Assembly: GCA_024401355.1 (NCBI GenBank)
Contig: JAKSLF010000011.1
Location: 22,363-86,362 of the forward strand
DNA length: 64,000 bases
Reading direction: 5' to 3'
Source: Bacteroidales bacterium
GTDB lineage: Bacteria > Bacteroidota > Bacteroidia > Bacteroidales > Marinilabiliaceae
Shown one piece after another: positions 1 through 64,000 of this stretch. A model generated the notes under the pieces. It saw only the letters and a program-made list of their open reading frames with translations, was not told the origin of the DNA and did not search any database. How positions within the stretch are numbered: position 1 is the first letter of the stretch; each line of letters opens with the position of its first letter. A program made the position numbers and the translations under genes.

Positions 1-677
1 CCATTACACTTCGTTGTGTCTATTGTCACTTTGAACAATGACACCTTCGAGATAAGACCAAGCAACGAACCAACTGGACATATTGTGTTGCAATACGTTC
101 TTCCGTTTCTCCACGCAAGGATGCCTACACCTACAAGTGTCACCGCTGCAATTACAAGAACTGCTACACTCTTCACCCACACATCTACTTCATAGAACAT
201 GTAGCTGTCATAATGCTCTGCTATCTTTGCCATTACATTGTTGCACAACTCATAAATTGGCTGAACCATCGAGTTGATTATTCTACCAAATGCTGCGTAT
301 GGATCAAGCAATGTCATTATTATATCCAATCCTACAAGACACGCTACGACATATACTGCCATCAATACATATCTCAAGATTGTCTTCGCTGGCGAATAGC
401 TGAATCTGTTCTTCTTCCTCTTTCCTGCTATCCACGAGATAATGTCCTGAGTCACGCCCAACGGACATATCACCGAACAATATAGTCGACCAAACAATAA
501 TGTCAGCACTGCCAATATGGCAAGCACTACAAGGTTTACCGAAAGCACAGCTGGAATCAACTGCATCTTTGCCATCCATCCCAAGTACTGATGCGCCACT
601 CCCGTAAAGTCAAGGAATAGTGCTGTGACACATATAATAAAGATAGCACCTAGCGTTATTCTAATTTTTCGCAACAT
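1..677 (-). CDS. 4Fe-4S-binding integral membrane protein (NapH/CcoG-like), C-terminus cut by window edge
   Basis: The open frame begins at the ATG complementary to 675-677 and runs off the left edge without a stop, so about 225 residues are visible. It starts MLRKIRITLGAIF and has hydrophobic segments near residues 5-22, 40-62, 100-125 and 165-190. Two cysteine motifs, YCSVICPLG (about residue 66) and YCNTICPVG (about residue 194), match the polyferredoxin membrane family of NapH, MauN and CcoG type. These proteins carry electrons between membrane and cytoplasmic or periplasmic partners. The ferredoxin-type 4Fe-4S repeats expected next would lie beyond the edge. The electron donor and acceptor cannot be named. 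It is transcribed in the same direction as nfnAB but separated from it by a terminator, so it is probably its own unit. Confidence 0.8.
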   Translation of the reverse strand, partial: MLRKIRITLGAIFIICVTALFLDFTGVAHQYLGWMAKMQLIPAVLSVNLVVLAILAVLTLLFGRLYCSVICPLGVTQDIISWIAGKRKKNRFSYSPAKTILRYVLMAVYVVACLVGLDIIMTLLDPYAAFGRIINSMVQPIYELCNNVMAKIAEHYDSYMFYEVDVWVKSVAVLVIAAVTLVGVGILAWRNGRTYCNTICPVGSLLGLISKVSLFKVTIDTTKCN

Positions 678-894
678 AAATGTGTAGTTTAATGCATCAA
701 CCTATAGTATAGATGTCAATCTGCAAATTCGCAATTATCATCCATTTATTTTTTCACTTTCAATCAATGCATATATTTTTTTCATGGTTTTTTGTTTCAA
801 GCAAAGATATTGAAAAAAATACTTATCTCCCAAAATTTTGTCCTAAAAATTTCTCGCTATTTCGTACATTTATTACAATCACACAAAAAGACAC

Positions 895-922
895 GGTCGC
901 ATCCCTTCTCAGAGATGCGACC
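895..922 (-). terminator. Rho-independent terminator after nfnB
   Basis: A 9-bp perfect stem (GGTCGCATC pairing with GATGCGACC, 10-nt loop) lies 24 bases beyond the nfnB stop codon. On the minus strand it is followed by GTGTCTTTTTG, a T-rich tail. Confidence 0.8.
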
Positions 923-945
923 GCTATTTATTTGTTTTTGTCTAC

Positions 946-2412
946 TTACTTCTTCAAGTATTCGTCCATTGAAGCAGCAGCCTTTCTACCGTCACCCTTT
1001 GCAAGGATAACTGTAGCACCACCACGAACGATATCACCACCTGCAAATACGTCCTCCTTTGTTGTCTGGAGTGCGTCGTTTGCTTCAAGTGTACCCTTCT
1101 GAGTTGTGTGAAGCTCTGGATGCGCTGTTGGGATAAGTGGGTTTGGCGATACACCAACGCTCACTACTACCATGTCTGTGTCAAGCAATACTGTCTTGCC
1201 CTCTACTGGCACTGGACTACGACGACCACGCTCGTCTGGCTCGCCAAGCTCCATCACCTGAAGCTCTACCTGCTTTACGCGGCCCTTCTCGTCTGCTATA
1301 TACTGTATTGGGTTGTGCAAAAGCATAAATTCTATGCCCTCTTCCTGTGCATGCTTGATCTCTTCCTTACGTGCTGGCATCTCGTCCATCGAACGACGAT
1401 ATACAAGATATACATGCTCTGCACCAAGTCTCTTTGCTGTACGTACCGAGTCCATAGCTGTGTTACCACCACCTACTACTACTACGTTCTTGCCGAAGAA
1501 TACTGGTGTATCTTTCTTTGGATCTGCTGCACCCATCAAGTTTACTCGTGTCAAGTACTCGTTCGAGCTCATGATGCCGATTGAGTTCTCACCAGGAATG
1601 TTCATGAAGCGTGGAAGACCTGCACCCGAACCTACAAAGAAGCCCTTGAAGCCCTCTGCTCTGAGGTCGTCCATTGTTGCTGTCTTGCCTACGATGAAGT
1701 CTGGCTCAAACTTAACACCCATCTTACGCATGTTCTCGATTTCTGCCTCTACTATTGAGTTTGGCAAACGGAACTCTGGAATACCATACTTCAATACACC
1801 GCCGATTTCATGCAATGCCTCGAATACTGTTACGTCATATCCCTTCTTTGCCATCTCACCAGCAAATGTCAAGCCTGCAGGACCCGAACCGATTGCTGCA
1901 ACCTTTATGCCGTTGGCTGCTGCCATCTCTGGCACTGCCATCTTGCCCGAGTTGCGCTCGTAGTCTGCTGCAAAACGCTCGAGGTAGCCAATTGCTACGG
2001 CTGGCTTCTTGCTCTTTGTATATGTACACTGGCTCTCACACTGCTTCTCCTGTGGACATACTCGACCACATACTGCTGGAAGTGATGATGTGTTCTTGAT
2101 TGTCTTGATTGCTTCAGCAAATTCACCACGCTCTATGTTCTTGATGAACTTAGGGATGTTGATTTCTACTGGACAACCGTTCATACAGCCTGGGTTTGGA
2201 CAGTCAAGGCAACGCTTTGCCTCCTGCTGTGCCTGTGCAAGTGTCAAACCTTCGTTTACCTCTACATACGACTTGTTACGGATGTTTGGGTCAACCTCTG
2301 ACATCTTTACACGCTCGATTGCCATACGATCCTTTGGAGAGATTGCCTTGCGCAAATCTGCACGCCAGCTCTCTTCACGCTCTGCCTTTAGTATATCTAG
2401 ATTTATTGCCAT
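946..2412 (-). CDS. nfnB: NADH-dependent ferredoxin:NADP+ oxidoreductase, subunit beta (NfnB/GltD-like)
   Basis: This is the large flavoprotein subunit of the electron-bifurcating transhydrogenase. With NfnA it couples reduced ferredoxin plus NADH to the reduction of two NADP+ in the cytoplasm. The N-terminus holds the GltD-type iron-sulfur cysteines (CLDCPNPGC, CGRVCPQ, CESQC, about residues 70-130). An FAD-binding GSGPAGL motif lies near residue 175 and an NADPH-binding GGGNTAMD near residue 315. The 488-residue length fits NfnB or a glutamate synthase small subunit. The adjacent NfnA-type gene, and the lack of a gltB gene next to it, favour Nfn. The ATG at 2412 is preferred over an upstream TTG at 2421, which lies in a heptamer repeat. 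No Shine-Dalgarno sequence is visible. A stand-alone GltD is the alternative. Confidence 0.9.
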   Translation of the reverse strand: MAINLDILKAEREESWRADLRKAISPKDRMAIERVKMSEVDPNIRNKSYVEVNEGLTLAQAQQEAKRCLDCPNPGCMNGCPVEINIPKFIKNIERGEFAEAIKTIKNTSSLPAVCGRVCPQEKQCESQCTYTKSKKPAVAIGYLERFAADYERNSGKMAVPEMAAANGIKVAAIGSGPAGLTFAGEMAKKGYDVTVFEALHEIGGVLKYGIPEFRLPNSIVEAEIENMRKMGVKFEPDFIVGKTATMDDLRAEGFKGFFVGSGAGLPRFMNIPGENSIGIMSSNEYLTRVNLMGAADPKKDTPVFFGKNVVVVGGGNTAMDSVRTAKRLGAEHVYLVYRRSMDEMPARKEEIKHAQEEGIEFMLLHNPIQYIADEKGRVKQVELQVMELGEPDERGRRSPVPVEGKTVLLDTDMVVVSVGVSPNPLIPTAHPELHTTQKGTLEANDALQTTKEDVFAGGDIVRGGATVILAKGDGRKAAASMDEYLKK

Positions 2413-2440
2413 AATTTTCAATTATCAATTTTCAATTATC
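2413..2440 (-). repeat. Four-unit heptamer array between nfnA and nfnB
   Basis: On the minus strand four 7-bp units alternate AATTGAT, AATTGAA, AATTGAT, AATTGAA. They begin in the nfnA stop codon (TGA at 2439-2441) and end next to the nfnB ATG, so they fill the whole intergenic gap and the position of the nfnB ribosome-binding region. A matching four-unit array occurs at 49573-49600. Confidence 0.85.
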
Positions 2441-3269
2441 AATTCTGTGCTGCCTTCCACGCTTCCATTGCTGCTGCTTCCTCAGCCTTGTAGCTCGCCA
2501 TACGTGCCAACATGCCGTCCCAGTCTACCTGATGTGCATCAAACTCTGGACCGTCTACGCAGACAAACTTGGTCTTGCCACCTACTGTTACACGGCATGC
2601 ACCACACATTCCTGTGCCGTCCACCATGATTGTGTTGAGGCTGACTACTGTTGGGATGTCATACTTCTTTGTTGTGAGAGCACCAAACTTCATCATGATT
2701 GCTGGACCGATTACCACTGCCTCTGACACTTTCTCACGACCTATGACTTCTTCCATACCTACAGTTACTACACCCTGCTTGCCGTATGAACCATCGTCTG
2801 TCATGATGATTACTTCGTCTGCACTCTTACGCACTTCCTCTTCAAGGATGATAAGGTCCTTTGTACGTGCTGCCAATACAGCTACTACTCTGTTGCCCGC
2901 TGCCTTGTGTGCCTGGATGATTGGCAAAAGTGGAGCTACACCTACACCACCACCACAGCAAAGCACTGTGCCGTCCTGCTTCTCGATCTTTGTTGCCTGA
3001 CCAAGTGGTCCTACTACGTCTGTGATATAGTCACCTACATTCAGATTGAAAAGCTTGTTTGTCGAAACGCCTATGCGCTGTACTACAAGTGTGATTGTTC
3101 CCTTCTCTACATCGCTTGCTGCGATTGTCAAAGGTATACGCTCGCCGTCTTCGCCAATTCGAATGATTACAAAATGACCTGCACGACGTGACTTGGCAAT
3201 GCGTGGAGCCTCTACAACGAACTTCACTACATTAGCGGAAAACTGTTCCTTACCAACGATTTTGTTCAT
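2439..3269 (-). CDS. nfnA: NADH-dependent ferredoxin:NADP+ oxidoreductase, subunit alpha (NfnA)
   Basis: A 276-residue protein of the ferredoxin reductase-like FAD/NAD family (dihydroorotate dehydrogenase electron-transfer subunit type). It has a beta-barrel FAD domain (residues 1-95), then the NAD-binding motif CGGGVGVAPLLP near residue 105. A C-terminal 2Fe-2S site has cysteines in GTGMCGACRVTVGG and KFVCVDGPEFD (about residues 218-242). In Nfn complexes this subunit binds NADH and passes electrons to NfnB. It is the first gene of the pair and is likely co-transcribed and translationally linked with nfnB, 26 bp away. A one-mismatch Bacteroidetes -7 box (GATATTTG on the minus strand) lies near 3353-3360. 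PyrK would be the alternative, but no pyrD is adjacent. Confidence 0.88.
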   Translation of the reverse strand: MNKIVGKEQFSANVVKFVVEAPRIAKSRRAGHFVIIRIGEDGERIPLTIAASDVEKGTITLVVQRIGVSTNKLFNLNVGDYITDVVGPLGQATKIEKQDGTVLCCGGGVGVAPLLPIIQAHKAAGNRVVAVLAARTKDLIILEEEVRKSADEVIIMTDDGSYGKQGVVTVGMEEVIGREKVSEAVVIGPAIMMKFGALTTKKYDIPTVVSLNTIMVDGTGMCGACRVTVGGKTKFVCVDGPEFDAHQVDWDGMLARMASYKAEEAAAMEAWKAAQN

Positions 3270-3564
3270 ATCTATTCTTTAGTTTTATTTCCTTTTTTCT
3301 GTTCTTTTGAGCTTTCTAGGCCTACTTTCTTCTTTAGCCAACAGAAAATCTCGACAAATATCGGCATTATTTACCGATTAACCATTATTATATACCTATT
3401 TATATATATTCTAAACTATTCAAACCACACCAACACTCGCAATATAACACTCTACCCTCTTCTTTTGATTACAATCTGACACACAATCCCATCATTCACT
3501 TACAAAAAACTCACTCTTCCCCATCTGCATACGTGTTTTGCGTAATTTAACTTTCACCCTCTTC

Positions 3565-4827
3565 CTACTTCTTCATGCTCTCCATTTTGCCCATGAAGAG
3601 TATCGCTCCTGTGCTGTTCTCTTTGATGGCATAGACAAATGGTTTGTCCGCATGAAATTTCGCAGGTTCTTCTATCTCTGGCAGCGCTGTACATGTCATT
3701 TCAATCACTGTAACTGCCGCTGCTTCCGTTCCCTCTTCATCCACTTTTATAAAGGTGACTTGGTTTACATTTCCTATATATAATTCCTCATCACTCATCT
3801 TGCCAAATTTGGCTTTCGATGCCTGAAACGCGTCTTTCATTCCAAGCGCTTTCAAGTCGTCTGTAAGACTGCGGTTATAGCTCAACTCAAATTTTGGCAA
3901 CCAGAGGTCTACTTCTTTTTTCCTCATGCTTCGGTTCACACCGCTCCAGTTTTCTGTCATCTCTTCTACCGCCTCACCAAACGACACTCCGTCTTTAGGC
4001 ATGGCAAGCACCATCGAGTATGACTTGTTGCCGTATGGCAATTCTACGGTTTTCACTTTATCTGTTTCGCCATAGTAGTGCTTCTCAAAGTCTTTCATCA
4101 TGGCTACTTTCTGCGATGTGCCGTCCACATTGGTGAAGGTCTCGTCTTTCGTGTTCGACTTCTCGAATGGATCACTCCACATTCCTTTGAAGTACAAGGC
4201 GTTGATCAGCATCGACCTCAGCGCACTCAGGTCTTCCACTACTTTGTTTATGCATCCATGAGTCTTCTCGCTGCACCAGCCGTTGACGACTTCCGCACTA
4301 CTCTTGTCAAGGAAGTCCAGCGTTCTGGTCTCAGCGTCAAATGTCTTCTTGTTCTGCTCTACATATTCTTTCTTGAACGAGAAGCTCTTGTCTGCCCACA
4401 TCGAGTTCGCTATCTCTACTTTTGTGGTCTTGTCCATTCCCTCTAGAGCAGCTATCATCACTTTGTTATAGCTGTTCATCTCTTCCATGGTCAAGCCTTC
4501 GTAGCCCAGCACGGCAAGCATCTCTTCCTGAGTGTTCCCCTCCGCACCGTTCAACGCCATAGACAACGCTATCTGAGCCGAGAGTGGCGACAGGAATATG
4601 TTTCCCTTGTCTTTCAGAGCCTGCTTCATGAATCTCAACGAGAATTTCAAGGCTGCATCGTTTACTACCGCCTCTTCTTTGCTTAGCTCTATGCGCGATG
4701 GCTCTACCACCTCACCTATTTCTCGCCATTGACTAGGAATCTTACTGCCCATTTCTTCTTTTTCTTCACACGACGACGATGTCATTATCACACCGCCTAT
4801 CAACGGATATATCCACTCTCTTTTCAT
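3565..4827 (-). CDS. Serpin-family protease inhibitor, predicted lipoprotein
   Basis: A 420-residue serpin. A signal segment ends in the lipobox-like MTSSSC, cysteine about residue 20, so the protein is probably lipid-anchored and surface-exposed or periplasmic. The serpin core is seen in NALYFKGMWSDPF (about residue 210) and the C-terminal FVYAIKENSTGAILFMGK. The reactive-loop hinge EEGTEAAAVT (about residue 362) has small residues at P12-P10, as inhibitory serpins require. Counting 17 residues from the hinge puts P1-P1' near Thr-Ala in EMTCTAL, which would suit an elastase- or subtilisin-like protease; this is inference. The gene is last in a ftsY-rimO-(171-residue protein)-serpin run, 13 bp after the preceding gene. 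Possible targets are host or competitor proteases, or the cell's own. Confidence 0.9.
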   Translation of the reverse strand: MKREWIYPLIGGVIMTSSSCEEKEEMGSKIPSQWREIGEVVEPSRIELSKEEAVVNDAALKFSLRFMKQALKDKGNIFLSPLSAQIALSMALNGAEGNTQEEMLAVLGYEGLTMEEMNSYNKVMIAALEGMDKTTKVEIANSMWADKSFSFKKEYVEQNKKTFDAETRTLDFLDKSSAEVVNGWCSEKTHGCINKVVEDLSALRSMLINALYFKGMWSDPFEKSNTKDETFTNVDGTSQKVAMMKDFEKHYYGETDKVKTVELPYGNKSYSMVLAMPKDGVSFGEAVEEMTENWSGVNRSMRKKEVDLWLPKFELSYNRSLTDDLKALGMKDAFQASKAKFGKMSDEELYIGNVNQVTFIKVDEEGTEAAAVTVIEMTCTALPEIEEPAKFHADKPFVYAIKENSTGAILFMGKMESMKK

Positions 4828-4840
4828 TTCTCTGCCCTTT

Positions 4841-5356
4841 TTATTTAGGCCACTTTATGGTGTCTGCATCTATCCACTGTGGACCAACTTGTATTGTTCC
4901 AAGTGTTTCGTCGTCAAACCACAATGTCACGTTCTGCTCTTCGTATGTATAGGCTGTTGTGCCCTTGTTCTCTTCGTCAAGCTCGTCCGCAAGGTCTTCT
5001 TCCATTGGCTCGTCCCATCCTGCTGCTTCAAGCACTTTCAAGGCTTCCTCTTTCGCCATGCCTACTCTCACTTTGCCCTCAAGAACAAACATGTCGTTGT
5101 CAAACGAGATCTCTGTCATCTTATATTTGTACTCCTTGTCAAACGACATCGAGAAGCCGTCCATGTCATAGTACAACACGGTCACTTTGTCATTTGGGTC
5201 GTCGCCATAGTTCGCGTCTTCCTCTATCTCGTCTGGCTGACCAAGCATTTCAATTACGGCTTCTTTGCTCATGCCGAATTTTATCTTGCCAAAACCAACG
5301 CCAGGCACTATCTTGTAGTCTTCGTCTGTAAGACTCTCCATTTTCTTGTTTGCCAT
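4841..5356 (-). CDS. Small acidic protein with two FGMSKEE-like repeats, unknown function
   Basis: A 171-residue acidic protein without a signal peptide or membrane segment. Two internal repeats can be aligned: GKIKFGMSKEAVIEMLGQPDE (about residues 23-43) and KVRVGMAKEEALKVLEAAGWDEP (about 96-118). Both resemble the G-x-S-x-x-E-V-x-x-x-L-G-x-P-D pattern of small bacterial repeat proteins of the SmpA/OmlA-like or DUF-type fold. No catalytic motif is seen. It sits 40 bp downstream of rimO and 13 bp upstream of the serpin, so it is likely co-transcribed with both. A second in-frame ATG five codons later (MESLTDED) is possible. I do not recognise a specific family. Confidence 0.75.
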   Translation of the reverse strand: MANKKMESLTDEDYKIVPGVGFGKIKFGMSKEAVIEMLGQPDEIEEDANYGDDPNDKVTVLYYDMDGFSMSFDKEYKYKMTEISFDNDMFVLEGKVRVGMAKEEALKVLEAAGWDEPMEEDLADELDEENKGTTAYTYEEQNVTLWFDDETLGTIQVGPQWIDADTIKWPK

Positions 5357-5396
5357 TTTCTTATTCCTTTTTATATAATATGTATGTTTCTTTCTT

Positions 5397-6698
5397 TTAA
5401 TATTTCGCTATAAGGTCATACTCTTCCGCACTTGTTATCTCTACTTCATACATCTCTCCCACTTTCATCTCTTTCTCCGTCTCTATTATCACTTCCGGAT
5501 CCACTTCCGGCGAGTCAAATTCCGTTCTGCCAGCATAGCCACCTTCTTCTTCCCTGTCTATTATCACTCTCATCTTCTTTCCTATCTTCTCGTTGTTTAT
5601 CTCCTGACTTATCTCGCTCTGTATCTCCATTATCTCATCTGCTCGCTTCTGCTTCACGTCGTCTGGCACATCGTCCTCATAGTTCTTATAACTATAGGTA
5701 TCTTCTTCGTGCGAGTATGGGAACACTCCAAGTCTCTCAAATTTCACTTCTCTGATAAACTCTTTCAGCTCCTCAAAGTCGGCTTCCGTCTCACCCGGAT
5801 GACCTGCTATGAATGTAGTCCTTATATGTATGCCAGGCACCTGCTCCCTTATCTCTTTCAGCAGCTCTACCATCTGCTCTTTCGTTATCTTGCGTCTCAT
5901 CTTCTTCAGCATGTTGTCGCTGATATGCTGGAATGCAAGGTCCAGATATTTGCAGATGTTCTTGTGCTTGGCCATAACTGGCAACAAATCTTTCGGGAAT
6001 CCCGCCGGATACGCATAGTGCAGTCTTATCCACTCTATGCCTTCCACCTGAGCCATCTTGTCCACAAGTTCTGCCAACTTGTTCTCTTTATATAGGTCTG
6101 TACCATACGACGACAAGTCCTGGGCTATCACCTGTATCTCTTTCACTCCGTCTTTCGCCAGCTTCTCTACTTCACCCAATATCTCCTCCATAGGTCTCGA
6201 GGTGTGTCTTCCCGTGATTAGCGGTATCGCACAATACGAACACATCCTGTTGCATCCCTCCGATATCTTCAGGTAAGCATAGTGTCCCGGCGTTGTCACG
6301 CTTCGCTCACTCATCAGGTCTCGTCTGTATGTGGCACCCAATTCTGTCACTATGCCGTTCCAGTCAAATTTTCCGTAGAATTTGTCCACCTCCGGTATGC
6401 TCTCTGTCAAGTCTTCTCTGTATCGCTCCGACAAGCATCCCATCACATACAACTTCTTTATCCTTCCCTTTTTCTTCAGCTTCGCAAATTGCAATATGGT
6501 CTCTATCGACTCCTCTTTTGCATCACCGATAAAGCCACATGTGTTTATCACTACAACTTCCCCCTTAGGCTTCTCAGCATCATGCGTCACTCTGATGTTG
6601 TTGGCTTTCAACTGAGCCATCAGCCTCTCGCTGTCTATCAGGTTTTTCGAGCAGCCTAACGATACTATATCTACGGTCTTGAATGTTCCTGCGTTCAT
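5397..6698 (-). CDS. rimO: Ribosomal protein S12 methylthiotransferase RimO
   Basis: A radical-SAM enzyme that adds a methylthio group to the conserved aspartate of ribosomal protein S12. N-terminal domain (UPF0004) cysteines are at LGCSKN, INTCGFI and MGCLSER (about residues 15-90). The radical-SAM triad CNRMCSYC is near residue 149. A C-terminal TRAM domain contains the GRTEFDSPEVD pattern typical of RimO rather than MiaB. Length (433) is normal. It lies 18 bp after ftsY, the usual Bacteroidales order. Confidence 0.95.
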   Translation of the reverse strand: MNAGTFKTVDIVSLGCSKNLIDSERLMAQLKANNIRVTHDAEKPKGEVVVINTCGFIGDAKEESIETILQFAKLKKKGRIKKLYVMGCLSERYREDLTESIPEVDKFYGKFDWNGIVTELGATYRRDLMSERSVTTPGHYAYLKISEGCNRMCSYCAIPLITGRHTSRPMEEILGEVEKLAKDGVKEIQVIAQDLSSYGTDLYKENKLAELVDKMAQVEGIEWIRLHYAYPAGFPKDLLPVMAKHKNICKYLDLAFQHISDNMLKKMRRKITKEQMVELLKEIREQVPGIHIRTTFIAGHPGETEADFEELKEFIREVKFERLGVFPYSHEEDTYSYKNYEDDVPDDVKQKRADEIMEIQSEISQEINNEKIGKKMRVIIDREEEGGYAGRTEFDSPEVDPEVIIETEKEMKVGEMYEVEITSAEEYDLIAKY

Positions 6699-6716
6699 CT
6701 CTTATCTCTTCAAGCG

Positions 6717-7670
6717 TTAGTTAAACAACGACTCCACAAATGTCTTTTTGTCAAACACTTGCAAATCATCTATTCCTTCACCAACACCGATATATTTTAC
6801 TGGTATCGAGAACTGGTCCGATACGCCTATCACTACTCCACCCTTTGCCGTGCCGTCCAACTTGGTTACAGCCAATGCAGTGACTTCTGTTGCTGCCGTG
6901 AACTGCTTCACCTGCTCAAAGGCATTCTGACCTGTCGATCCATCTATCACCAACATCACTTCATGTGGCGCTGTCGAAACCACTTTCTTCATCACGTTCT
7001 TTATCTTCGATAGCTCGTTCATCAAGCCTATCTTGTTGTGCAGACGTCCTGCTGTGTCTATTATCACTACGTCCGCACCCTGAGCTTTGGCCGACTGCAA
7101 TGTGTCAAATGCTACCGATGCAGGATCCGAACCCATCTGCTGCTTTATAATAGGTATATCAACTCGCTTAGCCCACACTTCCAACTGCTCTATCGCTGCC
7201 GCACGGAAGGTATCTGCCGCACCAAGCACCACTTTCTTGCCGGCTTTCTTGAATTTGTTCGCCAACTTGCCTATCGTCGTGGTCTTGCCTACGCCGTTTA
7301 CTCCGACTACCATTATAACGTATGGTTCCCCAGTCTGTGGAGTGTCAAAGTCCTTTGCATCGCTCTTCTCATTCTCCGCCAACAACTGACCAATCTCGTC
7401 CTTCAAGATGCCGTTCAGCTCATCTGTGCCCATATAGCCGTCTTTCTTCACTCTGGCTTCTATGCGCTCTATTATCTTTAGCGTTGTGTCTACGCCAACG
7501 TCACTCGTTATCAACACTTCCTCAAGATTGTCCAGCACATCATCATCCACTTTGTTCTTGCCCATTATGGCACGAGCCAACTTGCTGAACAACCCCTCCT
7601 TCGTCTTCGTCAGACCCTGGTTGAGCGTCTCCTTGTTTTCCTTGCTTTTAAATATCGAAAATAATCCCAT
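6717..7670 (-). CDS. ftsY: Signal recognition particle receptor FtsY
   Basis: The SRP GTPase receptor that docks ribosome-SRP complexes at the membrane. It has an N-domain (residues 1-100) and a G-domain with P-loop GVNGVGKTTTIGK, DTFRAAAIEQL, DTAGRLHNK and TKLDGTAKGG. At 317 residues it is the short form without a long acidic A-domain. In many Bacteroidales ftsY follows rpmB-rpmG and a small DUF4295 gene; here the C39 ABC exporter sits upstream instead. A -7 box at 7715-7722 suggests its own promoter. Confidence 0.96.
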   Translation of the reverse strand: MGLFSIFKSKENKETLNQGLTKTKEGLFSKLARAIMGKNKVDDDVLDNLEEVLITSDVGVDTTLKIIERIEARVKKDGYMGTDELNGILKDEIGQLLAENEKSDAKDFDTPQTGEPYVIMVVGVNGVGKTTTIGKLANKFKKAGKKVVLGAADTFRAAAIEQLEVWAKRVDIPIIKQQMGSDPASVAFDTLQSAKAQGADVVIIDTAGRLHNKIGLMNELSKIKNVMKKVVSTAPHEVMLVIDGSTGQNAFEQVKQFTAATEVTALAVTKLDGTAKGGVVIGVSDQFSIPVKYIGVGEGIDDLQVFDKKTFVESLFN

Positions 7671-7714
7671 GGTGATATAATAGATTCTTTCTTTTTTCTA
7701 CGTGAGTATTTTTG

Positions 7715-7722
7715 CAAAGTTA
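7715..7722 (-). promoter_or_regulatory. Candidate Bacteroidetes -7 box for the ftsY operon
   Basis: TAACTTTG on the minus strand, 45 bp before the ftsY ATG, matches TAnnTTTG. No convincing -33 TTTG is seen at the right distance. Confidence 0.5.
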
Positions 7723-7736
7723 TAAAATTCCCGCCT

Positions 7737-9920
7737 TTAATTCCCTAAATCTAATTGATTTTTTATCAACTCATAATACATCCCCCTGTGTTTTGTCAAT
7801 TCTACATGGGTTCCCACTTCAATTATCTTTCCTTTGTCCACAACTACTATCTTGTCCGCATTCATAACCGTACTCAATCTATGCGCTATGACTACAACAG
7901 TCCTACCAGCACAATATTCGTCCAGATTTTCCACTACTCTTCTCTCGATGTTCGCATCCAAGGCATTAGTGGCCTCATCCAACACTATATATTGCGGATC
8001 TTTATACACGGCTCTCGCTATAAGCAGCCTCTGTTTCTGCCCATGGCTAAGTCCGATCCCATCACAGCCAACTTTTGTATCATACCCATTTGGCAAGTTT
8101 TCTACATAATCGTCTATGCATGCTGTTGCCGCTGCCACTCTAACTCGTTCCATATCTATTTCACCATCACCAACTGCAATATTTCTAGCTATGCTTTCAG
8201 AGAACACGATTCCTTCCTGCATCACTACCCCACACTGCTTTCGCCACCATTCTATGTCTATCATCCCAATCTCTTCACCGCCTATTTTTATCGTCCCTTC
8301 ATTTGCACGATAATAACCTAGCAACAATTTTATAAGTGTTGTCTTCCCACTACCCGACGCTCCGACAATGGCGGTAGTCTTGCCCATCTCTATCTCCAAA
8401 CATATATTATCCAATGTCTTTTTTGTAGCGAATTTGCTGTAGCTAAATCCAACATTCTCAATTTTTATATTTCCCGCCACTCCAATCTTCTTGCCCACTC
8501 CATTCTCTTCTTTTTCTTCTCGCCTGCTGTGTACTTCGTTTATTCTCTCCAGACTCAATTTGGCATCTTGAAGGTCATAGAAGAACGACATCAGCTCAGC
8601 AATCGGAGAGTTCATCTGTCCAATGATATATTGTATGGCCAACATAGTTCCCAACGTAATATCCCCCACAATAACACTATGAGCTGCTATAATCGTGATT
8701 ATAATATTTTTCGCCTCATTTACAAATGCCCCACCCATCACCTGGCTCTGTTGCATTTTCTGCATTCCTACTTTGACGTCATACAGTTTTTTCTGAGCGT
8801 CAACCCACTCGTCTCGCCGCCTCTGCTGACATCCCTGAAGTTTTATCTCCTGCATCGAGGTAACCATCTGATAGGTCAGGTTGTCGTTTACGGCTCTCTT
8901 TTCAAAATAGTCATAGTCCAGTATTCGCCTCTTTTTTAGGAAGACCGAAAGCCACATAACATACATTGCCGACGCAATCAGAAACACACAAAAAACCACC
9001 CAACTATAGAAGCACAACACAACGGCAAACATCACAAGGGTGAATATCGAGAACAATGCCCCTATAGTTTGCTGCGTCAAGAAATCCTCTATTCTCCCGT
9101 GGTCCTCAATTCTCTGCATCAGGTCTCCTGTCAACTTCGTATCAAAGTAGTCCATCGGCAGTTTCATCAGTTTCCTAAAGAAGTCTGTCAAGAGCGAGAG
9201 GTTTATATTCAAACTCACTTTCAGCAGTACTCTTCGACGCACAAGTTCCGCTATTGTTTCGCTTAAGGTCAGCACTAACTGACCTGCCAATATAACCATG
9301 ATGACACTTACATCTTTTTTTTCAATACCAACATCTACTATGCTCTGTGTCAAGAATGGCAGTACCAACTGAACTGTTCCGGCTATAACAAGACATATAC
9401 CTATCCATAGCAGTTCTTTTTTATATTTCTTGAAGTATTCCGACAACAGACCCAATGCCGACTTTTCATCTTTTTCTTCCAGCACCATTTTGCCTGTCCT
9501 GTCTGTTTTTTTTAACATTAGAACTACTCCATCCGTTTCTTCTGTCTTATCTTGTGTCCATGATTCACACAACTCTTTTCGCGTTAGCACTCTCTTCCCA
9601 CACCCCGGATCTGCCACATAATATCTCCCTTCTTCAAACCCGTAAAGAACCACAAAGTGATTCTGGTTCCAATGCAATATGCACGGCATCTCTACTTCTG
9701 TCAACTCGTCTACGTTTCCCTGTGCAGCTTCCGCTTCAAACCCCAACATTATGGCAGTCTCATACAACCCTAACAACGACACTCCTTCCGCCGACGAAGG
9801 ACACATCTCGTTCAATGTCACCTGCGACAACACCATGCCATAATGCTTACATATCATCTGCAGACACGTCACTCCGCACATCATGCTGTCATGTTGTATA
9901 TATGTATCAAACTTTATCAT
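7737..9920 (-). CDS. Peptidase-containing ABC exporter (C39 peptidase, permease and ATPase)
   Basis: A 727-residue ABCB-type exporter of the kind that removes double-glycine leaders and exports bacteriocins or RiPPs. Residues 1-125 form a C39 cysteine peptidase: QHDSMMCGVTCLQMI holds the catalytic Cys near residue 14, HFVVLYGF the His, and YYVADPGCG the Asp. Unlike HlyB-type relatives, the Cys is present, so cleavage should occur. Five or six membrane segments follow (about 165-450). The C-terminal ATPase has Walker A GASGSGKTT, Walker B YIVLDEATNALD, and a deviant signature LSHGQ instead of LSGGQ. A 45-residue peptide with a GG motif is encoded upstream on the same strand (10659-10796), a plausible substrate. 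No membrane-fusion protein is adjacent. Confidence 0.92.
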   Translation of the reverse strand: MIKFDTYIQHDSMMCGVTCLQMICKHYGMVLSQVTLNEMCPSSAEGVSLLGLYETAIMLGFEAEAAQGNVDELTEVEMPCILHWNQNHFVVLYGFEEGRYYVADPGCGKRVLTRKELCESWTQDKTEETDGVVLMLKKTDRTGKMVLEEKDEKSALGLLSEYFKKYKKELLWIGICLVIAGTVQLVLPFLTQSIVDVGIEKKDVSVIMVILAGQLVLTLSETIAELVRRRVLLKVSLNINLSLLTDFFRKLMKLPMDYFDTKLTGDLMQRIEDHGRIEDFLTQQTIGALFSIFTLVMFAVVLCFYSWVVFCVFLIASAMYVMWLSVFLKKRRILDYDYFEKRAVNDNLTYQMVTSMQEIKLQGCQQRRRDEWVDAQKKLYDVKVGMQKMQQSQVMGGAFVNEAKNIIITIIAAHSVIVGDITLGTMLAIQYIIGQMNSPIAELMSFFYDLQDAKLSLERINEVHSRREEKEENGVGKKIGVAGNIKIENVGFSYSKFATKKTLDNICLEIEMGKTTAIVGASGSGKTTLIKLLLGYYRANEGTIKIGGEEIGMIDIEWWRKQCGVVMQEGIVFSESIARNIAVGDGEIDMERVRVAAATACIDDYVENLPNGYDTKVGCDGIGLSHGQKQRLLIARAVYKDPQYIVLDEATNALDANIERRVVENLDEYCAGRTVVVIAHRLSTVMNADKIVVVDKGKIIEVGTHVELTKHRGMYYELIKNQLDLGN

Positions 9921-10658
9921 TCCTTTACTCTACCAAAATCAACTCGCGTTCACTTATATTCAATCTTTTTTTCCACACAAATTCATGTCATATTTATTGA
10001 CAAACACTATTTCCTGGTTTTGATATCCATGCTTAATACCACATTTTGAATATGGACTATTCCTATCGTCATAATGCTACAATAGCAAACGTACTCACAT
10101 ATATATACCACAATAGCCAAGAGGACATCCTGTCCCCTTGGCACTATCAATGAAAGAAAATCGGTTCTTCAATTTTCTTTACTTAAAACAGCATTTCGAT
10201 ATAGGATTACCCTCATTTAGACATGGCCCCAATCACTATATTTGTTGGCACCAAACCACTTTAACGAACTCCGCCAGAGTAATACCAATCTTATTCACAG
10301 CCAATATTTCAACAGTTTGTCACAGTTTCTTTATTAGCTTCTTAAATTTCACCTGGCACACTCTGTACTTCCAAGCCGCTTATCCTTCATGTATTGACCA
10401 ACATCCAAAACATGTTCCATGCTCCATCTTTTACCTTCTCCACACGAACCACATCAATCTTTTTCCCAATTGCAGTTTTAAGTCATCAACAATTGGATAT
10501 CTGCACCAACATACCACTAGCGACAACAAACCATGGCCAATGATTTACGCAGATTATCCACAAGAACCATCCGAAGTGCATATACACAATAAGAAAAACA
10601 CACCATTCTCACTACATACATACAAAAAAGAAGATTCTTTCAAAATCTACACTTCTTG
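9921..10658 (-). other. 738-bp stretch without an intact gene between precursor peptide and exporter
   Basis: No open frame on the minus strand exceeds about 31 codons. The plus-strand 190-codon frame at 10138-10710 has a composition unlike a real protein and runs antisense through the peptide gene. Short minus-strand frames (for example MHFGWFLWIICVNH from about 10581) could be remnants of a decayed gene, but no family is recognisable. An imperfect inverted repeat lies at 10117-10141. Confidence 0.5.
10117..10141. repeat. 25-bp imperfect inverted repeat
   Basis: CCAAG-a-GGACA, a 3-nt loop, then TGTCC-c-CTTGG. It has no T-run on either side, so it is not an ordinary terminator. It could be an operator, an RNA processing site or the scar of a mobile element. 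Confidence 0.5.
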
Positions 10659-10796
10659 CTATCCAGCAGTCACACCGCCAATTTCCACTTTAAAGAAAGT
10701 CGTTGGCTGAGTTTTCTTTTTTTCAGACTTACTGCTAGACTTGGTCGCTTTGCCACCGCAAACGAGCGCCATCTCTACTTTTGCAATCTTTTTCAT
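10659..10796 (-). CDS. Candidate double-glycine leader peptide (RiPP or bacteriocin precursor-like), 45 residues
   Basis: A small open frame: ATG at 10796, TAG at 10659-10661. The protein starts MKKIAKVEMALVCGG and continues with a Lys/Ser/Thr-rich segment, ending TTFFKVEIGGVTAG. The GG at residues 14-15 follows a short leader, as C39 peptidases require, and would release a 30-residue core that is strongly basic. A second GG at residues 40-41 is also present. A near-ideal promoter lies about 70 bp upstream (10865-10895), and a C39-peptidase exporter is the next intact gene downstream on the same strand. It resembles in layout the GG-leader natural-product precursors of Bacteroidales. That the core is exported, modified or bioactive is inference. 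No modifying enzyme is encoded nearby. Confidence 0.6.
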   Translation of the reverse strand: MKKIAKVEMALVCGGKATKSSSKSEKKKTQPTTFFKVEIGGVTAG

Positions 10797-10826
10797 GTCT
10801 ATTAATTATTTAGTTTTTTGTATTTC

Positions 10827-10853
10827 CAGGAATGCACAAGGCATTAATTCCTG
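10827..10853 (-). promoter_or_regulatory. Hairpin in the 5-prime leader of the small peptide gene
   Basis: A 7-bp stem (CAGGAAT with ATTCCTG, 13-nt loop) begins a few bases after the predicted transcription start and ends about 30 bases before the ATG. There is no T-run, so it is a leader structure rather than a terminator; it may stabilise the mRNA or mask the start. Confidence 0.4.
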
Positions 10854-10864
10854 ATTTATCTTTA

Positions 10865-10895
10865 CAAATATATTTTAATTTTTTTAAACAAACAA
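10865..10895 (-). promoter_or_regulatory. Bacteroidetes-type promoter for the small peptide gene
   Basis: On the minus strand TTG (10895-10893), a 20-bp spacer and TATATTTG (10872-10865) match the -33/-7 consensus. Predicted start of transcription is near 10858, giving a leader of about 60 nt. Confidence 0.7.
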
Positions 10896-11064
10896 GCCCC
10901 ACCCTACTTTTTTTCATCCCAGACATCTCTTTCTATTTTCCCCTTCGTTCCAACACTCCTCTCTACACCAATTCAAACCCTTGTATAAGTTCACATCATT
11001 TGCAAAACAAAAAAGGCCCAACCTCTACAAAAGAGATTCAGCCTTGTTCTTTTATAAAATCACA

Positions 11065-12073
11065 TTATTTATGTTTGACCGGACGAACGCTATAACCATA
11101 ACAACGATACGTATGATAGAAACCATCTTCTACCTCGATGGTGCAATATGTATCACTGAAATCATTATTATAATGAGAGTTAATCTTGAAACGACATGCT
11201 TCACGAGGATAAGGATATAACGTAGCCGACCAGTAAATCCCTTCATCACCTGTTGTAAAAGGAATGAAAATATGCGGGTCGGAAAGAGAATATGATGCTG
11301 ATGGATTATCAATAACTATTCCATCAAGACCTTTGGCACCCCTGTCACTTTCTGACTTTGCCTTGTATACTATAACACCACTAGAAGACCCGACATACGT
11401 TCGAGCGTATACCAAGTAGCATTGGTTTACAAGCTCAATCCAATCATCATAAGTCGGAGTTGAATACTCCGCTCCCCAAACTGCCGTAGCTGCATCATCC
11501 ATCAGGCTGAAGTGTCGTCAACATATCAGCCAACCCATTCTCACCATACTTCTCATCACTACTATACTTTGTCAATTTATATAAATCGTAGGTTGATGGT
11601 TCAACTTCTTCACAAGTCCAATATTTATAGTTTGAACCAGAATATTTTTCTTTGGGTTCTGTCTCACCCCACGCATAATAGTCGCCCTTCTCCCATGGTC
11701 TATAGGCACCCAAGTTGCATGTTGCCCAGAGCGTTCCACTTTTGAGACCTAAATCAACAGTGGTTATTGTTTTTTTCTTAAACTGGGCAGTTATTGTAAG
11801 ATCTTGGGTGACTTTCAAGTAATAATTTTCATGAATATTACCATCGCTCCATTGGTCGAAATAGTAACCCTCAGACGGAATGGCAGTAAACATCAATGCT
11901 TCACCTATTTCATATTCTCCACTCTGCCCCTCAACAGTTCCACCTTCGGTAGCAATTGCCTGAATATGATATTTTTGGGGAGTTGGCTCCTCTTTTTCTT
12001 CTTTGCAGCTCACCAAAACCAATGGCAGCAGGACAAAGCCCATTACCGCAGCAACACACAACTTCATAGTCAT
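11065..12073 (-). pseudogene. Lipoprotein with InlB-like repeat and FISUMP/DUF1566-like domain, broken by a 1-bp frameshift
   Basis: Two overlapping frames join into one known architecture. The N-terminal part has a signal peptide with lipobox LVLVSC (cysteine about residue 23), a beta-repeat domain (EGGTVEGQSGEYEIGE to YYFDQWSDG), then VDLGLKSGTLWATCNLGA, the start of the Fibrobacter-paralogous domain common in Bacteroidales lipoproteins. That frame ends at LTTLQPDG. The other frame resumes with MDDAATAVWGAEYSTPTYDDW and runs to GYSVRPVKHK. An extra G near 11499-11500, inside a GAT repeat, explains the break: with one base removed the protein reads LQPDDDAATAVWG. Strain mutation, phase variation in the GAT repeat and sequencing error all remain possible. 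Function is unknown; the protein would be a surface lipoprotein. Confidence 0.85.
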
Positions 12074-12155
12074 AATTTCACGATAAATATTTTCCTATTA
12101 ATGACAACATAAAACCTCCGAGACACCACATGCCCCAAATGAATTACAGACTCTA

Positions 12156-12187
12156 CAAAAGTACGACTATTTTCGAAAAAAAACAAA
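12156..12187 (-). promoter_or_regulatory. Promoter for the frameshifted lipoprotein gene
   Basis: On the minus strand TTTG (12187-12184), a 20-bp spacer and TACTTTTG (12163-12156): a complete match to the Bacteroidetes consensus, about 85 bp before the ATG. Confidence 0.7.
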
Positions 12188-12263
12188 ATCACCAACCATC
12201 TGCTTATCGAGCAAATCCCTCAATCAACGACAATTTCATCATTAAAAATTTATTTATCAAAAG

Positions 12264-12294
12264 TTGCAAATGTCGAACATTCGCCATACCTTTG
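12264..12294 (+). promoter_or_regulatory. Promoter for the basic 187-residue protein gene
   Basis: TTG (12264-12266), a 20-bp spacer and TACCTTTG (12287-12294). The start of transcription would be near 12301, 30 nt before the ATG. Confidence 0.7.
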
Positions 12295-12330
12295 CCCCAA
12301 CGTTAAGCAACCTATAAGCTACCATAACAC

Positions 12331-12894
12331 ATGAAACTAACTCTCGTTTCCAACGACTCCTACATCATCAACAAGGCACGACGACTACTCCGCCGTGGTC
12401 CTAATCGTATCTCTATATCCATCCGCAAAGGCAACCTCTACACCATGACCTACAACCCAGGACGTCAGCCACGTACCGAGTCACAGCAGAAAAACTGGTC
12501 TCTCTTCAAGCAGGCAAACGCTCTCGTCGCAGCCGATTTCGCCAATCCCAAACGACGCAGTCTTTGGAATAGCCGGCTCAAGTCTCAGTCCCGCTACAAG
12601 ACCGCACGCGGACTTGCACGCGCCTACTACATCGCTCAGCTCCGACGCCACATGTCCCAGAAGCACTACGACAAACCATCCGCTCACGCCAATGCTGCCA
12701 GACACCTCTCCGTCTTCAACCACTCTACTTATATAACAAGACCAACAAACAACCCAACCCACAACTCACACTCCATTCTCAACTCACATCTCACATCAAC
12801 ACCCAACTCCACCTCCTTCGCCTCCTATTCCCACCTCTACTGGTGGCACTCGCAACTTCATTCTATTCCCCCAATCCCCCTCAAACAACCCTAG
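12331..12894 (+). CDS. Basic protein of unknown function with a low-complexity tail
   Basis: A 187-residue protein in two parts. Residues 1-115 are strongly basic and look folded and conserved, with patterns such as KARRLLRRGP, TESQQKNWSLFKQAN, DFANPKRRSLWNSRLK and YKTARGLARAYY. The Q-x-x-N-W-x-x-F-K-x-A-N element resembles small Bacteroidales proteins of unknown function. Residues 120-187 are rich in Asn, Ser, Thr and His without a clear fold, and may be a spacer or a frame-shifted extension. No signal peptide or catalytic motif is seen. A good promoter precedes the gene, which favours a real gene. Nucleic-acid binding is a guess from charge only. Confidence 0.65.
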   Translation: MKLTLVSNDSYIINKARRLLRRGPNRISISIRKGNLYTMTYNPGRQPRTESQQKNWSLFKQANALVAADFANPKRRSLWNSRLKSQSRYKTARGLARAYYIAQLRRHMSQKHYDKPSAHANAARHLSVFNHSTYITRPTNNPTHNSHSILNSHLTSTPNSTSFASYSHLYWWHSQLHSIPPIPLKQP

Positions 12895-12976
12895 CCACAT
12901 GCTCTAAATCACCTTTTCTTTGCCAACACACTCTTTCTTTTATGTCATTCGTGATATCTTTTCACTTTTTTCATTA

Positions 12977-12984
12977 ACTTTGTG
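12977..12984 (+). promoter_or_regulatory. Candidate -7 box for menF
   Basis: TAACTTTG, 41 bp before the menF ATG, matches TAnnTTTG. The -33 region is T-rich but lacks a clear TTTG. Confidence 0.45.
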
Positions 12985-13024
12985 TGTTTACTCAAAAAAT
13001 CATTAATAAACTACTCGACCGACT

Positions 13025-14125
13025 ATGCTATCACAGCAACAGCAAGAATTAGCGCAGCTCATAAATCTGCACATAAATAGGCATATCGGCTTCGCCATAT
13101 ACCGACTACCGAATACCACAGCACCAACTGTTGTGATACAAAACGATGGTCCTATATTTAATACTAAGTCGCTGACCAATATCGACGGCCACGACGGATT
13201 CCTCTTTGCCCCATACAATCTCAAATACGACAACCCAGCAGTTCTAGTCGAACCGCAATTCACCGCCTCAGGCACCGAAGAGATCATATCACTCCTCAAG
13301 TCACTGCCTCTGAGCCCAAGACAATTGCCTTATCCTGGACTGCCTATACACAACATGACTCGTGCCGAATACCAACTCACATTCGACTCTTTCCGCAGCT
13401 ACCTGCAAAGCGGCTCTGTCGACAAACTCGTACTCGCACGATCCACTTCTTCACCTACTCGTCCTTCTATCGGACACCTTTTCGCAAGCGCTTGCGTCAA
13501 CTACCCTCGCATGTTCATCTACGCATTCTACTCCCCTCTGACAGGTGTGTGGTTCGGATGCTCTCCCGAGACTCTCGTCGAAGGACATGATGGACAATGG
13601 ACTACTATGGCTGTCGCCGGCACTCAGCTCTACTCCGACTCACCATCATGGGACGAGAAAAACCGAGCAGAACAACACATCGTCGAACAATATATTTCCG
13701 ACCGACTCACATCCATGGGAGCTACAACCCAAAAGTCCGAACCATACACGGTTCGTGCCGCACATCTCATGCATCTGCGCACCGACTTCAAGTTCTCGCT
13801 TCCTTCCAATATCGGCATCGGAACTATCGCCAGCATACTCCACCCAACTCCTGCTATTTGCGGATTGCCATGCGAGGTGGCGTCTTCCATCATCGACAAC
13901 GAAGAGGCAACTCTTCGACTATACTACTCCGGACCTGTCGGACCAGTTTCCACTACTCAACAAAGCCATATCTTCGTCAATCTCCGCTGCATGATGACCG
14001 ACGACAACCGACTGACCATATACGCCGGAGGCGGCATAATGAAGTCTTCCAACGCCGAGTCTGAATGGAACGAAACAGAAATAAAGATGGACACTCTCCT
14101 CAACATCCTCAACCCAACAGACTAA
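13025..14125 (+). CDS. menF: Isochorismate synthase (chorismate-binding family)
   Basis: Converts chorismate to isochorismate, the first step of menaquinone synthesis. The 366-residue protein has the chorismate-binding domain from about residue 110: VDKLVLARS, FYSPLTGVWFGCSPETLVE, TMAVAGTQL, the helix around HLRTDFKF, LHPTPAICGLP, and the C-terminal IYAGGGIMKSSNAESEWNE. The ICGLP and AGGGI motifs with ETLV are typical of isochorismate synthases rather than anthranilate or aminodeoxychorismate synthases. No other men gene is adjacent, whereas many Bacteroidales place menD and menB next. It converges on pyk across a shared terminator. Confidence 0.9.
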   Translation: MLSQQQQELAQLINLHINRHIGFAIYRLPNTTAPTVVIQNDGPIFNTKSLTNIDGHDGFLFAPYNLKYDNPAVLVEPQFTASGTEEIISLLKSLPLSPRQLPYPGLPIHNMTRAEYQLTFDSFRSYLQSGSVDKLVLARSTSSPTRPSIGHLFASACVNYPRMFIYAFYSPLTGVWFGCSPETLVEGHDGQWTTMAVAGTQLYSDSPSWDEKNRAEQHIVEQYISDRLTSMGATTQKSEPYTVRAAHLMHLRTDFKFSLPSNIGIGTIASILHPTPAICGLPCEVASSIIDNEEATLRLYYSGPVGPVSTTQQSHIFVNLRCMMTDDNRLTIYAGGGIMKSSNAESEWNETEIKMDTLLNILNPTD

Positions 14126-14191
14126 TCCTGTCCAACAACTCCTCAAAACGAAAGATTATCTCGCGTTTTCATCCATCAACATAAAACAATA

Positions 14192-14221
14192 AAGGCTCCC
14201 CGCTTTTCAGCAGGAAGCCTT
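14192..14221. terminator. Bidirectional terminator between menF and pyk
   Basis: Stem AAGGCT...AGCCTT, extended by a CC/GG pairing with one bulged T. It is flanked by T-rich sequence on both strands (ATTTATTTT on plus, TTTATTGTTTTAT on minus), as expected between convergent genes. Confidence 0.65.
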
Positions 14222-14253
14222 ATTTATTTTCCCCGAAGGGTTATCCTAAAGAA

Positions 14254-15714
14254 TTAGTCAATATACTTGTCTATCTTCTTCATGAGGTTCTCAACAGTGA
14301 GGAACTCTACAAATGTAGTACCACCACCAAGACCGAAGCTACCACCAATGTAAGCTACAAGGTCAGTCAACCCGATCTCACCATTGTTGAGGATCTCGTT
14401 AACAGTGTTACGCAATGTCTCAGGCTTGTTCTTGCCGTCCTTTACAATCTCTGCGAACACACCGTATGAAAGCGAAAGCTCACGAGCTACACGTGGCTCA
14501 TAGCAAAGTGCATAGCAAGGAACTGGGCTACGGAATGCAGCAATGTAACGAGCTGTCTTGCCAGTGAAGCTATCTGTGATGATTGCCTTGATAGGAAGCT
14601 CACGTGCTGCACCTACTGCAGTCTCTGCAAGATAAGCTGACATCTCACCGTTTACGTGTGGTACAGGAATATCATTGCGTGAATCCTTAGCTGGCTCAAC
14701 TTCGTTTGCAATGTTTGTCATTGTCTGTACACACTCTACTGGATACTTACCGTATGTCGTCTCGCCAGAAAGCATAATTGCGTCTGTACGATAGTAGATT
14801 GCGTTTGCAATATCTGTAACCTCTGCACGTGTTGGACGTGGGTTCTTGATCATTGTGTGAAGCATCTGTGTTGCAACGATTACTGGACGCTTTGCCTCAA
14901 CACACTTACGGATAAGCTGACGCTGAATCAATGGAATACGCTCGCATGGAACTTCGATACCGAGGTCACCACGTGCTACCATCACACCATATACACACTC
15001 AAGAATCTCGTCAATGTTGTTTACACCTTCCTGGTTCTCAATCTTTGCGATGATCTTGATTGGGCTGTTGTACTCGTCAAGAATATCCTGAATCTCCTTA
15101 ACATCTGCCTTCGAACGAACAAATGAGTGAGCGATGAAGTCAATGTTGTTCTTGATTGCCCAGAGAACAAAGCTCTTGTCCTTCTCTGTAAGTGAAGGAA
15201 GCTTTGTCGATACACCTGGAACGTTAACACTCTTACGACCTGCACGACGTACATTGTCTACAAGTGTGTCGATGCTGCCGCTGTTCTCAATTGTACAGAT
15301 AAGCTTGTCTGCCTGCTTCTCTGTTACACGGAGAGAAATGTCACCATCATCGATCAATATCTGGTTGCCTACATTAAGGTCGTTTACGAAACCTTCGTAA
15401 GATACGTAAAGTGTCTCAGCTGTTGAGTTACCCTTTGGATCACCCTTTACTGCGATTGTCTTGCCTGCAACGAACTCAATAGGATTCTCACCCATACATG
15501 TACGGATCTCTGGACCCTTTGTATCAACAAGAATTGCAATCTTGTCAGAAACCTTGCGTGTGTTCTCTGCAATTGCATTGATACTCTCTGTTGTCATGTG
15601 AGCAGTGTTGCAACGTACTACGTTCATACCTGCCGCATGGAGGTTCTTGAGGAAATCTACTTCGCAGCGAATATCCGAGATAGTCGTAACGATCTTTGTA
15701 AGTTTCTTTCTCAT
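14254..15714 (-). CDS. pyk: Pyruvate kinase
   Basis: Transfers phosphate from phosphoenolpyruvate to ADP, the last step of glycolysis. The 486-residue protein shows the family order: N-terminal KIVTTISDIRCEVDFLKNL, VVRCNTAHMT, GPEIRTC, then IAKIENQEGV with the catalytic Lys, VARGDLGIEVP for Mg2+ binding, MLSGETTYGKYPVE, and a C-terminal regulatory domain from about residue 350. The N-terminal motif is TISDIRCE rather than the usual TIGPAS, as seen in a divergent Bacteroidales clade. It lies next to aroQ on the same strand, 18 bp apart. Confidence 0.95.
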   Translation of the reverse strand: MRKKLTKIVTTISDIRCEVDFLKNLHAAGMNVVRCNTAHMTTESINAIAENTRKVSDKIAILVDTKGPEIRTCMGENPIEFVAGKTIAVKGDPKGNSTAETLYVSYEGFVNDLNVGNQILIDDGDISLRVTEKQADKLICTIENSGSIDTLVDNVRRAGRKSVNVPGVSTKLPSLTEKDKSFVLWAIKNNIDFIAHSFVRSKADVKEIQDILDEYNSPIKIIAKIENQEGVNNIDEILECVYGVMVARGDLGIEVPCERIPLIQRQLIRKCVEAKRPVIVATQMLHTMIKNPRPTRAEVTDIANAIYYRTDAIMLSGETTYGKYPVECVQTMTNIANEVEPAKDSRNDIPVPHVNGEMSAYLAETAVGAARELPIKAIITDSFTGKTARYIAAFRSPVPCYALCYEPRVARELSLSYGVFAEIVKDGKNKPETLRNTVNEILNNGEIGLTDLVAYIGGSFGLGGGTTFVEFLTVENLMKKIDKYID

Positions 15715-15732
15715 TGTTTTAATTTTGTTTAT

Positions 15733-16179
15733 TTATTTTGTTTCTTTATTGTCTTTCTTGTTCATCTCTATCAACGCCTCTACTCCTAGTCTATAGGAAT
15801 CCAGACCAAATCCACATATCACACCAACACACGATGGCGACAAATATGAATGATGACGAAACTCTTCTCGTCTGTGTACATTACTTATATGTACTTCTAT
15901 TACCGGAGTCTTTACTGCCGATATCGCATCCGCTATCGCTACCGATGTATGCGTATACGCACCCGCATTCAATACTATTCCATCTATCGTAAAACCAACC
16001 TCATGTATCTTGTCTATTATCGAACCCTCATGGTTTGACTGGAAATAATCTATCTTTATTGACGAATACCTCTTTCTGAGCTCATCCAGATAATCCTCAA
16101 AACCACGGCTTCCATAGATGCCTGGCTCCCTTACTCCAAGAAGATTCAAATTCGGGCCGTTAATGACAAGTATATTCAT
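15733..16179 (-). CDS. aroQ: 3-dehydroquinate dehydratase, type II
   Basis: Shikimate pathway step 3 (3-dehydroquinate to 3-dehydroshikimate). The 148-residue length fits the dodecameric type II enzyme. Visible motifs are INGPNLNLLGVREPGIYG with the catalytic Tyr near residue 22, NAGAYTHTSVAI, and EVHISNVHRREEFRHHS with the active-site His. It is divergent from xerD and followed by pyk, a familiar Bacteroidales arrangement. Confidence 0.95.
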   Translation of the reverse strand: MNILVINGPNLNLLGVREPGIYGSRGFEDYLDELRKRYSSIKIDYFQSNHEGSIIDKIHEVGFTIDGIVLNAGAYTHTSVAIADAISAVKTPVIEVHISNVHRREEFRHHSYLSPSCVGVICGFGLDSYRLGVEALIEMNKKDNKETK

Positions 16180-16482
16180 ATATTAATATAGGTTTATTCA
16201 CGATACCACTTATCTTTAAGTGATTACGCGACGCGAAATTACAACTTATTAAGCGAAAAAAAAAACCTCAAAACTCCTTTTTTCCTCCCGTTAATTATTT
16301 TTAAACTTATCCCAACACTTTTCTCCTGCACAAAACTCTTTTCCCTACAACTAATCACATGTAGCACTTCTACTACACTTTTCACACTATTTAACAACAC
16401 TTTTAAAAACAATAGGAAATAAAGGCTTAAATTTGCAATACAATAAAATACTCTAAATAGATTTAAAAACTTCAGGTTAATT
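16180..16482. other. Divergent intergenic region between aroQ and xerD
   Basis: A 303-bp AT-rich region without a coding frame. The plus-strand -7 box TAAATTTG at 16428-16435, 47 bp before the xerD ATG, is the clearest signal. On the minus strand near 16235-16250 a TAATTTCG-like sequence preceded by TTG could serve aroQ. No RNA gene or stable hairpin stands out. Confidence 0.5.
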
Positions 16483-17388
16483 ATGGAATGGAAAGACGAA
16501 ATAGAAGAATTTAAGGAATACCTCAAGCTACAAAGAGGACTTTCCGAAAATTCTATCTCAGCCTATGTAAAAGATTTGCAAAAAGTCATTGATTTTCTTG
16601 AAAAGAACAACAACCCTATCACCCCGGACAAAGTAACAATCCGCGATCTTAGAGCTGCCATGGAAGTTCAGGCACAAGCAGGTATTAGCCCCCGTACACA
16701 AGCCCGCATAATTAGCGGTATCAAGTCGTTCTTCAAATACCTCATGATTGAAGAAAAAATCGAACGAGACCCAACCCTGCAATTACAAGCCCCAAAAATT
16801 GGACGCAAATTACCTGAAGTTCTCTCATCCGAAGAAATCAACGAAATCATCGACTCTATTGACGTCAACAAGACCGAGGGCCAACGCAACAGAGCTATCG
16901 TCCTGATGCTCTATAGCTGCGGACTCCGCGTTTCCGAACTCGTCGAACTCCGCATCTCACAGCTCGTATTCGACGAAGGATACATCCGCGTCTTAGGCAA
17001 AGGAGACAAGGAAAGACTTGTTCCTATTGGGAAAAGAGCTATCGAAGAAACTAAGAAATACCTCGAAATACGCAGCAATATGCACAATATCCACAGCAAG
17101 GATGCCGACATCGTGTTCCTCAACCGACTCGGCTCTAAGCTCTCTCGCGTAATGGTATTCAATATTATAAAGATGGCTGCTGATGAGGCCGGCATTTTGA
17201 AGACTGTTAGTCCACATACTTTCCGCCACTCATTCGCTTCTCACCTTATCAATGCTGGTGCTGATTTGCGTTCGGTTCAGGAAATGCTCGGACATGAGTC
17301 TATCGTAACTACTGAGATCTATACTCATCTCAACACCTCTCACCTTAAGGAGACAATTTTCAAGCATCCAGGCAACAAGGATTTCTAG
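16483..17388 (+). CDS. xerD: Tyrosine recombinase XerD
   Basis: A site-specific recombinase that resolves chromosome dimers at dif with XerC. The 301-residue protein has an N-terminal SAM-like DNA-binding domain (1-95) and a catalytic domain. The active-site residues are Arg in CGLRVSELVELR (about 148), Lys in LGKGDKERLVP, His-x-x-Arg in SPHTFRHSF, His in MLGHESIVTTE and Tyr in IYTHL (about 281). No integration module is near, so this is the housekeeping enzyme rather than a mobile integrase. Confidence 0.93.
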   Translation: MEWKDEIEEFKEYLKLQRGLSENSISAYVKDLQKVIDFLEKNNNPITPDKVTIRDLRAAMEVQAQAGISPRTQARIISGIKSFFKYLMIEEKIERDPTLQLQAPKIGRKLPEVLSSEEINEIIDSIDVNKTEGQRNRAIVLMLYSCGLRVSELVELRISQLVFDEGYIRVLGKGDKERLVPIGKRAIEETKKYLEIRSNMHNIHSKDADIVFLNRLGSKLSRVMVFNIIKMAADEAGILKTVSPHTFRHSFASHLINAGADLRSVQEMLGHESIVTTEIYTHLNTSHLKETIFKHPGNKDF

Positions 17389-17412
17389 TATCAATTTATT
17401 ACACTTGGCCCA

Positions 17413-17925
17413 ATGTCAATTCGAAGTCTATTCATAACATTGCTTTTCAACGCGGCTGTAGCAAGTTTCGCGCAGAATTCTACTGCACCAGATTCGCCAG
17501 CCGACGATAAGCATTTTACCCAGTATCTTACTACTAGCGACTTCCTCTCAAAGGTGGTTAACTATAAGGAAAGCCGTGAATGGAAATACCTTGGCACCCG
17601 ACCATGTGTAATCGATTTTTACGCCACTTGGTGCGGCCCATGTCGCGCCATTGCACCATCACTTGAAGAACTGGCCGAGGAATATCAGGACAAGGTGACT
17701 ATATATAAGGTAGATGTCGACAAGGAAAAGGAACTAGCCGCTGTCTTCGGCATCCGTAGCATCCCTACTCTACTCCTCGTCCCAATGGCCGATCAACCTC
17801 AGGTCATTCAAGGTGCATACCCTAAAGACGCTCTAAAGGAATTGATCAATGTTATTGTACTAGGACAAAAACCACAGAATCTAAAGATGTGGCAAAGTCA
17901 AGAAGAAGGTACGACTCAACCCTAG
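17413..17925 (+). CDS. Periplasmic thioredoxin-fold protein
   Basis: A 170-residue thioredoxin with an N-terminal signal peptide (LFITLLFNAAVASFA, cleavage near residue 20). The redox motif is FYATWCGPCRAIAP (about residue 72). The cis-proline is in RSIPTLLL (about residue 114). It probably works in thiol-disulfide exchange in the periplasm. It starts 24 bp after xerD and ends before a strong terminator, so the two may be co-transcribed. The substrate is unknown. Confidence 0.88.
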   Translation: MSIRSLFITLLFNAAVASFAQNSTAPDSPADDKHFTQYLTTSDFLSKVVNYKESREWKYLGTRPCVIDFYATWCGPCRAIAPSLEELAEEYQDKVTIYKVDVDKEKELAAVFGIRSIPTLLLVPMADQPQVIQGAYPKDALKELINVIVLGQKPQNLKMWQSQEEGTTQP

Positions 17926-17946
17926 AATCTATAATTCTTCATATAA

Positions 17947-17976
17947 AAGACAAGTTAACTTTCGTGGACTTGTCTT
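17947..17976 (+). terminator. Rho-independent terminator after the thioredoxin gene
   Basis: A 9-bp perfect stem AAGACAAGT...ACTTGTCTT with a 12-nt loop, followed by a run of T. It separates this unit from the convergent helicase gene. Confidence 0.85.
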
Positions 17977-17984
17977 TTTTTTCT

Positions 17985-19394
17985 TTAATCAAAAAACTTA
18001 TCCGAAAAATTAACCAGGTACAATTTCTTGCTGGCTCGTGTCATCGCCGTATATAACCATTTCAAAAACTCCACATCCATCATCTCTTCCGTTACATAAC
18101 CAAGGTCAATAAAGACCACGTCCCATTGTCCACCCTGAGCTTTATGACAGGTCACCGCGTATGCATATTTTACTCTCAATGCATTATACCACGGATCCGA
18201 TTTCATGGCTTCATACAATTTCCTTTGACTTCCAAGGTCACCATAGTCTTCTGATATCATATTATACAATGCTTCCTCCTGCTCTCTTGTCAGATTTGCC
18301 GCATCTCCCATCAAAAAGTCAAGCATTATCATGGCGTCTATCTCCTGGTCGTCATGTTCTTTCAGTCTCAATGTCACATCAGCGAACCTCATGCCATACA
18401 TTTCCGTAATTCTTTTGATTCGTCTGACTTCGCATATATCACCATTGGCAATAAAGTCCTTATTTTTATCTCCTAACCATTTATAATTATTCTTGCTTAC
18501 TATCAGCATGTCTCCTCTCTCCAATTCTTCTTCCCTATACAACACCATGTTTCTAATGCCCATGTTAAACTGCTTCGCTCTCTGGTTACTTCTTGTAACC
18601 ACCAACACACTGTCTGTCCCATAATTGTCTATAGCCGATGTCAATGTTTCTATTAGTTCTTCTCCCGACACTCTTTCAACTTCACTTTTCGTAAATGCTT
18701 CAAGATGCGGCACACCAAACATCTCTGGCTCATCCTCTATACGATATCTGATGGCCGAAGCATTTTTTAGTATCAGACTCTCTTCCGACTGTCTAACAAC
18801 GTCTGTCAACCACACCGACATCACATCAAGCCCCATGCTCTCCAAAATTTCTTCTTCCAAGGCAGGAGCTTCCATGCTTCCAACTGGTGGCAACTGTGCA
18901 GGATCACCAACTATCATTAGTCGACAACCTTCTCTACTAAATACAAAAGACACTATATCCACAAGCAAATTCCCAGAACCAAAACCAAAGTCTCCTGTTT
19001 CAAAGTCAGATATCATAGAGGCTTCGTCAACCACAAATATGGTTCCTTTATTTCTGTTGAAGTTCAGCTCAAATGCAGAATTAAACTCACCTGCTGTCTC
19101 TTGTCTATATATTGTTTTATGTATTGTATGCGCCGGCCTTCCGGTCATATTTGACAATACTTTTGCAGCTCTACCAGTTGGCGCCATTAGGACTATTTTA
19201 TACCCCATCTCTGTTGCTGCATCGCAAAAGGCTTTCATCAGCGACGTCTTACCTGTTCCAGCATATCCTTTTATTAAAGCTGTCGGACGTAATGCGCTGC
19301 TCAATAATAGCTCCGACATCATTTCTATCGCCTCTTCCTGACTCTGAGTTGGCTCAAATGGCATGTTCTTTCTTATCAATTCAACAGCGCTCAT
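17985..19394 (-). CDS. RecD-like superfamily 1 DNA helicase
   Basis: A 469-residue SF1B helicase. Walker A GYAGTGKTSLMKAF is near residue 43; motif Ia contains MAPTGRAAKVL; Walker B is FVVDEASMI; motif III IVGDPAQLPPVGS; the C-terminal motif VTCHKAQGGQWDVVFIDL, followed by YTAMTRASKKL, is motif V/VI. It lacks the long N-terminal extension of RecD2, so it is closer to the small Dda/RecD-like helicases (AAA_30 plus UvrD_C_2). The role is probably DNA unwinding in repair or replication. It is monocistronic. Confidence 0.88.
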   Translation of the reverse strand: MSAVELIRKNMPFEPTQSQEEAIEMMSELLLSSALRPTALIKGYAGTGKTSLMKAFCDAATEMGYKIVLMAPTGRAAKVLSNMTGRPAHTIHKTIYRQETAGEFNSAFELNFNRNKGTIFVVDEASMISDFETGDFGFGSGNLLVDIVSFVFSREGCRLMIVGDPAQLPPVGSMEAPALEEEILESMGLDVMSVWLTDVVRQSEESLILKNASAIRYRIEDEPEMFGVPHLEAFTKSEVERVSGEELIETLTSAIDNYGTDSVLVVTRSNQRAKQFNMGIRNMVLYREEELERGDMLIVSKNNYKWLGDKNKDFIANGDICEVRRIKRITEMYGMRFADVTLRLKEHDDQEIDAMIMLDFLMGDAANLTREQEEALYNMISEDYGDLGSQRKLYEAMKSDPWYNALRVKYAYAVTCHKAQGGQWDVVFIDLGYVTEEMMDVEFLKWLYTAMTRASKKLYLVNFSDKFFD

Positions 19395-19448
19395 AAATAT
19401 TTTTTATAATTTCTATGCCTAAATGTTCTATTACGTTTATTTTTTTTA

Positions 19449-19456
19449 TAAATTTG
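19449..19456 (+). promoter_or_regulatory. Candidate -7 box upstream of the 209-residue membrane protein gene
   Basis: TAAATTTG, about 76 bp before the ATG at 19532, matches TAnnTTTG. The -33 element is weak (TTC at 20-bp spacing). The leader is A-rich. Confidence 0.4.
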
Positions 19457-19531
19457 TCGCGTTAATTGCTCATAGGGCAATCAACACATACAAAGATAAA
19501 AGAAAAAAATAAAAAAAATAAATCTTTAAAA

Positions 19532-20161
19532 ATGAAAACAGCACTTCAAATTGTACTCGTATTCGTGATTCTCGGTCTCGGATACTTCGTCTATGAGAGT
19601 ATCAATCAGCCTATTCAGTTCCAGGACGAAATGGCTAAGCGTAAGACAGCAGTTGTAGATCGACTCAAAATGATTCGTGATGCACAGGTAGCTTACAAGA
19701 GCATCAATGATAAGTACACTGGAAGCTTCGACACTCTTATCGATTTCGTTAAGAACGGTAATTTCAAGATCACAAAGAACGAAGGTAGCCTTACTGACTC
19801 TATGCTTGCTGCAGGCATGACTGAAAAGGAAGCTATCAAGTTGGGTATCATCAAGCGTGATACTGTCCTCGTATCTGTTAAGGACTCTATCTGCAACGGT
19901 CTCAACCCTGACTCACTTCGTTTTGTCCCATATTCAGTTGACAAAGAGACTTTCAAACTCGCTGCTACAGCTTTGACTTCTAGCTCTGGACTCGTAATTC
20001 CAGTTTTCGAGGCTTCTGTAACTAACCGCGTATATCTTAAGGGTCTCGACAACCAGGAGCGTATCAACCTCGACGATGAGGCTTCACAGCTTGGTCGTTT
20101 CCCAGGTCTTAAGGTTGGATCTGTAGAAGAGGCTAACAACAACGCTGGTAACTGGGAGTAA
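19532..20161 (+). CDS. Conserved membrane-anchored protein of unknown function, upstream of DUF3822-rsmD
   Basis: A 209-residue protein. One N-terminal transmembrane helix (ALQIVLVFVILGLGYFVYESI, residues 4-24) is followed by a soluble, mostly helical then beta-rich domain without cysteine motifs. The ATG at 19532 was chosen because it directly precedes the MKTALQ membrane segment; the upstream 22 codons are Lys/Asn-rich and lie in the A-rich leader. Placement just before DUF3822 and rsmD is common in Bacteroidales. The function is not known to me. Confidence 0.8.
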   Translation: MKTALQIVLVFVILGLGYFVYESINQPIQFQDEMAKRKTAVVDRLKMIRDAQVAYKSINDKYTGSFDTLIDFVKNGNFKITKNEGSLTDSMLAAGMTEKEAIKLGIIKRDTVLVSVKDSICNGLNPDSLRFVPYSVDKETFKLAATALTSSSGLVIPVFEASVTNRVYLKGLDNQERINLDDEASQLGRFPGLKVGSVEEANNNAGNWE

Positions 20162-20187
20162 TCTTTTGATGATTCGTTTGCATATTT

Positions 20188-21036
20188 ATGAAGGAGAATT
20201 ATTTTATAATCAGTCCATCGTATAAAAAGCAGCAAACAAATTCATACTATATGTCCATCCAGATGACTCTGGATGGACTTTCTTTTTCTGTCTATGACCC
20301 TGTTCGTAATTCTGTCGTTGCTCTCGGCTCTACCCTTTTCAACACACCCGACGAACAGTTCGCACACCATGAGGAATATCTGCTGAAGACGGATATCTTC
20401 AAAGACAAGTTCAAGAAAACAATTATTAGTATCGAAAGTCGCTCTTTTTCTATCCTCCCTAAGGCTGTGTTCGATCCTGAAAAGGCCGCTAATGTCTTGA
20501 GTTTTATCGGATGCAATATAGACAAGAACGACAAAAGATTATTCGACAAGATTGAAATGGCTAATGCTGTCAATGTATTCGCCATTCCGTCTTTCCTTTA
20601 CTACTTCTTGCAGACCCAGTTCAACGATTTCATTATGATGCATTATACAACTCCTGTTGTACGTACTGCCTTGATGAAACGCGACACCGACAATGCTAAT
20701 GCTATCGCACATGTCATCTACACTGGCGACGGGGTTACTATGGTTGTTGTTGAACAGAATACTCTCAAACTCTGCAATAAGTTCAAATACAACGAGATTA
20801 ACGATTTGGTGTACATTATAATGTTTACACTCGATCAACTCGGACTAAACAACGACTCTACCAAGATTGTCATTAGTGGCGATGTCGACCGCGAAGACGC
20901 AAGGGCCGAACTAATAAGACGCTTTGCCCATAATGTCTCTTTCGCAAAACTGCCCGACTACTTGGGATACGAATTAAAGGTACCCGAACCTGAACATCAG
21001 TTTGTCAACCTCTTTAATATGTCAATATGCGTATAG
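20188..21036 (+). CDS. DUF3822 family protein
   Basis: A 282-residue Bacteroidota-specific protein of unknown function. The start region SIQMTLDGLSFSVYD is the family signature. The later TKIVISGDVDRED resembles an actin-like ATPase fold. It overlaps rsmD by 10 bp, so translation is likely coupled. The ATG at 20188 gives the usual 20-odd residues before the signature; an ATG at 20251 (MSIQMTL) is the alternative. It may act with RsmD or the upstream membrane protein; this is inference from position only. Confidence 0.82.
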   Translation: MKENYFIISPSYKKQQTNSYYMSIQMTLDGLSFSVYDPVRNSVVALGSTLFNTPDEQFAHHEEYLLKTDIFKDKFKKTIISIESRSFSILPKAVFDPEKAANVLSFIGCNIDKNDKRLFDKIEMANAVNVFAIPSFLYYFLQTQFNDFIMMHYTTPVVRTALMKRDTDNANAIAHVIYTGDGVTMVVVEQNTLKLCNKFKYNEINDLVYIIMFTLDQLGLNNDSTKIVISGDVDREDARAELIRRFAHNVSFAKLPDYLGYELKVPEPEHQFVNLFNMSICV

Positions 21037-21566
21037 TTAGTGGATCTCTTCGAGGCAGACGCTTCTGCCCTCCTGATAATTTTTCCGCAAGACCTACTAC
21101 TGATTTTGCGAAGGAGAATCTCTTCAATGTACTTGCCAATTTCATTGATTTCGATTCTATAAAGGTCCTCGACCTATTCTCGGGCACTGGTAGCATTACT
21201 TACGAGTTTGTTTCACGTGGATGTACTGATATAACTAGCGTTGAGATGAATTTCAAACACCAGCAGTTCATTGCAAAAACTATAAAGGAGTTCAACATTT
21301 CACAATACGCTAGATCTATCAAGGCTGATGCTTTTAAGTTTGCTCAAAGCACATCCGAAAAATACGACCTCATTTTCGCTGACCCACCTTTCGATCTCGA
21401 AACGGCAGCTCAACTTCCCGATATTGTCATCAGTCGCCAACTGCTCAAAGAAGGCGGAATAATGATTCTAGAACATTCGGGAGCCGGCAAATACAATGCC
21501 CATCCTAACTTTCAACAGACCCGATCTTACGGAAAGGTGAATTTCACTTTCTTCTCTTATAATTGA
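21027..21566 (+). CDS. rsmD: 16S rRNA (guanine-966 N2)-methyltransferase RsmD
   Basis: Methylates G966 of 16S rRNA with S-adenosylmethionine. The 179-residue protein has the typical start MRIVSGSLRGRRF, then RPTTDFAKENLFNVL, the SAM-binding VLDLFSGTGSIT (about residue 48), and the catalytic DLIFADPPFD (about residue 115). Its start lies inside the end of the DUF3822 gene. Confidence 0.95.
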   Translation: MRIVSGSLRGRRFCPPDNFSARPTTDFAKENLFNVLANFIDFDSIKVLDLFSGTGSITYEFVSRGCTDITSVEMNFKHQQFIAKTIKEFNISQYARSIKADAFKFAQSTSEKYDLIFADPPFDLETAAQLPDIVISRQLLKEGGIMILEHSGAGKYNAHPNFQQTRSYGKVNFTFFSYN

Positions 21567-21576
21567 TTAGACTACA

Positions 21577-22419
21577 ATGACTCTTCAGATAAATATAAAA
21601 GGAAAACTCTACTCCTTCGACCAGCCTAAGGTTATGGGTATACTCAATCTTACGCCCGACTCTTTCTATGACGGTGGAAAGTATATTCATAATGCTGACA
21701 ATATAAAGGCTCGTGTCGAACAGATTCTGACCGAAGGCGCCGATATGATCGACATGGGAGCATACTCTTCTCGTCCTGGTGCCGACGATGTAACTCCTGA
21801 TGAAGAATGGAGACGTCTGGCAGAAGGTTTTGAGGTTATCAACAAGATATGTCCTGAGGCTATCGTCTCTGTCGATACTTTCCGTTCAGATATAGCGCGT
21901 AAAAGTGTTACCGACGGAGGCGCTTCCATTATTAATGACATCTCTGGAGGCGAACTTGATGATAATATGTTCTCTACGATTGCCGACCTGCATGTCCCAT
22001 ATATCCTTATGCACATGAAAGGTACTCCTAAGAACATGCAAAGCGCACCTACATACAACGATGTAACTGGTGAGGTTATTGGCTATCTGAGCAATCGACT
22101 TTTGTCTCTTCGTAAGCTGGGCGTTTCCGATATTATAATAGACCCTGGATTCGGCTTCGGGAAAACTGTTGAGCACAACTATACTCTTCTGCGTAATTTG
22201 TCAGATTTTCAGATTTTCAATCTGCCTGTTCTTGTCGGAATATCCAGAAAGTCTATGATATACAAAACTCTTGGATCATCCCCAGCAGAAAGCCTCAACG
22301 GAACGACTATCCTCAACACATTATCACTCGAACGAGGAGCCAATATTCTTCGAGTTCACGATGTAAAGGAATGTGTCGAATGTGTAAAGCTGTTCCAGAA
22401 AACATATTCAGATTATTAA
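21577..22419 (+). CDS. folP: Dihydropteroate synthase
   Basis: Joins p-aminobenzoate to the pterin pyrophosphate in folate synthesis; it is the target of sulfonamides. The 280-residue protein carries MGILNLTPDSFYDGG, DMGAYSSRPGAD, VDTFRSDIAR, IINDISGG, PYILMHMKGTP, DPGFGFGKTVEHN and GISRKSMIYKTLG. It is followed 24 bp later by dacA, the conserved Bacteroidales pair. Confidence 0.96.
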   Translation: MTLQINIKGKLYSFDQPKVMGILNLTPDSFYDGGKYIHNADNIKARVEQILTEGADMIDMGAYSSRPGADDVTPDEEWRRLAEGFEVINKICPEAIVSVDTFRSDIARKSVTDGGASIINDISGGELDDNMFSTIADLHVPYILMHMKGTPKNMQSAPTYNDVTGEVIGYLSNRLLSLRKLGVSDIIIDPGFGFGKTVEHNYTLLRNLSDFQIFNLPVLVGISRKSMIYKTLGSSPAESLNGTTILNTLSLERGANILRVHDVKECVECVKLFQKTYSDY

Positions 22420-22443
22420 TCACATTGTAGGGAGGAACGATAT

Positions 22444-23208
22444 ATGATGTCTCTTTTTGAACTTCGATTTGTTGATGTCGTCGACATTGTGCTTTGCGCT
22501 TATATAATGTATGTTATTTTCAAGCTCATCAAAGGCACTGTGGCCCTCTCTATTGTATTTTCTATTGTTGGCTTCACTGTTCTTTGGTTTATCGTCAGAG
22601 CTCTCAAGATGTCTATGCTTTCTGGCATTATGAATAGTTTTGTCAGCATAGGTCTTCTGGCTCTTATCGTCATATTCCAACAAGAGGTCCGACGTTTTCT
22701 TGTTATGGTCGCAACACGCTACGATATTCTACGCAGATTAGGGTTCGACCGCAGTTTAGCAGAACAGAAAAGCAACGAAACATTCATATCTAGTATTGTC
22801 AAGTCATGCGATAGCATGTCTCGCACCAAAACTGGTGCATTGATTGTTATTTCTCGAACTGTCGGACTGAAGGATTTCATCGCAACTGGCGATGAAATAA
22901 ATGCAGAATTCTCACAACAGCTTATTGAGACTATTTTCTTTAAGAATACTCCCCTTCACGATGGTGCTATGATTGTCAATACACACAAGATTCTTGCTGC
23001 TGCATGTATCTTGCCTGTGTCACACAATATGGATATTCCAAAACATTTCGGACTCCGACACCGCTCTGCCCTAGGCATCACCGAGGTTAGTGACGCACTG
23101 GCTATTGTCGTATCTGAAGAGACTGGCAACATTACCCTCTTCGACAAGGGCGTATTTGTCAAAATGAGCAATTCCGCCGAATTAAGCGAATATCTCGAAA
23201 AGTTATAA
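22444..23208 (+). CDS. dacA: Diadenylate cyclase, membrane-bound (CdaA type)
   Basis: Makes c-di-AMP from two ATP. Three N-terminal membrane helices (about residues 10-80) precede a DAC domain with TPLHDGAMIV (about residue 178) and LRHRSALGITEVSDA (about residue 208), the two catalytic motifs. At 254 residues it is close to the usual CdaA length. An unusually good Shine-Dalgarno-like AGGGAGGA stands 8-15 bases before the ATG. The YbbR-type protein at 36531-37550 could be a distant CdaR-like partner, but the two are not linked here. Confidence 0.94.
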   Translation: MMSLFELRFVDVVDIVLCAYIMYVIFKLIKGTVALSIVFSIVGFTVLWFIVRALKMSMLSGIMNSFVSIGLLALIVIFQQEVRRFLVMVATRYDILRRLGFDRSLAEQKSNETFISSIVKSCDSMSRTKTGALIVISRTVGLKDFIATGDEINAEFSQQLIETIFFKNTPLHDGAMIVNTHKILAAACILPVSHNMDIPKHFGLRHRSALGITEVSDALAIVVSEETGNITLFDKGVFVKMSNSAELSEYLEKL

Positions 23209-23229
23209 ACCAATCAACACGTCAGTATA

Positions 23230-24096
23230 ATGTCTCGAATTGTAGTATGTGGACGAAAGACAGAACTTGGCAAGGCCGTTTCTGCCGAACTCAAACAACA
23301 AGGCTATGAGGTTGTATTGATTTCCGCTGACGAACTATCTGAAAACAACGCTCCTCTTATTGCAAAAAAATTTGATGGCGCACTTGCTGTTTGCAATACT
23401 ATTGGCGTCCCTTATGTTGCCCATTGGTCTGATACTTATGTACATGATATATATTGCAGCCGCATGTTGGCTATACGCGAAATTATCGAGGCTTTCCGCT
23501 ACTGCAAAGAAAAACCTAAGGCTTTTATTCACGTATCTAATGCAATGGTATACGATGAGTATGAGGTTCACGACGAGTTTTCCACACAATATACTGACTC
23601 ATTCACTGCGGAAGTCGGACTAATGGAGACGAAAGAGGTCCTAAAGGCTCACAAGCGAAATCCTGAGATGAGACTTTCTATTGTTCGATCTGGGTATCTC
23701 ATGTACCGCTCAGGAGGACTGTTTAAGGTTCTTCATCGTGTATGCAATAGCCGTGTTTTCGGATGTCTTGGAGACGGATTCCAATGTCTGCCAATGATAC
23801 ATATTAAGGATGCTGCAAAGGCTATATCAATGATTACTACCGATGACAATGCTGTCGGAATTATCAATCTGACAATACCATCTATCGCCTCAATGCGCGA
23901 ACTTACTGTCGCAATCCGCAATAAAAGTCGTGGACCACATATCACACTACCCGACTTTGTTGTAAAATTCCTTGTCGGACGTGCAGTCTCTATGCTCGAA
24001 CAAAATTGTAAGGTTGTTCCTTCACGTCTTACTTCTATGGGATTTACATTCACTTATCCTAATGTCGATTCTATTATAAGCGACCTCTACAAATAA
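23230..24096 (+). CDS. NAD-dependent epimerase/dehydratase-like protein (TIGR01777-like)
   Basis: A 288-residue Rossmann-fold protein of the extended SDR type. The order ISADELS, FDGALAVCNTIGVPYVAHWSD, CSRMLAIREIIEAF, HVSNAMVYDEYE and QCLPMIHIKDAAKAI follows the SulA/YfcH-like (TIGR01777) proteins. The nucleotide-binding loop is degenerate: VVCGRKTELGK instead of GATGFIG, and the catalytic Tyr lies in a non-standard context. It may bind a cofactor weakly or act in a non-enzymatic role. It follows dacA by 21 bp. Confidence 0.75.
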   Translation: MSRIVVCGRKTELGKAVSAELKQQGYEVVLISADELSENNAPLIAKKFDGALAVCNTIGVPYVAHWSDTYVHDIYCSRMLAIREIIEAFRYCKEKPKAFIHVSNAMVYDEYEVHDEFSTQYTDSFTAEVGLMETKEVLKAHKRNPEMRLSIVRSGYLMYRSGGLFKVLHRVCNSRVFGCLGDGFQCLPMIHIKDAAKAISMITTDDNAVGIINLTIPSIASMRELTVAIRNKSRGPHITLPDFVVKFLVGRAVSMLEQNCKVVPSRLTSMGFTFTYPNVDSIISDLYK

Positions 24097-24108
24097 TCAT
24101 GAGAGACA

Positions 24109-24138
24109 TTGAACTCATAAAAAAAAGATTTATATTTG
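24109..24138 (+). promoter_or_regulatory. Promoter for the small lipoprotein gene
   Basis: TTG (24109-24111), a 19-bp A-rich spacer and TATATTTG (24131-24138). The start of transcription would be near 24145, 18 nt before the ATG. Confidence 0.7.
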
Positions 24139-24162
24139 CATTAAATAAAATATAGGAATATT

Positions 24163-24531
24163 ATGGTTAGGAATTTATTTAAAGGACTCTTTATCCTTGT
24201 CATGGGCATTGTTCTTTTTGCCTCTTGCAACAAAGAACAGTCTGTTGTCAATGATCTCAAGGCTCTATCAGAAGAAATAGCTGAACATGGCGAAAATTAC
24301 ACCCAAGAAGAGTGGGAAAAGGCCACTCAAATTCACAATGAAATAATAGCACGTAAAGAAGGTTGTCAGTTCACTACCGAACAACTATCAGAAATCCATC
24401 AGCTGGAAGCTGAAATTGCAAAAAACGCCGCAGTTGCAGCAGCCAAAAGCATTACTAATACTGCCAAAGAGGCTGCCGATAAGGTAGGAAACGCTGTCGA
24501 AGGCATTATTGATGGACTGAAGGCAGAATAA
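24163..24531 (+). CDS. Small predicted lipoprotein, helical
   Basis: A 122-residue protein. The signal peptide ends in a lipobox LFASC (cysteine at residue 22), then come two acidic helical stretches: [20 protein letters not shown] and [15 protein letters not shown]. An Ala/Lys-rich tail ends at the C-terminus. The N-E-Y-T-x-E-E-W pattern resembles small lipoproteins common in Bacteroidales, but I cannot name the family. It has its own promoter and is followed two bases later by the SUI1-family gene. Confidence 0.75.
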
Positions 24532-24533
24532 GT

Positions 24534-24887
24534 ATGGCTAAAAAAGATAATTGGAAACATCGTGATGGCGTGGTATATTCCACGTCATCATCTTTTGAAT
24601 ATACAACCGACGATGATGATTCTGTTATTGAAGATGTACCACCTCAACAACAGAACCTAAAGGTTCAGCTCGACAAAAAACAAAGAGCTGGCAAGGCTGT
24701 GACTCTTATAACCGGCTTTGTTGGTTCCGACGATTCAATCAAGGAACTTGGCAAGAAACTCAAAACTGCATGTGGCGTAGGCGGATCCGTAAAAGACGGT
24801 GAGATTCTCGTACAGGGCGATTTCAGAGACAAAATAATTGAAATCCTGCAAAAGGATGGCTTTAAAGTTAAACGTGTCGGTGGATAA
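24534..24887 (+). CDS. SUI1/eIF1-like translation factor (YciH family)
   Basis: A 117-residue protein with an unstructured acidic N-terminal third and a C-terminal SUI1 domain: [40 protein letters not shown] and a C-terminal GFKVKRVGG. YciH proteins influence start-codon selection on the 30S subunit; the exact bacterial role is not settled. The ATG begins two bases after the lipoprotein stop. Confidence 0.92.
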
Positions 24888-24904
24888 TTAATCATTCTCT
24901 CTAT

Positions 24905-26176
24905 ATGGAACCACTTGCAGAACGAATGAGACCGCGAACGCTGGCCGACTACTCCGGACAAAAACATCTGGTCGGAGAAGGGGCTATTTTGCGTAGAATG
25001 ATTGATAGCGGACACCTCTCTTCTATAATCTTGTGGGGTCCTCCTGGTGTCGGAAAAACTACACTAGCCAAAATAATATCTCAACATCTCAATAGACCAT
25101 TTTTCACTCTTTCTGCTATAAGCAGTGGTGTGAAGGAGGTCAGAGAGGTTATTGACAAGGCTAAAAACAGCAGATTTTTCAACAACGATTCGGCAATTCT
25201 CTTCATTGACGAAATACATCGTTTCTCAAAATCACAACAAGATAGCCTTCTTGCCGCTGTCGAAGAAGGCATCGTTACTCTTATCGGTGCAACAACAGAG
25301 AATCCTTCGTTTGAGGTCATCTCTCCACTTCTATCCAGATGTCAGGTCTACGTTCTAAAATCGCTCAATCACGACGATTTGATGGCCCTGACACACCGTG
25401 TCATTACAACAGACGAGGTCCTCAAAAATCTTAACATCAAGATAACAGAGGAAGCTGCTCTTGTTCGCTATTCTGGAGGCGATGCTAGAAAATTGCTCAA
25501 TATAATTGAACTTGTAGTCAATTCACAAATTGGACAAGACGAGATTGTAATCAACGATAAAAATGTCGTTGACAATCTACAGATGAGCCCTGCAGTTTAC
25601 GACAAGAATGGCGAAATGCACTACGACATAATCTCTGCTTTCATCAAGTCTATTCGCGGTTCCGACCCCGATGCTGCAGTCTACTGGCTTGCACGAATGA
25701 TAGAAGGTGGAGAAGACCCTAAGTTCATTGCCCGACGTCTTGTCATTTCTGCATCCGAAGATATAGGATTAGCCAATCCTAATGCCTTGCTTATTGCCAA
25801 TCAGGCGTTCGATGCCGTAAATAAGATCGGATGGCCCGAAGGACGTATTGCCCTTTCCGAAGCTGCAATATATCTAGCAACATCACCTAAGAGCAATTCT
25901 GCATACAATGCCATAAATCAAGCAATAGCATTTGTTAAAGAAACTGGCAATCTTCCTGTACCACTCCACCTCCGTAATGCTCCAACTAATCTTATGGAGA
26001 AATTGAATTACGGACGCGACTATAAGTATGCTCATGATTTCCCAGGACATTTTGTAGTTCAACAATATCTTCCCGATGAAATTGCTTCAAAACGTTTCTA
26101 CTACGCACAAGAGAATGCAGCAGAACAACGACATGCAGAACTACAAAAACAACTCTGGGGAGAATATAAAAAATGA
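24905..26176 (+). CDS. rarA: Replication-associated recombination protein A (AAA+ ATPase)
   Basis: A clamp-loader-like ATPase (MgsA/RarA) acting at stalled replication forks. The 423-residue protein has PLAERMRPRTLADYSGQ, Walker A WGPPGVGKTTLAK, Walker B ILFIDEIHRFSKSQQD, sensor 1 GATTENPSFE, SGGDARKLLN and the C-terminal MgsA domain with DPDAAVYWLARMIEGGEDP. It lies 17 bp after the SUI1 gene. Confidence 0.95.
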   Translation: MEPLAERMRPRTLADYSGQKHLVGEGAILRRMIDSGHLSSIILWGPPGVGKTTLAKIISQHLNRPFFTLSAISSGVKEVREVIDKAKNSRFFNNDSAILFIDEIHRFSKSQQDSLLAAVEEGIVTLIGATTENPSFEVISPLLSRCQVYVLKSLNHDDLMALTHRVITTDEVLKNLNIKITEEAALVRYSGGDARKLLNIIELVVNSQIGQDEIVINDKNVVDNLQMSPAVYDKNGEMHYDIISAFIKSIRGSDPDAAVYWLARMIEGGEDPKFIARRLVISASEDIGLANPNALLIANQAFDAVNKIGWPEGRIALSEAAIYLATSPKSNSAYNAINQAIAFVKETGNLPVPLHLRNAPTNLMEKLNYGRDYKYAHDFPGHFVVQQYLPDEIASKRFYYAQENAAEQRHAELQKQLWGEYKK

Positions 26177-26197
26177 TATACATAAAACAATAATAAT

Positions 26198-27022
26198 ATG
26201 AACAACATAATCAATTCTATACCCAAAATAAAAAACACTAATAGCGGCAATTTTTTTATCTTTGCAGGCCCTTGCGTAATCGAAGGTGAAGATATGGCTC
26301 TCCGTATTGCTGAACATCTGACAAAGGTTTCCGACAGACTCAAAATTCCTTTTGTTTTCAAAGGTTCTTACCGTAAGGCCAATCGATCACGCATCGACTC
26401 TTTCAGTGGAATAGGCGATGAAAAAGCGCTTAAGATTCTTCGCAAGGTAAGCGAAACTTTTGACGTTCCTACAGTAACCGATTTTCATTCCGCCGAAGAG
26501 GCTTCTATGGCTGCCGAATATGTCGATGTACTTCAAATACCAGCCTTCCTATGCCGTCAGACAGATATATTGGTCGCAGCAGCCAACACAGGTAAGGTTG
26601 TCAATATCAAAAAAGGACAGTTCCTTGCTCCTGAAGCTATGGAACATGCTGTAAAGAAGGTTAAAGATTCTGGCAACAATAATGTAATAATCACTGACCG
26701 CGGCACGATGTTCGGCTACTACGATCTTATCGTTGACTACAGAGGAATACCTGTCATGCAAAAACAAGCACCTGTAGTTCTCGATATAACACATTCTCTC
26801 CAACAGCCTAATCAAGCATCTGGTGTAACAGGTGGAAAACCTCAGTTGATTGAGACCGTCGCACGTGCTGGCGTTTCCGTTGGAGTTGATGGACTTTTCC
26901 TTGAAACACATTTCGACCCTAAAAATGCCAAGTCAGATGGCGCCAACATGTTAGACTTGTCTCTATTTGAAGGATTAATGGAGCGCCTCGTTGCAATCAA
27001 GCAAACAATTAATCAATTCTAA
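26198..27022 (+). CDS. kdsA: 3-deoxy-8-phosphooctulonate synthase
   Basis: Condenses phosphoenolpyruvate with arabinose 5-phosphate to KDO 8-phosphate for lipopolysaccharide. The 274-residue protein has IFAGPCVIEGEDMA, FKGSYRKANRSRIDSFSG, VTDFHSAEEAS, IPAFLCRQTD and DGLFLETHFDP. An Asn in YRKANRS suggests the metal-independent class; this is inference. No other LPS gene is adjacent. Confidence 0.95.
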   Translation: MNNIINSIPKIKNTNSGNFFIFAGPCVIEGEDMALRIAEHLTKVSDRLKIPFVFKGSYRKANRSRIDSFSGIGDEKALKILRKVSETFDVPTVTDFHSAEEASMAAEYVDVLQIPAFLCRQTDILVAAANTGKVVNIKKGQFLAPEAMEHAVKKVKDSGNNNVIITDRGTMFGYYDLIVDYRGIPVMQKQAPVVLDITHSLQQPNQASGVTGGKPQLIETVARAGVSVGVDGLFLETHFDPKNAKSDGANMLDLSLFEGLMERLVAIKQTINQF

Positions 27023-27062
27023 CGATTAAAGAATTCTCTTCTAACACTTCTACACATAAAAC

Positions 27063-28163
27063 ATGAAGAATTTCTCATTACTATCATTGACTGCATTAGC
27101 ATTGTTTTCATGTCAAAACAACCAATACAACGTTCTTATTGACATACCACAAGATTCTAATGTTGCAGACAGCTCAATTGTTTATCTTACAGACTACGAG
27201 ACCAAATCTCATACAGACTCTGCATTTGTTTACAACGGCACCGCTGAATTTTCAGGCGTTATCAACGGAAGCTGTATTCGCCGTATTGAAATACCTAATT
27301 CTAGGTTATATGCCAATATAATAATAGAACCAGGCACTATTACTGTTGATTTCAACAACGCCAATGCAACTCGTACAAAACTAAATGATGATTATGCCTC
27401 TTTCTCTAAATGGCGCAAAGACACAGATAATTCATTTGCAAATCAATACGATGCAATAATCAAAGATACTACATTGTCATACGAAGACAAGAACTTGCAA
27501 AAAAACCTGTTGTATGAAAATTATAATAGGACAATAAGTCTTCATGCCGATAGCATTGTTACTGCTAATACCAATAACGCTCTAGGTCAAATAATTTTTT
27601 GGGAAAGTTATGTACAAACTCTCAACGGAATCATCAGCCTCGAAGAATATGAAAAAGCTCTAAACAAGGCAGGAGAATATATATCTAATTACACTCCTAT
27701 CCAAAAAGGAACAGAGCAATTAAGAAATTATGCAAAAACACAAGCCGGAAGTAAATTTATCGACTTCACAATAGAACACGGAAATATCGATGGTTCTCCT
27801 GCAAAATTATCAGATTATGTCGGAAAGGGGAAAATAATACTTGTAGACTTCTGGGCAAGCTGGTGTGGTCCTTGTCGCCGTGCAATTCCATATATTAAAA
27901 ACTCATACAATAAATACAAAAACGATAATTTCGACGTTCTTGGTATTGCTGTCTGGGACAATAAAGATAATACACTAGAAGCCATAGAAGAAGAAGGAAT
28001 AACATGGAATGTAATTATAGACGCCCAGAAAGTCCCAACAGATATATATGGCATTTATGGCATTCCAGAACTAATTCTTTTTGATGCTGACGGAACAATC
28101 ATTGAGCGTTCATTCTCTCCTTCTGCACTCGATTCTATTATATCACAAGCACTGAAGAAATAA
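27063..28163 (+). CDS. TlpA-like thiol-disulfide oxidoreductase lipoprotein with DUF4369 N-terminus
   Basis: A 366-residue protein. The signal peptide has lipobox ALFSC (cysteine at residue 18). An N-terminal DUF4369-like beta domain (about 20-125) is followed by a helical linker and a TlpA/ResA domain with VDFWASWCGPCRRAIPYIK (about residue 265) and cis-proline in YGIYGIPELILFD. Such proteins reduce or isomerise disulfides in the periplasm; substrates are unknown. It ends 10 bp before the convergent methyltransferase gene, with no terminator between. Confidence 0.9.
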   Translation: MKNFSLLSLTALALFSCQNNQYNVLIDIPQDSNVADSSIVYLTDYETKSHTDSAFVYNGTAEFSGVINGSCIRRIEIPNSRLYANIIIEPGTITVDFNNANATRTKLNDDYASFSKWRKDTDNSFANQYDAIIKDTTLSYEDKNLQKNLLYENYNRTISLHADSIVTANTNNALGQIIFWESYVQTLNGIISLEEYEKALNKAGEYISNYTPIQKGTEQLRNYAKTQAGSKFIDFTIEHGNIDGSPAKLSDYVGKGKIILVDFWASWCGPCRRAIPYIKNSYNKYKNDNFDVLGIAVWDNKDNTLEAIEEEGITWNVIIDAQKVPTDIYGIYGIPELILFDADGTIIERSFSPSALDSIISQALKK

Positions 28164-28173
28164 GACACAGATA

Positions 28174-29394
28174 CTATATAGGTCGACAATGAATTAAAAT
28201 TTTTCGTTCTCCTAATGCGGTGGTTGCAAAAATATAATCGCAACCACCGTCTTTCATTTTGAGTTTTTTCCTTATATCATCTACTTTTTGAGGAAAATTC
28301 CTAACTGTTATATTTGACTTGTCAATACCACTCAATGTGGCAGGAACATTATTTTTTCCCAACGCACCCATTGATAATATCTCAAATGATCTACCTGCGA
28401 ATCCAGCAATTCGTTCATCACTCGTATACAAATGACTATTAACATGTAGCTTTTTTAATCCAAACCTACTAGCAACACTCTTATATGCACCTGATTTCAT
28501 AATGGCTGCATTGGGCTCATAAAGATATTTACCTATGCTCGAAGCTATATTGAGTTGACAATTTCGTTCTTCTTCTATCGAAAAATCAAATCTGTATGAA
28601 CATTTAGAAGATTGGTTATATGTATATATCCGAGGATCAGAACAACCATCTTTTCTAAGAACTAGCAATAATTCCTTACATTCATTATCTGTTGCAACAA
28701 CATGTACTTCAACAATACTCTTTAGTTTTTGTATTGCTTCAGTTATATCTAGCATTGGAGACAATTTAACAATAACAATTTCAGCCCTATCTAAAAGGAT
28801 GTCTGATATTCCCAATATGTTAGGTGTACAATCTTCTATGCTTACGGTTTTACTACCATTTTTATCACGTCGAGCAGGATCAATAAACAACACAGAATAA
28901 TTCTCATTGACATTACGAATATAATCTTCACATTCTCCATTGATTACATTAACCTTGTCCATGCCTAAACATGAAAGATTATGCCTAACTATAGAAACCA
29001 ATTCACTATTTCTTTCTACGTATGTCTTTTCATCAAAGTTTTTTCCAATAAAATAGAAATCAACACCAAAACCACCAGTTAAATCTATAAATCTATTTCG
29101 AGCAACTCCATAATGCTCACACCTATCACATATAATACGAGCCTTATATTCTGCAGTAGTTTCCGACGAACACTGTTCTATAGATAAATGTATAGGATAT
29201 AATAGATTGCTCACAGTTGCCCATTGTGGAACTTTGTGTTTTATCATTTGTCTTCCTGCTATCTGTTGAAGAACATACTGTGGTCTAATGTTGTTACTTT
29301 TCTTGATTTTCAAGGCAAGACGATTCACATCAGAGTCAATATTTTCTGCAATAAATATTTTTTCATCTTCAGTCAATTCCACTACAGCACACAT
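28174..29394 (-). CDS. THUMP-like-domain SAM-dependent methyltransferase
   Basis: A 406-residue class I methyltransferase. The SAM site is FIDLTGGFGVDFYFIG (about residue 103). The motif VLFIDPARRDKNGSK (about residue 173) is the substrate-side DPARR signature of this group, and a THUMP-like C-terminal domain ends the protein. The family is widespread in Bacteroidota and probably modifies RNA, but the target is unknown. It is likely downstream of the lipoprotein pseudogene unit but separated from it by a terminator. Confidence 0.85.
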   Translation of the reverse strand: MCAVVELTEDEKIFIAENIDSDVNRLALKIKKSNNIRPQYVLQQIAGRQMIKHKVPQWATVSNLLYPIHLSIEQCSSETTAEYKARIICDRCEHYGVARNRFIDLTGGFGVDFYFIGKNFDEKTYVERNSELVSIVRHNLSCLGMDKVNVINGECEDYIRNVNENYSVLFIDPARRDKNGSKTVSIEDCTPNILGISDILLDRAEIVIVKLSPMLDITEAIQKLKSIVEVHVVATDNECKELLLVLRKDGCSDPRIYTYNQSSKCSYRFDFSIEEERNCQLNIASSIGKYLYEPNAAIMKSGAYKSVASRFGLKKLHVNSHLYTSDERIAGFAGRSFEILSMGALGKNNVPATLSGIDKSNITVRNFPQKVDDIRKKLKMKDGGCDYIFATTALGERKILIHCRPI

Positions 29395-29434
29395 ACTACC
29401 CTATTACTTTATCTATCCGACACTATAACAAAAA

Positions 29435-29455
29435 AGGTCGGCTAAAGACCGACCT
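29435..29455 (-). terminator. Rho-independent terminator after the amber-interrupted lipoprotein gene
   Basis: A 7-bp stem AGGTCGG...CCGACCT with a 7-nt loop. On the minus strand it is followed by TTTTTTG. Confidence 0.8.
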
Positions 29456-29478
29456 CTTTACTATGATTATTTGTTTTA

Positions 29479-30399
29479 TTACTCAACAAATTCTTTTCTA
29501 ACCTCATTAACTTTATCGGTCAAGAGATTAAGAATATCTGGAGATATTTCGCTCTTAATACCTGCTTTGATTCTTGTCAACTTAGCATCTGCATCAGTTG
29601 TCGCAATAACCTGTCCCTGTGGATCGGCCTTTACTTCATCAAAAATAGTCTTTATCTCCAACATCTTTCCTGCCAAATATGTCAAATCATCATCAACACC
29701 ATTAGGATTATTGGAATCAAGTATATTCATGACAGTAGTCAAAGCCAATTTCTGAGCAATAATACGTTCAGTCAATTGCTTGTTGCCATTCTCATTTCCC
29801 TTAATAATATTAAGAGCAATATACAAACCCTCAGTCCAGCCACCAACCATAACAGCTACAGCAATATTCTTTCTATTGTTTTCTGTCAGATACTGATTGG
29901 CATTCATATATACCTCAGATACAATATTCAGCATTTCGTCTTTTGATGATTGCTGAGACTCAAATTTCTTTATCGTTCCTTCATCAATCAACTGAACAAT
30001 GCCAAGACGATCAGTCAACTGCTTTAATGATGTAATGTAATCAACAGTCTTCTGCGACTGATTGAATATGTTAGCAAAACTCATATCTGTAGAATATACG
30101 CCCAAATTAAGAGCCATCTTCAAATTAGACGTATAAGTACTAGCCTTGTTAATATCATTCAACAAATCTTCATCATACTTTGCACCTGTTCCCTTCATCA
30201 AGGAAGCTACCTCTACAGGGGCAGGCAGAGTATAAAGAATAGACTTTGACTAATTCAAATCATCCTTTGCGGATACTTCATCTACTGTCATAGACGCATT
30301 CTTGTCATCAAGATCACTAGTTGTCTTGCTTCTATTACAAGATGTCATTACAGTAATAGCACATGCTACAAATCCGGATATTACTAACCAGTTCTTCAT
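29479..30399 (-). pseudogene. Conserved Bacteroidales lipoprotein interrupted by an in-frame TAG
   Basis: The reading frame starts at the ATG complementary to 30397-30399 with a lipoprotein signal (VISGFVACAITVMTSC, cysteine at residue 21). It runs 49 codons to a TAG at 30250-30252, then continues in the same frame without another stop for 256 codons to 29479. The continuation starts SKSILYTLPAPVEVASLMKG, which has no good start of its own (a TTG at 30201 at best) and is acidic and helical. The full protein would be about 305 residues. A single CAG-to-TAG change would explain the break. Other genes here also end in TAG, so the codon is not reassigned. Nonsense mutation, sequencing error and readthrough remain open. 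The function is unknown. Confidence 0.85.
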
Positions 30400-30521
30400 T
30401 TTATATAGCTTTATTTGTCTTTATACAAAATCATAGGGGACACTCATTCTCCTATTTTTCCGCTAAAATACTAATTTTTATTTGTTAATACAAAAAACAC
30501 ACAACAATTTTTCATCGACAA

Positions 30522-31199
30522 CTACATTTGATAATATCGCTTACCAAATATTCCATTTCCAATTCTAACCAATGTAGACCCACACTCAACAGCAATTTTA
30601 TAATCCCCCGTCATTCCCATACTTATTTCTTTAAAAGAATCCTTATCATTAAAATATTCGACTTTACATTTATCGAATATTGATTTTATCTTACTGAATT
30701 CCGCCCTCACCTGGATCATGTCATCTGTAAACGATGCCATACCCATCACGCCACATATCTCTACATTCTGCAAATTCCTCCAGCAACCCTCTGCCAGCAT
30801 TCCATACAATTCTTCCTCCAATAATCCGAATTTTGTCTCTTCCTGAGCGACATGAACTTGCAACAAAACATTAATCACACGATTATGCTTTTGAGCCTCT
30901 TTATTAATTGCTTGCAACAGTTTCAAACTATCTACACTATGGATCATATATACGTATGATGCCATATATTTTATCTTGTTTGTCTGCAAATGACCAATAA
31001 AATGCCATTTTATGTCTTTAGGCAGAGCCTCATATTTTTCGTCTAATTCCTGGACTTTGTTCTCGCCAAAATGACGCTGACCACAATTATATGCTTCCTC
31101 AACATCCTCTTTCGGGAATGTCTTGGAAACAGCTATAAGTTCGACTCCCTTAGGAAGATTCTTACTGTACTCCTCTATTGCTTCTGCTATTGGCGACAT
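30522..31199 (-). CDS. yggS: YggS-family pyridoxal phosphate homeostasis protein
   Basis: A PLP-binding protein that buffers pyridoxal phosphate; it has no known catalytic reaction. The 225-residue protein has LIAVSKTFP with the PLP Lys (about residue 28), HFGENKVQEL, WHFIGHLQTNK, VHSVDS-like MIHSVDSLKL, LLQVHVAQEETKFG and the C-terminal STLVRIGNGIFGKR. The ATG at 31199 (MSPIAEAI) fits the family; the frame is open eight codons further upstream. Confidence 0.93.
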   Translation of the reverse strand: MSPIAEAIEEYSKNLPKGVELIAVSKTFPKEDVEEAYNCGQRHFGENKVQELDEKYEALPKDIKWHFIGHLQTNKIKYMASYVYMIHSVDSLKLLQAINKEAQKHNRVINVLLQVHVAQEETKFGLLEEELYGMLAEGCWRNLQNVEICGVMGMASFTDDMIQVRAEFSKIKSIFDKCKVEYFNDKDSFKEISMGMTGDYKIAVECGSTLVRIGNGIFGKRYYQM

Positions 31200-31273
31200 A
31201 GTCAAACCCTTTCTTATAACCAATAATTAAAATTCATACAAATATTCAATACTTGCAGAATAACAAACAAATA

Positions 31274-31298
31274 GCAGCCGACAAAAAATGTCGACTGC
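31274..31298 (-). terminator. Terminator-like hairpin after serA
   Basis: A 10-bp stem GCAGCCGACA...TGTCGACTGC with one G-U pair, followed on the minus strand by TATTTGTTTG. It lies 20 bp beyond the serA stop. Confidence 0.7.
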
Positions 31299-31318
31299 CA
31301 TTTATATTTATAACTAAA

Positions 31319-32242
31319 TTACTTGTTCAAACGGAACTTCTGGTCACCATTCTTGAAGAAGTTTACAATCTGGTGAGCAGCTGCAACACCTGCATTGATG
31401 TTTGCCTCCTGTGTCTGAGCACCCATCTTCTTTGGTGTAAAGAAATAGCGACCATCAAACTCAGAATATGCATCCTTGTTGTCTGGAGCAACGTCAGCGA
31501 TATATTTGAAGTCTGCACGCTCCTTCATAAACTCAACAAGGTTCGCTTCGTCAATAACTTCCTTGCGTGCTGTATTGATAAGGACTGCATTCTTTGGCAT
31601 AAGTCCAAGAAGCTTGCTGTTTATAGAACCCTTAGTCTCTGCTGTTGCTGGAATATGGAGAGATACATACTGGCAAGTCTTATAGAGTTCTTCTACAGAC
31701 TTTACTGCATGAACACCTGCCTCTTCAATCTTTTCTGCTGGAACAAACTGGTCAAATGCATACACTTCCATGCCAAATCCCTTTGCAATACGTGCTACGT
31801 TACGACCTACATTGCCAAATGCATGTATACCCAACTTCTTACCCATCAATTCAACACCTGATGTACCGTTGAATCCATTACGTGCCAACATTACTGCCAT
31901 ACCAAAAACGAGCTCTGCCACTGCATTTGCATTCTGTCCTGGAGTATTCTCTGCACATACGTTATGAGCTGTGCATGCATCAAGGTCAAGGTTATCAAAG
32001 CCCGCACCTGCACGAACTACTATTTCAAGATTCTTTGCAGCCTCAACAACTTCCTTCGTAACTTTGTCCGAACGTACAATTATTGCATTTGCATCTTTAA
32101 CTGCATCAAGAAGCTGTGAGTTTTCTGTATATTTTTCAAGAAGAGCAAGCTCATATCCTGCACCCTCAACAATTTCCTTAATCTGGTCAACTGCAACCTT
32201 TGCAAAAGGCTTCTCAGTTGCTACAAGTACTTTCTTTGCCAT
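31319..32242 (-). CDS. serA: D-3-phosphoglycerate dehydrogenase, short form
   Basis: Oxidises 3-phosphoglycerate with NAD+, the first step of serine synthesis. The 307-residue protein is the short type without a C-terminal ACT domain, so serine feedback by that route is not expected. Seen are VRAGAGFDNLD, the NAD-binding GIHAFGNVGRNVARIAKGFG (about residue 143), LHIPATAETKGS and INTARKEVIDE. The usual catalytic His appears to lie in a changed context near VAPDNKDAYSEF. It is downstream of serC with a hairpin between. Confidence 0.92.
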   Translation of the reverse strand: MAKKVLVATEKPFAKVAVDQIKEIVEGAGYELALLEKYTENSQLLDAVKDANAIIVRSDKVTKEVVEAAKNLEIVVRAGAGFDNLDLDACTAHNVCAENTPGQNANAVAELVFGMAVMLARNGFNGTSGVELMGKKLGIHAFGNVGRNVARIAKGFGMEVYAFDQFVPAEKIEEAGVHAVKSVEELYKTCQYVSLHIPATAETKGSINSKLLGLMPKNAVLINTARKEVIDEANLVEFMKERADFKYIADVAPDNKDAYSEFDGRYFFTPKKMGAQTQEANINAGVAAAHQIVNFFKNGDQKFRLNK

Positions 32243-32271
32243 TGAATAATTATATATTTTTGAAAATCAGA

Positions 32272-32299
32272 AAAACCGGAAGCGAACACCTCCGGTTTT
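32272..32299 (-). terminator. Terminator-like hairpin between serC and serA
   Basis: A 9-bp stem AAAACCGGA...TCCGGTTTT with a 10-nt loop, followed by T-rich sequence on the minus strand. It may lower expression of serA relative to serC. Confidence 0.75.
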
Positions 32300-32317
32300 G
32301 TTATAGTTTATTGCTTT

Positions 32318-33394
32318 TTAGTGCTTAGCCTCAAATTCCTTCATTGTAGCAACAAGTGCATCAACACTCTCCTCAGGCAATGCATTGTATGTTGAAGCAC
32401 GGAAACCACCAACTGAACGGTGACCCTTGATACCAATCATACCCTGAGCTGTTGCATAATCCAAGAATTCCTTCTCCAACTCCTTATACTCGTCATTCAT
32501 AATCCAGCAAATATTCATGTATGAACGGTCTGCTGCATCAAGTACTGTTGGCTTGAAGAGCTTGTTGCGCTCGATTTCGCTATAAAGCTTGTCTGCCTTT
32601 ACAACCTTGCGGCGCTCCATCTCTGCTACACCACCCTGAGCCTTGAGCCACTTCAATGTCTGAAGAGCTGCAAATACTGAAGAACATGGAGGTGTATTGA
32701 ACATTGAGCTTGCATCAATGTGAGTTCTATAGTCAAGCATTGTAGGAATCTTACGATCAACCTTGCCAAGTGCGTCAACCTTTACAATCGCAAATGTCAA
32801 ACCTGCAGGAGCGAGGTTCTTCTGTGCACCACCATATATAAGGTTATACTTAGAAACATCAAGACGACGGCTGAAGATATCTGATGACATATCAGCAATC
32901 AAAGGAACCTTTACATCTGGATCATATTTAATCTCTGTACCATAGATTGTGTTGTTTGTTGTGATGTGGAAATAATCAGCATCTGCTGGTACAAGAGCTT
33001 CAAAATTCTTTGGAATGTAGCAATATGTCTTATCTTCTGATGAAGCAACTTCAACCACTTCACCAAACAATGTAGCTTCCTTCTGTGCCTTCTTTGCCCA
33101 CACACCTGTCTTGAGATATGCAGCCTTCTTATTGAGGAAGTTGAATGGAGCCATGCAGAACTGAAGACTTGCACCACCACCAAGGAACACAACTTCATAG
33201 CCTTCTGGAATCTCAAGAAGCTCCTTGAAGAGCTGCTGTGCCTCAACGTTTACTGCATCGAACTCTTTGCTTCGGTGAGATATTTCAAGAAGTGAGAGGC
33301 CTGTGCCTGCAAAGTTGAGAACTGCATCTGCTGTCGCCTTAATTGTCTCCTGAGGGAGTATTGATGGGCCAGCATAGAAATTGTGCTTTTTCAT
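32318..33394 (-). CDS. serC: Phosphoserine aminotransferase
   Basis: A PLP enzyme that converts 3-phosphohydroxypyruvate and glutamate to phosphoserine. The 358-residue protein has [12 protein letters not shown], the PLP Lys in [13 protein letters not shown] (about residue 195), and the C-terminal [18 protein letters not shown]. Two genes of the serine pathway (serC, serA) lie together; serB is not here. Confidence 0.96.
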
Positions 33395-33488
33395 CTCTTT
33401 TTTTGTATTTAATGTTATTTTTCTATTTATTTCAGTTTATTATCAGAATAAATTCAACAACAATCGTATCCTTTATTCTTATCGCTGA

Positions 33489-33496
33489 CAAAATTA
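33489..33496 (-). promoter_or_regulatory. Candidate -7 box for serC
   Basis: TAATTTTG on the minus strand, about 95 bp before the serC ATG. The -33 box is not clear. The rest of 33395-33627 shows no gene. Confidence 0.4.
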
Positions 33497-33627
33497 GCGA
33501 TTAACTATAGTTTTACCACATTTTTTAGACGTTTTTTTTGCTTACGACATTAAAATTTTAATATCAGCCGAAAACAACGCCCTCAAACAACACTATAAAC
33601 TCTTTCTACGGCTTTGCAAAACACATT

Positions 33628-34626
33628 CTATTTGTAAAATGTATTCCTAAAGGCAACATACTTCTTGTCTCTTGAAAATATCTTATGCCACAAAGCTGTC
33701 AAAAAGCCAAGGCCATACCCAGTAATCTGAATTAATCCAGACACAGCACTGAGCAACGATACTTTTACACTGTTCGTTTCAAAATATGCATCAACAACAA
33801 GCAATGCTACCCACAACGGAAGACAAAGAGCAAATGCCCAATGTACCCATATTCCCAACGCAATTGAAACAGGAATACCTATAACAAATAACGCAGGCAA
33901 CAGATGCACTAGTTTCAACGCCCCCTTATGCCTTGAAGCAAGTTCAATTCGAGCTGTACCCGATGAAAAAACCTGCTTGAAGAACGATTTGAAGGTGTTC
34001 CTCCTTTTATGATAGACAAATGTGTCGTCAATCAAACCTACTGTATATCCATTTTCAACAACACGCATGCTGAAATCTACATCTTCACCATAACGCATGT
34101 CGCTGAATCCACCAATCTTGTCAAAAACTGTCTTTCTGACACCCAAATTAAAGCTCCTAGGATAGAATTTGTCCATTTTCTTCTTTCCACCCCTTATTCC
34201 ACCTGTCGTAAACAATGATGTCATCGAATACGATATGGCTTTCTGTATGGATGAAAAGAATTGATGAGCTTTGTCTGGTCCACCAAAACAGTCAAACGGC
34301 TGACGGTCCAGATGATCTATTGTCATCTTTAGGTAGTCCGAAGGCAAGACACAGTCAGAATCCAAAAATACCAAGTATTCACCAGTCGCATACACGGCAC
34401 CATTGTTTCTCGCCCTGCCTGGTCCCTGATTATCCTGATAGATGTATTTCAAGTCAAGCTGAGACTTGAATGGCTCAACCTCTGCCTCGCAACGCTTCAC
34501 CGAACCATCGTCTACAACGATTACTTCGACTTCACTTTTCAAGGCCTGCATGGTGAGCGAGTCAAGCAACTCTACTACCTCTTCAGGTCTGTTATATACT
34601 GGTATTATTACTGTTATTCTTGCCAT
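33628..34626 (-). CDS. Family 2 glycosyltransferase, membrane-associated
   Basis: A 332-residue GT-A enzyme. It begins ITVIIPVYNRPEEVVELLDSL; the DXD-like site is EYLVFLDSDCVLP (about residue 92), and YGEDVDFSMRVVENGY (about 180) is the ED/acceptor region. Two or three hydrophobic segments near residues 238-300 suggest membrane association. It probably adds a sugar to a surface glycan or lipid; the sugar and acceptor are unknown, since no glycan cluster surrounds it. It lies 26 bp after the DUF5606 gene. Confidence 0.9.
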   Translation of the reverse strand: MARITVIIPVYNRPEEVVELLDSLTMQALKSEVEVIVVDDGSVKRCEAEVEPFKSQLDLKYIYQDNQGPGRARNNGAVYATGEYLVFLDSDCVLPSDYLKMTIDHLDRQPFDCFGGPDKAHQFFSSIQKAISYSMTSLFTTGGIRGGKKKMDKFYPRSFNLGVRKTVFDKIGGFSDMRYGEDVDFSMRVVENGYTVGLIDDTFVYHKRRNTFKSFFKQVFSSGTARIELASRHKGALKLVHLLPALFVIGIPVSIALGIWVHWAFALCLPLWVALLVVDAYFETNSVKVSLLSAVSGLIQITGYGLGFLTALWHKIFSRDKKYVAFRNTFYK

Positions 34627-34652
34627 CTGCCACTACACTTCAGCAATGGTGT

Positions 34653-35057
34653 TTACTTTTCCTCTTCTTCTATTTTATCTGATACAAGACCAGCAGACTG
34701 AAGTATGTTATACCAACCGAAGAGTTTCTTCAGGTCAGATACATATATACGATCCTTGTCCCATGTAGGCAATACGTTGTCCATATACTTCTTCAATTCG
34801 TCAGATGATGCCTTCTTAGGATCAATTGCCTGCTCACCCTTTGTATACTTGTATATGTTTGCCATTACTTCCTTTAATGTAACATCGCCTTCTGTTGTAT
34901 ACATCGATATATCTTCAAGTGCACTTACTCGCGATGTTGCATAGGCTGGCAAACGCTTTCCTGTTGCTATGTCTTCTACTATTATTGTATTCTTACCCTG
35001 CGAAACCAACTTAAAAAGTCCGCCCTGTCCTGCTATTGAAAGAATTGCCTTTAGCAT
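34653..35057 (-). CDS. DUF5606 family protein
   Basis: A 134-residue Bacteroidota protein of unknown function. The N-terminal AILSIAGQGGLFKLVSQGKN (residues 4-23) looks like an SH3-like beta fold, and GWYNILQSAGL lies near the end. The last residues are all acidic. It is found near coaE and nusB in related genomes. A clear -7 box lies 46 bp upstream. Confidence 0.85.
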   Translation of the reverse strand: MLKAILSIAGQGGLFKLVSQGKNTIIVEDIATGKRLPAYATSRVSALEDISMYTTEGDVTLKEVMANIYKYTKGEQAIDPKKASSDELKKYMDNVLPTWDKDRIYVSDLKKLFGWYNILQSAGLVSDKIEEEEK

Positions 35058-35102
35058 TGTCTTAATTTTATCTTTTTATAATTATTGATTTATATTTTGA
35101 TG

Positions 35103-35110
35103 CAAAGTTA
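35103..35110 (-). promoter_or_regulatory. Candidate -7 box for the DUF5606 gene
   Basis: TAACTTTG on the minus strand, 46 bp before the ATG at 35057. Confidence 0.5.
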
Positions 35111-35149
35111 GCAATATTTGCCGTTTTCACTATAATACATCGCTATTTT

Positions 35150-35905
35150 TTACTTCATACCTCGCGACTCCTTGATTTTCTCATAGGCTTCCTTTAGTTT
35201 CTTGAACTTCACCTCAGCCTCCTTTTGAGCCTCCTCACCCAGCTCGGCAACTGTGTCCGGATGATATTTCTTCGCCATCATTCGATATGCTTTTTTCACC
35301 TCGTCATCCGTTGCCGACTTTGTTATCTCAAGTACCTTGTATGCATCGTCTATGTTGTCAGAACTATATGTCTTGTATGTTCCAAACAATGATTCTATAT
35401 CCGCCACCGACAGACCTATAGCATATCCTATCTGCGAAACCAGGTTCTTCTCACTGTCTGTCACAACACCGTCAGCCATGGCTATGCCAAATAATATATG
35501 TATTATTTCTAGCCTTGTACTGTAACTGACCGAATAACGTATCGACATACACACTCTGTTGACATCCATATTCATCTTTAGAATGTCACGCAAACGTAGC
35601 AACGCTTTCCTGACTGTATCTTCATCAAAGCTTCGCTTCAATACTGTTTTTACATATTCCAGCTCTACTTTCTTTGGCTGGCCATCGGCTTTCATCATGG
35701 CCGCGATCAACACCAGCAACGCTTCTATAAAGTCTCGCTGCGCGTTACCACCATAACGGTTCTGATAATAGCCGTCACGACTGCGGCTGCTTCCCGTCTG
35801 CTGACGTCGCCAGTCTCCAGTGTCATTCGTACGCTCCTCTCTGTCTTCATGGTTCACCATGAAACGGAACAACAGATAAATAAGTAAGAAAAATAGTATG
35901 TTCAT
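35150..35905 (-). CDS. TerB-like plus DnaJ-domain protein (DjlA-like)
   Basis: A 251-residue protein. A short N-terminal membrane segment ([16 protein letters not shown]) is followed by a Gly/Arg/Tyr-rich linker, a TerB-like helical domain (about 65-170) and a C-terminal J-domain with [13 protein letters not shown], whose HPD motif stimulates DnaK. The arrangement matches DjlA-type membrane co-chaperones. It lies 32 bp downstream of coaE. Confidence 0.9.
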
Positions 35906-35937
35906 TTACCTGATCTTTTTAACACCAAATCCAATTA

Positions 35938-36534
35938 TCATGCCAAACGTCTTAATTCTTCATCTAATGCCAAAATTTCAGGCATTATAAAGTGATGATC
36001 ATCTGTCACTATGACATAATCTGCTATTTCCACTTTCTCTTTGTCAGACATCTGATTGTTTATTCGCGACTTAACCTGCTGCTCCCCTACTCCATCACGT
36101 TTCATCACACGTTCTACTCTTTGCTCTACCGGAGCTGTAACAACAAGCAATTTGTCCATTAGCTTATGACTGCCCGACTCAATCATTATCGCTGCCTCAT
36201 TAACTACGTATGGCACACCCTTGCTTTTTTGCTCTTCCGTCCATTCTATAAAGTCACGATTGACTATCGGATGAATCAACGCATTTACTTTTTGCAGTTT
36301 CTCTTTGTCAGCAAATATCACCGATGCCATTCTTTTTCTATCAAGACGCCCCATCTCATCATATATATCGTCTCCCAGTATCTGTTTTAACCCAGCTATT
36401 ATCTCGCTGTTTGTCTGAGATAGATATTTCGATCGTTCGTCAGAAACATACACTGGCACGCCTATGACACGAAACATCTGCGTTATTGTAGATTTTCCAC
36501 TGCCTATTCCTCCCGTTATCCCTAATTTGATCAT
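35938..36534 (-). CDS. coaE: Dephospho-CoA kinase
   Basis: Last step of coenzyme A synthesis. The 198-residue protein has P-loop GITGGIGSGKSTI, then VYVSDERSKYL, DRKRMASVIF and LIHPIV, and the lid region ERVMKRDGVGEQQVKSRINNQ. Its ATG overlaps the ybbR stop by 4 bp (ATGA), so translation is coupled. Confidence 0.95.
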   Translation of the reverse strand: MIKLGITGGIGSGKSTITQMFRVIGVPVYVSDERSKYLSQTNSEIIAGLKQILGDDIYDEMGRLDRKRMASVIFADKEKLQKVNALIHPIVNRDFIEWTEEQKSKGVPYVVNEAAIMIESGSHKLMDKLLVVTAPVEQRVERVMKRDGVGEQQVKSRINNQMSDKEKVEIADYVIVTDDHHFIMPEILALDEELRRLA

Positions 36535-37550
36535 TTCTCTACTTTGTCTTTTGCTGTTTCCGAATGACGATGCTCCAAAAGATACTCCACAAATATTGGC
36601 GAATACGATATCGACCTGATATATTTAGGATACTCTGCTAACTTCACTTTTATCTTCTGCTGATTGCTTCCCAGTTTCACGTCTTGCAAGTCTGCCACAA
36701 TGTCTATGTCATTCGATGTAACAACGTCAAAGTTGCTCAATCCAAGTGACAATGTCACGTTGACCGATTGCGGGAAGGCCCTGAATGTATATCCTTCTGG
36801 CACGTTAACGGCAGTTATCGGCACACTTATTATCTTTTCTGTATACGGCTCTACACAATATGTCACTTGAGCACCCCTGGCACTGGCTTCGACTCCATTA
36901 GGCAAATCAAATTCCATACTCAAACTGATGCTGTCTCGCAAAACTATTGGCTCAAGCGGTCGCGTATATACAGCCGTCATTGTGTCTATTTTGTCATTGG
37001 TTCCCGATACCCATACCGTATCCAGCTCCAACATACGCGGACCAGAAAACATGTGCTGGCTTTCAAGCGTAACATTGTCTGTGACTATCACCGGAAGCAC
37101 TTTCTTAACTCGTGTCAACAATGGGATATATACTGTATCTATCTCTACTCGCTCCAACGCTATGTGATCTGGCAACGACTGCATCACTTCATGTGTGTAT
37201 TTTCTAGGAATGAATATCGCTGCAGAATGACCATCCACAAATGTCTTGCGCAGTTTGCTGACGTCTACTTCTATTGTCCTGCGACGTGAAGGCTTCATCA
37301 TCATCAGGTCAAGTCCATCACCCGTTACAGTCGCACGAAATGCTACTATTCCATTTTCATCTACAATATAGTTGTCTGGCACGTTTACACACGTTACACC
37401 ATAGTCAACATCTATCGTATAACTCTGGCGCAGTCTCTCTATCGACCACACAAGGAACGATATGGCAAGAAAGATTATAAAGGTACGGAAATCCGGACCC
37501 TTTATCACTTTCATAACATAGTCAAAATACCACGCCAAAGTATGTTTCAT
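36531..37550 (-). CDS. YbbR-like domain protein (CdaR-type)
   Basis: A 339-residue protein. One N-terminal membrane segment (TFIIFLAISFLVWSIERL) is followed by YbbR-like beta repeats facing the periplasm, including VNVPEGYTFRAFPQSVNVTL. In Firmicutes the YbbR protein CdaR regulates CdaA. Here dacA is 14 kb away, so a link is only possible. The ATG at 37550 (MKHTLAWY) is preferred over an extension that would reach 37589. Confidence 0.85.
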   Translation of the reverse strand: MKHTLAWYFDYVMKVIKGPDFRTFIIFLAISFLVWSIERLRQSYTIDVDYGVTCVNVPDNYIVDENGIVAFRATVTGDGLDLMMMKPSRRRTIEVDVSKLRKTFVDGHSAAIFIPRKYTHEVMQSLPDHIALERVEIDTVYIPLLTRVKKVLPVIVTDNVTLESQHMFSGPRMLELDTVWVSGTNDKIDTMTAVYTRPLEPIVLRDSISLSMEFDLPNGVEASARGAQVTYCVEPYTEKIISVPITAVNVPEGYTFRAFPQSVNVTLSLGLSNFDVVTSNDIDIVADLQDVKLGSNQQKIKVKLAEYPKYIRSISYSPIFVEYLLEHRHSETAKDKVEK

Positions 37551-37633
37551 AGTTTCTCCAATTGTTACGGCAAAAGCCATTGGCAACAATCTCGTGTCAC
37601 CAATGGCATTCTATTCCGCTTGTCTCTTTATTT

Positions 37634-37942
37634 TTACTGCTGAGGCTCAGCTTGCTCAAGTATAGCGCTCTTGTCAAACACTACGTTTACACCATCTGCT
37701 ATCTCTACAGTAACTTTATTGTCCTGAACCTTTACAACCTTGCCATAAATACCACCTGTTGTCACAATGTGGCTGCCTTTTTCAAGTTTGTCACGGAAGC
37801 TATTCAAAGCCTTCTGTCGCTGCTGCTGCGGACGTATCATGAAAAAGTAGAAAACTACTATTATCAACAGAAATGGCAACAAACTCATGAGCACACTTGG
37901 CTGCTCTGGCTGTACTGGTGCATCTAATAATGTATTGAACAT
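37634..37942 (-). CDS. yajC: Preprotein translocase accessory subunit YajC
   Basis: A 102-residue protein with one membrane helix (LLPFLLIIVVFYFFMIRPQQ, about residues 19-38) followed by QRQKALNSFRDKLEKG and VTTGGIYGKVVKVQDN, the YajC signature. It associates with SecDF-YidC. It lies between a DUF1573 gene and ybbR in the usual cluster. Confidence 0.95.
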   Translation of the reverse strand: MFNTLLDAPVQPEQPSVLMSLLPFLLIIVVFYFFMIRPQQQRQKALNSFRDKLEKGSHIVTTGGIYGKVVKVQDNKVTVEIADGVNVVFDKSAILEQAEPQQ

Positions 37943-37984
37943 ATCTTTATATTTTAAATTTATCAGAGATATTCCCCCACGGGG

Positions 37985-38416
37985 TCATCTCACTTTTGCT
38001 TTTAATCTCAATTTGACTGTCTCCACAATACCATTACCACATTGGGCTGTCAATTTCGCCGTCTTGTATTGATATCCGTGAAGTCCCGACGTATCAAACA
38101 TTAGTTCGACTGTCGTTTCGTGCCCCATCGCCACTGGCTCGCCAGAATATATGGCCTTGGTGCATCCGCAATCCGTATCAACGCCTACTATGACAAAACT
38201 GCCATCACCGTCGTTTCTCAAATTAAACTTCAGCCCAACCACTTCCCCCTGGCTCAGCTCACCGGCATCCGCTTCTTGAGTCATCACTACAACATGACCA
38301 ACTCCACTCGCTTCCGTCCGATTCACTTCTTTCGTATTGTTCCGACACGATGCCATCGAAATCAACACACAGCCATATATGGCAACAAGTATACTCCTAC
38401 TCGTCAAAGTCATCAT
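37985..38416 (-). CDS. DUF1573 lipoprotein
   Basis: A 143-residue predicted lipoprotein. Its signal VAIYGCVLISMASC ends at cysteine about residue 24. A DUF1573 immunoglobulin-like domain follows, with FNLRNDGDGSFVIVGVDTDCGCTKA (here Asp-Cys-Gly-Cys) and the closing VKLRLKAKV. The function is unknown. The start ATGATG (38416/38413) lies inside the nusB end, so the two genes overlap by 20 bp. A longer upstream frame is not needed. Confidence 0.85.
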   Translation of the reverse strand: MMTLTSRSILVAIYGCVLISMASCRNNTKEVNRTEASGVGHVVVMTQEADAGELSQGEVVGLKFNLRNDGDGSFVIVGVDTDCGCTKAIYSGEPVAMGHETTVELMFDTSGLHGYQYKTAKLTAQCGNGIVETVKLRLKAKVR

Positions 38417-39707
38417 ATCTAGGAGCTGTTCTTCGAGGTGCCGAAACTGGCGACACTGGTCTCGATATACGAGCTCGCTTCTGCCTTGGTCTTGCCTCTT
38501 CATCGCCTACATTTCGCAATGGACGCTGCTCCTGTCTCTCTGGTCTTTCACCTCTTGACGGACGATCATATTGATTCTGTCTCTGTGGTTTCTCACCATT
38601 CGAGTCATATCTTCTTGCCGAAGGTCTACGCTCTGCACGAGGTCTTGACGATGACGATGGTCTCGATGATGACGATGTCTTCTTGACTGGTTTCTTCTTT
38701 CGAATATTTTCACTAGGTATCTCTACACCTTCATCTTCTTCATCGCTATCACTAGCCTGTTTGTCAGCAGCTCCAATGTTGACAAGCTGTGCTGGCATTA
38801 TCTGTCTTTCCTCAACAAGCTGTCTTACGATCTTTTCAAGAATGCCGTTAATGTAGACGTTACTCTTGGCTGTCGAATAATATTTTGCTATCTCAATATA
38901 TTCATTAAGTGTCACCCTGATTGGCATCTCATGGAACGACATCATCTCAGCTGCTGCCATAACGATAATTATCACATCCATCTGCGCTACTCGCTCAGGA
39001 TCCCAGTTCTTTGAATACTTTCTTATCAAATCGTATGTGCTACCGTATGTCGAAAGTGTCTTGCGCAACAACGTGCTGACAAACTCCTTGTCATCCGAAT
39101 CCTTATACGTAGGGAACAACTCAAGCTCGTTGCCATTCCTGCCGTCAAACAATTTGAATGTCTTAATCGCTATAGATATCGCAAATTCTACATCGTCATT
39201 CCAATAGATGCTGTGCATCTCAAGAGCCTCATACATAAGCGATATTTTCGCAAGCTCTTTTGTGAAATAACGAATGATGAATTTCTGGTCCTCTTCAAAC
39301 GAATTCTCCTCCGACGCCATGTAATCATTATACATGTCTGTCATTATCATATTGTTGAATATGATCTTCAACAGATCCTCATCCCAAGATATTCCGGTTG
39401 CATCTACATAGTCATTCAACATCTTGTTCTCTTCAAGCTGCTTGATCAGACCATTCTCTACAAACTTCATGTTCGGATTGAGTTCTTCTTCTGTAGGACG
39501 AAGCTTGTTGCGCCCGTTCTCTATGCGTTTCATTGCAAGACGTTTCATTGCAATTGGAAGAAGCAGCATGTGATAATACAAGTCATGCGACTTCATAACG
39601 CTGTGCTGCAGCTCCTTGTCTATGCTTTCATAGCTCGTTTCGCCCGACATGTTGTGAGCGTAAACCATCTGCATCACTTTTACTCGTAAGAGTCTTCTAC
39701 TTAACAT
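38397..39707 (-). CDS. nusB: Transcription antitermination factor NusB with a long basic C-terminal tail
   Basis: A 436-residue protein. The N-terminal 310 residues match Bacteroidota NusB: LLRVKVMQMVYAHN, a NusB fold with AQMDVIIIVMAAAEM and LNEYIEIAKYYSTAKSNVYINGILEKIV. After about residue 330 comes a basic, low-complexity tail rich in Arg, Ser and Pro (KKKPVKKTSSSSRPSS, ERPERQEQRP), ending APRRTAPRYDDFDE. NusB binds boxA RNA with S10 in rRNA antitermination; the tail could add RNA binding, which is inference. It is first in the nusB-DUF1573-yajC-ybbR-coaE run. Confidence 0.92.
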   Translation of the reverse strand: MLSRRLLRVKVMQMVYAHNMSGETSYESIDKELQHSVMKSHDLYYHMLLLPIAMKRLAMKRIENGRNKLRPTEEELNPNMKFVENGLIKQLEENKMLNDYVDATGISWDEDLLKIIFNNMIMTDMYNDYMASEENSFEEDQKFIIRYFTKELAKISLMYEALEMHSIYWNDDVEFAISIAIKTFKLFDGRNGNELELFPTYKDSDDKEFVSTLLRKTLSTYGSTYDLIRKYSKNWDPERVAQMDVIIIVMAAAEMMSFHEMPIRVTLNEYIEIAKYYSTAKSNVYINGILEKIVRQLVEERQIMPAQLVNIGAADKQASDSDEEDEGVEIPSENIRKKKPVKKTSSSSRPSSSSRPRAERRPSARRYDSNGEKPQRQNQYDRPSRGERPERQEQRPLRNVGDEEARPRQKRARISRPVSPVSAPRRTAPRYDDFDE

Positions 39708-39738
39708 TTTCTATAGTGAGTTATGTTTTTATATGTTA

Positions 39739-39746
39739 CAAAGTTA
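39739..39746 (-). promoter_or_regulatory. Candidate -7 box for the nusB operon
   Basis: TAACTTTG on the minus strand, 32 bp before the nusB ATG. Confidence 0.5.
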
Positions 39747-39835
39747 TATGATTTTCCACACAATCTAACATCATAAATGCTAAAAATAATTTAATCACGC
39801 TACTTTTTTTTCTTCTCTCACTTTCCCGCCCTGTT

Positions 39836-40852
39836 TCACATCTTTTTCTTGCCACCAAAAGGTAAGTTTTTTCTAACCATTTCTGGTATGTCCGTCAACT
39901 CCGTTACCGGCAAGGTCGACTGTATGAAGTCACGTATGTTAGACGGAGCAAATCTCGATGTCTCAAAATATTCCGCCGATGGAACTACCACTTTCAACGC
40001 CAATGGCATTATGCTGATTCGTGAGTTTGGCTCTATTATTATCGGCTCACCATCAACATGCCCCAACAACGGCTTCTTGTTCAACAACTGAATTTCCTTC
40101 GCTTTTATGATCTCGTCATATTTGTTCGCATCGATGTTCTGACTCAATAACTGTACCAACATTGCAGGAATTGCATAGTCTGGAAATTCCGATACTATAC
40201 ATACATCTATAAGTCCGTCATCCATACTCGCACTTGGCGCTATATGTATGTTGTTGCCCCATTGGGTCGAGTTGGCAAAACTTATAAAGAATGCTTTTCG
40301 CTGAAATATATGGTCGTCTATGTCAAGCACATAGTCATTGACTTTATATTTCGGATACTCTCGCGCTATAAGGTTCATATACTGCAGCGGACCTCTCACT
40401 TTGACTTTTGCAAATTTATGGCTTATGTATGCATCAAAACCAACTCCTGCCATGTTCAACGAGTATCGCTCACCTACTTTTATGACGTCTATTGATCTCG
40501 TGAGACCATCGTTTATTATCTCTATCGCACTCGATGTCCTCAATGGTATATCCAACTCTCGAGCTAGTCCATTGCCCGACCCACATGGTATTATCCCAAG
40601 CGCTGCCTGACCACCAAGCAGTCCCGTCCCTATCTCATTGACTGTTCCGTCTCCACCAACAGCAACAACAACGTCCGCCTCGTCTTTATACTGCGTTGCT
40701 AGCTCATAGCCATGACCAGCATATTCGGTATATACTACCTTGCTGTCCACTTCATCCTTATTCGTCAAGGCACCAATCTCACTCTCTATCGTGTTCTTCT
40801 TGCCTATTCCCGAACGTGGATTAACTATGTATATAACTTTACGCTTGACCAT
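39836..40852 (-). CDS. Diacylglycerol kinase-like lipid kinase (YegS/DgkB family)
   Basis: A 338-residue kinase. IYIVNPRSGIGKKN opens the protein; AVGGDGTVNEIGTGLLG (about residue 65) is the nucleotide-binding GGDGT motif; IIPCGSGNGLARELDIP follows. A C-terminal beta domain ends at about residue 295 with GHVDGEPI, and an extra basic tail (FGGKKKM) follows. It probably phosphorylates a membrane lipid; the substrate is unknown. Confidence 0.9.
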   Translation of the reverse strand: MVKRKVIYIVNPRSGIGKKNTIESEIGALTNKDEVDSKVVYTEYAGHGYELATQYKDEADVVVAVGGDGTVNEIGTGLLGGQAALGIIPCGSGNGLARELDIPLRTSSAIEIINDGLTRSIDVIKVGERYSLNMAGVGFDAYISHKFAKVKVRGPLQYMNLIAREYPKYKVNDYVLDIDDHIFQRKAFFISFANSTQWGNNIHIAPSASMDDGLIDVCIVSEFPDYAIPAMLVQLLSQNIDANKYDEIIKAKEIQLLNKKPLLGHVDGEPIIIEPNSRISIMPLALKVVVPSAEYFETSRFAPSNIRDFIQSTLPVTELTDIPEMVRKNLPFGGKKKM

Positions 40853-40881
40853 CTGTTTTGTTGAATATTACAAAAACTAGG

Positions 40882-40889
40882 CAAATATA
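40882..40889 (-). promoter_or_regulatory. Candidate -7 box for the lipid kinase gene
   Basis: TATATTTG on the minus strand, 29 bp before the ATG. The -33 element is weak. Confidence 0.5.
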
Positions 40890-40909
40890 CTTATTTTATT
40901 CAACTATAA

Positions 40910-40945
40910 GAACGAAGGTCGGGCATATACCCCCTTCCTTCGTTC
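40910..40945 (-). terminator. Terminator-like hairpin after the GH51 gene
   Basis: A 9-bp stem GAACGAAGG...CCTTCGTTC with an 18-nt loop, 51 bp beyond the GH51 stop. The tail is only weakly T-rich on the minus strand. Confidence 0.6.
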
Positions 40946-40996
40946 CATTTATCCACAACTCCAACTTTTAGAACATTCAATTCTACTTTTGGGAAC

Positions 40997-42535
40997 TTAC
41001 TTCAATTCTAGTGTGACTATACTCATCTTTGGCATCGTCACAACCAATCCGTTCTTTGTTATTTTGGCACCATCAAATTTCTTTGTCGACACCAGTTCCG
41101 GATTCTCAAATGAGTTGAAGTCGTCTACACATCCTGCTGTGAGCACTTCACCTGCAACGCTCTTCACTTTCAATCCGTCTAGGTTTATCGTCACTTCTTC
41201 TTTCTGGTCCAATGATGTGTTCGACAACGATATATGCACTACCCCATTCTTGTCTCTCGATGCTGTTGCAGAAAGATATGGAACAATTCTGTCTCCGTCT
41301 GCCGCCATTCTCTCACATTGTACTTTTACTGGCACGTATGTGGCGTCCTGATGAACGCTATACATCTTGAAGACATAGTACGTTGGTGTCAATGCCATCA
41401 AGTTGCCCTTTGTCAATATCATCGACTGGAGAACGTTGATTATCTGGGCTATGTTGGTCATCTTTACACGATCTGTGTATTTGTGGAAGATGTCCAGTGT
41501 CATCGATGCTACAAATGCGTCTCTCATTGTGTTCTGCTGGAAGAGGTGACCTGGATTTGTTCCTGGCTCAACATCCCACCATGTTCCCCATTCGTCAACA
41601 AGCAGTCCCACTTTCTTCTCTGGGTCATACTTGTCCATGATGTCGATATGCTTCTTCACTACGCTCTCTATCTCGATAGCCTTGCCAAGGGTCCAGTAGT
41701 ATTCGTCGTTGGTGAATTTTGTTGCCGAACCTTTTGATCCGTCCCAACCCTTAACTGTATAATAGTGAAGCGACAGTCCATTCATGCGTGTACCTACGTT
41801 CTTCATCAATGTCTCTGTCCAGTCATAGTCATAGTCCGATGCACCAGAAGCTATCTTGTAGAGCTTGTTGCCGTCATATTCACGGCAATATGTCGAATAT
41901 CTTCTGAATAGGTCACCATAGTACTCTGGTCTCATCGTACCACCACAACCCCAGCTTTCATTTCCTACGCCAAGATATTTCACGTGCCATGGCTTCTCAC
42001 GACCGTTCTCTTTTCTCAACTTGGCCATCGGACTACCACTCTCCGAGGTCATATACTCAACCCACTTCGCCAGTTCTTCTACTGTGCCCGAACCAACATT
42101 ACCACTGATGTATGGCTCGCAGCCAAGCATCTCACAAAGGTTGAGGAATTCATGCGTACCAAAGGAGTTGTCCTCTACTGTTCCGCCCCAGTTGTTGTTC
42201 ACCATTACCGGACGGTTCTCTTTCGGACCAATACCATCTGTCCAGTGATATTCATCGGCAAAACAACCGCCTGGCCATCTCAAGACTGGCACTTTTAGCT
42301 CCTTGAGGGCTTTGAGCACGTCGTTTCTGTAACCATTGGTATTCGGAATCGATGAATCTTCACCCACCCAGATGCCACCATAGATACATGATCCAAGGTG
42401 CTCTGCAAACTGACCATAAATCTCTTTGTTGATTGTCTGCTTTGCCGATTCGTTGTCAAGTGTCACACTAGCTTTGAGCTGTGCTACCGATGGCAACGTT
42501 GCCAGCAATGCAATTGAAAGGATTGATTTCTTCAT
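40997..42535 (-). CDS. Alpha-L-arabinofuranosidase, glycoside hydrolase family 51
   Basis: Releases arabinofuranose from arabinoxylan or arabinan side chains. The 512-residue protein has a signal peptide ([19 protein letters not shown]), then a (beta/alpha)8 barrel with [18 protein letters not shown]. The acid/base Glu is in [12 protein letters not shown] (about residue 195) and the nucleophile Glu in [11 protein letters not shown] (about residue 317). A C-terminal beta domain follows. No SusCD pair or other polysaccharide gene is nearby, so it is not in a typical utilisation locus. It is probably periplasmic or on the outer membrane. Confidence 0.93.
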
Positions 42536-42580
42536 GTTAAGATTCTTTTTTATTTTGATGATTACATTTTCTGCTCATTT

Positions 42581-43570
42581 TCACTTTATCCTCCATCTGT
42601 ATCCAAGATACACCTGCATGAAAAAGTCCTGTATGTAATGCGTCTCCTCTGCCATGTAGCTGGCATTGAATACTGCATTCAACACTATCTGATGATGCTT
42701 GCCTATCGAACAAATGGTTCCGACACGTGTCTTTGTCGTAAATTCAAATTTCATCGTCTCGTCCACTCGGCTTCCATCCACCAGCACCATTTTCTTCTGC
42801 GTATACAATGGCACCGATATCTGCTCCGACACGTGAAACAGCCAATGCTTTGTCACTCCATTGAACCCATATCCGCCATTCACTCCAAAGAACGTAAACC
42901 TGAAGTGCTTGAATGTACACGGCATTGTCAGTATGGTATCCAGACTCGCCGGCAGATTCGACTCATGCAATATCGCCAATGTGTTGCTTACGCTCAAGCC
43001 TATTATCGGCGATCCACCACTTTTCTTCTGCCTTTTCGACTGGTTAAAGGCCGCTGGCATCGAAAACTTCTCATGACGTATCACCATGTAGACTCCTGCT
43101 TGCATTCGCGATGTCTTGATGCTGTTCGTCATTCCGGCTGAGGCTAGCTTGTCGTTCAGGTCGTCTATCTTCGACTGCTCAGAGGTCGACAGAAATATGT
43201 TCGCACCCATTCTCTGCCCGTATGCCGAAAAGTCAAGATCCAGGTCCTTGAACGAAAACTGACTATGATTCAGCCTGAAGCCATAACTGAACGACATTCC
43301 CCTGTGCGAGATGCTGGGCCCAACGTTTATCACGGCCGGCGATTTCACCAGAAAGTCCGTCTGCAGCCCCGACACTGTATCCGTATAACTGAACGACATC
43401 TGTCCCCAGTTCAAGGTGCTGAAAGGTATCAGTATCAGTCCTTCCGGACTCTGCTCTATATATGTCGTGTCCGGAGCCGGATTTACCAGCCCTTTTATTT
43501 TCTGCCATAGGTTCTGAGAATAACTCATCTGGCACAAAATCAACATACATATTAATAATGCAGTTCTCAA
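42581..43570 (-). CDS. DUF4421 family outer-membrane-type protein
   Basis: A 329-residue protein with a signal peptide (TALLICMLILCQMSYS). Alternating hydrophobic beta strands and a terminal aromatic-basic strand (QVYLGYRWRIK) suggest an outer-membrane beta-barrel. The stretch SPAVINVGPSISHRGMSFSY is typical of DUF4421. Its role is unknown. It lies 45 bp upstream of GH51 on the same strand, so the two could be co-transcribed. Confidence 0.82.
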   Translation of the reverse strand: MRTALLICMLILCQMSYSQNLWQKIKGLVNPAPDTTYIEQSPEGLILIPFSTLNWGQMSFSYTDTVSGLQTDFLVKSPAVINVGPSISHRGMSFSYGFRLNHSQFSFKDLDLDFSAYGQRMGANIFLSTSEQSKIDDLNDKLASAGMTNSIKTSRMQAGVYMVIRHEKFSMPAAFNQSKRQKKSGGSPIIGLSVSNTLAILHESNLPASLDTILTMPCTFKHFRFTFFGVNGGYGFNGVTKHWLFHVSEQISVPLYTQKKMVLVDGSRVDETMKFEFTTKTRVGTICSIGKHHQIVLNAVFNASYMAEETHYIQDFFMQVYLGYRWRIK

Positions 43571-43627
43571 CTCCTACCATATATATCTTCCCCTAAATCG
43601 CTGACACTAGGGGCGATTCTTCAAAAA

Positions 43628-46600
43628 CTACTTCATATTTGCTATGAATAGCAGCAGTCGGTTGGCTATGTTCGCTTCCGACACTCCACCGTCAAAGTCA
43701 AGCGACAGCATGTTCAACTGAGGATACATCTTCTTCATCTTCTTCTCGATGCCTCGAGCTACGATGTGGTTCGCTATACATCCAAATGGCTGCATACTGA
43801 CCACGTTGTTGCATCCCTGCTTCATGAAGGCTATCACTTCCGCTGGCAACAACCATCCCTCGCCAAACTGTGCCGAGAGGCTTATCACCTCTTCCGCATA
43901 CTGGCTGATGGTCTTCAAGTCAAGCTCTGGCTCGAAGAATTTGAATACCGATGCTTCTTTCTCAAATTTCTGCATCACGTTGCCTATGAAGCTCTCCGCC
44001 AGGCTTATCACAAATGATGGTACTTTGAAGTGCTTCAAATGGTTCTTCTTGTTGAAGTGGAAGTTCACAAACGATCTCAGGAAGAAGTTGTGTACTGTCG
44101 ATGGTATCACTTCTACTCCATGCTCCATCAGCCAGTCAGGTACGTACTTGTGGCTGTATGGATTAAACTTCAAGTATATCTCACCAGTGATTCCGGCTTT
44201 AGGATATACTTTGTCGTTTATCTCTATCTTGTTGAATGCTTCCGCTGCCTCTCTTGTCAGTCCAAGGAAGGCTTTGTAGTCATTCTTCTCACACAATGGC
44301 TTCGCTTTCTCCAGGTATGCGTCTCTCAATTTTCTCGCCTCACCTCGGTTCACTTCTCTCACGGCTATCGCATGATAGAATATAGACAACCAGTCACCAA
44401 AGAATACCGAATACAATACGATTGGTGCAGCCTTGAAGAGGTTCAGCTTGAAGCCCGGATTGTCATTGTAGTGGTCAACACCACCAATGCCTATCACCGG
44501 CACTTTCTCAAATCCTGCATCTACTATCGCTTTTCTGATAAGCGATGGATAGTTCGACGCACGGCACTGACCAAGCTGCGTTACTGCTACTGCCGTATGC
44601 TCGAGGTCATATTTTCCACTCTGCAATGCCTTGATGAAGTCACCTACTATCAAGGTCGCTGGGTAGCATACTTCGTTGTTCGAATATTTCAATCCTACGT
44701 CATTCGACTCTGCGTCACTCAACGGCAGACCTACAACATTATAGCCAAATGGCTTGAAGGCCGAACCCAAAAGTGGCGATATGTATTCTGTGAAGAATGG
44801 TGTCAGGATTGTTCTTATCTCTTTGTCCTCTGGCATGAATCGCTGCGGTGCTACGAATGGCTTCACTTCCACCTCTCTCTCATCCGAGAATTTCAAGCTC
44901 TCGATGAGTGATCGTACTCGCAGCTTCATCGAACCTACGTTGTTGATGTCGTCTATCTTCAACAAGGTCAACGATTTGCCATGTCTGTTCATTATCGAAC
45001 GCACTTCATCTACGAAGAATGCATCCGGACCACAGCCAAACGATGTCGTCTCTACAAAGTGCACAAGGTTGTTCTGCCTTGCTGTCCACTGTGCCGAGTT
45101 CAATATGCGGTTCACAAATGTCCACTGCTTCAGGATGAAGGTCTCGCGCTCGTCGATGTTCATGTTGCGCGCTATCTCTTCTGTCAGGACGTCTACACCA
45201 AGCTTGGCTATCATGTCCGACACTTTATGCTGGATAAGTGGGTCCGTGTGATATGGACGACCAGCAAGCACTATCGACATTCTTCCTGCCTTCTGGCCTT
45301 CCTCAAATGCTTTCAGGTTCTTGTCTCTCAGCTCGTTGCCAAATCTCTCATATTCTGCAATGGCTTTCTTCTGCGCTTCTTTGACCACTTTCTTCGAGAT
45401 GCCATACTGACCCATGTACTTGATGAGCTGCTTCAACTGCAGGTCATAGTCTCTGAAGGTTGTAACCGGCGAGTCTACTGGTACTTTCGAGTCTATCGAA
45501 CACTGAACAACTTCTGGATAACCTATAATAATAGGACAGTTGAAGCTGTTCGAGGTCGTCGCGTCTTCCGATTTCTCATATACCACTCGTGGGAAGAATA
45601 TTCTGTCCACGCCCATGTCACCAAGCTCATAGATGTGCGAGTGCACAAGCTTTGCTGGAAAACAGATGTTGTCCGACATCACGGTGTGAACGCCCTTCTC
45701 ATAGTTGTGATATGTCGATGTCGACGACAATACTACTCTTACGTTACATGCTGTGAAGAATGTATGCCAGAATGGGAATTCCTCATACATGTTCAAAGCT
45801 CGTGGTATACCTATTGTAAATACCGGATTCGGCACCTGCTTCTCCGGATCTGCCGCACGGTCAAAAAGGTCGTGATATTTCACGTCACTCATGTCTATGC
45901 CAGCTGTCTGAGCTGCCGATCCGTTGTTGAATATCTTCTCACACTTGTTGCCCGAATAGTATTTTCCACCATTCGAGAATGTATACTGTGTTATCTGGCA
46001 CTGGTTCTCACAGCCCTTGCATCCCAATGTCTTCTGCTGGAATTCTGCGCTGTTCAGGAACGACGCCAGCGGTCTCGATGCCGCTACCTCGTCTTTGCCT
46101 GCTTCTGCCATCGCTCTCTCTGTCATCCTCTGCGAGTAGAGCGCACAGCCGTATGCACCCATCAGTTCTGGTATGTTGTTGCAGAATACGGTCTTGCCTG
46201 TCAGGTTCTCAAAGGCTTTCACTATCGAGTCGTTCCTCATAGTTCCACCCTGCAGCACGATGTTGTTGCCAAGCTCTTCATAGTTCTTTATCTTAAGCAC
46301 TTTGAAGAGGCAGTTTTTCACTACCGAATACGCCAATCCTGCTGCGATGTCGCTTACCGACGCACCTTCTCTCAACACCTGCTTCACTTTCGAGTTCATG
46401 AATACTGTGCATCGTGTACCAAGGTCCGATGGTTTCTGGCTCTGGCACGCTTTCATCACAAAGTCCGATATCTCGCAGTTCAATGTTCTGGCAAATGTCT
46501 CGATGAACGATCCACATCCCGACGAACATGCCTCGTTGATTTCCATTCTCGTCAAGGCTCCGTTGTCTACGTAGATGGCTTTCATGTCCTGACCACCAAT

Positions 46601-47896
46601 GTCAAGGATGAATGACACTTCCGGACACATCTTTCGCGCCGCTACATAGTGCGCCATGGTCTCTATCATACCATAGTTCAACGAATATGACGCCTTGATA
46701 AGGTCCTCACCATATCCTGTCGAACATCCTGCCGTGATCTTCAGGTCTACGTTCTCTTCTTTGCATCGCTCCGCAAGTCTCTCCAGGCCTCGACGTACTG
46801 CCATGATTGGGTTTCCGTCGTTGTGAGCGTAATACTTATATAATATCTCAGCTTTGCTGTTGATGATTACTATCTTCGTTGTCGTCGATCCCGAGTCTAT
46901 ACCAAGATACGTAGGCTCACCTGGCACGTATTTGTTCACGTCTATAACTGGCACATACGACTCCGATTTCTTGCCTCGCCACTCCAGATATTCAGCCTCG
47001 TCTTTGAAGATTGGAGCAAGGTCCACAAATGTCTTGTTCTTAACCACTTTGCTCTTTGGCTTCTCTATCGGAGCACCGTTCAGTCTCGCTGTCAACGACT
47101 CTATAGTGAATGGGTCATAGTCGTTTGGCGATAGCGCCGTTCCCCACGCTGGGATTACGTTCGCTCTCTCTTCCAATAGCACGTCGTTGTTTATGTCAAG
47201 TTGGAAGTAGTCTGCTATCGCTTTTCTCAATGATGATATAAAGGTAAGCGGACCACCACACATCAATACTTTTGGTCTCACCTGGCATCCATGGCTCAAT
47301 GCCGACGCTGTCTGCACGGCTACAGCTCTGAAGATCGATGCGGCAATGTCTTCCTTAGGCACGTTCCTCGCTATCAGGTTCTGGATGTCTGTCTTCGAGA
47401 ATACTCCACATCGCGATGCTATCGGATATATCATCGTCGACTTCTTCGCCAATCCATCAAGTTCTGTCACTTCCACACCAAGGCACAACGCCATCTGGTC
47501 TATGAAGGCTCCAGTTCCACCTGCACAGTTGCCGTTCATTCTCAGGTCTGTCACCGCACCACCACTCAGATACACTATCTTCGCATCCTCACCACCAATG
47601 TCGATGATGGTCGATATCTCAGGATGCACCTGCTTGGTATATTCTGTCGCAGCTACCACTTCCTGCACGAAGCAGATGTCATAGCGCTCGGCAACACCAA
47701 GTCCCACCGAACCTGTTATGGCCAGCGTGAACTGCTTGTCACCTATAGTCGAACTCAATTCCTTCAGGAATGTCTCCACCGCCAACTCCACATTGGCATT
47801 GTGACGACGATATGACGAATAAACTACTGTGCCGTTCTCATCGAGCACGACAATCTTGGCTGTGGTTGAGCCTACGTCAAGACCTATTCTATACAT
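43628..47896 (-). CDS. Acyl-CoA dehydratase activase-related protein (two BcrAD/BadFG ATPase domains plus DUF2229)
   Basis: A 1422-residue fusion. Two ASKHA ATPase domains lie in tandem: GLDVGSTTAKIVVLD (residue 4) and GIDSGSTTTKIVIIN (about residue 333), with IDIGGEDAKI and LDIGGQDMKA as phosphate-2 motifs. Each has Cys residues that in HgdC coordinate a shared 4Fe-4S cluster. A Cys-rich LGCKGCENQCQI (about residue 635) and a DUF2229/HgdB-like region (FTIGIPRALNMYEEFPFW, about 700) fill the rest. The family activates 2-hydroxyacyl-CoA dehydratases by ATP-driven electron transfer. No dehydratase is adjacent, so its partner and reaction are unknown. Long fusions of this type are common in Bacteroidota and anaerobes. 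Confidence 0.9.
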   Translation of the reverse strand: MYRIGLDVGSTTAKIVVLDENGTVVYSSYRRHNANVELAVETFLKELSSTIGDKQFTLAITGSVGLGVAERYDICFVQEVVAATEYTKQVHPEISTIIDIGGEDAKIVYLSGGAVTDLRMNGNCAGGTGAFIDQMALCLGVEVTELDGLAKKSTMIYPIASRCGVFSKTDIQNLIARNVPKEDIAASIFRAVAVQTASALSHGCQVRPKVLMCGGPLTFISSLRKAIADYFQLDINNDVLLEERANVIPAWGTALSPNDYDPFTIESLTARLNGAPIEKPKSKVVKNKTFVDLAPIFKDEAEYLEWRGKKSESYVPVIDVNKYVPGEPTYLGIDSGSTTTKIVIINSKAEILYKYYAHNDGNPIMAVRRGLERLAERCKEENVDLKITAGCSTGYGEDLIKASYSLNYGMIETMAHYVAARKMCPEVSFILDIGGQDMKAIYVDNGALTRMEINEACSSGCGSFIETFARTLNCEISDFVMKACQSQKPSDLGTRCTVFMNSKVKQVLREGASVSDIAAGLAYSVVKNCLFKVLKIKNYEELGNNIVLQGGTMRNDSIVKAFENLTGKTVFCNNIPELMGAYGCALYSQRMTERAMAEAGKDEVAASRPLASFLNSAEFQQKTLGCKGCENQCQITQYTFSNGGKYYSGNKCEKIFNNGSAAQTAGIDMSDVKYHDLFDRAADPEKQVPNPVFTIGIPRALNMYEEFPFWHTFFTACNVRVVLSSTSTYHNYEKGVHTVMSDNICFPAKLVHSHIYELGDMGVDRIFFPRVVYEKSEDATTSNSFNCPIIIGYPEVVQCSIDSKVPVDSPVTTFRDYDLQLKQLIKYMGQYGISKKVVKEAQKKAIAEYERFGNELRDKNLKAFEEGQKAGRMSIVLAGRPYHTDPLIQHKVSDMIAKLGVDVLTEEIARNMNIDERETFILKQWTFVNRILNSAQWTARQNNLVHFVETTSFGCGPDAFFVDEVRSIMNRHGKSLTLLKIDDINNVGSMKLRVRSLIESLKFSDEREVEVKPFVAPQRFMPEDKEIRTILTPFFTEYISPLLGSAFKPFGYNVVGLPLSDAESNDVGLKYSNNEVCYPATLIVGDFIKALQSGKYDLEHTAVAVTQLGQCRASNYPSLIRKAIVDAGFEKVPVIGIGGVDHYNDNPGFKLNLFKAAPIVLYSVFFGDWLSIFYHAIAVREVNRGEARKLRDAYLEKAKPLCEKNDYKAFLGLTREAAEAFNKIEINDKVYPKAGITGEIYLKFNPYSHKYVPDWLMEHGVEVIPSTVHNFFLRSFVNFHFNKKNHLKHFKVPSFVISLAESFIGNVMQKFEKEASVFKFFEPELDLKTISQYAEEVISLSAQFGEGWLLPAEVIAFMKQGCNNVVSMQPFGCIANHIVARGIEKKMKKMYPQLNMLSLDFDGGVSEANIANRLLLFIANMK

Positions 47897-47981
47897 TATA
47901 TTATAATGATCAATCTATTTTCTGTTCGTATACATATTGGGTCATCACACCACTAAAAGCACGATTATCCACAATATCGTG

Positions 47982-48013
47982 CAAAGATAAATAAAAAAAA
48001 CGTACAAACCAAA
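47982..48013 (-). promoter_or_regulatory. Promoter for the dehydratase activase gene
   Basis: On the minus strand TTTG (48013-48010), a 20-bp spacer and TATCTTTG (47989-47982), about 85 bp before the ATG. Confidence 0.7.
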
Positions 48014-48026
48014 TCCAAACTCCCTA

Positions 48027-49340
48027 CTAACTATCACTCACCATCCGCCTCCTAAACTCCTCCGCAAAGGCATATAGCGGAATGCACTCTAACCAGTCTT
48101 GCTTTATATACTTTTTCATCGAAAGACGGATCGCTGTCAAATCAGCATTTTTAGAAATAAATGTCTTTAACGATTTGGCATGAACATTCTCCTCTGCCTT
48201 GACTTCAACAGGATAAACCCTGCTTCCCATCTGAACTACAAAGTCAAGCTCTATCGTGGAGTTATCTACACTATGATAGTAGCATGGCACGCCCGCCGAC
48301 ATCATCTGGCTACATACAAACAATTCCGTAAATGCTCCTTTATATTCCGAAAAGATGCCATCACCAACTAGCACCGACGATGCCGGAGCATCCACCATGG
48401 CTCCCATCAAACCAACATCTAGCAGAAACAGCTTGAATGACGAAATGTCCTCATAAAATTTCAACGGCATTTTTACGGCATTCGTCCTGCTTATCTTATA
48501 AACAAGTCCAGCATCAACAAGCCATTGTATAGCCACTTCAAATTCCGAAGCCCTGGCACTCTTCTTTACCGCACCATAAATGAATTTCTTATTGTCTTTT
48601 GCCAATTGAGAAGGTATGCTACCCCAAACCATCTGGATTCTCGGCACTTGACTCAACGGAGCATGCTTCGAGAAGTCTCTCGAATAATCTTCTAGGATAC
48701 TTTTCTGACGCTTTCTAACCTCATTAAGCCCCAGGTTTTGCACGTATGCCAATACCGCCGACGGCATACCTCCTACATAATAATACTGACGAAGCAAATC
48801 GGTCAATTCTGTCGAAAGCACGTTTATAACGTCCCACTCGCCATTCCTCAGCTCTTCCACTATACGCTCCCTTCCAAGCGCTATGAGAAATTCTTCAAAC
48901 GACATCGGATAAAGCCTAAGCATATCTACTTTACCCACCGGAAACGATACTGCATCATGAAGCGATATACCAAGCAAAGAACCCGCTACTGCAACATGAA
49001 TCTCAGGAGCATCCTCACAGAAATATTTAAGAGACTCCAACGCTTGGGGACAATCTTGTATCTCATCTAAAATCACAAGAGTATCATTGGGCGTGATGTC
49101 TACTTGGGCTATTGCCGACAATCCTCTAAGCATCTTATCAACACCTCCACCCTCCTCAAACACTTCCCGAGCCTGTTTTTGACGGTCTAGACTGAAGAAT
49201 GCAACTTTATCATACTCTCGCTTGGCAAACTCAACCAAAAGGAATGTCTTACCGACCTGGCGAGCGCCATTCATTATCAATGGCTTGCGATTTATAGATT
49301 TCTTCCACTCTATCAATGCTTTATATAACTCTCTTTTCAT
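48027..49340 (-). CDS. AAA/DUF4143 ATPase no. 1
   Basis: A 437-residue ATPase of the archaeal-type AAA_14 plus DUF4143 family. Walker A is MNGARQVGKTFLLVEF (about residue 23), Walker B TLVILDEIQDCPQALE, sensor region AVAGSLLGISL, then PMSFEEFLIALG and YYVGGMPSAVLAYV. The C-terminal nuclease-like fold contains DNSTIELDFVVQMGSRVYPVEVKAE, the D-x(n)-E-x-K pattern of PD-(D/E)XK enzymes. Function is unknown; proposed roles include defence, toxin-antitoxin-like or DNA-processing. The ATG at 49340 (MKRELYKA) is chosen because further upstream the frame only translates a 33-bp tandem repeat. The promoter and repeat array lie directly upstream. A paralogue is at 56823-58154. Confidence 0.9.
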   Translation of the reverse strand: MKRELYKALIEWKKSINRKPLIMNGARQVGKTFLLVEFAKREYDKVAFFSLDRQKQAREVFEEGGGVDKMLRGLSAIAQVDITPNDTLVILDEIQDCPQALESLKYFCEDAPEIHVAVAGSLLGISLHDAVSFPVGKVDMLRLYPMSFEEFLIALGRERIVEELRNGEWDVINVLSTELTDLLRQYYYVGGMPSAVLAYVQNLGLNEVRKRQKSILEDYSRDFSKHAPLSQVPRIQMVWGSIPSQLAKDNKKFIYGAVKKSARASEFEVAIQWLVDAGLVYKISRTNAVKMPLKFYEDISSFKLFLLDVGLMGAMVDAPASSVLVGDGIFSEYKGAFTELFVCSQMMSAGVPCYYHSVDNSTIELDFVVQMGSRVYPVEVKAEENVHAKSLKTFISKNADLTAIRLSMKKYIKQDWLECIPLYAFAEEFRRRMVSDS

Positions 49341-49346
49341 TTGCTT

Positions 49347-49495
49347 TACACTTTTTCCGACGACAAACTGACGCAAATATACACTTTTTCTGACGACAAA
49401 ACAACACTTCACTACACTTTTTCCGACGACAAAACCGCTTTCCACTACACTTTTTCCGACGAATCTCGACCACAAACCCACACTTTCCCCAACCA
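49347..49495 (-). repeat. 33-bp-period direct-repeat array upstream of ATPase no. 1
   Basis: A 21-bp conserved unit (plus strand TACACTTTTTCCGACGACAA with a final A) starts at 49347, 49380, 49413 and 49446, exactly 33 bp apart; the fourth copy keeps 17 bp. A degenerate fifth copy is in phase at 49479. The 12-bp spacers differ. The unit nearest the gene lies in the 5-prime leader, the second fills the space between -33 and -7. Because 33 is a multiple of three, the frame through it reads FVVGKSV every 11 residues. It looks like an operator or iteron array rather than coding. Confidence 0.9.
49374..49404 (-). promoter_or_regulatory. Promoter for ATPase no. 1, inside the repeat array
   Basis: On the minus strand TTG (49404-49402), a 20-bp spacer and TATATTTG (49381-49374). 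The second repeat copy (49380-49400) occupies the spacer, and the first copy (49347-49367) begins at about the transcription start. Confidence 0.7.
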
Positions 49496-49548
49496 ATCCT
49501 CACAAAAAACTCCCCCAGCCATCACCAGCCAGAGGAGTCCTATCCGTA

Positions 49549-49570
49549 GAGACGTGGCATGCCGCGTCTC
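49549..49570. repeat. 22-bp palindrome downstream of the BspA-like gene
   Basis: GAGACG-t-GGCATGCC-g-CGTCTC is a near-perfect palindrome. Similar GAGACG...CGTCTC elements are scattered in Bacteroidales intergenic DNA. It may act as a terminator or a REP-like element; no T-run follows on the minus strand. Confidence 0.6.
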
Positions 49571-49572
49571 CT

Positions 49573-49600
49573 AATTTTCAATTCTCAATTCTCAATTATC
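49573..49600 (-). repeat. Four-unit heptamer array at the end of the BspA-like gene
   Basis: On the minus strand AATTGAT, AATTGAG, AATTGAG, AATTGAA. The array starts in the BspA-like stop codon (TGA at 49592-49594 is formed by the repeat itself). It matches the array at 2413-2440 in unit, copy number and position at a gene's 3-prime end. Confidence 0.8.
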
Positions 49601-52600
49601 AATTAACTTTCGTCCCATAATGTCATATTTCACTCCGTCACGGATGATCACTACTCTACCACCCTCGATGGTCTTGATGACTCTCTGACTATCGCCAGAC
49701 ACTTGTCCGACACCTGTCGGAATAAGTTTAGTGCCTTCAGCCGTACGAGTGTCAGTGTGGCCACAGTTGTTGTCGCAATATGCGGTCTCTGTGCCGTCAA
49801 CACCTACTTCAGCATCATTGTTATAGGTATATGTAGTGAAGAGGTGCTCGCTTTCAGTAGTCAAACCAGCCGCTACGTATGTGTCGTATAGCGCACAAGG
49901 CACGACATACGTCTTGTCTGTACCAAATTGGTCAATCAGTATGCTTGGATCTACCATGTCTGTATTGACATATTCAAGGTTATCGCACATAAAAAAGACG
50001 CCCCATTCCATACTTGTTATACTATTAGGTATAGTGACATTTTTTAAACCTTGACAATAACAAAAAACACCATATTCTAAGCTCGTCACCCCATCTGGTA
50101 TAGCAATGGACGTCAAGCTCTTACAGCTACTGAAAGCCATCGTTCCAATACTCGTCACACCATCTGGGATAGTTACGGAGGTCAGACTGTTACAGCCATT
50201 GAACACGCTTTCTTCAATAATCGTCACGCCATCAGGGATATTAATGGAAGTCAGGCTACTGCAGCCCCCAAAGGCACCGCTTCCAATGCTCGTCACGCCA
50301 TCAGGAATATTGATTGAAGTCAAGCCTCTGCAACCAGAGAAAGCAAAGTTTCCAATACTTGTCACGTCATCTGGAATTATTGTATTCTTACATCCAACAA
50401 TTAGAGTATTTGTCGAAGTCTCGATTATTGCATTGCAATTGTCTCGCGAATTAAAGTACTGGTTGTCTGCATCTACAGAGATGGAAGACAGACCACTGCA
50501 GTCACTGAAAGCAGAGCCTCCAATGCTCGTCACACCATCAGGGATGGTGATGGATGTCAGGCCGCTGCAGCCATAGAAAGCATAGCTTGGAATATACTCT
50601 ACAGATTCTCCTATATTCACTGTAGTAAGTGAAGAACACCCATCGAAAACATATCCATAACCTCCATAATCATTCACCATAGGGGCACATTTCTCTGCAT
50701 TGAAGTTTAATGTAGTTAGGCTGTTGCAGCCATAGAAAGCGTATTCTCCAATGTTCGTCACACTGCTAGGGATAGTGATGGATGTCAGACTGCTGCAGCC
50801 AGAGAAAGCCCTGCGTCCAATGCTCGTCACGCCATCAGGGATGTTAATGGATGTCAGGCCGCTGCAGCCCTCGAAAGCATCATCTCCAATGCTCGTCACA
50901 CTATTAGGGATGGTAACGGAAGTCAAGCCGCTGCAGCCGTTAAAAGCATAGTTCCCAATGCTCGTCACGCCATCAGGAATAACAACATCAGTCACCTCCT
51001 TACCATCAATATACAGATGCTCTGCATAGTATAGTGGATTACTACTAAAACTGGAGAAGTTTATCTTTACCCAATCCCCAATAGTCCCACCATAGTCCAC
51101 TCTTGTCAGACCGCTGCAGACGTAAAAAGCGACGCCTCCAATGCTCGTCACACTATTAGGGATGGTAACGGAAGCCAAGCCGTTGCAGCCATCGAAAGCC
51201 CAGCGTCCAATGCTCGTTACGCCATCTTTTATAACAACCGACTTTATATCATCTTTTGATGAATACCATGGATAATTCTCAATCTCCCAATAGTCATAGT
51301 TCCTCGTAATTGTCAGCACTCCATCATCAGACAACGACCATCCCTTGTCTATCCAGTCTTTCTCAAGAATCTCTACACTCGCCTTAGAATCAGCAAAATG
51401 TCTGCCACATACATTACATGTATATCCTTCCACATGACCGTCGGCCTCATCTGTCGCAGCTACCGCATCAGACCAAACGAGGTCGTGACTGGCAGGAATC
51501 ATCCAACTGTCAGCGGCAATCTCAGCAGTTGCCTCAGCATCGCTGTAATGCTTGCCACAAACACTGCAAGTGTAGTATTCTGAGTTGCCATCAGTTGTAC
51601 AAGTCTTCCCCACTGCATCATGTTTCACAAGGCTATGACCCTTGGCAGGAATTACCCAACTATTTTCAGCAATCTCAGTTGTCATTTCAGCATCTGCGAA
51701 ATGCTTACCACTAAATGTGCAGGTATAACCCTCAATATGACCATTAATCGTACATGTCTCTGCCAATGCATCTGACCATACAAGATTATGCTCACTTTCT
51801 ATCGTCAATCCAGCAGACACATACGTGTCACGCAATGTCTCATACTTCGTACATGGCACAATATACTTCTTGTTAGTTCCCAATGCACTCTTCAATATGC
51901 TTGGATCATCCATATCAGTATGAACATTCTTAAGACTACACCATTCGAAAGCGCAGTATCCAATACTCGTCACACTGTTAGGAATAGTAATGGAAGTCAA
52001 ACTACTGCAACCATTGAAAGCAAATTCTCCAATGCTGGTCACGCCATCAGGGATAGTGATGGTTGTCAAGCCTCTGCATTTATAGAACGCATAGTTTCCA
52101 ATGCTCGTCACGCCATCAGGAATAACAACATCAGTCACCTCCTTACCATCAATATATAGATGCTCCGCATAGTATAGTGGATTGCTATGTTCATTGGAGT
52201 AGTTTATCTTCACCCAATCCCCAATAGTTCCACCATAGTCCACTCTTGTCAGGCCGCTGCAGTCATAGAAAGCGGAGTTTCCAATGCTCGTCACGCCATC
52301 AGGGATAGTGATGGTTGTCAAGCCTCTGCAGCCATAGAAAGCGCGGTATCCAATGCTCGTCACGCTGTTAGGAATAGTTATGGAAGTCAAGCCGCTGCAT
52401 TCATAGAAAGCGTAGTCTCCAATGCTCGTCACGCCATCAGGGATTACAACATCTGTCACTTCCTCGCCGTTGATATACAGATGACCAGCATAGTAAAGTG
52501 GATTACTAGAAGGTCGGACGAAGTTTATCTTCACCCAATCTCCAATTGTTCCTCTGTAATCCACTCTTGTCAGGCCGCTGCAGTCATTGAAAGCGGAGTT

Positions 52601-53446
52601 TCCAATGCTCGTCACGCCACTGCCAATAGTTACGGATGTCAATCTGCGGCAGTAAGAGAAAGCATATTCTCCAATGCTCGTCACGCCATCAGGGATGTTG
52701 ATGGATGTCAGGCCGCTGCAACCAGAGAAAGCAGAGTTTCCAATGCTGGTCACGCCATCAGGGATATTAATGGAAGTCAGGCTACTGCAGCCCCCAAAGG
52801 CCGAGTGTCCAATGCTTGTCACGCCATCAGGGATGTTGATGGATGTCAGGCCGCTGCAACCATAGAAAGCATCCTCTCCTATGCTCGTCAACTTGCTATT
52901 CTCAGGGATGGTGATGCTCGTCAGGCTGCTGCATTTATAGAAAGCATAGTTTCCGATGCTGGTCACACCATCAGGGATGTTGATGGATGTCAGGCCGCTG
53001 CAACCACAGAAAGCAGAGTTTCCGATGCTGGTCACGCCATCAGGGATGGTGATGGAGGTCAGGCGACTGCAACCATAGAAAGCATCCACTCCTATGCTCG
53101 TCAACTTGCTATTCTCAGGGATGGTGATGGAAGTCAGGCGACTGCAAAATTCGAAAGCATAGGGTCCAATACTCGTCACACCATCAGGGATGGTGATGGA
53201 TGTCAGGTCACAGCCCATGAAAGCGTAGCTTTCAATTTCCGTCACATCGTATGTCTTGCCCTCATACGTCACCGATGCAGGTATCACAATATCACCTTCA
53301 TACTTAGAGTTATTTGAAGTGACAGAGATAGTGTTGGCGATGCTGGTTGCTTTATATTTGATGCCATCAACGACGAAAGTAAAAGTAACATGAGCAAAAG
53401 TAGGAGTGCAAGTTAATGCAAATATAATTGCGATTAATATTCTCAT
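49592..53446 (-). CDS. BspA-like surface protein with leucine-rich repeats
   Basis: A 1284-residue secreted protein. The signal peptide (LIAIIFALTCTPTFA) is followed by about 30 BspA-type LRRs of about 23 residues (pattern IPDGVTSIGxxAFxGCSxLTS), in two blocks. A middle Cys-rich domain near residues 560-700 holds two or three repeats of the form YTCxVCGKHxxDAEA, resembling a zinc-ribbon-like or Listeria-type repeat. A second LRR block follows, and the C-terminus (VKYDIMGRKLIDN) lacks a typical type IX secretion tail. BspA relatives bind fibronectin, fibrinogen or epithelial cells. The DNA is a tandem repeat prone to recombination, which makes assembly uncertain here. Confidence 0.9.
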   Translation of the reverse strand: MRILIAIIFALTCTPTFAHVTFTFVVDGIKYKATSIANTISVTSNNSKYEGDIVIPASVTYEGKTYDVTEIESYAFMGCDLTSITIPDGVTSIGPYAFEFCSRLTSITIPENSKLTSIGVDAFYGCSRLTSITIPDGVTSIGNSAFCGCSGLTSINIPDGVTSIGNYAFYKCSSLTSITIPENSKLTSIGEDAFYGCSGLTSINIPDGVTSIGHSAFGGCSSLTSINIPDGVTSIGNSAFSGCSGLTSINIPDGVTSIGEYAFSYCRRLTSVTIGSGVTSIGNSAFNDCSGLTRVDYRGTIGDWVKINFVRPSSNPLYYAGHLYINGEEVTDVVIPDGVTSIGDYAFYECSGLTSITIPNSVTSIGYRAFYGCRGLTTITIPDGVTSIGNSAFYDCSGLTRVDYGGTIGDWVKINYSNEHSNPLYYAEHLYIDGKEVTDVVIPDGVTSIGNYAFYKCRGLTTITIPDGVTSIGEFAFNGCSSLTSITIPNSVTSIGYCAFEWCSLKNVHTDMDDPSILKSALGTNKKYIVPCTKYETLRDTYVSAGLTIESEHNLVWSDALAETCTINGHIEGYTCTFSGKHFADAEMTTEIAENSWVIPAKGHSLVKHDAVGKTCTTDGNSEYYTCSVCGKHYSDAEATAEIAADSWMIPASHDLVWSDAVAATDEADGHVEGYTCNVCGRHFADSKASVEILEKDWIDKGWSLSDDGVLTITRNYDYWEIENYPWYSSKDDIKSVVIKDGVTSIGRWAFDGCNGLASVTIPNSVTSIGGVAFYVCSGLTRVDYGGTIGDWVKINFSSFSSNPLYYAEHLYIDGKEVTDVVIPDGVTSIGNYAFNGCSGLTSVTIPNSVTSIGDDAFEGCSGLTSINIPDGVTSIGRRAFSGCSSLTSITIPSSVTNIGEYAFYGCNSLTTLNFNAEKCAPMVNDYGGYGYVFDGCSSLTTVNIGESVEYIPSYAFYGCSGLTSITIPDGVTSIGGSAFSDCSGLSSISVDADNQYFNSRDNCNAIIETSTNTLIVGCKNTIIPDDVTSIGNFAFSGCRGLTSINIPDGVTSIGSGAFGGCSSLTSINIPDGVTIIEESVFNGCNSLTSVTIPDGVTSIGTMAFSSCKSLTSIAIPDGVTSLEYGVFCYCQGLKNVTIPNSITSMEWGVFFMCDNLEYVNTDMVDPSILIDQFGTDKTYVVPCALYDTYVAAGLTTESEHLFTTYTYNNDAEVGVDGTETAYCDNNCGHTDTRTAEGTKLIPTGVGQVSGDSQRVIKTIEGGRVVIIRDGVKYDIMGRKLIDN

Positions 53447-53457
53447 ATTGTAAATAT

Positions 53458-54363
53458 TTAGTCTTCAGAATATGGCATAACTAATATCGAACTTTGATTG
53501 TCATCTAATGGTAAATACAACTTGTTCTCTTGTTCACTACAAGATTGATCTGTGTACTCCACCTTATACAATAATATAGGGAAACTTCCATTGACTAGTT
53601 TTTCCAATACTTTGTATTTCCCATCACCAATCACAGAGTTATGATTATTTCTGTATATTATGATACACTTTATACATCCATCTATGTTCAAAAACAGGTC
53701 TTTATCAGTTTTTCGTTCTGCCAAAATCCGATATTCGTTTTCGTATGACCAATCCTCGGATTTATGAAAAAATACTCTACGACAATATTCGGCACATTTC
53801 TCTTCGTTGCCAATAAAGGATGACAACTCGTCCGAATTGACCTTAATGAGGTTAGTGGTGTCGTATTTTATCATTCCATCCACATGAAATATTTGCTTGG
53901 CTTTTTGCTCTTCTATTTTTTCTTTAATTTTATTCTTGTCAAAAACAAAGCATACTCCTTCACCGTTTTTGGAATAATTGCCCCACAAAGGCAAACAATT
54001 ATACATTCTGTAATTGAATGATTTTTTATAAGATGGGTCTACAGAAAAGCATAATTGACACAAGTGCGATACAAAATTCTTAGCTGTTTTAGTTGCATCA
54101 TTAGCTTTTCGCTCGGCTTCTTCGTCCGGAAAAAATGATCTAGTATAATTGTACGGACTACTATTGATGACGTATTTATCCCTTTCAGTAATGTCATTCA
54201 TTTGGGTCAATGGACCATATTTTAATGACATGCTTCCTAACACTATTACCGCTGTTTCGTAGCTAGAAAACTTATACAAATTATCTTTACTATCGAAAAT
54301 GCCAGCAATATGTTTCGCAGCATGCTCTTTATCCAAACGATTCAAATATGAAATATTACTCAT
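53458..54363 (-). CDS. DUF2971 family protein
   Basis: A 301-residue cytoplasmic protein without signal peptide. The family pattern is visible in LPLWGNYSKNGEGVCFVFD (about residue 130) and KSEDWSYENEYRILAE (about residue 210). An N-terminal LYKFSSYET is also typical. The function is unknown; DUF2971 genes are often found near defence or mobile genes. The ATG at 54363 (MSNISYLN) is preferred over an upstream non-canonical start. It sits 11 bp upstream of the BspA-like gene on the same strand, so the two may be co-transcribed, though they have no known link. Confidence 0.82.
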   Translation of the reverse strand: MSNISYLNRLDKEHAAKHIAGIFDSKDNLYKFSSYETAVIVLGSMSLKYGPLTQMNDITERDKYVINSSPYNYTRSFFPDEEAERKANDATKTAKNFVSHLCQLCFSVDPSYKKSFNYRMYNCLPLWGNYSKNGEGVCFVFDKNKIKEKIEEQKAKQIFHVDGMIKYDTTNLIKVNSDELSSFIGNEEKCAEYCRRVFFHKSEDWSYENEYRILAERKTDKDLFLNIDGCIKCIIIYRNNHNSVIGDGKYKVLEKLVNGSFPILLYKVEYTDQSCSEQENKLYLPLDDNQSSILVMPYSED

Positions 54364-54550
54364 AAATGTTATTCTCAAAAAATTTCCCCTTCATTCACGC
54401 AGAAGGTTTCTCGGCATTGCCCAAAAACAATGCATTTCACACTCTTGAAAATTAAAACTGACCTTTCTGTTTTTTTAATTTCCTCCTTCCGCCCAGCCCC
54501 CACAAGCAGATTTATTAATAGTTTTTTCATTACCCATCCCACACAAACAC

Positions 54551-54835
54551 AAAAAACGCAGGAGCCCCACCTCTGTTCATCTGTATCTGGGGCCCTCGGA
54601 CGGCCTTATCGGCAGACGAAACAGAATGACTCCTGCGTGTGCAGATATATTGCCACTCCGACGATGTGCAGCAGGACATTTGCGCCCCACGCACACCTCG
54701 GAATAGATATAATCTACCCGCAGCATCACTTCTGCTTTGTCATTGGCCGATGAAAATTTCCGAGGTTTTCAGATACCATCTGACAAGCATCATGTTGACG
54801 CTTTTATGTATTTATATGTCGTTCGTTTCCACGAA
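54551..54835 (-). ncRNA. Candidate structured small RNA with own promoter and terminator
   Basis: About 285 nt on the minus strand without a coding frame. A Bacteroidetes -7 box (TATCTTTG, 54849-54842) stands just upstream of the proposed 5-prime end. Stems: ACCTCGGAA/TTCCGAGGT (9 bp, 54695-54703 with 54758-54766), TGTGC/GCACA (54665-54669 with 54690-54694), GCCCCA/TGGGGC (54564-54569 with 54588-54593), and a closing 9-bp ACGCAGGAG/CTCCTGCGT (54556-54564 with 54630-54638) followed by TTTTTT. The layout of a phylum-type promoter plus terminator is like that described for Bacteroidales-1 RNA; I cannot confirm identity. The neighbouring 54379-54550 holds only a weak 51-codon frame. Confidence 0.6.
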
Positions 54836-54860
54836 ACACGGCAAAGATAACAATAATTTA
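54827..54860 (-). repeat. Promoter cassette copy 1 (upstream of the candidate small RNA)
   Basis: A 34-bp segment containing the TATCTTTG -7 box is nearly identical to sequences at 55830-55861 and 56426-56457. Confidence 0.8.
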
Positions 54861-54892
54861 CAAATGAGAGAGATTTTTACAAAGAAATGCTA

Positions 54893-55105
54893 TCACACTT
54901 CCGACGTGATATATGATAACACATATCGTGGCGACTGAAAAAACAATCCAGAATCAGGATCTGACAATAATTCATACGTTCTCGAACCATACACTTTTGA
55001 CATCGCATCTTCAACTGTATAGTTATTTTCTTCTACTAATATTTGAATAATCTTCGCTGTCAGCTCAGTCTTCAAATACACAAATTCTGATTGAGAGATA
55101 TTCAT
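54893..55105 (-). CDS. Small protein, third gene of the DUF3990 module
   Basis: A 70-residue protein, mostly helical, with the pattern SQSEFVYLKTELTAKIIQIL and TYELLSDPDSGLFFQSPRYV. Small proteins of this kind commonly accompany DUF3990/DUF3791 genes in Bacteroidales. Its ATG overlaps the DUF3990 stop by 4 bp. It has no signal peptide or catalytic motif. A role as an antidote or regulator of DUF3990 is inference. Confidence 0.75.
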   Translation of the reverse strand: MNISQSEFVYLKTELTAKIIQILVEENNYTVEDAMSKVYGSRTYELLSDPDSGLFFQSPRYVLSYITSEV

Positions 55106-55578
55106 ATCTTTCGCAACAATTTAATTGCACGTTCTGTTCCAAAAAAATATTGATAAGTTATACCCTTCATGTATTTCAAGTTCTGAAGGAATTGCTCTAA
55201 TGTAATATCTCCTGCTTCATATTTCCCTATCTGTACTCCGACTCTATCATTAGCTATCGGTCCGTATACAATATCATAATCATGTGCCGGAGTCGATAGT
55301 TTGTTGTTTCTGTTCAAAAATATAAATTCAGCCCATTCTTGAGTATAGGCATCAAATAATTTGGTCTTATATTCACCTGAAAACAAACACTTTTCGTCAA
55401 ATTCAAAAGTATTCATCACAGCTACGCCTCCTTCAGTTATTGCCTTGAATTCACCCATTCTCATAGCCTGAGCCTTGTCTTCTGACAAATAGAAGCCCTT
55501 GCCAAAGTCCTTGTTGGGTCTTGATATATTCAAATCTATCGCTTTTATATCTATCGTAGAACCATGGTACAGTATCAT
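55102..55578 (-). CDS. DUF3990 family protein (ADP-ribosyltransferase-like fold)
   Basis: A 158-residue protein. It begins MILYHGSTIDIKAIDL; the following DFGKGFYLSEDKAQAMRM (about residue 25) and HDYDIVYGPIANDRVG (about residue 105) are the DUF3990 signature. The H-G-S and G-F-Y-L-S elements resemble the NAD-binding H-Y-[E/Q] ADP-ribosyltransferase fold. Enzymatic action on protein or nucleic acid is predicted but not shown. It overlaps both neighbours by 4 bp (ATGA), so the three genes form one translationally coupled unit, as expected for a toxin-antitoxin-like or regulatory module. Confidence 0.85.
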   Translation of the reverse strand: MILYHGSTIDIKAIDLNISRPNKDFGKGFYLSEDKAQAMRMGEFKAITEGGVAVMNTFEFDEKCLFSGEYKTKLFDAYTQEWAEFIFLNRNNKLSTPAHDYDIVYGPIANDRVGVQIGKYEAGDITLEQFLQNLKYMKGITYQYFFGTERAIKLLRKI

Positions 55579-55796
55579 TTCAACTCTCCTCCTTTCCTTT
55601 GACAGAAAATAGTCAGACTTCTTATCATCTCTTCAATAGGCTGAGTATGCATAACATCGTAATACTCATATGTAAGCCTTATAGCACCATACCTATTGAG
55701 ATACCTGAATGCCTCGGCTTCAGATATAGAATAGTGTTTGGCAAAATGGTATACCATTACCACCAAATATTCTGATATGTCTCTTATGCTATACAT
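55575..55796 (-). CDS. DUF3791 family protein, first gene of the DUF3990 module
   Basis: A 73-residue protein: RDISEYLVVMVYHFAKHY, EAEAFRYLNRYGAIRL and the C-terminal IFCQRKGGELK are typical of DUF3791. It has no signal peptide. Its 5-prime end and promoter are duplicated at 56359-56490. Small DUF3791 proteins regularly precede DUF3990; an antitoxin role is inference. Confidence 0.82.
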   Translation of the reverse strand: MYSIRDISEYLVVMVYHFAKHYSISEAEAFRYLNRYGAIRLTYEYYDVMHTQPIEEMIRSLTIFCQRKGGELK

Positions 55797-55894
55797 TTTT
55801 ACCTATTTAATATTCACATTGCTCCGATCTTCCACGAAACACGGCAAAGATAACAATAATTAACTAACAATATACTCCTTCCCAATATCTTTTC
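55762..55894 (-). repeat. 133-bp duplicated segment, intact copy
   Basis: It contains the first 12 codons of the DUF3791 gene, its leader and its promoter (-7 box TATCTTTG at 55852-55845). It is about 95 percent identical to 56359-56490, in the same orientation, 597 bp away. Confidence 0.9.
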
Positions 55895-55926
55895 TGCAAA
55901 AGACAGCAGCATTTTGAATATATCAA

Positions 55927-55957
55927 TTGACTAAAACAGAAAAAATCATTACCTTTG
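55927..55957 (+). promoter_or_regulatory. Promoter for the antitoxin gene
   Basis: TTG (55927-55929), a 20-bp spacer and TACCTTTG (55950-55957). The leader before the ATG at 56029 is about 65 nt. Confidence 0.7.
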
Positions 55958-56028
55958 TCCCCAAGGGTGCTAGTCGCTCATATACATCCTAATAGATAGA
56001 CAAGATCAAAACAAAGCAGCAAAATAAC

Positions 56029-56304
56029 ATGTGCACTTTTAATTTAAAAATGAACGATGCTTTGGTGGAAGCAGTTCGTCCTACTTTCAAGACCAAGGAG
56101 GCTGTCAATGAATGGTTGCAGAATCAGGCTACTCTTTTGCTGCAGCAGATTGTTGCGCGTCAGAACTCAAAAGAGGCTAATGATACGACATCACCAGCAA
56201 AAGAACACTCTGCATGGGTTCAGTCTATGGCAAAATATCGTCGCCTTGCTCCAATGGACGACAAGACTGCAATGTTGGATTCTTTGGATGAACGTTTCAA
56301 ATGA
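56029..56304 (+). CDS. Type II antitoxin-like protein, partner of a truncated PIN toxin
   Basis: A 91-residue protein. FNLKMNDALVEAVRPTFKTK and EAVNEWLQNQATLLLQQIV form the short DNA-binding and dimerisation part common in Bacteroidales antitoxins that precede PIN toxins. The C-terminal WVQSMAKYRR and ALDSLDERFK-like end would bind the toxin. Its stop overlaps the start of the PIN frame (ATGA, 56301-56304), the usual coupling. The toxin is cut short (see next feature), so the antitoxin is probably an orphan. Confidence 0.85.
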   Translation: MCTFNLKMNDALVEAVRPTFKTKEAVNEWLQNQATLLLQQIVARQNSKEANDTTSPAKEHSAWVQSMAKYRRLAPMDDKTAMLDSLDERFK

Positions 56305-56423
56305 AAGTTTTAATTGACACGAACGTACTTCTCGACTTCTATTGTGAGCGAGATTACTACCAAATATTCCGATACATCTCTTATGCTATAATTTTTACCT
56401 ATTTAATATTCACATTGCTCTGA
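56301..56423 (+). pseudogene. Truncated PIN-domain toxin (VapC-like), only the first 20 residues remain
   Basis: The frame reads MKVLIDTNVLLDFYCERDYY, which holds the first conserved Asp (IDTNVLLD) of PIN ribonucleases. From 56359 on it is replaced by a copy of the DUF3791 5-prime region, giving a 20-codon junk tail before a stop at 56421-56423. The other acidic active-site residues are absent, so no toxin is made. Confidence 0.9.
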
Positions 56424-56490
56424 TCTTCCACGAATCACGGCAAAGACAACAATAATTAACTAACAATATACTCCTTCCCAATATCTTTTC
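56359..56490 (-). repeat. 132-bp duplicated segment, decayed copy
   Basis: A copy of 55762-55894. A one-base loss destroys the DUF3791 start codon (ATACAT to ATA-AT), and the -7 box has changed to TGTCTTTG. It is joined directly to the truncated PIN gene. Confidence 0.9.
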
Positions 56491-56822
56491 AACAAACCCC
56501 TCCCAAAATCAACTTTGACCATTTGACCGTGACCATTCCACGTTTTCTGCATTATAGTCCAAAAAGCTTATCTTCTTATTAGTTAAAACGCCAATCCCCC
56601 ATGTTAATTTCAGCACCTCTCCTTTAATAACATTTAATTATCTTTCACAATTAAAGCCTCCTCGACTTCCGACACTTTTCTCGGAGGGATAACGGTACCT
56701 TACCGTACCCTTACCATACCTTTTTGACTCCATTAAAAACGACATCTCTTTAACTCACTTTAACAATGGTCATGGTCAAAATTGCAAAACACAATTTCAG
56801 CCTTTTTTTAACAATTGATTAA
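56491..56822. other. 332-bp intergenic region with repeated TACC and TGACC motifs
   Basis: No coding frame. TTGACCATTTGACCGTGACC (56515-56534) and TGGTCATGGTCAA (56767-56779) are inverted relative to each other, about 240 bp apart. An 11-bp-period tandem (CGGTACCTTAC, CGTACCCTTAC, CATACCTTTTT) covers about 56693-56725. A weak hairpin (AAATTG/CAATTT) lies near 56780-56800, and could terminate ATPase no. 2. Confidence 0.55.
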
Positions 56823-58154
56823 CTAATACTCCACCTCTTTTAAGTATCTTTTCAGCAAAAAAGCACAAAAGTACGGGAATGTAATGATACCTTTGCTCTC
56901 TCCAATATTTGCATTAGCCAACTTGATGCCAACACTAATGTCTCCATACTTGTCCGATTCTATCAATGTCTTCAGCGATTTTGCACGACCATTATTCGAT
57001 TTTACTTCTACAGGCACCAGCGATTTCTTGGTCCTTACAAAGAAGTCCTGCTCTAGAGTAGAATCTTCACGCTTATAATAATAAAGGTCATAACCACTTT
57101 TGACAAGTGACTCGGCAACAATATTTTCATATAAAGCTCCCTTGTAGACACCAAAGTTCCTGTTTGCTCTCAAGTCTTCCTGCGACTCTTCGTCCAAACT
57201 TGCTATCAGCAGTCCCGAGTCTGCAAAATATATCTTGTATTTCAACTCGTCATAGTTGCCACGCAAGGGCAGTTCGGGAAAATTCATGCAATAGCAAACG
57301 TTTATTATCCCGGCATCGCTGAGCCATTCTATGCATCCCCAATAGTCCTTGAAACGGGCGCCCGTCGCCACTTTTGATATTTGGAATTTCTTGTTGTCTT
57401 TCGAAAGCTGCACAGGTATGTGGTTAAACACGTTCATGATGCGTGCCTGCTCTATGCCACTGGCATATTTTCTTACATCTTCTTTGTAGTCCAACAATAT
57501 CTGGTTCTGCATCTGCAATACGCCTTCAAAACTATTCTTCTCTATGTAACTTGCCACAATAGCTGGCATTCCACCCAATATACAGTAATCATTGAAAAAT
57601 TGAGAATAGACTTGCATCTGAGTATCCGAGAACGGCTTTTGACTACGCATGTTGTCCAGCATTTCGTCTGCCGCATCTCTACGGCCTTTTGCCCAGAGAA
57701 ATTCCTCAAAATCCATCGAGTGCATTATGTAGTCTTCTTTATAGCCAACGCTATTGCTCTCTATCATCTTGTAGTTTATACCCAATAGCGATCCACTGCA
57801 TATCACATCATAACGACCATCTATCGAGAAAAACTTAAGCGATGTGGCTATGTCAGGAAACGACTGCACTTCGTCAAAAACTATCAACGTATCACCTGGA
57901 ATAAAATTCACCTTGTCGTCTATCAGCGATATATTCTTGGTTATTTCATCAGCCCCATATCCATCACGAGTTATTGTTCTAAATGCTGGAGATGAAATAA
58001 AGTTGATAACAATGCAACTTTTGTATGTCGAACCAAATTTACAGATAGACTCAGTTTTCCCTATCTGTCGAGCTCCCTTTACAATAAGTGGCTTCTTTTT
58101 CTCAGAAACTTTCCACGCTCTGAGATACCGGTCTATTTTTCGCTCTAAATACAT
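56823..58154 (-). CDS. AAA/DUF4143 ATPase no. 2
   Basis: A 443-residue paralogue of the ATPase at 48027-49340. Walker A is VKGARQIGKTESICKFG (about residue 26), Walker B TLIVFDEVQSFPDIAT, then ICSGSLLGINYK, SMDFEEFLWAKG and YCILGGMPAIVASYI. The C-terminal nuclease-like fold has EDSTLEQDFFVRTKKSLVPVEVKSN. The start at 58154 (MYLERKID) is chosen because a -7 box lies at 58180-58173, which rules out an upstream start at 58175. It has the same gene order and an upstream 33-bp-period array as its paralogue. The function is unknown. Confidence 0.9.
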   Translation of the reverse strand: MYLERKIDRYLRAWKVSEKKKPLIVKGARQIGKTESICKFGSTYKSCIVINFISSPAFRTITRDGYGADEITKNISLIDDKVNFIPGDTLIVFDEVQSFPDIATSLKFFSIDGRYDVICSGSLLGINYKMIESNSVGYKEDYIMHSMDFEEFLWAKGRRDAADEMLDNMRSQKPFSDTQMQVYSQFFNDYCILGGMPAIVASYIEKNSFEGVLQMQNQILLDYKEDVRKYASGIEQARIMNVFNHIPVQLSKDNKKFQISKVATGARFKDYWGCIEWLSDAGIINVCYCMNFPELPLRGNYDELKYKIYFADSGLLIASLDEESQEDLRANRNFGVYKGALYENIVAESLVKSGYDLYYYKREDSTLEQDFFVRTKKSLVPVEVKSNNGRAKSLKTLIESDKYGDISVGIKLANANIGESKGIITFPYFCAFLLKRYLKEVEY

Positions 58155-58172
58155 GGCTTTTTCTCTTTTGCG

Positions 58173-58202
58173 CAAAGTTACTTATTTTCAACACAATAAC
58201 AA
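58173..58202 (-). promoter_or_regulatory. Promoter for ATPase no. 2, overlapping the repeat array
   Basis: On the minus strand TTG (58202-58200), a 19-bp spacer and TAACTTTG (58180-58173). The -33 TTG is the edge of repeat copy 1. The leader is about 12 nt. Confidence 0.75.
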
Positions 58203-58281
58203 AAAGATGAGCGAATTTTCCCCACTCCACCACAAAAAGATGAGCGAAATTTTCCCATTCCACCACAAAAAGATGAGCGAA
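58200..58281 (-). repeat. 33-bp-period direct-repeat array upstream of ATPase no. 2
   Basis: Three perfect 16-bp units (plus strand CAAAAAGATGAGCGAA) start at 58200, 58233 and 58266, exactly 33 bp apart. The spacers between them are similar (CCAC-rich). The first unit begins at the promoter -33 box. The unit sequence differs from that of the array at 49347-49495 apart from a shared AAAAAG core, but period and placement agree. Confidence 0.92.
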
Positions 58282-58418
58282 TCCATCTCCTCATCCACCC
58301 ATTTTTAACACCCAAAACACGTACTCTCAACCTACCCACACCCTACCCTTACCTTATTCTATATTTAGTCTCCGAATGTTTTTTCAGCATATTCCTTTAT
58401 AATATACCAAATTTTCAT

Positions 58419-58426
58419 TACCTTTG
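58419..58426 (+). promoter_or_regulatory. Candidate -7 box for pfp
   Basis: TACCTTTG, 58 bp before the pfp ATG; a TTTA occurs at the -33 position. The rest of 58282-58483 shows no gene. Confidence 0.5.
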
Positions 58427-58483
58427 CATGCCTTTCGGCAAAATACACTTAAACAAAAGTAAAACACAAAATATTTTTTCAAG

Positions 58484-60124
58484 ATGAACAAAAGTGCACT
58501 TCAGATTGAAAGAAGCAAGTATCAGCCTAAGATTCCTGCTTCTATCAACGGCGCTACAAAGCTCGTTGAAGGCAAGGCTACTGAATCTGTAGCCGACCAG
58601 GCCGACATCAAGAAACTCTTCCCTAACACTTACGGTATGCCTATCGTTACTTTCGAAAACGGTGCTGGCAACGCTACTGCTAAGGAGTTCAATGTAGGTA
58701 TCATCCTCTCTGGCGGTCAGGCTCCTGGCGGTCACAATGTCGTTTCTGGTATCTTCGACGGCATCAAGAAGATCAACGCTAACAACAAGCTCTACGGCTT
58801 CCTCGGCGGTCCTTCTGGCCTCGTTGACCACAAGTACATCGAACTCACTTCTGACATCATCGACGAATACCGCAACACTGGTGGTTTCGATATCATCGGC
58901 TCTGGCCGTACTAAGCTCGAAGAGGTTGAGCAGTTCGATAAGGGTATCGAAATCTGCAACAAGCTCGGCATCAAGGCTGTCATCATCATCGGTGGCGACG
59001 ACTCTAACACCAACGCTTGCGTTCTCGCTGAATACTACCTCCAGAAGAAGACTGGCATCCAGGTTATCGGCTGCCCTAAGACTATCGACGGCGACCTCAA
59101 GAACGAGATGATCGAGACTTCTTTCGGTTTCGATACTGCTACTAAGGTCTACTCTGAGGTTATCGGTAACATTGAGCGCGATGCCAACTCTGCTAAGAAG
59201 TACTGGCACTTCATCAAGCTCATGGGCCGTTCGGCTTCTCACGTTACTCTCGAGGCTGCTCTCCAGACTCAGCCTAACGTCACTCTCATCGGTGAGGAAG
59301 TTGAGGCTAAGAACCAGACTCTCGACGACGTCGTAACTTATATCGCTCAGGCTGTTGCCAACCGCGCTGCTAAGGGTCTCAACTTCGGTACTGTCCTCGT
59401 TCCAGAAGGTCTTATCGAGTTCATCCCTGCTATCAAGAAGCTCATCGCTGAGCTCAACGATATGCTCGCTGCTAACCAGGCTGAGTTCGACACTGTAGCT
59501 GCTGACGAGAAGATCAACTACGTTGTTAGCAAGCTCTCTAAGGAGAATGCTGAACTCTTCAAGTCTCTTCCTACTACCGTTTCTACTCAGCTCGCTCTCG
59601 AGCGCGACCCACACGGCAACGTACAGGTTTCTCTCATCGAGACTGAACAGCTCCTCGCTGAAATGGTTGCTAAGAAGCTCGCTGCTTGGAAGAAGGAAGG
59701 TAAGTTCGTTGGTAAGTTCGCTACACAGCACCACTTCTTCGGTTACGAAGGTCGTTGCGCAGCTCCTTCTAACTTCGACGCTGACTACTGCTACTCTCTC
59801 GGTCGCGTAGCTGCTCTCCTCATCGCTTCTGGTAAGACTGGTTACATGTCATCTGTTCGTAACACTACTAAGCCTGCTGCTGAATGGCTCGCTGGTGGTA
59901 TTCCTATCACTGCTATGATGAACATGGAGAAGCGTAACGGTAAGATGAAGCCTGTTATCCAGAAGGCTCTCGTTAAGCTCGACGGCGGTCCATTCAAGTA
60001 CTTCGCTTCTAAGCGCGACGAGTGGGCTATCGAGACTGCTTACGTTTACCCAGGCCCAATTCAGTACTTCGGCCCAGCTGAGGTTGCTGACCAGCCTACT
60101 AAGACTCTTATTCTCGAGCACTAA
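58484..60124 (+). CDS. pfp: Diphosphate-fructose-6-phosphate 1-phosphotransferase
   Basis: A reversible, pyrophosphate-dependent phosphofructokinase of glycolysis. The 546-residue protein is the long PFP type. [15 protein letters not shown] is the first phosphate-binding motif, [11 protein letters not shown] (about residue 168) contains the GGDD pyrophosphate signature in place of GGDG, and [10 protein letters not shown] (about 203) replaces the ATP-type [18 protein letters not shown] and [14 protein letters not shown] follow. Codon use is strongly biased (many CTC, GCT, AAG), as in highly expressed genes. Confidence 0.95.
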
Positions 60125-60152
60125 TATCGTCTTTCCGACATATTAAATACTG

Positions 60153-60175
60153 AGCCCGCCGTCCTTCGGCGGGCT
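60153..60175 (+). terminator. Rho-independent terminator after pfp
   Basis: A 9-bp GC-rich stem AGCCCGCCG...CGGCGGGCT with a 5-nt loop, followed by TTTTT. Confidence 0.9.
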
Positions 60176-60249
60176 TTTTACCTATATTATATAACTTTCT
60201 TTTCCCAGTCTCGTATCACAATACAGATTCATTTCACATCAAAAACAGA

Positions 60250-60744
60250 GTGACTATGCAACTCAGAAAGGTGACCACTGTTGTCGAAATATCTTCCGAC
60301 ACAACTTCTGAAGACGCCCTCCACGAGACGCTCAGAAATGCCGCTGCCGAGGCCGCACACATGGCCTACGCTCCCTACTCCAACTTCCACGTCGGAGCAG
60401 CTGCTCGACTCGCCAATGGCGAAATCATAACCGGCAGCAACCAGGAGAACGCCGCCTACCCTAGCGGACTCTGTGCCGAGCGAGTGACGCTTTTCTACGC
60501 CAACGCTCACTACCCCAATGTCGCTGTCACTCACCTCATGATCTATGCCGAAAATGCCGACGGAGTTCTACCAACTCCTATCACTCCTTGCGGAGCTTGC
60601 CGACAGGTCATCATCGAAAAGGAAACTACACAAGGCTCGCCTATCGAGATTTGTCTCGCCGGAGCCGATACTACATATATTATAAGTAGCGCCTCACAAC
60701 TCATGCCACTCTCTTTCTTGCCCGATTCTCTCAATCAAAAGTAA
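60250..60744 (+). CDS. cdd: Cytidine deaminase
   Basis: Deaminates cytidine and deoxycytidine in pyrimidine salvage. The 164-residue protein has APYSNFHVGAA, the zinc and catalytic motif GLCAERV (His replaced by Cys, as in tetrameric enzymes) and TPCGACRQV with the two zinc cysteines. The ATG at 60256 (MQLRKV) is an alternative start. The N-terminus is about 20 residues longer than usual. Confidence 0.93.
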   Translation: MTMQLRKVTTVVEISSDTTSEDALHETLRNAAAEAAHMAYAPYSNFHVGAAARLANGEIITGSNQENAAYPSGLCAERVTLFYANAHYPNVAVTHLMIYAENADGVLPTPITPCGACRQVIIEKETTQGSPIEICLAGADTTYIISSASQLMPLSFLPDSLNQK

Positions 60745-60806
60745 GACAGATAAAGCATTGTGTAAAAAAAACAGACTCAATAGCTACAACAACAACAGAA
60801 AAATAT

Positions 60807-60814
60807 TAATTTTG
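60807..60814 (+). promoter_or_regulatory. Candidate -7 box for the thrS operon
   Basis: TAATTTTG, 54 bp before the thrS ATG. The -33 box is not clear. Confidence 0.4.
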
Positions 60815-60867
60815 CACCCGAATAGAAGCCACGTTGTATGTGGCCTCGCAAAAGACTAAAACAGAAT

Positions 60868-62817
60868 ATGATAAAGATTACTTTTCCAGACGGCTCAATG
60901 CGCGAATTCGAGCAGGGCACTACAGGTATGCAGATAGCCGAGGCTATCAGCCCTCGACTCGCTAAAGAGGTTCTCGTCATTGAGGTGAACGGTCAGTTGT
61001 ACGACCTCAGCCGTCCTATCAATGAAGACGCAGCCATCAAACTCTACAAGTGGGAAGACAAGGAAGGACAGCATGCTTTCTGCCACTCTTCTGCTCACCC
61101 CATGGCTGAAGCTCTCCAGGCTCTCTACCCTAATATGAAGTTCGGCATCGGCCCAGCTATCGAAAACGGTTTCTACTACGACGTAGATCCAGGCGAAGGC
61201 AATGCTATCAAAGATAGTGACCTCAAGGCTATTGAGGACAAGATGAAGGAACTCGCCAAGAATAAGAGCGAATACGTTCGTTGCGACATCTCTAAGGACG
61301 AGGCTCTCAAGCTTTTCGGCGACAAGGGCGAGATCTACAAGACTGAACTTATCAGCGAGCTCGAGGATGGCAAAATTTCCCTCTACAAGCAGGGCAATTT
61401 CACCGACCTCTGCCGCGGACCACATATCCCTAGCACCGAGCCTATCAAGGCTGTTAAGGTTCTTAGCGTTGCCGGAGCATACTGGCGTGGCGACGAAAAG
61501 AGACCACAGCTCACTCGTCTCTATGCTATCACTTTCCCTAAGCAGAAGATGCTCGACGACTACTTGGTTCTCCTCGAAGAGGCTAAGAAGCGCGACCACC
61601 GCAAGATAGGTAAGGAAATGGACCTCTTCATGTTCTCCGACATGGTCGGCAAGGGTCTCCCTATCTGGCTCCCTAAAGGTATGTCTATCCGTTTGCGTCT
61701 CCAGGAGTTCCTCCGCAAGATTCAGAACAGCTACGACTACCGAGAGGTTCTCACTCCACCTATCGGAAGCAAGAATCTCTACATCACTTCTGGACACTGG
61801 GATCACTACGGCAAGGATAGCTTCCAGCCTATAACCACTCCTGAAGAAGGTGAGGTTTATATGCTCAAGCCTATGAACTGCCCTCACCACTGTACTGTTT
61901 ACAAGAATTCACCACGTTCATACAAGGATCTTCCTCTCCGCATCGCTGAGTTCGGTACTGTTAGCCGCTACGAACAAAGTGGCGAGCTCCACGGCCTTAC
62001 TCGCGTACGTAACTTCACTCAGGATGACGCACACATCTTCTGCCGTCCTGACCAGGTTAAGCAGGAGTTCCTCAACGTTATGGACATCATCAGCGTCGTG
62101 TTCAAGGCTCTCAACTTCGAGAACTTCGAGGCACAGATCTCACTCCGCGACCCTAACGACCACGAGAAGTACATCGGTACCGACGAAAACTGGGAACGCG
62201 CAGAAAGCGCTATCGTTGAGGCTTGCAAGGAAAAGGGACTCCCTGCTGTTGTAGAATACGGCGAGGCTGCTTTCTACGGACCTAAACTCGACTTCATGGT
62301 TAAGGACGCTATCGGACGCCGTTGGCAGCTCGGTACTATCCAGGTCGACTACAACCTCCCAGAGCGTTTCGACCTCGAGTTCATGGGCTCCGACAACCAG
62401 AAGCACCGCCCTGTGATGATCCACCGCGCTCCTTTCGGATCACTCGAGCGTTTCGTTGCCGTTCTCATCGAACATACAGCAGGCAAATTCCCACTCTGGC
62501 TCACACCAGAACAGGCTGTCGTACTCCCTGTGAGCGAAAAATACAACGAATATGCTGAAAAAGTTGCAAAATTGCTGAAAATTGACGATATTCGCGCCGT
62601 TATTGACGACCGCAACGAAAAGATCGGTAAGAAGATACGTGACAATGAGTTAAAGCGTATCCCTTATCTCTTGGTTGTTGGAGAACGCGAAGCCGCTGAA
62701 GGCACTATCAGTGTACGTAAGCAAGGTGGTGGCGATCAGGGCGTTATGACAATTGCTGAGTTCGCTAAAATGGTTAACGACGAAGTAAAGGCTATAACTT
62801 CTACTTTCACTAAGTAA
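60868..62817 (+). CDS. thrS: Threonine-tRNA ligase
   Basis: Charges tRNA-Thr. The 649-residue protein starts [14 protein letters not shown] in the TGS domain. An editing domain follows with [12 protein letters not shown] (zinc-binding His-x-x-x-His) and YDVDPGEGN. The class II catalytic core has KPMNCPHHC (zinc Cys), [20 protein letters not shown] and [17 protein letters not shown], and an anticodon-binding domain starts near residue 545. The ATG at 60868 is the family start; an upstream in-frame ATG at 60838 adds ten residues that do not fit. It heads the thrS-infC-rpmI-rplT unit. Confidence 0.96.
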
Positions 62818-62883
62818 CCTTTTCGGCTCATAATAAGTATATAACAAAAAACAATAAACTAACGATTTAGGAGGACAAGAGCT

Positions 62884-63486
62884 ATCGAACCTAATAACTA
62901 CAACGACCGCAACTCACAGGGTCAGCAGGGACAAAACAATTCACGCCCTGCATCAGCACCTAAGCGCAACGAGGATGAGCATCGTATCAACAACCGCATC
63001 CGCGTTCCTAAGGTACGCCTCGTAGGTGACAACATCGAAAACCCAGGCGTCTACCCTACGGCCGAAGCTTTGAAGATGGCAGACGACATGGATCTTGACT
63101 TGGTCGAGATCTCACCTAACGCCGAACCACCTGTATGCCGTATCATCGACTACCAGAAGTTCCTTTATCAGCAGAAAAAGAAACAGAAGGAGATGAAGGC
63201 TAATGCAGTCAAGGTCGTTGTTAAGGAGATTCGTTTCGGACCTCAGACCGATGACCACGACTACGAGTTCAAACTCCGTCACGCTAAGGAATTCCTTCAG
63301 GGCGGCGACAAGGTTAAGGCATACGTCTTCTTCAAGGGACGTTCCATCCTCTTCAAGGAACAGGGAGAAATACTTCTCCTCCGTTTCGCCAACGACCTCG
63401 AAGAATTGGCTCGCGTCGACCAGATGCCTCGACTCGAAGGTAAGCGCATGATACTCATGCTCAGTCCTAAGTCACAAAAGAAATAG
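62884..63486 (+). CDS. infC: Translation initiation factor IF-3, AUC start codon
   Basis: A 200-residue IF-3. [17 protein letters not shown] and [13 protein letters not shown] form the N-domain start; [51 protein letters not shown] and [13 protein letters not shown] follow. No in-frame ATG, GTG, TTG or CTG exists between the stop at 62860-62862 and residue 63. A perfect AGGAGG (62869-62874) stands 9 nt before an ATC at 62884, giving MEPNNYND. IF-3 is known to use rare AUU-type starts for autoregulation in other bacteria, so AUC is the likely start. It lies 66 bp after thrS. Confidence 0.93.
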
Positions 63487-63555
63487 TCTATTGACAATTC
63501 TTTTTGCCAATGACTTTATAATATTGATGCTTCAATTATCTAAATAGTTTGTACA

Positions 63556-63750
63556 ATGCCAAAGATGAAGACAAGCTCTAGTGCCAAGAAGAGATTCGTT
63601 CTCACTGGTACAGGCAAGATCAAGAGAAAGCACGCCTTCAAGCGTCATATTTTGACTAAGAAGACAACTAAGCAGAAGAGAGCCCTCACTCACGCTGGCC
63701 TTATCGCTAACGTTGACGTTAAGGAAGTACGCCTCCTTCTCCACATCTAA
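63556..63750 (+). CDS. rpmI: 50S ribosomal protein L35
   Basis: A 64-residue basic protein: [20 protein letters not shown], then [20 protein letters not shown]. This is the normal length and sequence for L35. It lies 69 bp after infC in the conserved operon. Confidence 0.97.
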
Positions 63751-63958
63751 TCTATTGCGATTAGATAAGCTAAAGGTCAAACCAAGCGGTCGCAGCGATG
63801 CAGATTGGAGGTCTGACAAAAACAAAAAAAAGCCCTATACGAAGCGATTCGGAATAGGCACGTAAACAAAGTTAATAACCGAGTGGCAGAGCCGTAAAAG
63901 ACCCTACAAGGCAACTGACGCCGTACGGGGCGCTCTCCTCTCCTTAAAACAAAACGAA
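63751..63958 (+). promoter_or_regulatory. 208-bp rpmI-rplT spacer with possible L20-responsive RNA
   Basis: Longer than the usual short gap. It contains hairpin-forming pieces: GCCCTAT with ATAGGC (about 63831-63859) and GACGCC with GGGGCGC (about 63917-63932), with a GC-rich end before the rplT start. L20 controls its own operon in several bacteria through mRNA mimics of its 23S rRNA site; such a role here is inference. No coding frame is seen. Confidence 0.4.
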
Positions 63959-64000
63959 ATGCCAAGATCAGTAAATCATGTGGCTTCACGCGCACGTCGC
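63959..64000 (+). CDS. rplT: 50S ribosomal protein L20, C-terminus cut by window edge
   Basis: Only the first 14 codons are visible (MPRSVNHVASRARR), which match the L20 N-terminus. The position after infC-rpmI supports the call. Confidence 0.93.
   Translation, partial: MPRSVNHVASRARR

What the first reader, a model, noticed from the sequence alone, without database searches (positions are those of the whole stretch)
58200..58281. Second, different array with the same 33-bp period before the paralogous ATPase
Three perfect 16-bp units start at 58200, 58233 and 58266. The first unit supplies the -33 promoter box. The unit has a different sequence from that at 49347 but the same period and place. 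Two independent arrays with equal spacing are unlikely by chance and suggest that each ATPase pairs with its own DNA unit.
Basis: partly seen in the sequence, partly recalled or inferred. Interest (0 to 1): 0.8.

Follow-up and report, generated by a model that had tools for sequence, protein, structure and literature searches.

The report
ATPase genes with private DNA addresses
A very common, little-studied family of bacterial ATPase-nuclease genes, proposed to be anti-phage defences, carries in the promoter of most of its genes a row of short repeats spaced about three DNA turns apart, and the spelling of the repeat changes together with amino acids next to the protein's nuclease motif, as if each protein reads its own address.

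Summary
The array is real: a perfect 17-bp unit at 58199, 58232 and 58265 (period 33), over the promoter of an AAA_14+DUF4143 gene (56823-58154, minus). It is a family-wide feature: 92 of 117 such genes in the genus, and relatives in several phyla, have a promoter array. Among 189 arrays the best period is 32-34 bp in 170, otherwise 21-24, 39-44 or 52. Units are kept, spacers drift. The two window units occur essentially only at their own promoters. Unit sharing rises with protein identity. In the clade of the other window ATPase, one base of the unit co-varies with residue 387, just after the PD-(D/E)XK ExK motif: Q with G/C, R/K with T (8 concordant, 0 discordant independent pairs; combined hold-outs p=0.0025). 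Gene plus array behaves as one cassette: in 24 of 34 related pairs homology stops near the stop codon and the outermost unit. PADLOC calls both proteins PDC-S01, an abundant defence candidate; I saw no experimental test of it. Best reading: the protein binds its own array through its nuclease-like domain and controls, probably represses, its own promoter. Binding, repression and defence are inferred. My literature searches found no description of the arrays.

The parts
56823..58154 (-). ATPase 2: AAA_14 + DUF4143 protein, 443 aa (PADLOC PDC-S01)
   Evidence: Pfam DUF4143 E 5e-34 and AAA_14 E 3.2e-19; PADLOC PDC-S01 E 4.4e-154
58199..58215 (-). array 2, unit nearest the gene; supplies the -33-like TTTG
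   Evidence: exact repeat; promoter-like spacing of 19 nt
58232..58248 (-). array 2, middle unit
   Evidence: exact repeat
58265..58281 (-). array 2, outermost unit; homology to the G012 relative ends at 58281
   Evidence: exact repeat; homology boundary
58173..58180 (-). -7-like box TAACTTTG of ATPase 2
   Evidence: TANNTTTG match 26 nt before the ATG
56985..56987 (-). codon of R390 of ATPase 2, the position equivalent to residue 387 of ATPase 1; H in the 94% identical relative
   Evidence: codon checked; difference list; GRAKSL/GHAKSL segments
48027..49340 (-). ATPase 1: paralogous AAA_14 + DUF4143 protein, 437 aa (PADLOC PDC-S01)
   Evidence: Pfam DUF4143 E 3.2e-32, AAA_14 E 3.4e-27; PADLOC PDC-S01 E 2.1e-173
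49347..49462 (-). array 1, four units (49347-49363, 49380-49396, 49413-49429, 49446-49462), TACACTTTTTCCGACGA on the + strand, one unit with one mismatch
   Evidence: TRF; pattern search of the assembly
48180..48182 (-). codon of H387 of ATPase 1, the residue that co-varies with base 2 of the unit word across the clade
   Evidence: calibrated mutual information; contingency table; codon checked
48174..48176 (-). codon of K389 of ATPase 1, weaker co-variation with bases 3-4
   Evidence: codon checked

Best explanation
Most AAA_14-DUF4143 ATPase genes are paired with a private operator: two to about eleven direct repeats over their own core promoter, usually at a period of three helical turns. 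I infer that the protein reads the variable half of its unit with its PD-(D/E)XK-like DUF4143 domain (residue 387, less surely 389, just after the ExK motif), assembles along one face of the DNA, probably through AAA-AAA contacts, and shuts down its own transcription. Gene and array travel as one cassette, so specificity is kept on transfer, and several paralogs with different addresses can sit in one genome. Shown computationally: arrays, quantised spacing, position over the promoter, privacy of the two window units, base-residue co-variation, cassette boundaries. Inferred: binding, oligomer, repression, and any anti-phage role.
For: Arrays (self-lag score >=14) in 92 of 117 DUF4143 genes of the genus against 14 of 311 control genes; at lag 32-34, 75 of 117 against 1 of 311, and that one is this same array seen from the divergent PFK gene. 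Quantised period. In named genomes 52 of 78 score >=14, all at 32 or 33. Between copies, held-out unit columns are 87% identical, spacers 50% (100 arrays). The last unit ends within 100 nt of the start codon in 94 of 98 arrays, and TANNTTTG occurs in the 95 nt before the start in 78 of 98, against 10.5 expected from dinucleotide shuffles and 87 of 311 control genes; the nearest unit lies over or next to the box in 78 of 80. The two window units have only own-promoter copies plus one 2-mismatch hit each. Unit sharing follows protein identity. Base 2 with residue 387 is the top pair under free and within-clade permutation (z 12.5 and 11.9; largest in 60 permuted sets 8.2 and 7.6). Independent Q against R/K pairs: 8 concordant, 0 discordant, 1 unchanged. 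Hold-outs: R/K gives T in 8 of 11 and 9 of 11, Q gives T in 1 of 4 and 0 of 4 (combined Fisher p 0.0025). The half-site lies on either strand relative to the gene (86 and 11 of 97, some of the 11 weak; clearer cases), which points to double-stranded DNA. Array 2 and its relative L032 differ at one unit base (C to G) in all three copies, and R390H is among 28 residue changes.
Against: No binding or expression data. The co-variation was found in the clade of ATPase 1; the one close relative of ATPase 2 changes another base of the unit, not base 2. The first coupling scores (22 of 97 rows dropped by hand, and a site model that favoured T and C at bases 3-4) were inflated: with automatic acceptance and a model blind to the word the top score fell to 7.9 while one of five permuted sets reached 10.3. 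In the calibrated run other pairs also beat the permuted maximum (free: F151, M408, N24, L35, V67, S357, V189; within clades: N24, M312, K389), and in the spacer control one pair did (K248, 9.4 against 8.0). Hold-out 1 alone is weak (p 0.033 for G/C, 0.24 for T), and the hold-outs are not corrected for relatedness within them. H387 does not predict a base. 25 of 117 genus genes gave no array at the threshold. Position over the promoter fits activation as well as repression. The ExK-motif residues are nearly invariant, which a pure repressor would not need.
Confidence: 0.7

Rival explanations
1. The array is one end of a minimal mobile element: the ATPase-nuclease is the mobilising enzyme and the units are its end-recognition sites; position over the promoter is secondary.
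For: Homology between relatives in different surroundings ends at the stop codon and the outermost unit: window against the G012 contig is exactly 56823-58281, and 24 of 34 pairs (75-99.9% DNA identity, at least 100 nt of flank; pairs share members, so they are not independent) have both boundaries within 40 nt. Ten activase loci of other genus genomes (L370-L379; 11 other genomes had a strong match) show no DNA similarity to the ATPase 1 gene within about 1.5 kb of the activase. ExK motif intact.
Against: I identified no second end, inverted repeat, target duplication or empty site (no dedicated search for inverted repeats or target duplications was run). A one-sided array over the promoter is unusual for a transposon. 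At 75-85% identity, divergence of non-coding flanks also trims alignments, and the G012 contig holds only 109 nt beyond the array.
Confidence: 0.15
2. A separate host transcription factor, not the ATPase, binds the arrays.
For: Direct repeats over promoters are typical of regulators; nothing here shows who binds.
Against: The arrays of the ten DUF4143 genes of this genome have different units; the two window units occur only at their own promoters apart from one weak hit each; a base co-varies with a residue of the ATPase itself; arrays accompany the gene in several phyla and on some plasmids.
Confidence: 0.07
3. The repeats act as RNA (CRISPR-like guides or a structured leader).
For: Regular repeats and spacers next to a nuclease-like gene.
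Against: Short units and spacers, the spacers still 50% identical between copies; no Rfam match at gathering score in 48000-60200; the half-site lies on either strand relative to the gene; the period follows DNA helical turns.
Confidence: 0.03
4. Neutral tandem duplication by slippage.
For: A few arrays are near-perfect multi-copy tandems (L021, L044, L070), and some control genes also have upstream tandem repeats (14 of 311 at score >=14, the strongest a period-44 array at L122).
Against: Units kept while spacers drift; the same period in several phyla; among controls the only array at lag 32-34 is the finding's own.
Confidence: 0.02

Closest known systems
PADLOC PDC-S01 (phage defence candidate, single gene)
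   Same: Both window proteins match PDC-S01 models over nearly their full length. PMC12988326 (passages read) ranks PDC-S01 fourth most common defence across prokaryotes and describes an ATPase domain fused to a member of the PD-(D/E)XK superfamily.
   Different: Promoter arrays and base-residue co-variation: 'promoter', 'operator' and 'autoregulat' have no occurrence in the held main text of that paper; I read passages of three papers and listings of the rest, and saw no mention of arrays.
2fna_A (conserved hypothetical protein) and 2qen_A (Walker-type ATPase); their archaeal origin and the name MNS clade of STAND NTPases are recalled
   Same: A profile of 115 family members hits 2fna over positions 22-278 (E 3.5e-11) and 2qen over 8-128 (E 1.3e-6).
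   Different: The best-scoring hits of that profile were generic AAA+ modules (midasin, E 2.6e-14), so membership is not established. Single-sequence searches found no solved family member (0 hits, and one chance-level hit at E 0.81).
ParR/parC and TubR/tubC partition sites, Rep iterons (recalled, not tested)
   Same: A protein binds iterated direct repeats just upstream of its own gene, at once operator and assembly scaffold.
   Different: Different protein families as recalled; here up to 22 DUF4143 matches in one genome, and the co-varying residue lies in a nuclease-like domain.
CRISPR arrays
   Same: Regular repeats next to a nuclease-like gene.
   Different: Short, drifting spacers, both orientations, no cas gene among the window proteins scanned.

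Membership tests
PDC-S01 | match to the PADLOC PDC-S01 models | tested here: met
   E 4.4e-154 and 2.1e-173, near full length
PDC-S01 | protects against phage | not testable with these tools
AAA_14 / DUF4143 (Pfam) | both domains above the gathering score | tested here: met
PD-(D/E)XK nuclease fold | acidic residues and ExK motif conserved | tested here: met
   133 of 133 aligned relatives keep E379 and K381, 132 of 133 keep E339 and D366; reading these as catalytic rests on general knowledge of the fold
PD-(D/E)XK nuclease fold | fold confirmed by structure | not tested
   structure prediction switched off
STAND NTPase, MNS clade | AAA core followed by winged helix, as recalled for 2fna | tested here: inconclusive
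   profile hit to 2fna over 22-278, below generic AAA+ hits; winged helix not verified
CRISPR array | identical repeats with unrelated unique spacers of similar length, cas genes nearby | tested here: not met
   spacers 50% identical between copies; no Rfam match; window neighbours scanned are not cas
Insertion sequence / transposon | two recognised ends and a target duplication | tested here: inconclusive
   one-sided array, sharp homology limits, no empty site found
Partition system (parC/tubC type) | stabilises a replicon | not tested
   59 plasmid records carry relatives of ATPase 1; no stability data

The most novel reading that the evidence does not exclude
The array is a leash and a sensor: an intact nuclease-ATPase is parked as a helically phased filament on its own promoter, silencing itself, and is released or over-produced when a phage strips, degrades or replicates the host DNA. 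Each cassette carries a different address word, so many such guards can live in one cell without cross-talk. The reading head would be the nuclease domain itself, with a readable code (387 Q for G/C, R/K for T).
Probability: 0.2. Interest if true: 0.95.

Novelty: new variant of a known kind. Interest (0 to 1): 0.85.

Why it matters
PDC-S01 is reported as the fourth most common defence across prokaryotes (29,494 in Bacteria and 9,986 in Archaea; PMC12988326, passages) and the most frequent individual defence locus in rumen genomes (10,358; PMC13356809, passages), and I saw no mechanism for it in what I read. A private DNA address beside each gene, with a residue-level code, gives the family concrete, testable biochemistry: a ligand, a binding site, a candidate specificity residue and a regulation hypothesis. 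It would also mean that a PD-(D/E)XK domain with an intact motif serves as the sequence reader.

Tried and rejected
CRISPR-like or RNA reading: rejected (no Rfam match; both orientations; drifting spacers).

Decoy arrays in viruses: a tandem pattern of the ATPase 2 unit gave 0 exact matches in the viral collection. A pattern scan found 17 ATPase relatives there (the scan sees only relatives that hold its peptide patterns). Of the 20 viral, phage and plasmid genes that could be called (22 loci given), 9 had an array score >=14.

Empty site: surroundings of PFK and of the activase gene are rearranged in relatives, so no clean empty site was found.

Within-genome orthogonality: too few close paralogs in one genome to test (2 pairs at 60-75% identity, none above).

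A first iterative motif model drifted and was discarded. The simple 13-mer unit comparison showed little sharing below 60% identity; one search replaced it. The first mutual-information scores were replaced by a calibrated version.

Bacillota promoters: -10-like matches near the last unit are too frequent to interpret.

Literature: the paper search for DUF4143 (1 paper), AAA_14/PF13173/PF13635 (571, swamped by unrelated hits; PF numbers again as whole words, 1 paper), MNS clade with STAND and ATPase (1), COG1373 (7), PDC-S01 (3), guilt-by-embedding/PDC/defence (1,150, 15 listed), direct repeats with AAA and nuclease terms (0). I read passages of PMC12988326, PMC13356809 and PMC4406477; of the rest only the listings. 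Subscription papers and preprints are not in that library.

Full report
OBSERVATION. The perfect unit is 17 bp, ACAAAAAGATGAGCGAA, at 58199, 58232 and 58265, period 33 by TRF. The other window array, 49347-49462, has four units of TACACTTTTTCCGACGA (one with one mismatch), also at period 33. Thirty dinucleotide shuffles of the window gave no 14-mer triplet at equal spacing. Both arrays lie directly upstream of minus-strand genes for proteins with Pfam AAA_14 and DUF4143.

NOT TWO BUT A FAMILY. The assembly has ten DUF4143 genes; 8 of the 10 have an upstream self-alignment score >=14, with units that differ from gene to gene. In the genus, 14 of 15 genomes have such genes, up to 22 matches per genome. 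I fetched 118 of the 137 matches; a gene was called in 117. A self-alignment scan of the 400 bp before the Walker A motif scored >=14 in 92 of 117, against 14 of 311 control genes from the window and 20 other 20-kb stretches. At lag 32-34 the counts are 75 of 117 and 1 of 311, and the one control is this same array seen from the divergent PFK gene. The strongest control array is a period-44 one at L122. The 99.9% quantile of 2340 dinucleotide shuffles was 13.

QUANTISED SPACING. Over 261 genes, 189 arrays pass the threshold; best lags, of 20-60 scanned, are 32 (59), 33 (107), 34 (4), 21-24 (6), 39-44 (10) and 52 (3), nothing else. These lie close to two, three, four and five turns of DNA. Two of the three at 52 (L060, L066) are really mixed arrays with spacing 33-19-33, as is L062; I cannot explain that spacing. 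A scan of named genomes gave 80 relatives of ATPase 1 (capped list); 78 could be called and 52 of these score >=14, all at 32 or 33. Sorted by me from record titles they include 38 Bacteroidota genes (31 with arrays), 29 Bacillota (13), 3 Spirochaetota (2), 2 Fibrobacterota (0 by this score, 1 by anchored units) and single examples of other groups. The isolates Catonella morbi ATCC 51271 (score 57) and Lachnoanaerobaculum sp. OBRC5-5 (33) are among the positives, so contaminated MAGs are not the sole cause. One Vibrio and one Acinetobacter plasmid also carry period-32 arrays, just at the threshold (14 and 15).

UNITS ARE CONSTRAINED AND SIT ON THE PROMOTER. In 100 arrays with an independently accepted third copy, held-out unit columns are 87% identical between copies, spacer columns 50%. 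In the genus and family set the last unit ends within 100 nt of the start codon in 94 of 98 arrays (median 46 nt). The Bacteroidota -7 consensus TANNTTTG (recalled) occurs in the 95 nt before the start in 78 of 98, against 10.5 expected from shuffles and 87 of 311 control genes. Where a box was found between array and start, the nearest unit lies between 58 nt upstream and 8 nt downstream of it in 78 of 80. The two window units have no other close copy in the assembly except one 2-mismatch hit each (the reversed-pattern controls gave 2 and 1).

CO-VARIATION WITH THE PROTEIN. Sharing of a unit between two genes of the genus, above the 99% level of unrelated pairs, is 28 of 367 at 30-40% protein identity, 21 of 109 at 40-50%, 35 of 115 at 50-60%, 29 of 43 at 60-75%, 10 of 11 at 75-90%, 14 of 14 above 90%. 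At 80-96% identity 13-mer units match in 91% of 11 pairs and spacers in 18%. In the clade of ATPase 1 the unit is a variable word followed by AAAA(A/G)TGT: 97 of 104 relatives have at least two such sites at about 31-34 bp (a skipped period was allowed), 86 on the gene strand and 11 on the other, some of these weak. I asked which residues follow the word. The first scan (75 rows after dropping 22 of 97 by hand, with a site model that favoured T and C at bases 3-4 but not any base at 2) put residues 387 and 389 on top. Its scores were not calibrated: with automatic acceptance and sites chosen blind to the word bases (90 rows) the top score fell to 7.9 and one of five permuted sets reached 10.3. 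The calibrated run (83 de-duplicated rows) keeps base 2 with residue 387 as the highest pair under free permutation (z 12.5, largest of 60 permuted sets 8.2) and within-clade permutation (11.9 against 7.6). Residue 24 with base 5 (9.6), M312 with base 5 (9.0) and K389 with base 3 (8.7) also exceed the within-clade maximum, and seven further columns exceed the free one or recur there. In the spacer control one pair exceeded its own maximum (9.4 against 8.0), so single weaker exceedances should not be trusted.

THE CODE. In the training rows R or K at 387 goes with T at base 2 in 46 of 48, Q with G or C in 19 of 19; H is mixed. With automatic acceptance (90 of 133 rows, first hold-out included) R/K gives T in 50 of 54 and Q gives G/C in 19 of 20. 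On a tree built without the segment, 9 phylogenetically independent Q against R/K pairs give 8 concordant, 0 discordant, 1 unchanged; counting H and Y with Q, 14 pairs give 10, 0, 3 and 1 other. Two hold-out sets, same site rules, sequences >=95% identical removed: R/K gives T in 8 of 11 and Q gives T in 1 of 4; R/K gives T in 9 of 11 and Q gives T in 0 of 4, of which 2 are G/C. Combined p = 0.0025, not corrected for relatedness. Several misses (L437, L456, L457) look like one-base register shifts, a post hoc remark. Residue 387 lies eight residues after E379 and six after K381 of the ExK motif, which are invariant in 133 aligned relatives. For the finding's own protein, the 94% identical relative in another species differs by 28 residues, one of them R390H at the equivalent position, and its unit differs by one base (C to G) in all three copies. 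That base is not base 2, which is T in both, so this pair shows concerted change of the copies, not the 387 rule.

CASSETTE. The homology between the window and that relative runs from 56823 to 58281, exactly stop codon to outermost unit, at 85.8% identity; beyond it no match was found in 4749 nt on one side and the 109 nt available on the other. Of 34 pairs with 75-99.9% DNA identity and at least 100 nt of flank, 24 have both boundaries within 40 nt of array end and stop; pairs share members. Of the ten pairs above 95%, two stop at both limits, three run on only upstream, and five run more than 40 nt past both (two of these by only 45 nt on the array side). Gene and array therefore move or are kept together. 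How is unknown: I found no empty site.

WHAT IT IS. PADLOC names both proteins PDC-S01, a single-gene phage defence candidate, and two neighbours also match PADLOC candidate models (PDC-S31 at 53458-54378, PDC-M13B at 55102-55578). A profile of 115 members hits generic AAA+ modules best (midasin) and the solved protein 2fna over positions 22-278. The passages I read rank PDC-S01 fourth among defences in prokaryotes, with validation pending for most such candidates (PMC12988326), and first among individual loci in rumen genomes (PMC13356809).

MECHANISM. The simplest account is an autoregulated, self-addressed DNA-binding ATPase: the DUF4143 domain reads the word, the AAA domains stack at three-turn spacing, and the promoter is closed. 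The constant half AAAA(A/G)TGT would be bound by a conserved part of the protein. The intact motif argues that the array is more than an operator; parking or restraining an active nuclease on it is the bold version. No experiment supports either yet.

VERDICT. Observation confirmed; interpretation supported at the level of co-variation; binding, repression and biological role open. Known family, new and testable feature.

Noticed in passing
window 53458-54378 (-) and 55102-55578 (-): DUF2971 protein (PADLOC PDC-S31, partial match) and DUF3990 protein (PADLOC PDC-M13B; weak ART-PolyVal hit below cut-off) between the two ATPases: the 48-58 kb stretch is a cluster of defence candidates.
   Followed up: partly
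L122, about 8690-8840: Between divergent genes for an outer membrane efflux protein and a DUF4249 protein lies an array of period 44 (GGTTCGATAAAGTA... / GCGAATGTTCGACATTTT...), the strongest array among the control genes. A similar stretch occurs upstream of the DUF4143 gene in L003.
   Followed up: partly
L060, L062, L066 upstream regions: Units spaced 33-19-33 instead of a constant period.
   Followed up: no
L021 upstream region: Eleven copies of a 23-bp unit before a DUF4143 gene: a two-turn version of the array.
   Followed up: no
upstream regions of L113, L114, L116-L118 and L061: In subfamilies with shorter proteins the units are palindromic or nearly so (for example TCCCTCAATGAGGGA), suggesting dimeric reading.
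   Followed up: no
window 49269-49271 (-), residue 24 of ATPase 1: The residue just before the Walker A loop co-varies with bases 5-6 of the unit (z 9.6 and 6.1 within clades); a second contact or lineage noise.
   Followed up: partly
window 49592-53446 (-): Large leucine-rich, BspA-like protein (name recalled) with 69-bp tandem repeats.
   Followed up: no
Bacteroides and Parabacteroides plasmids, e.g. NZ_OY725773.1 8765-10045: A 57-58% identical ATPase recurs in the 25 plasmid records listed; in the one opened (L389) no array passed the threshold.
   Followed up: partly
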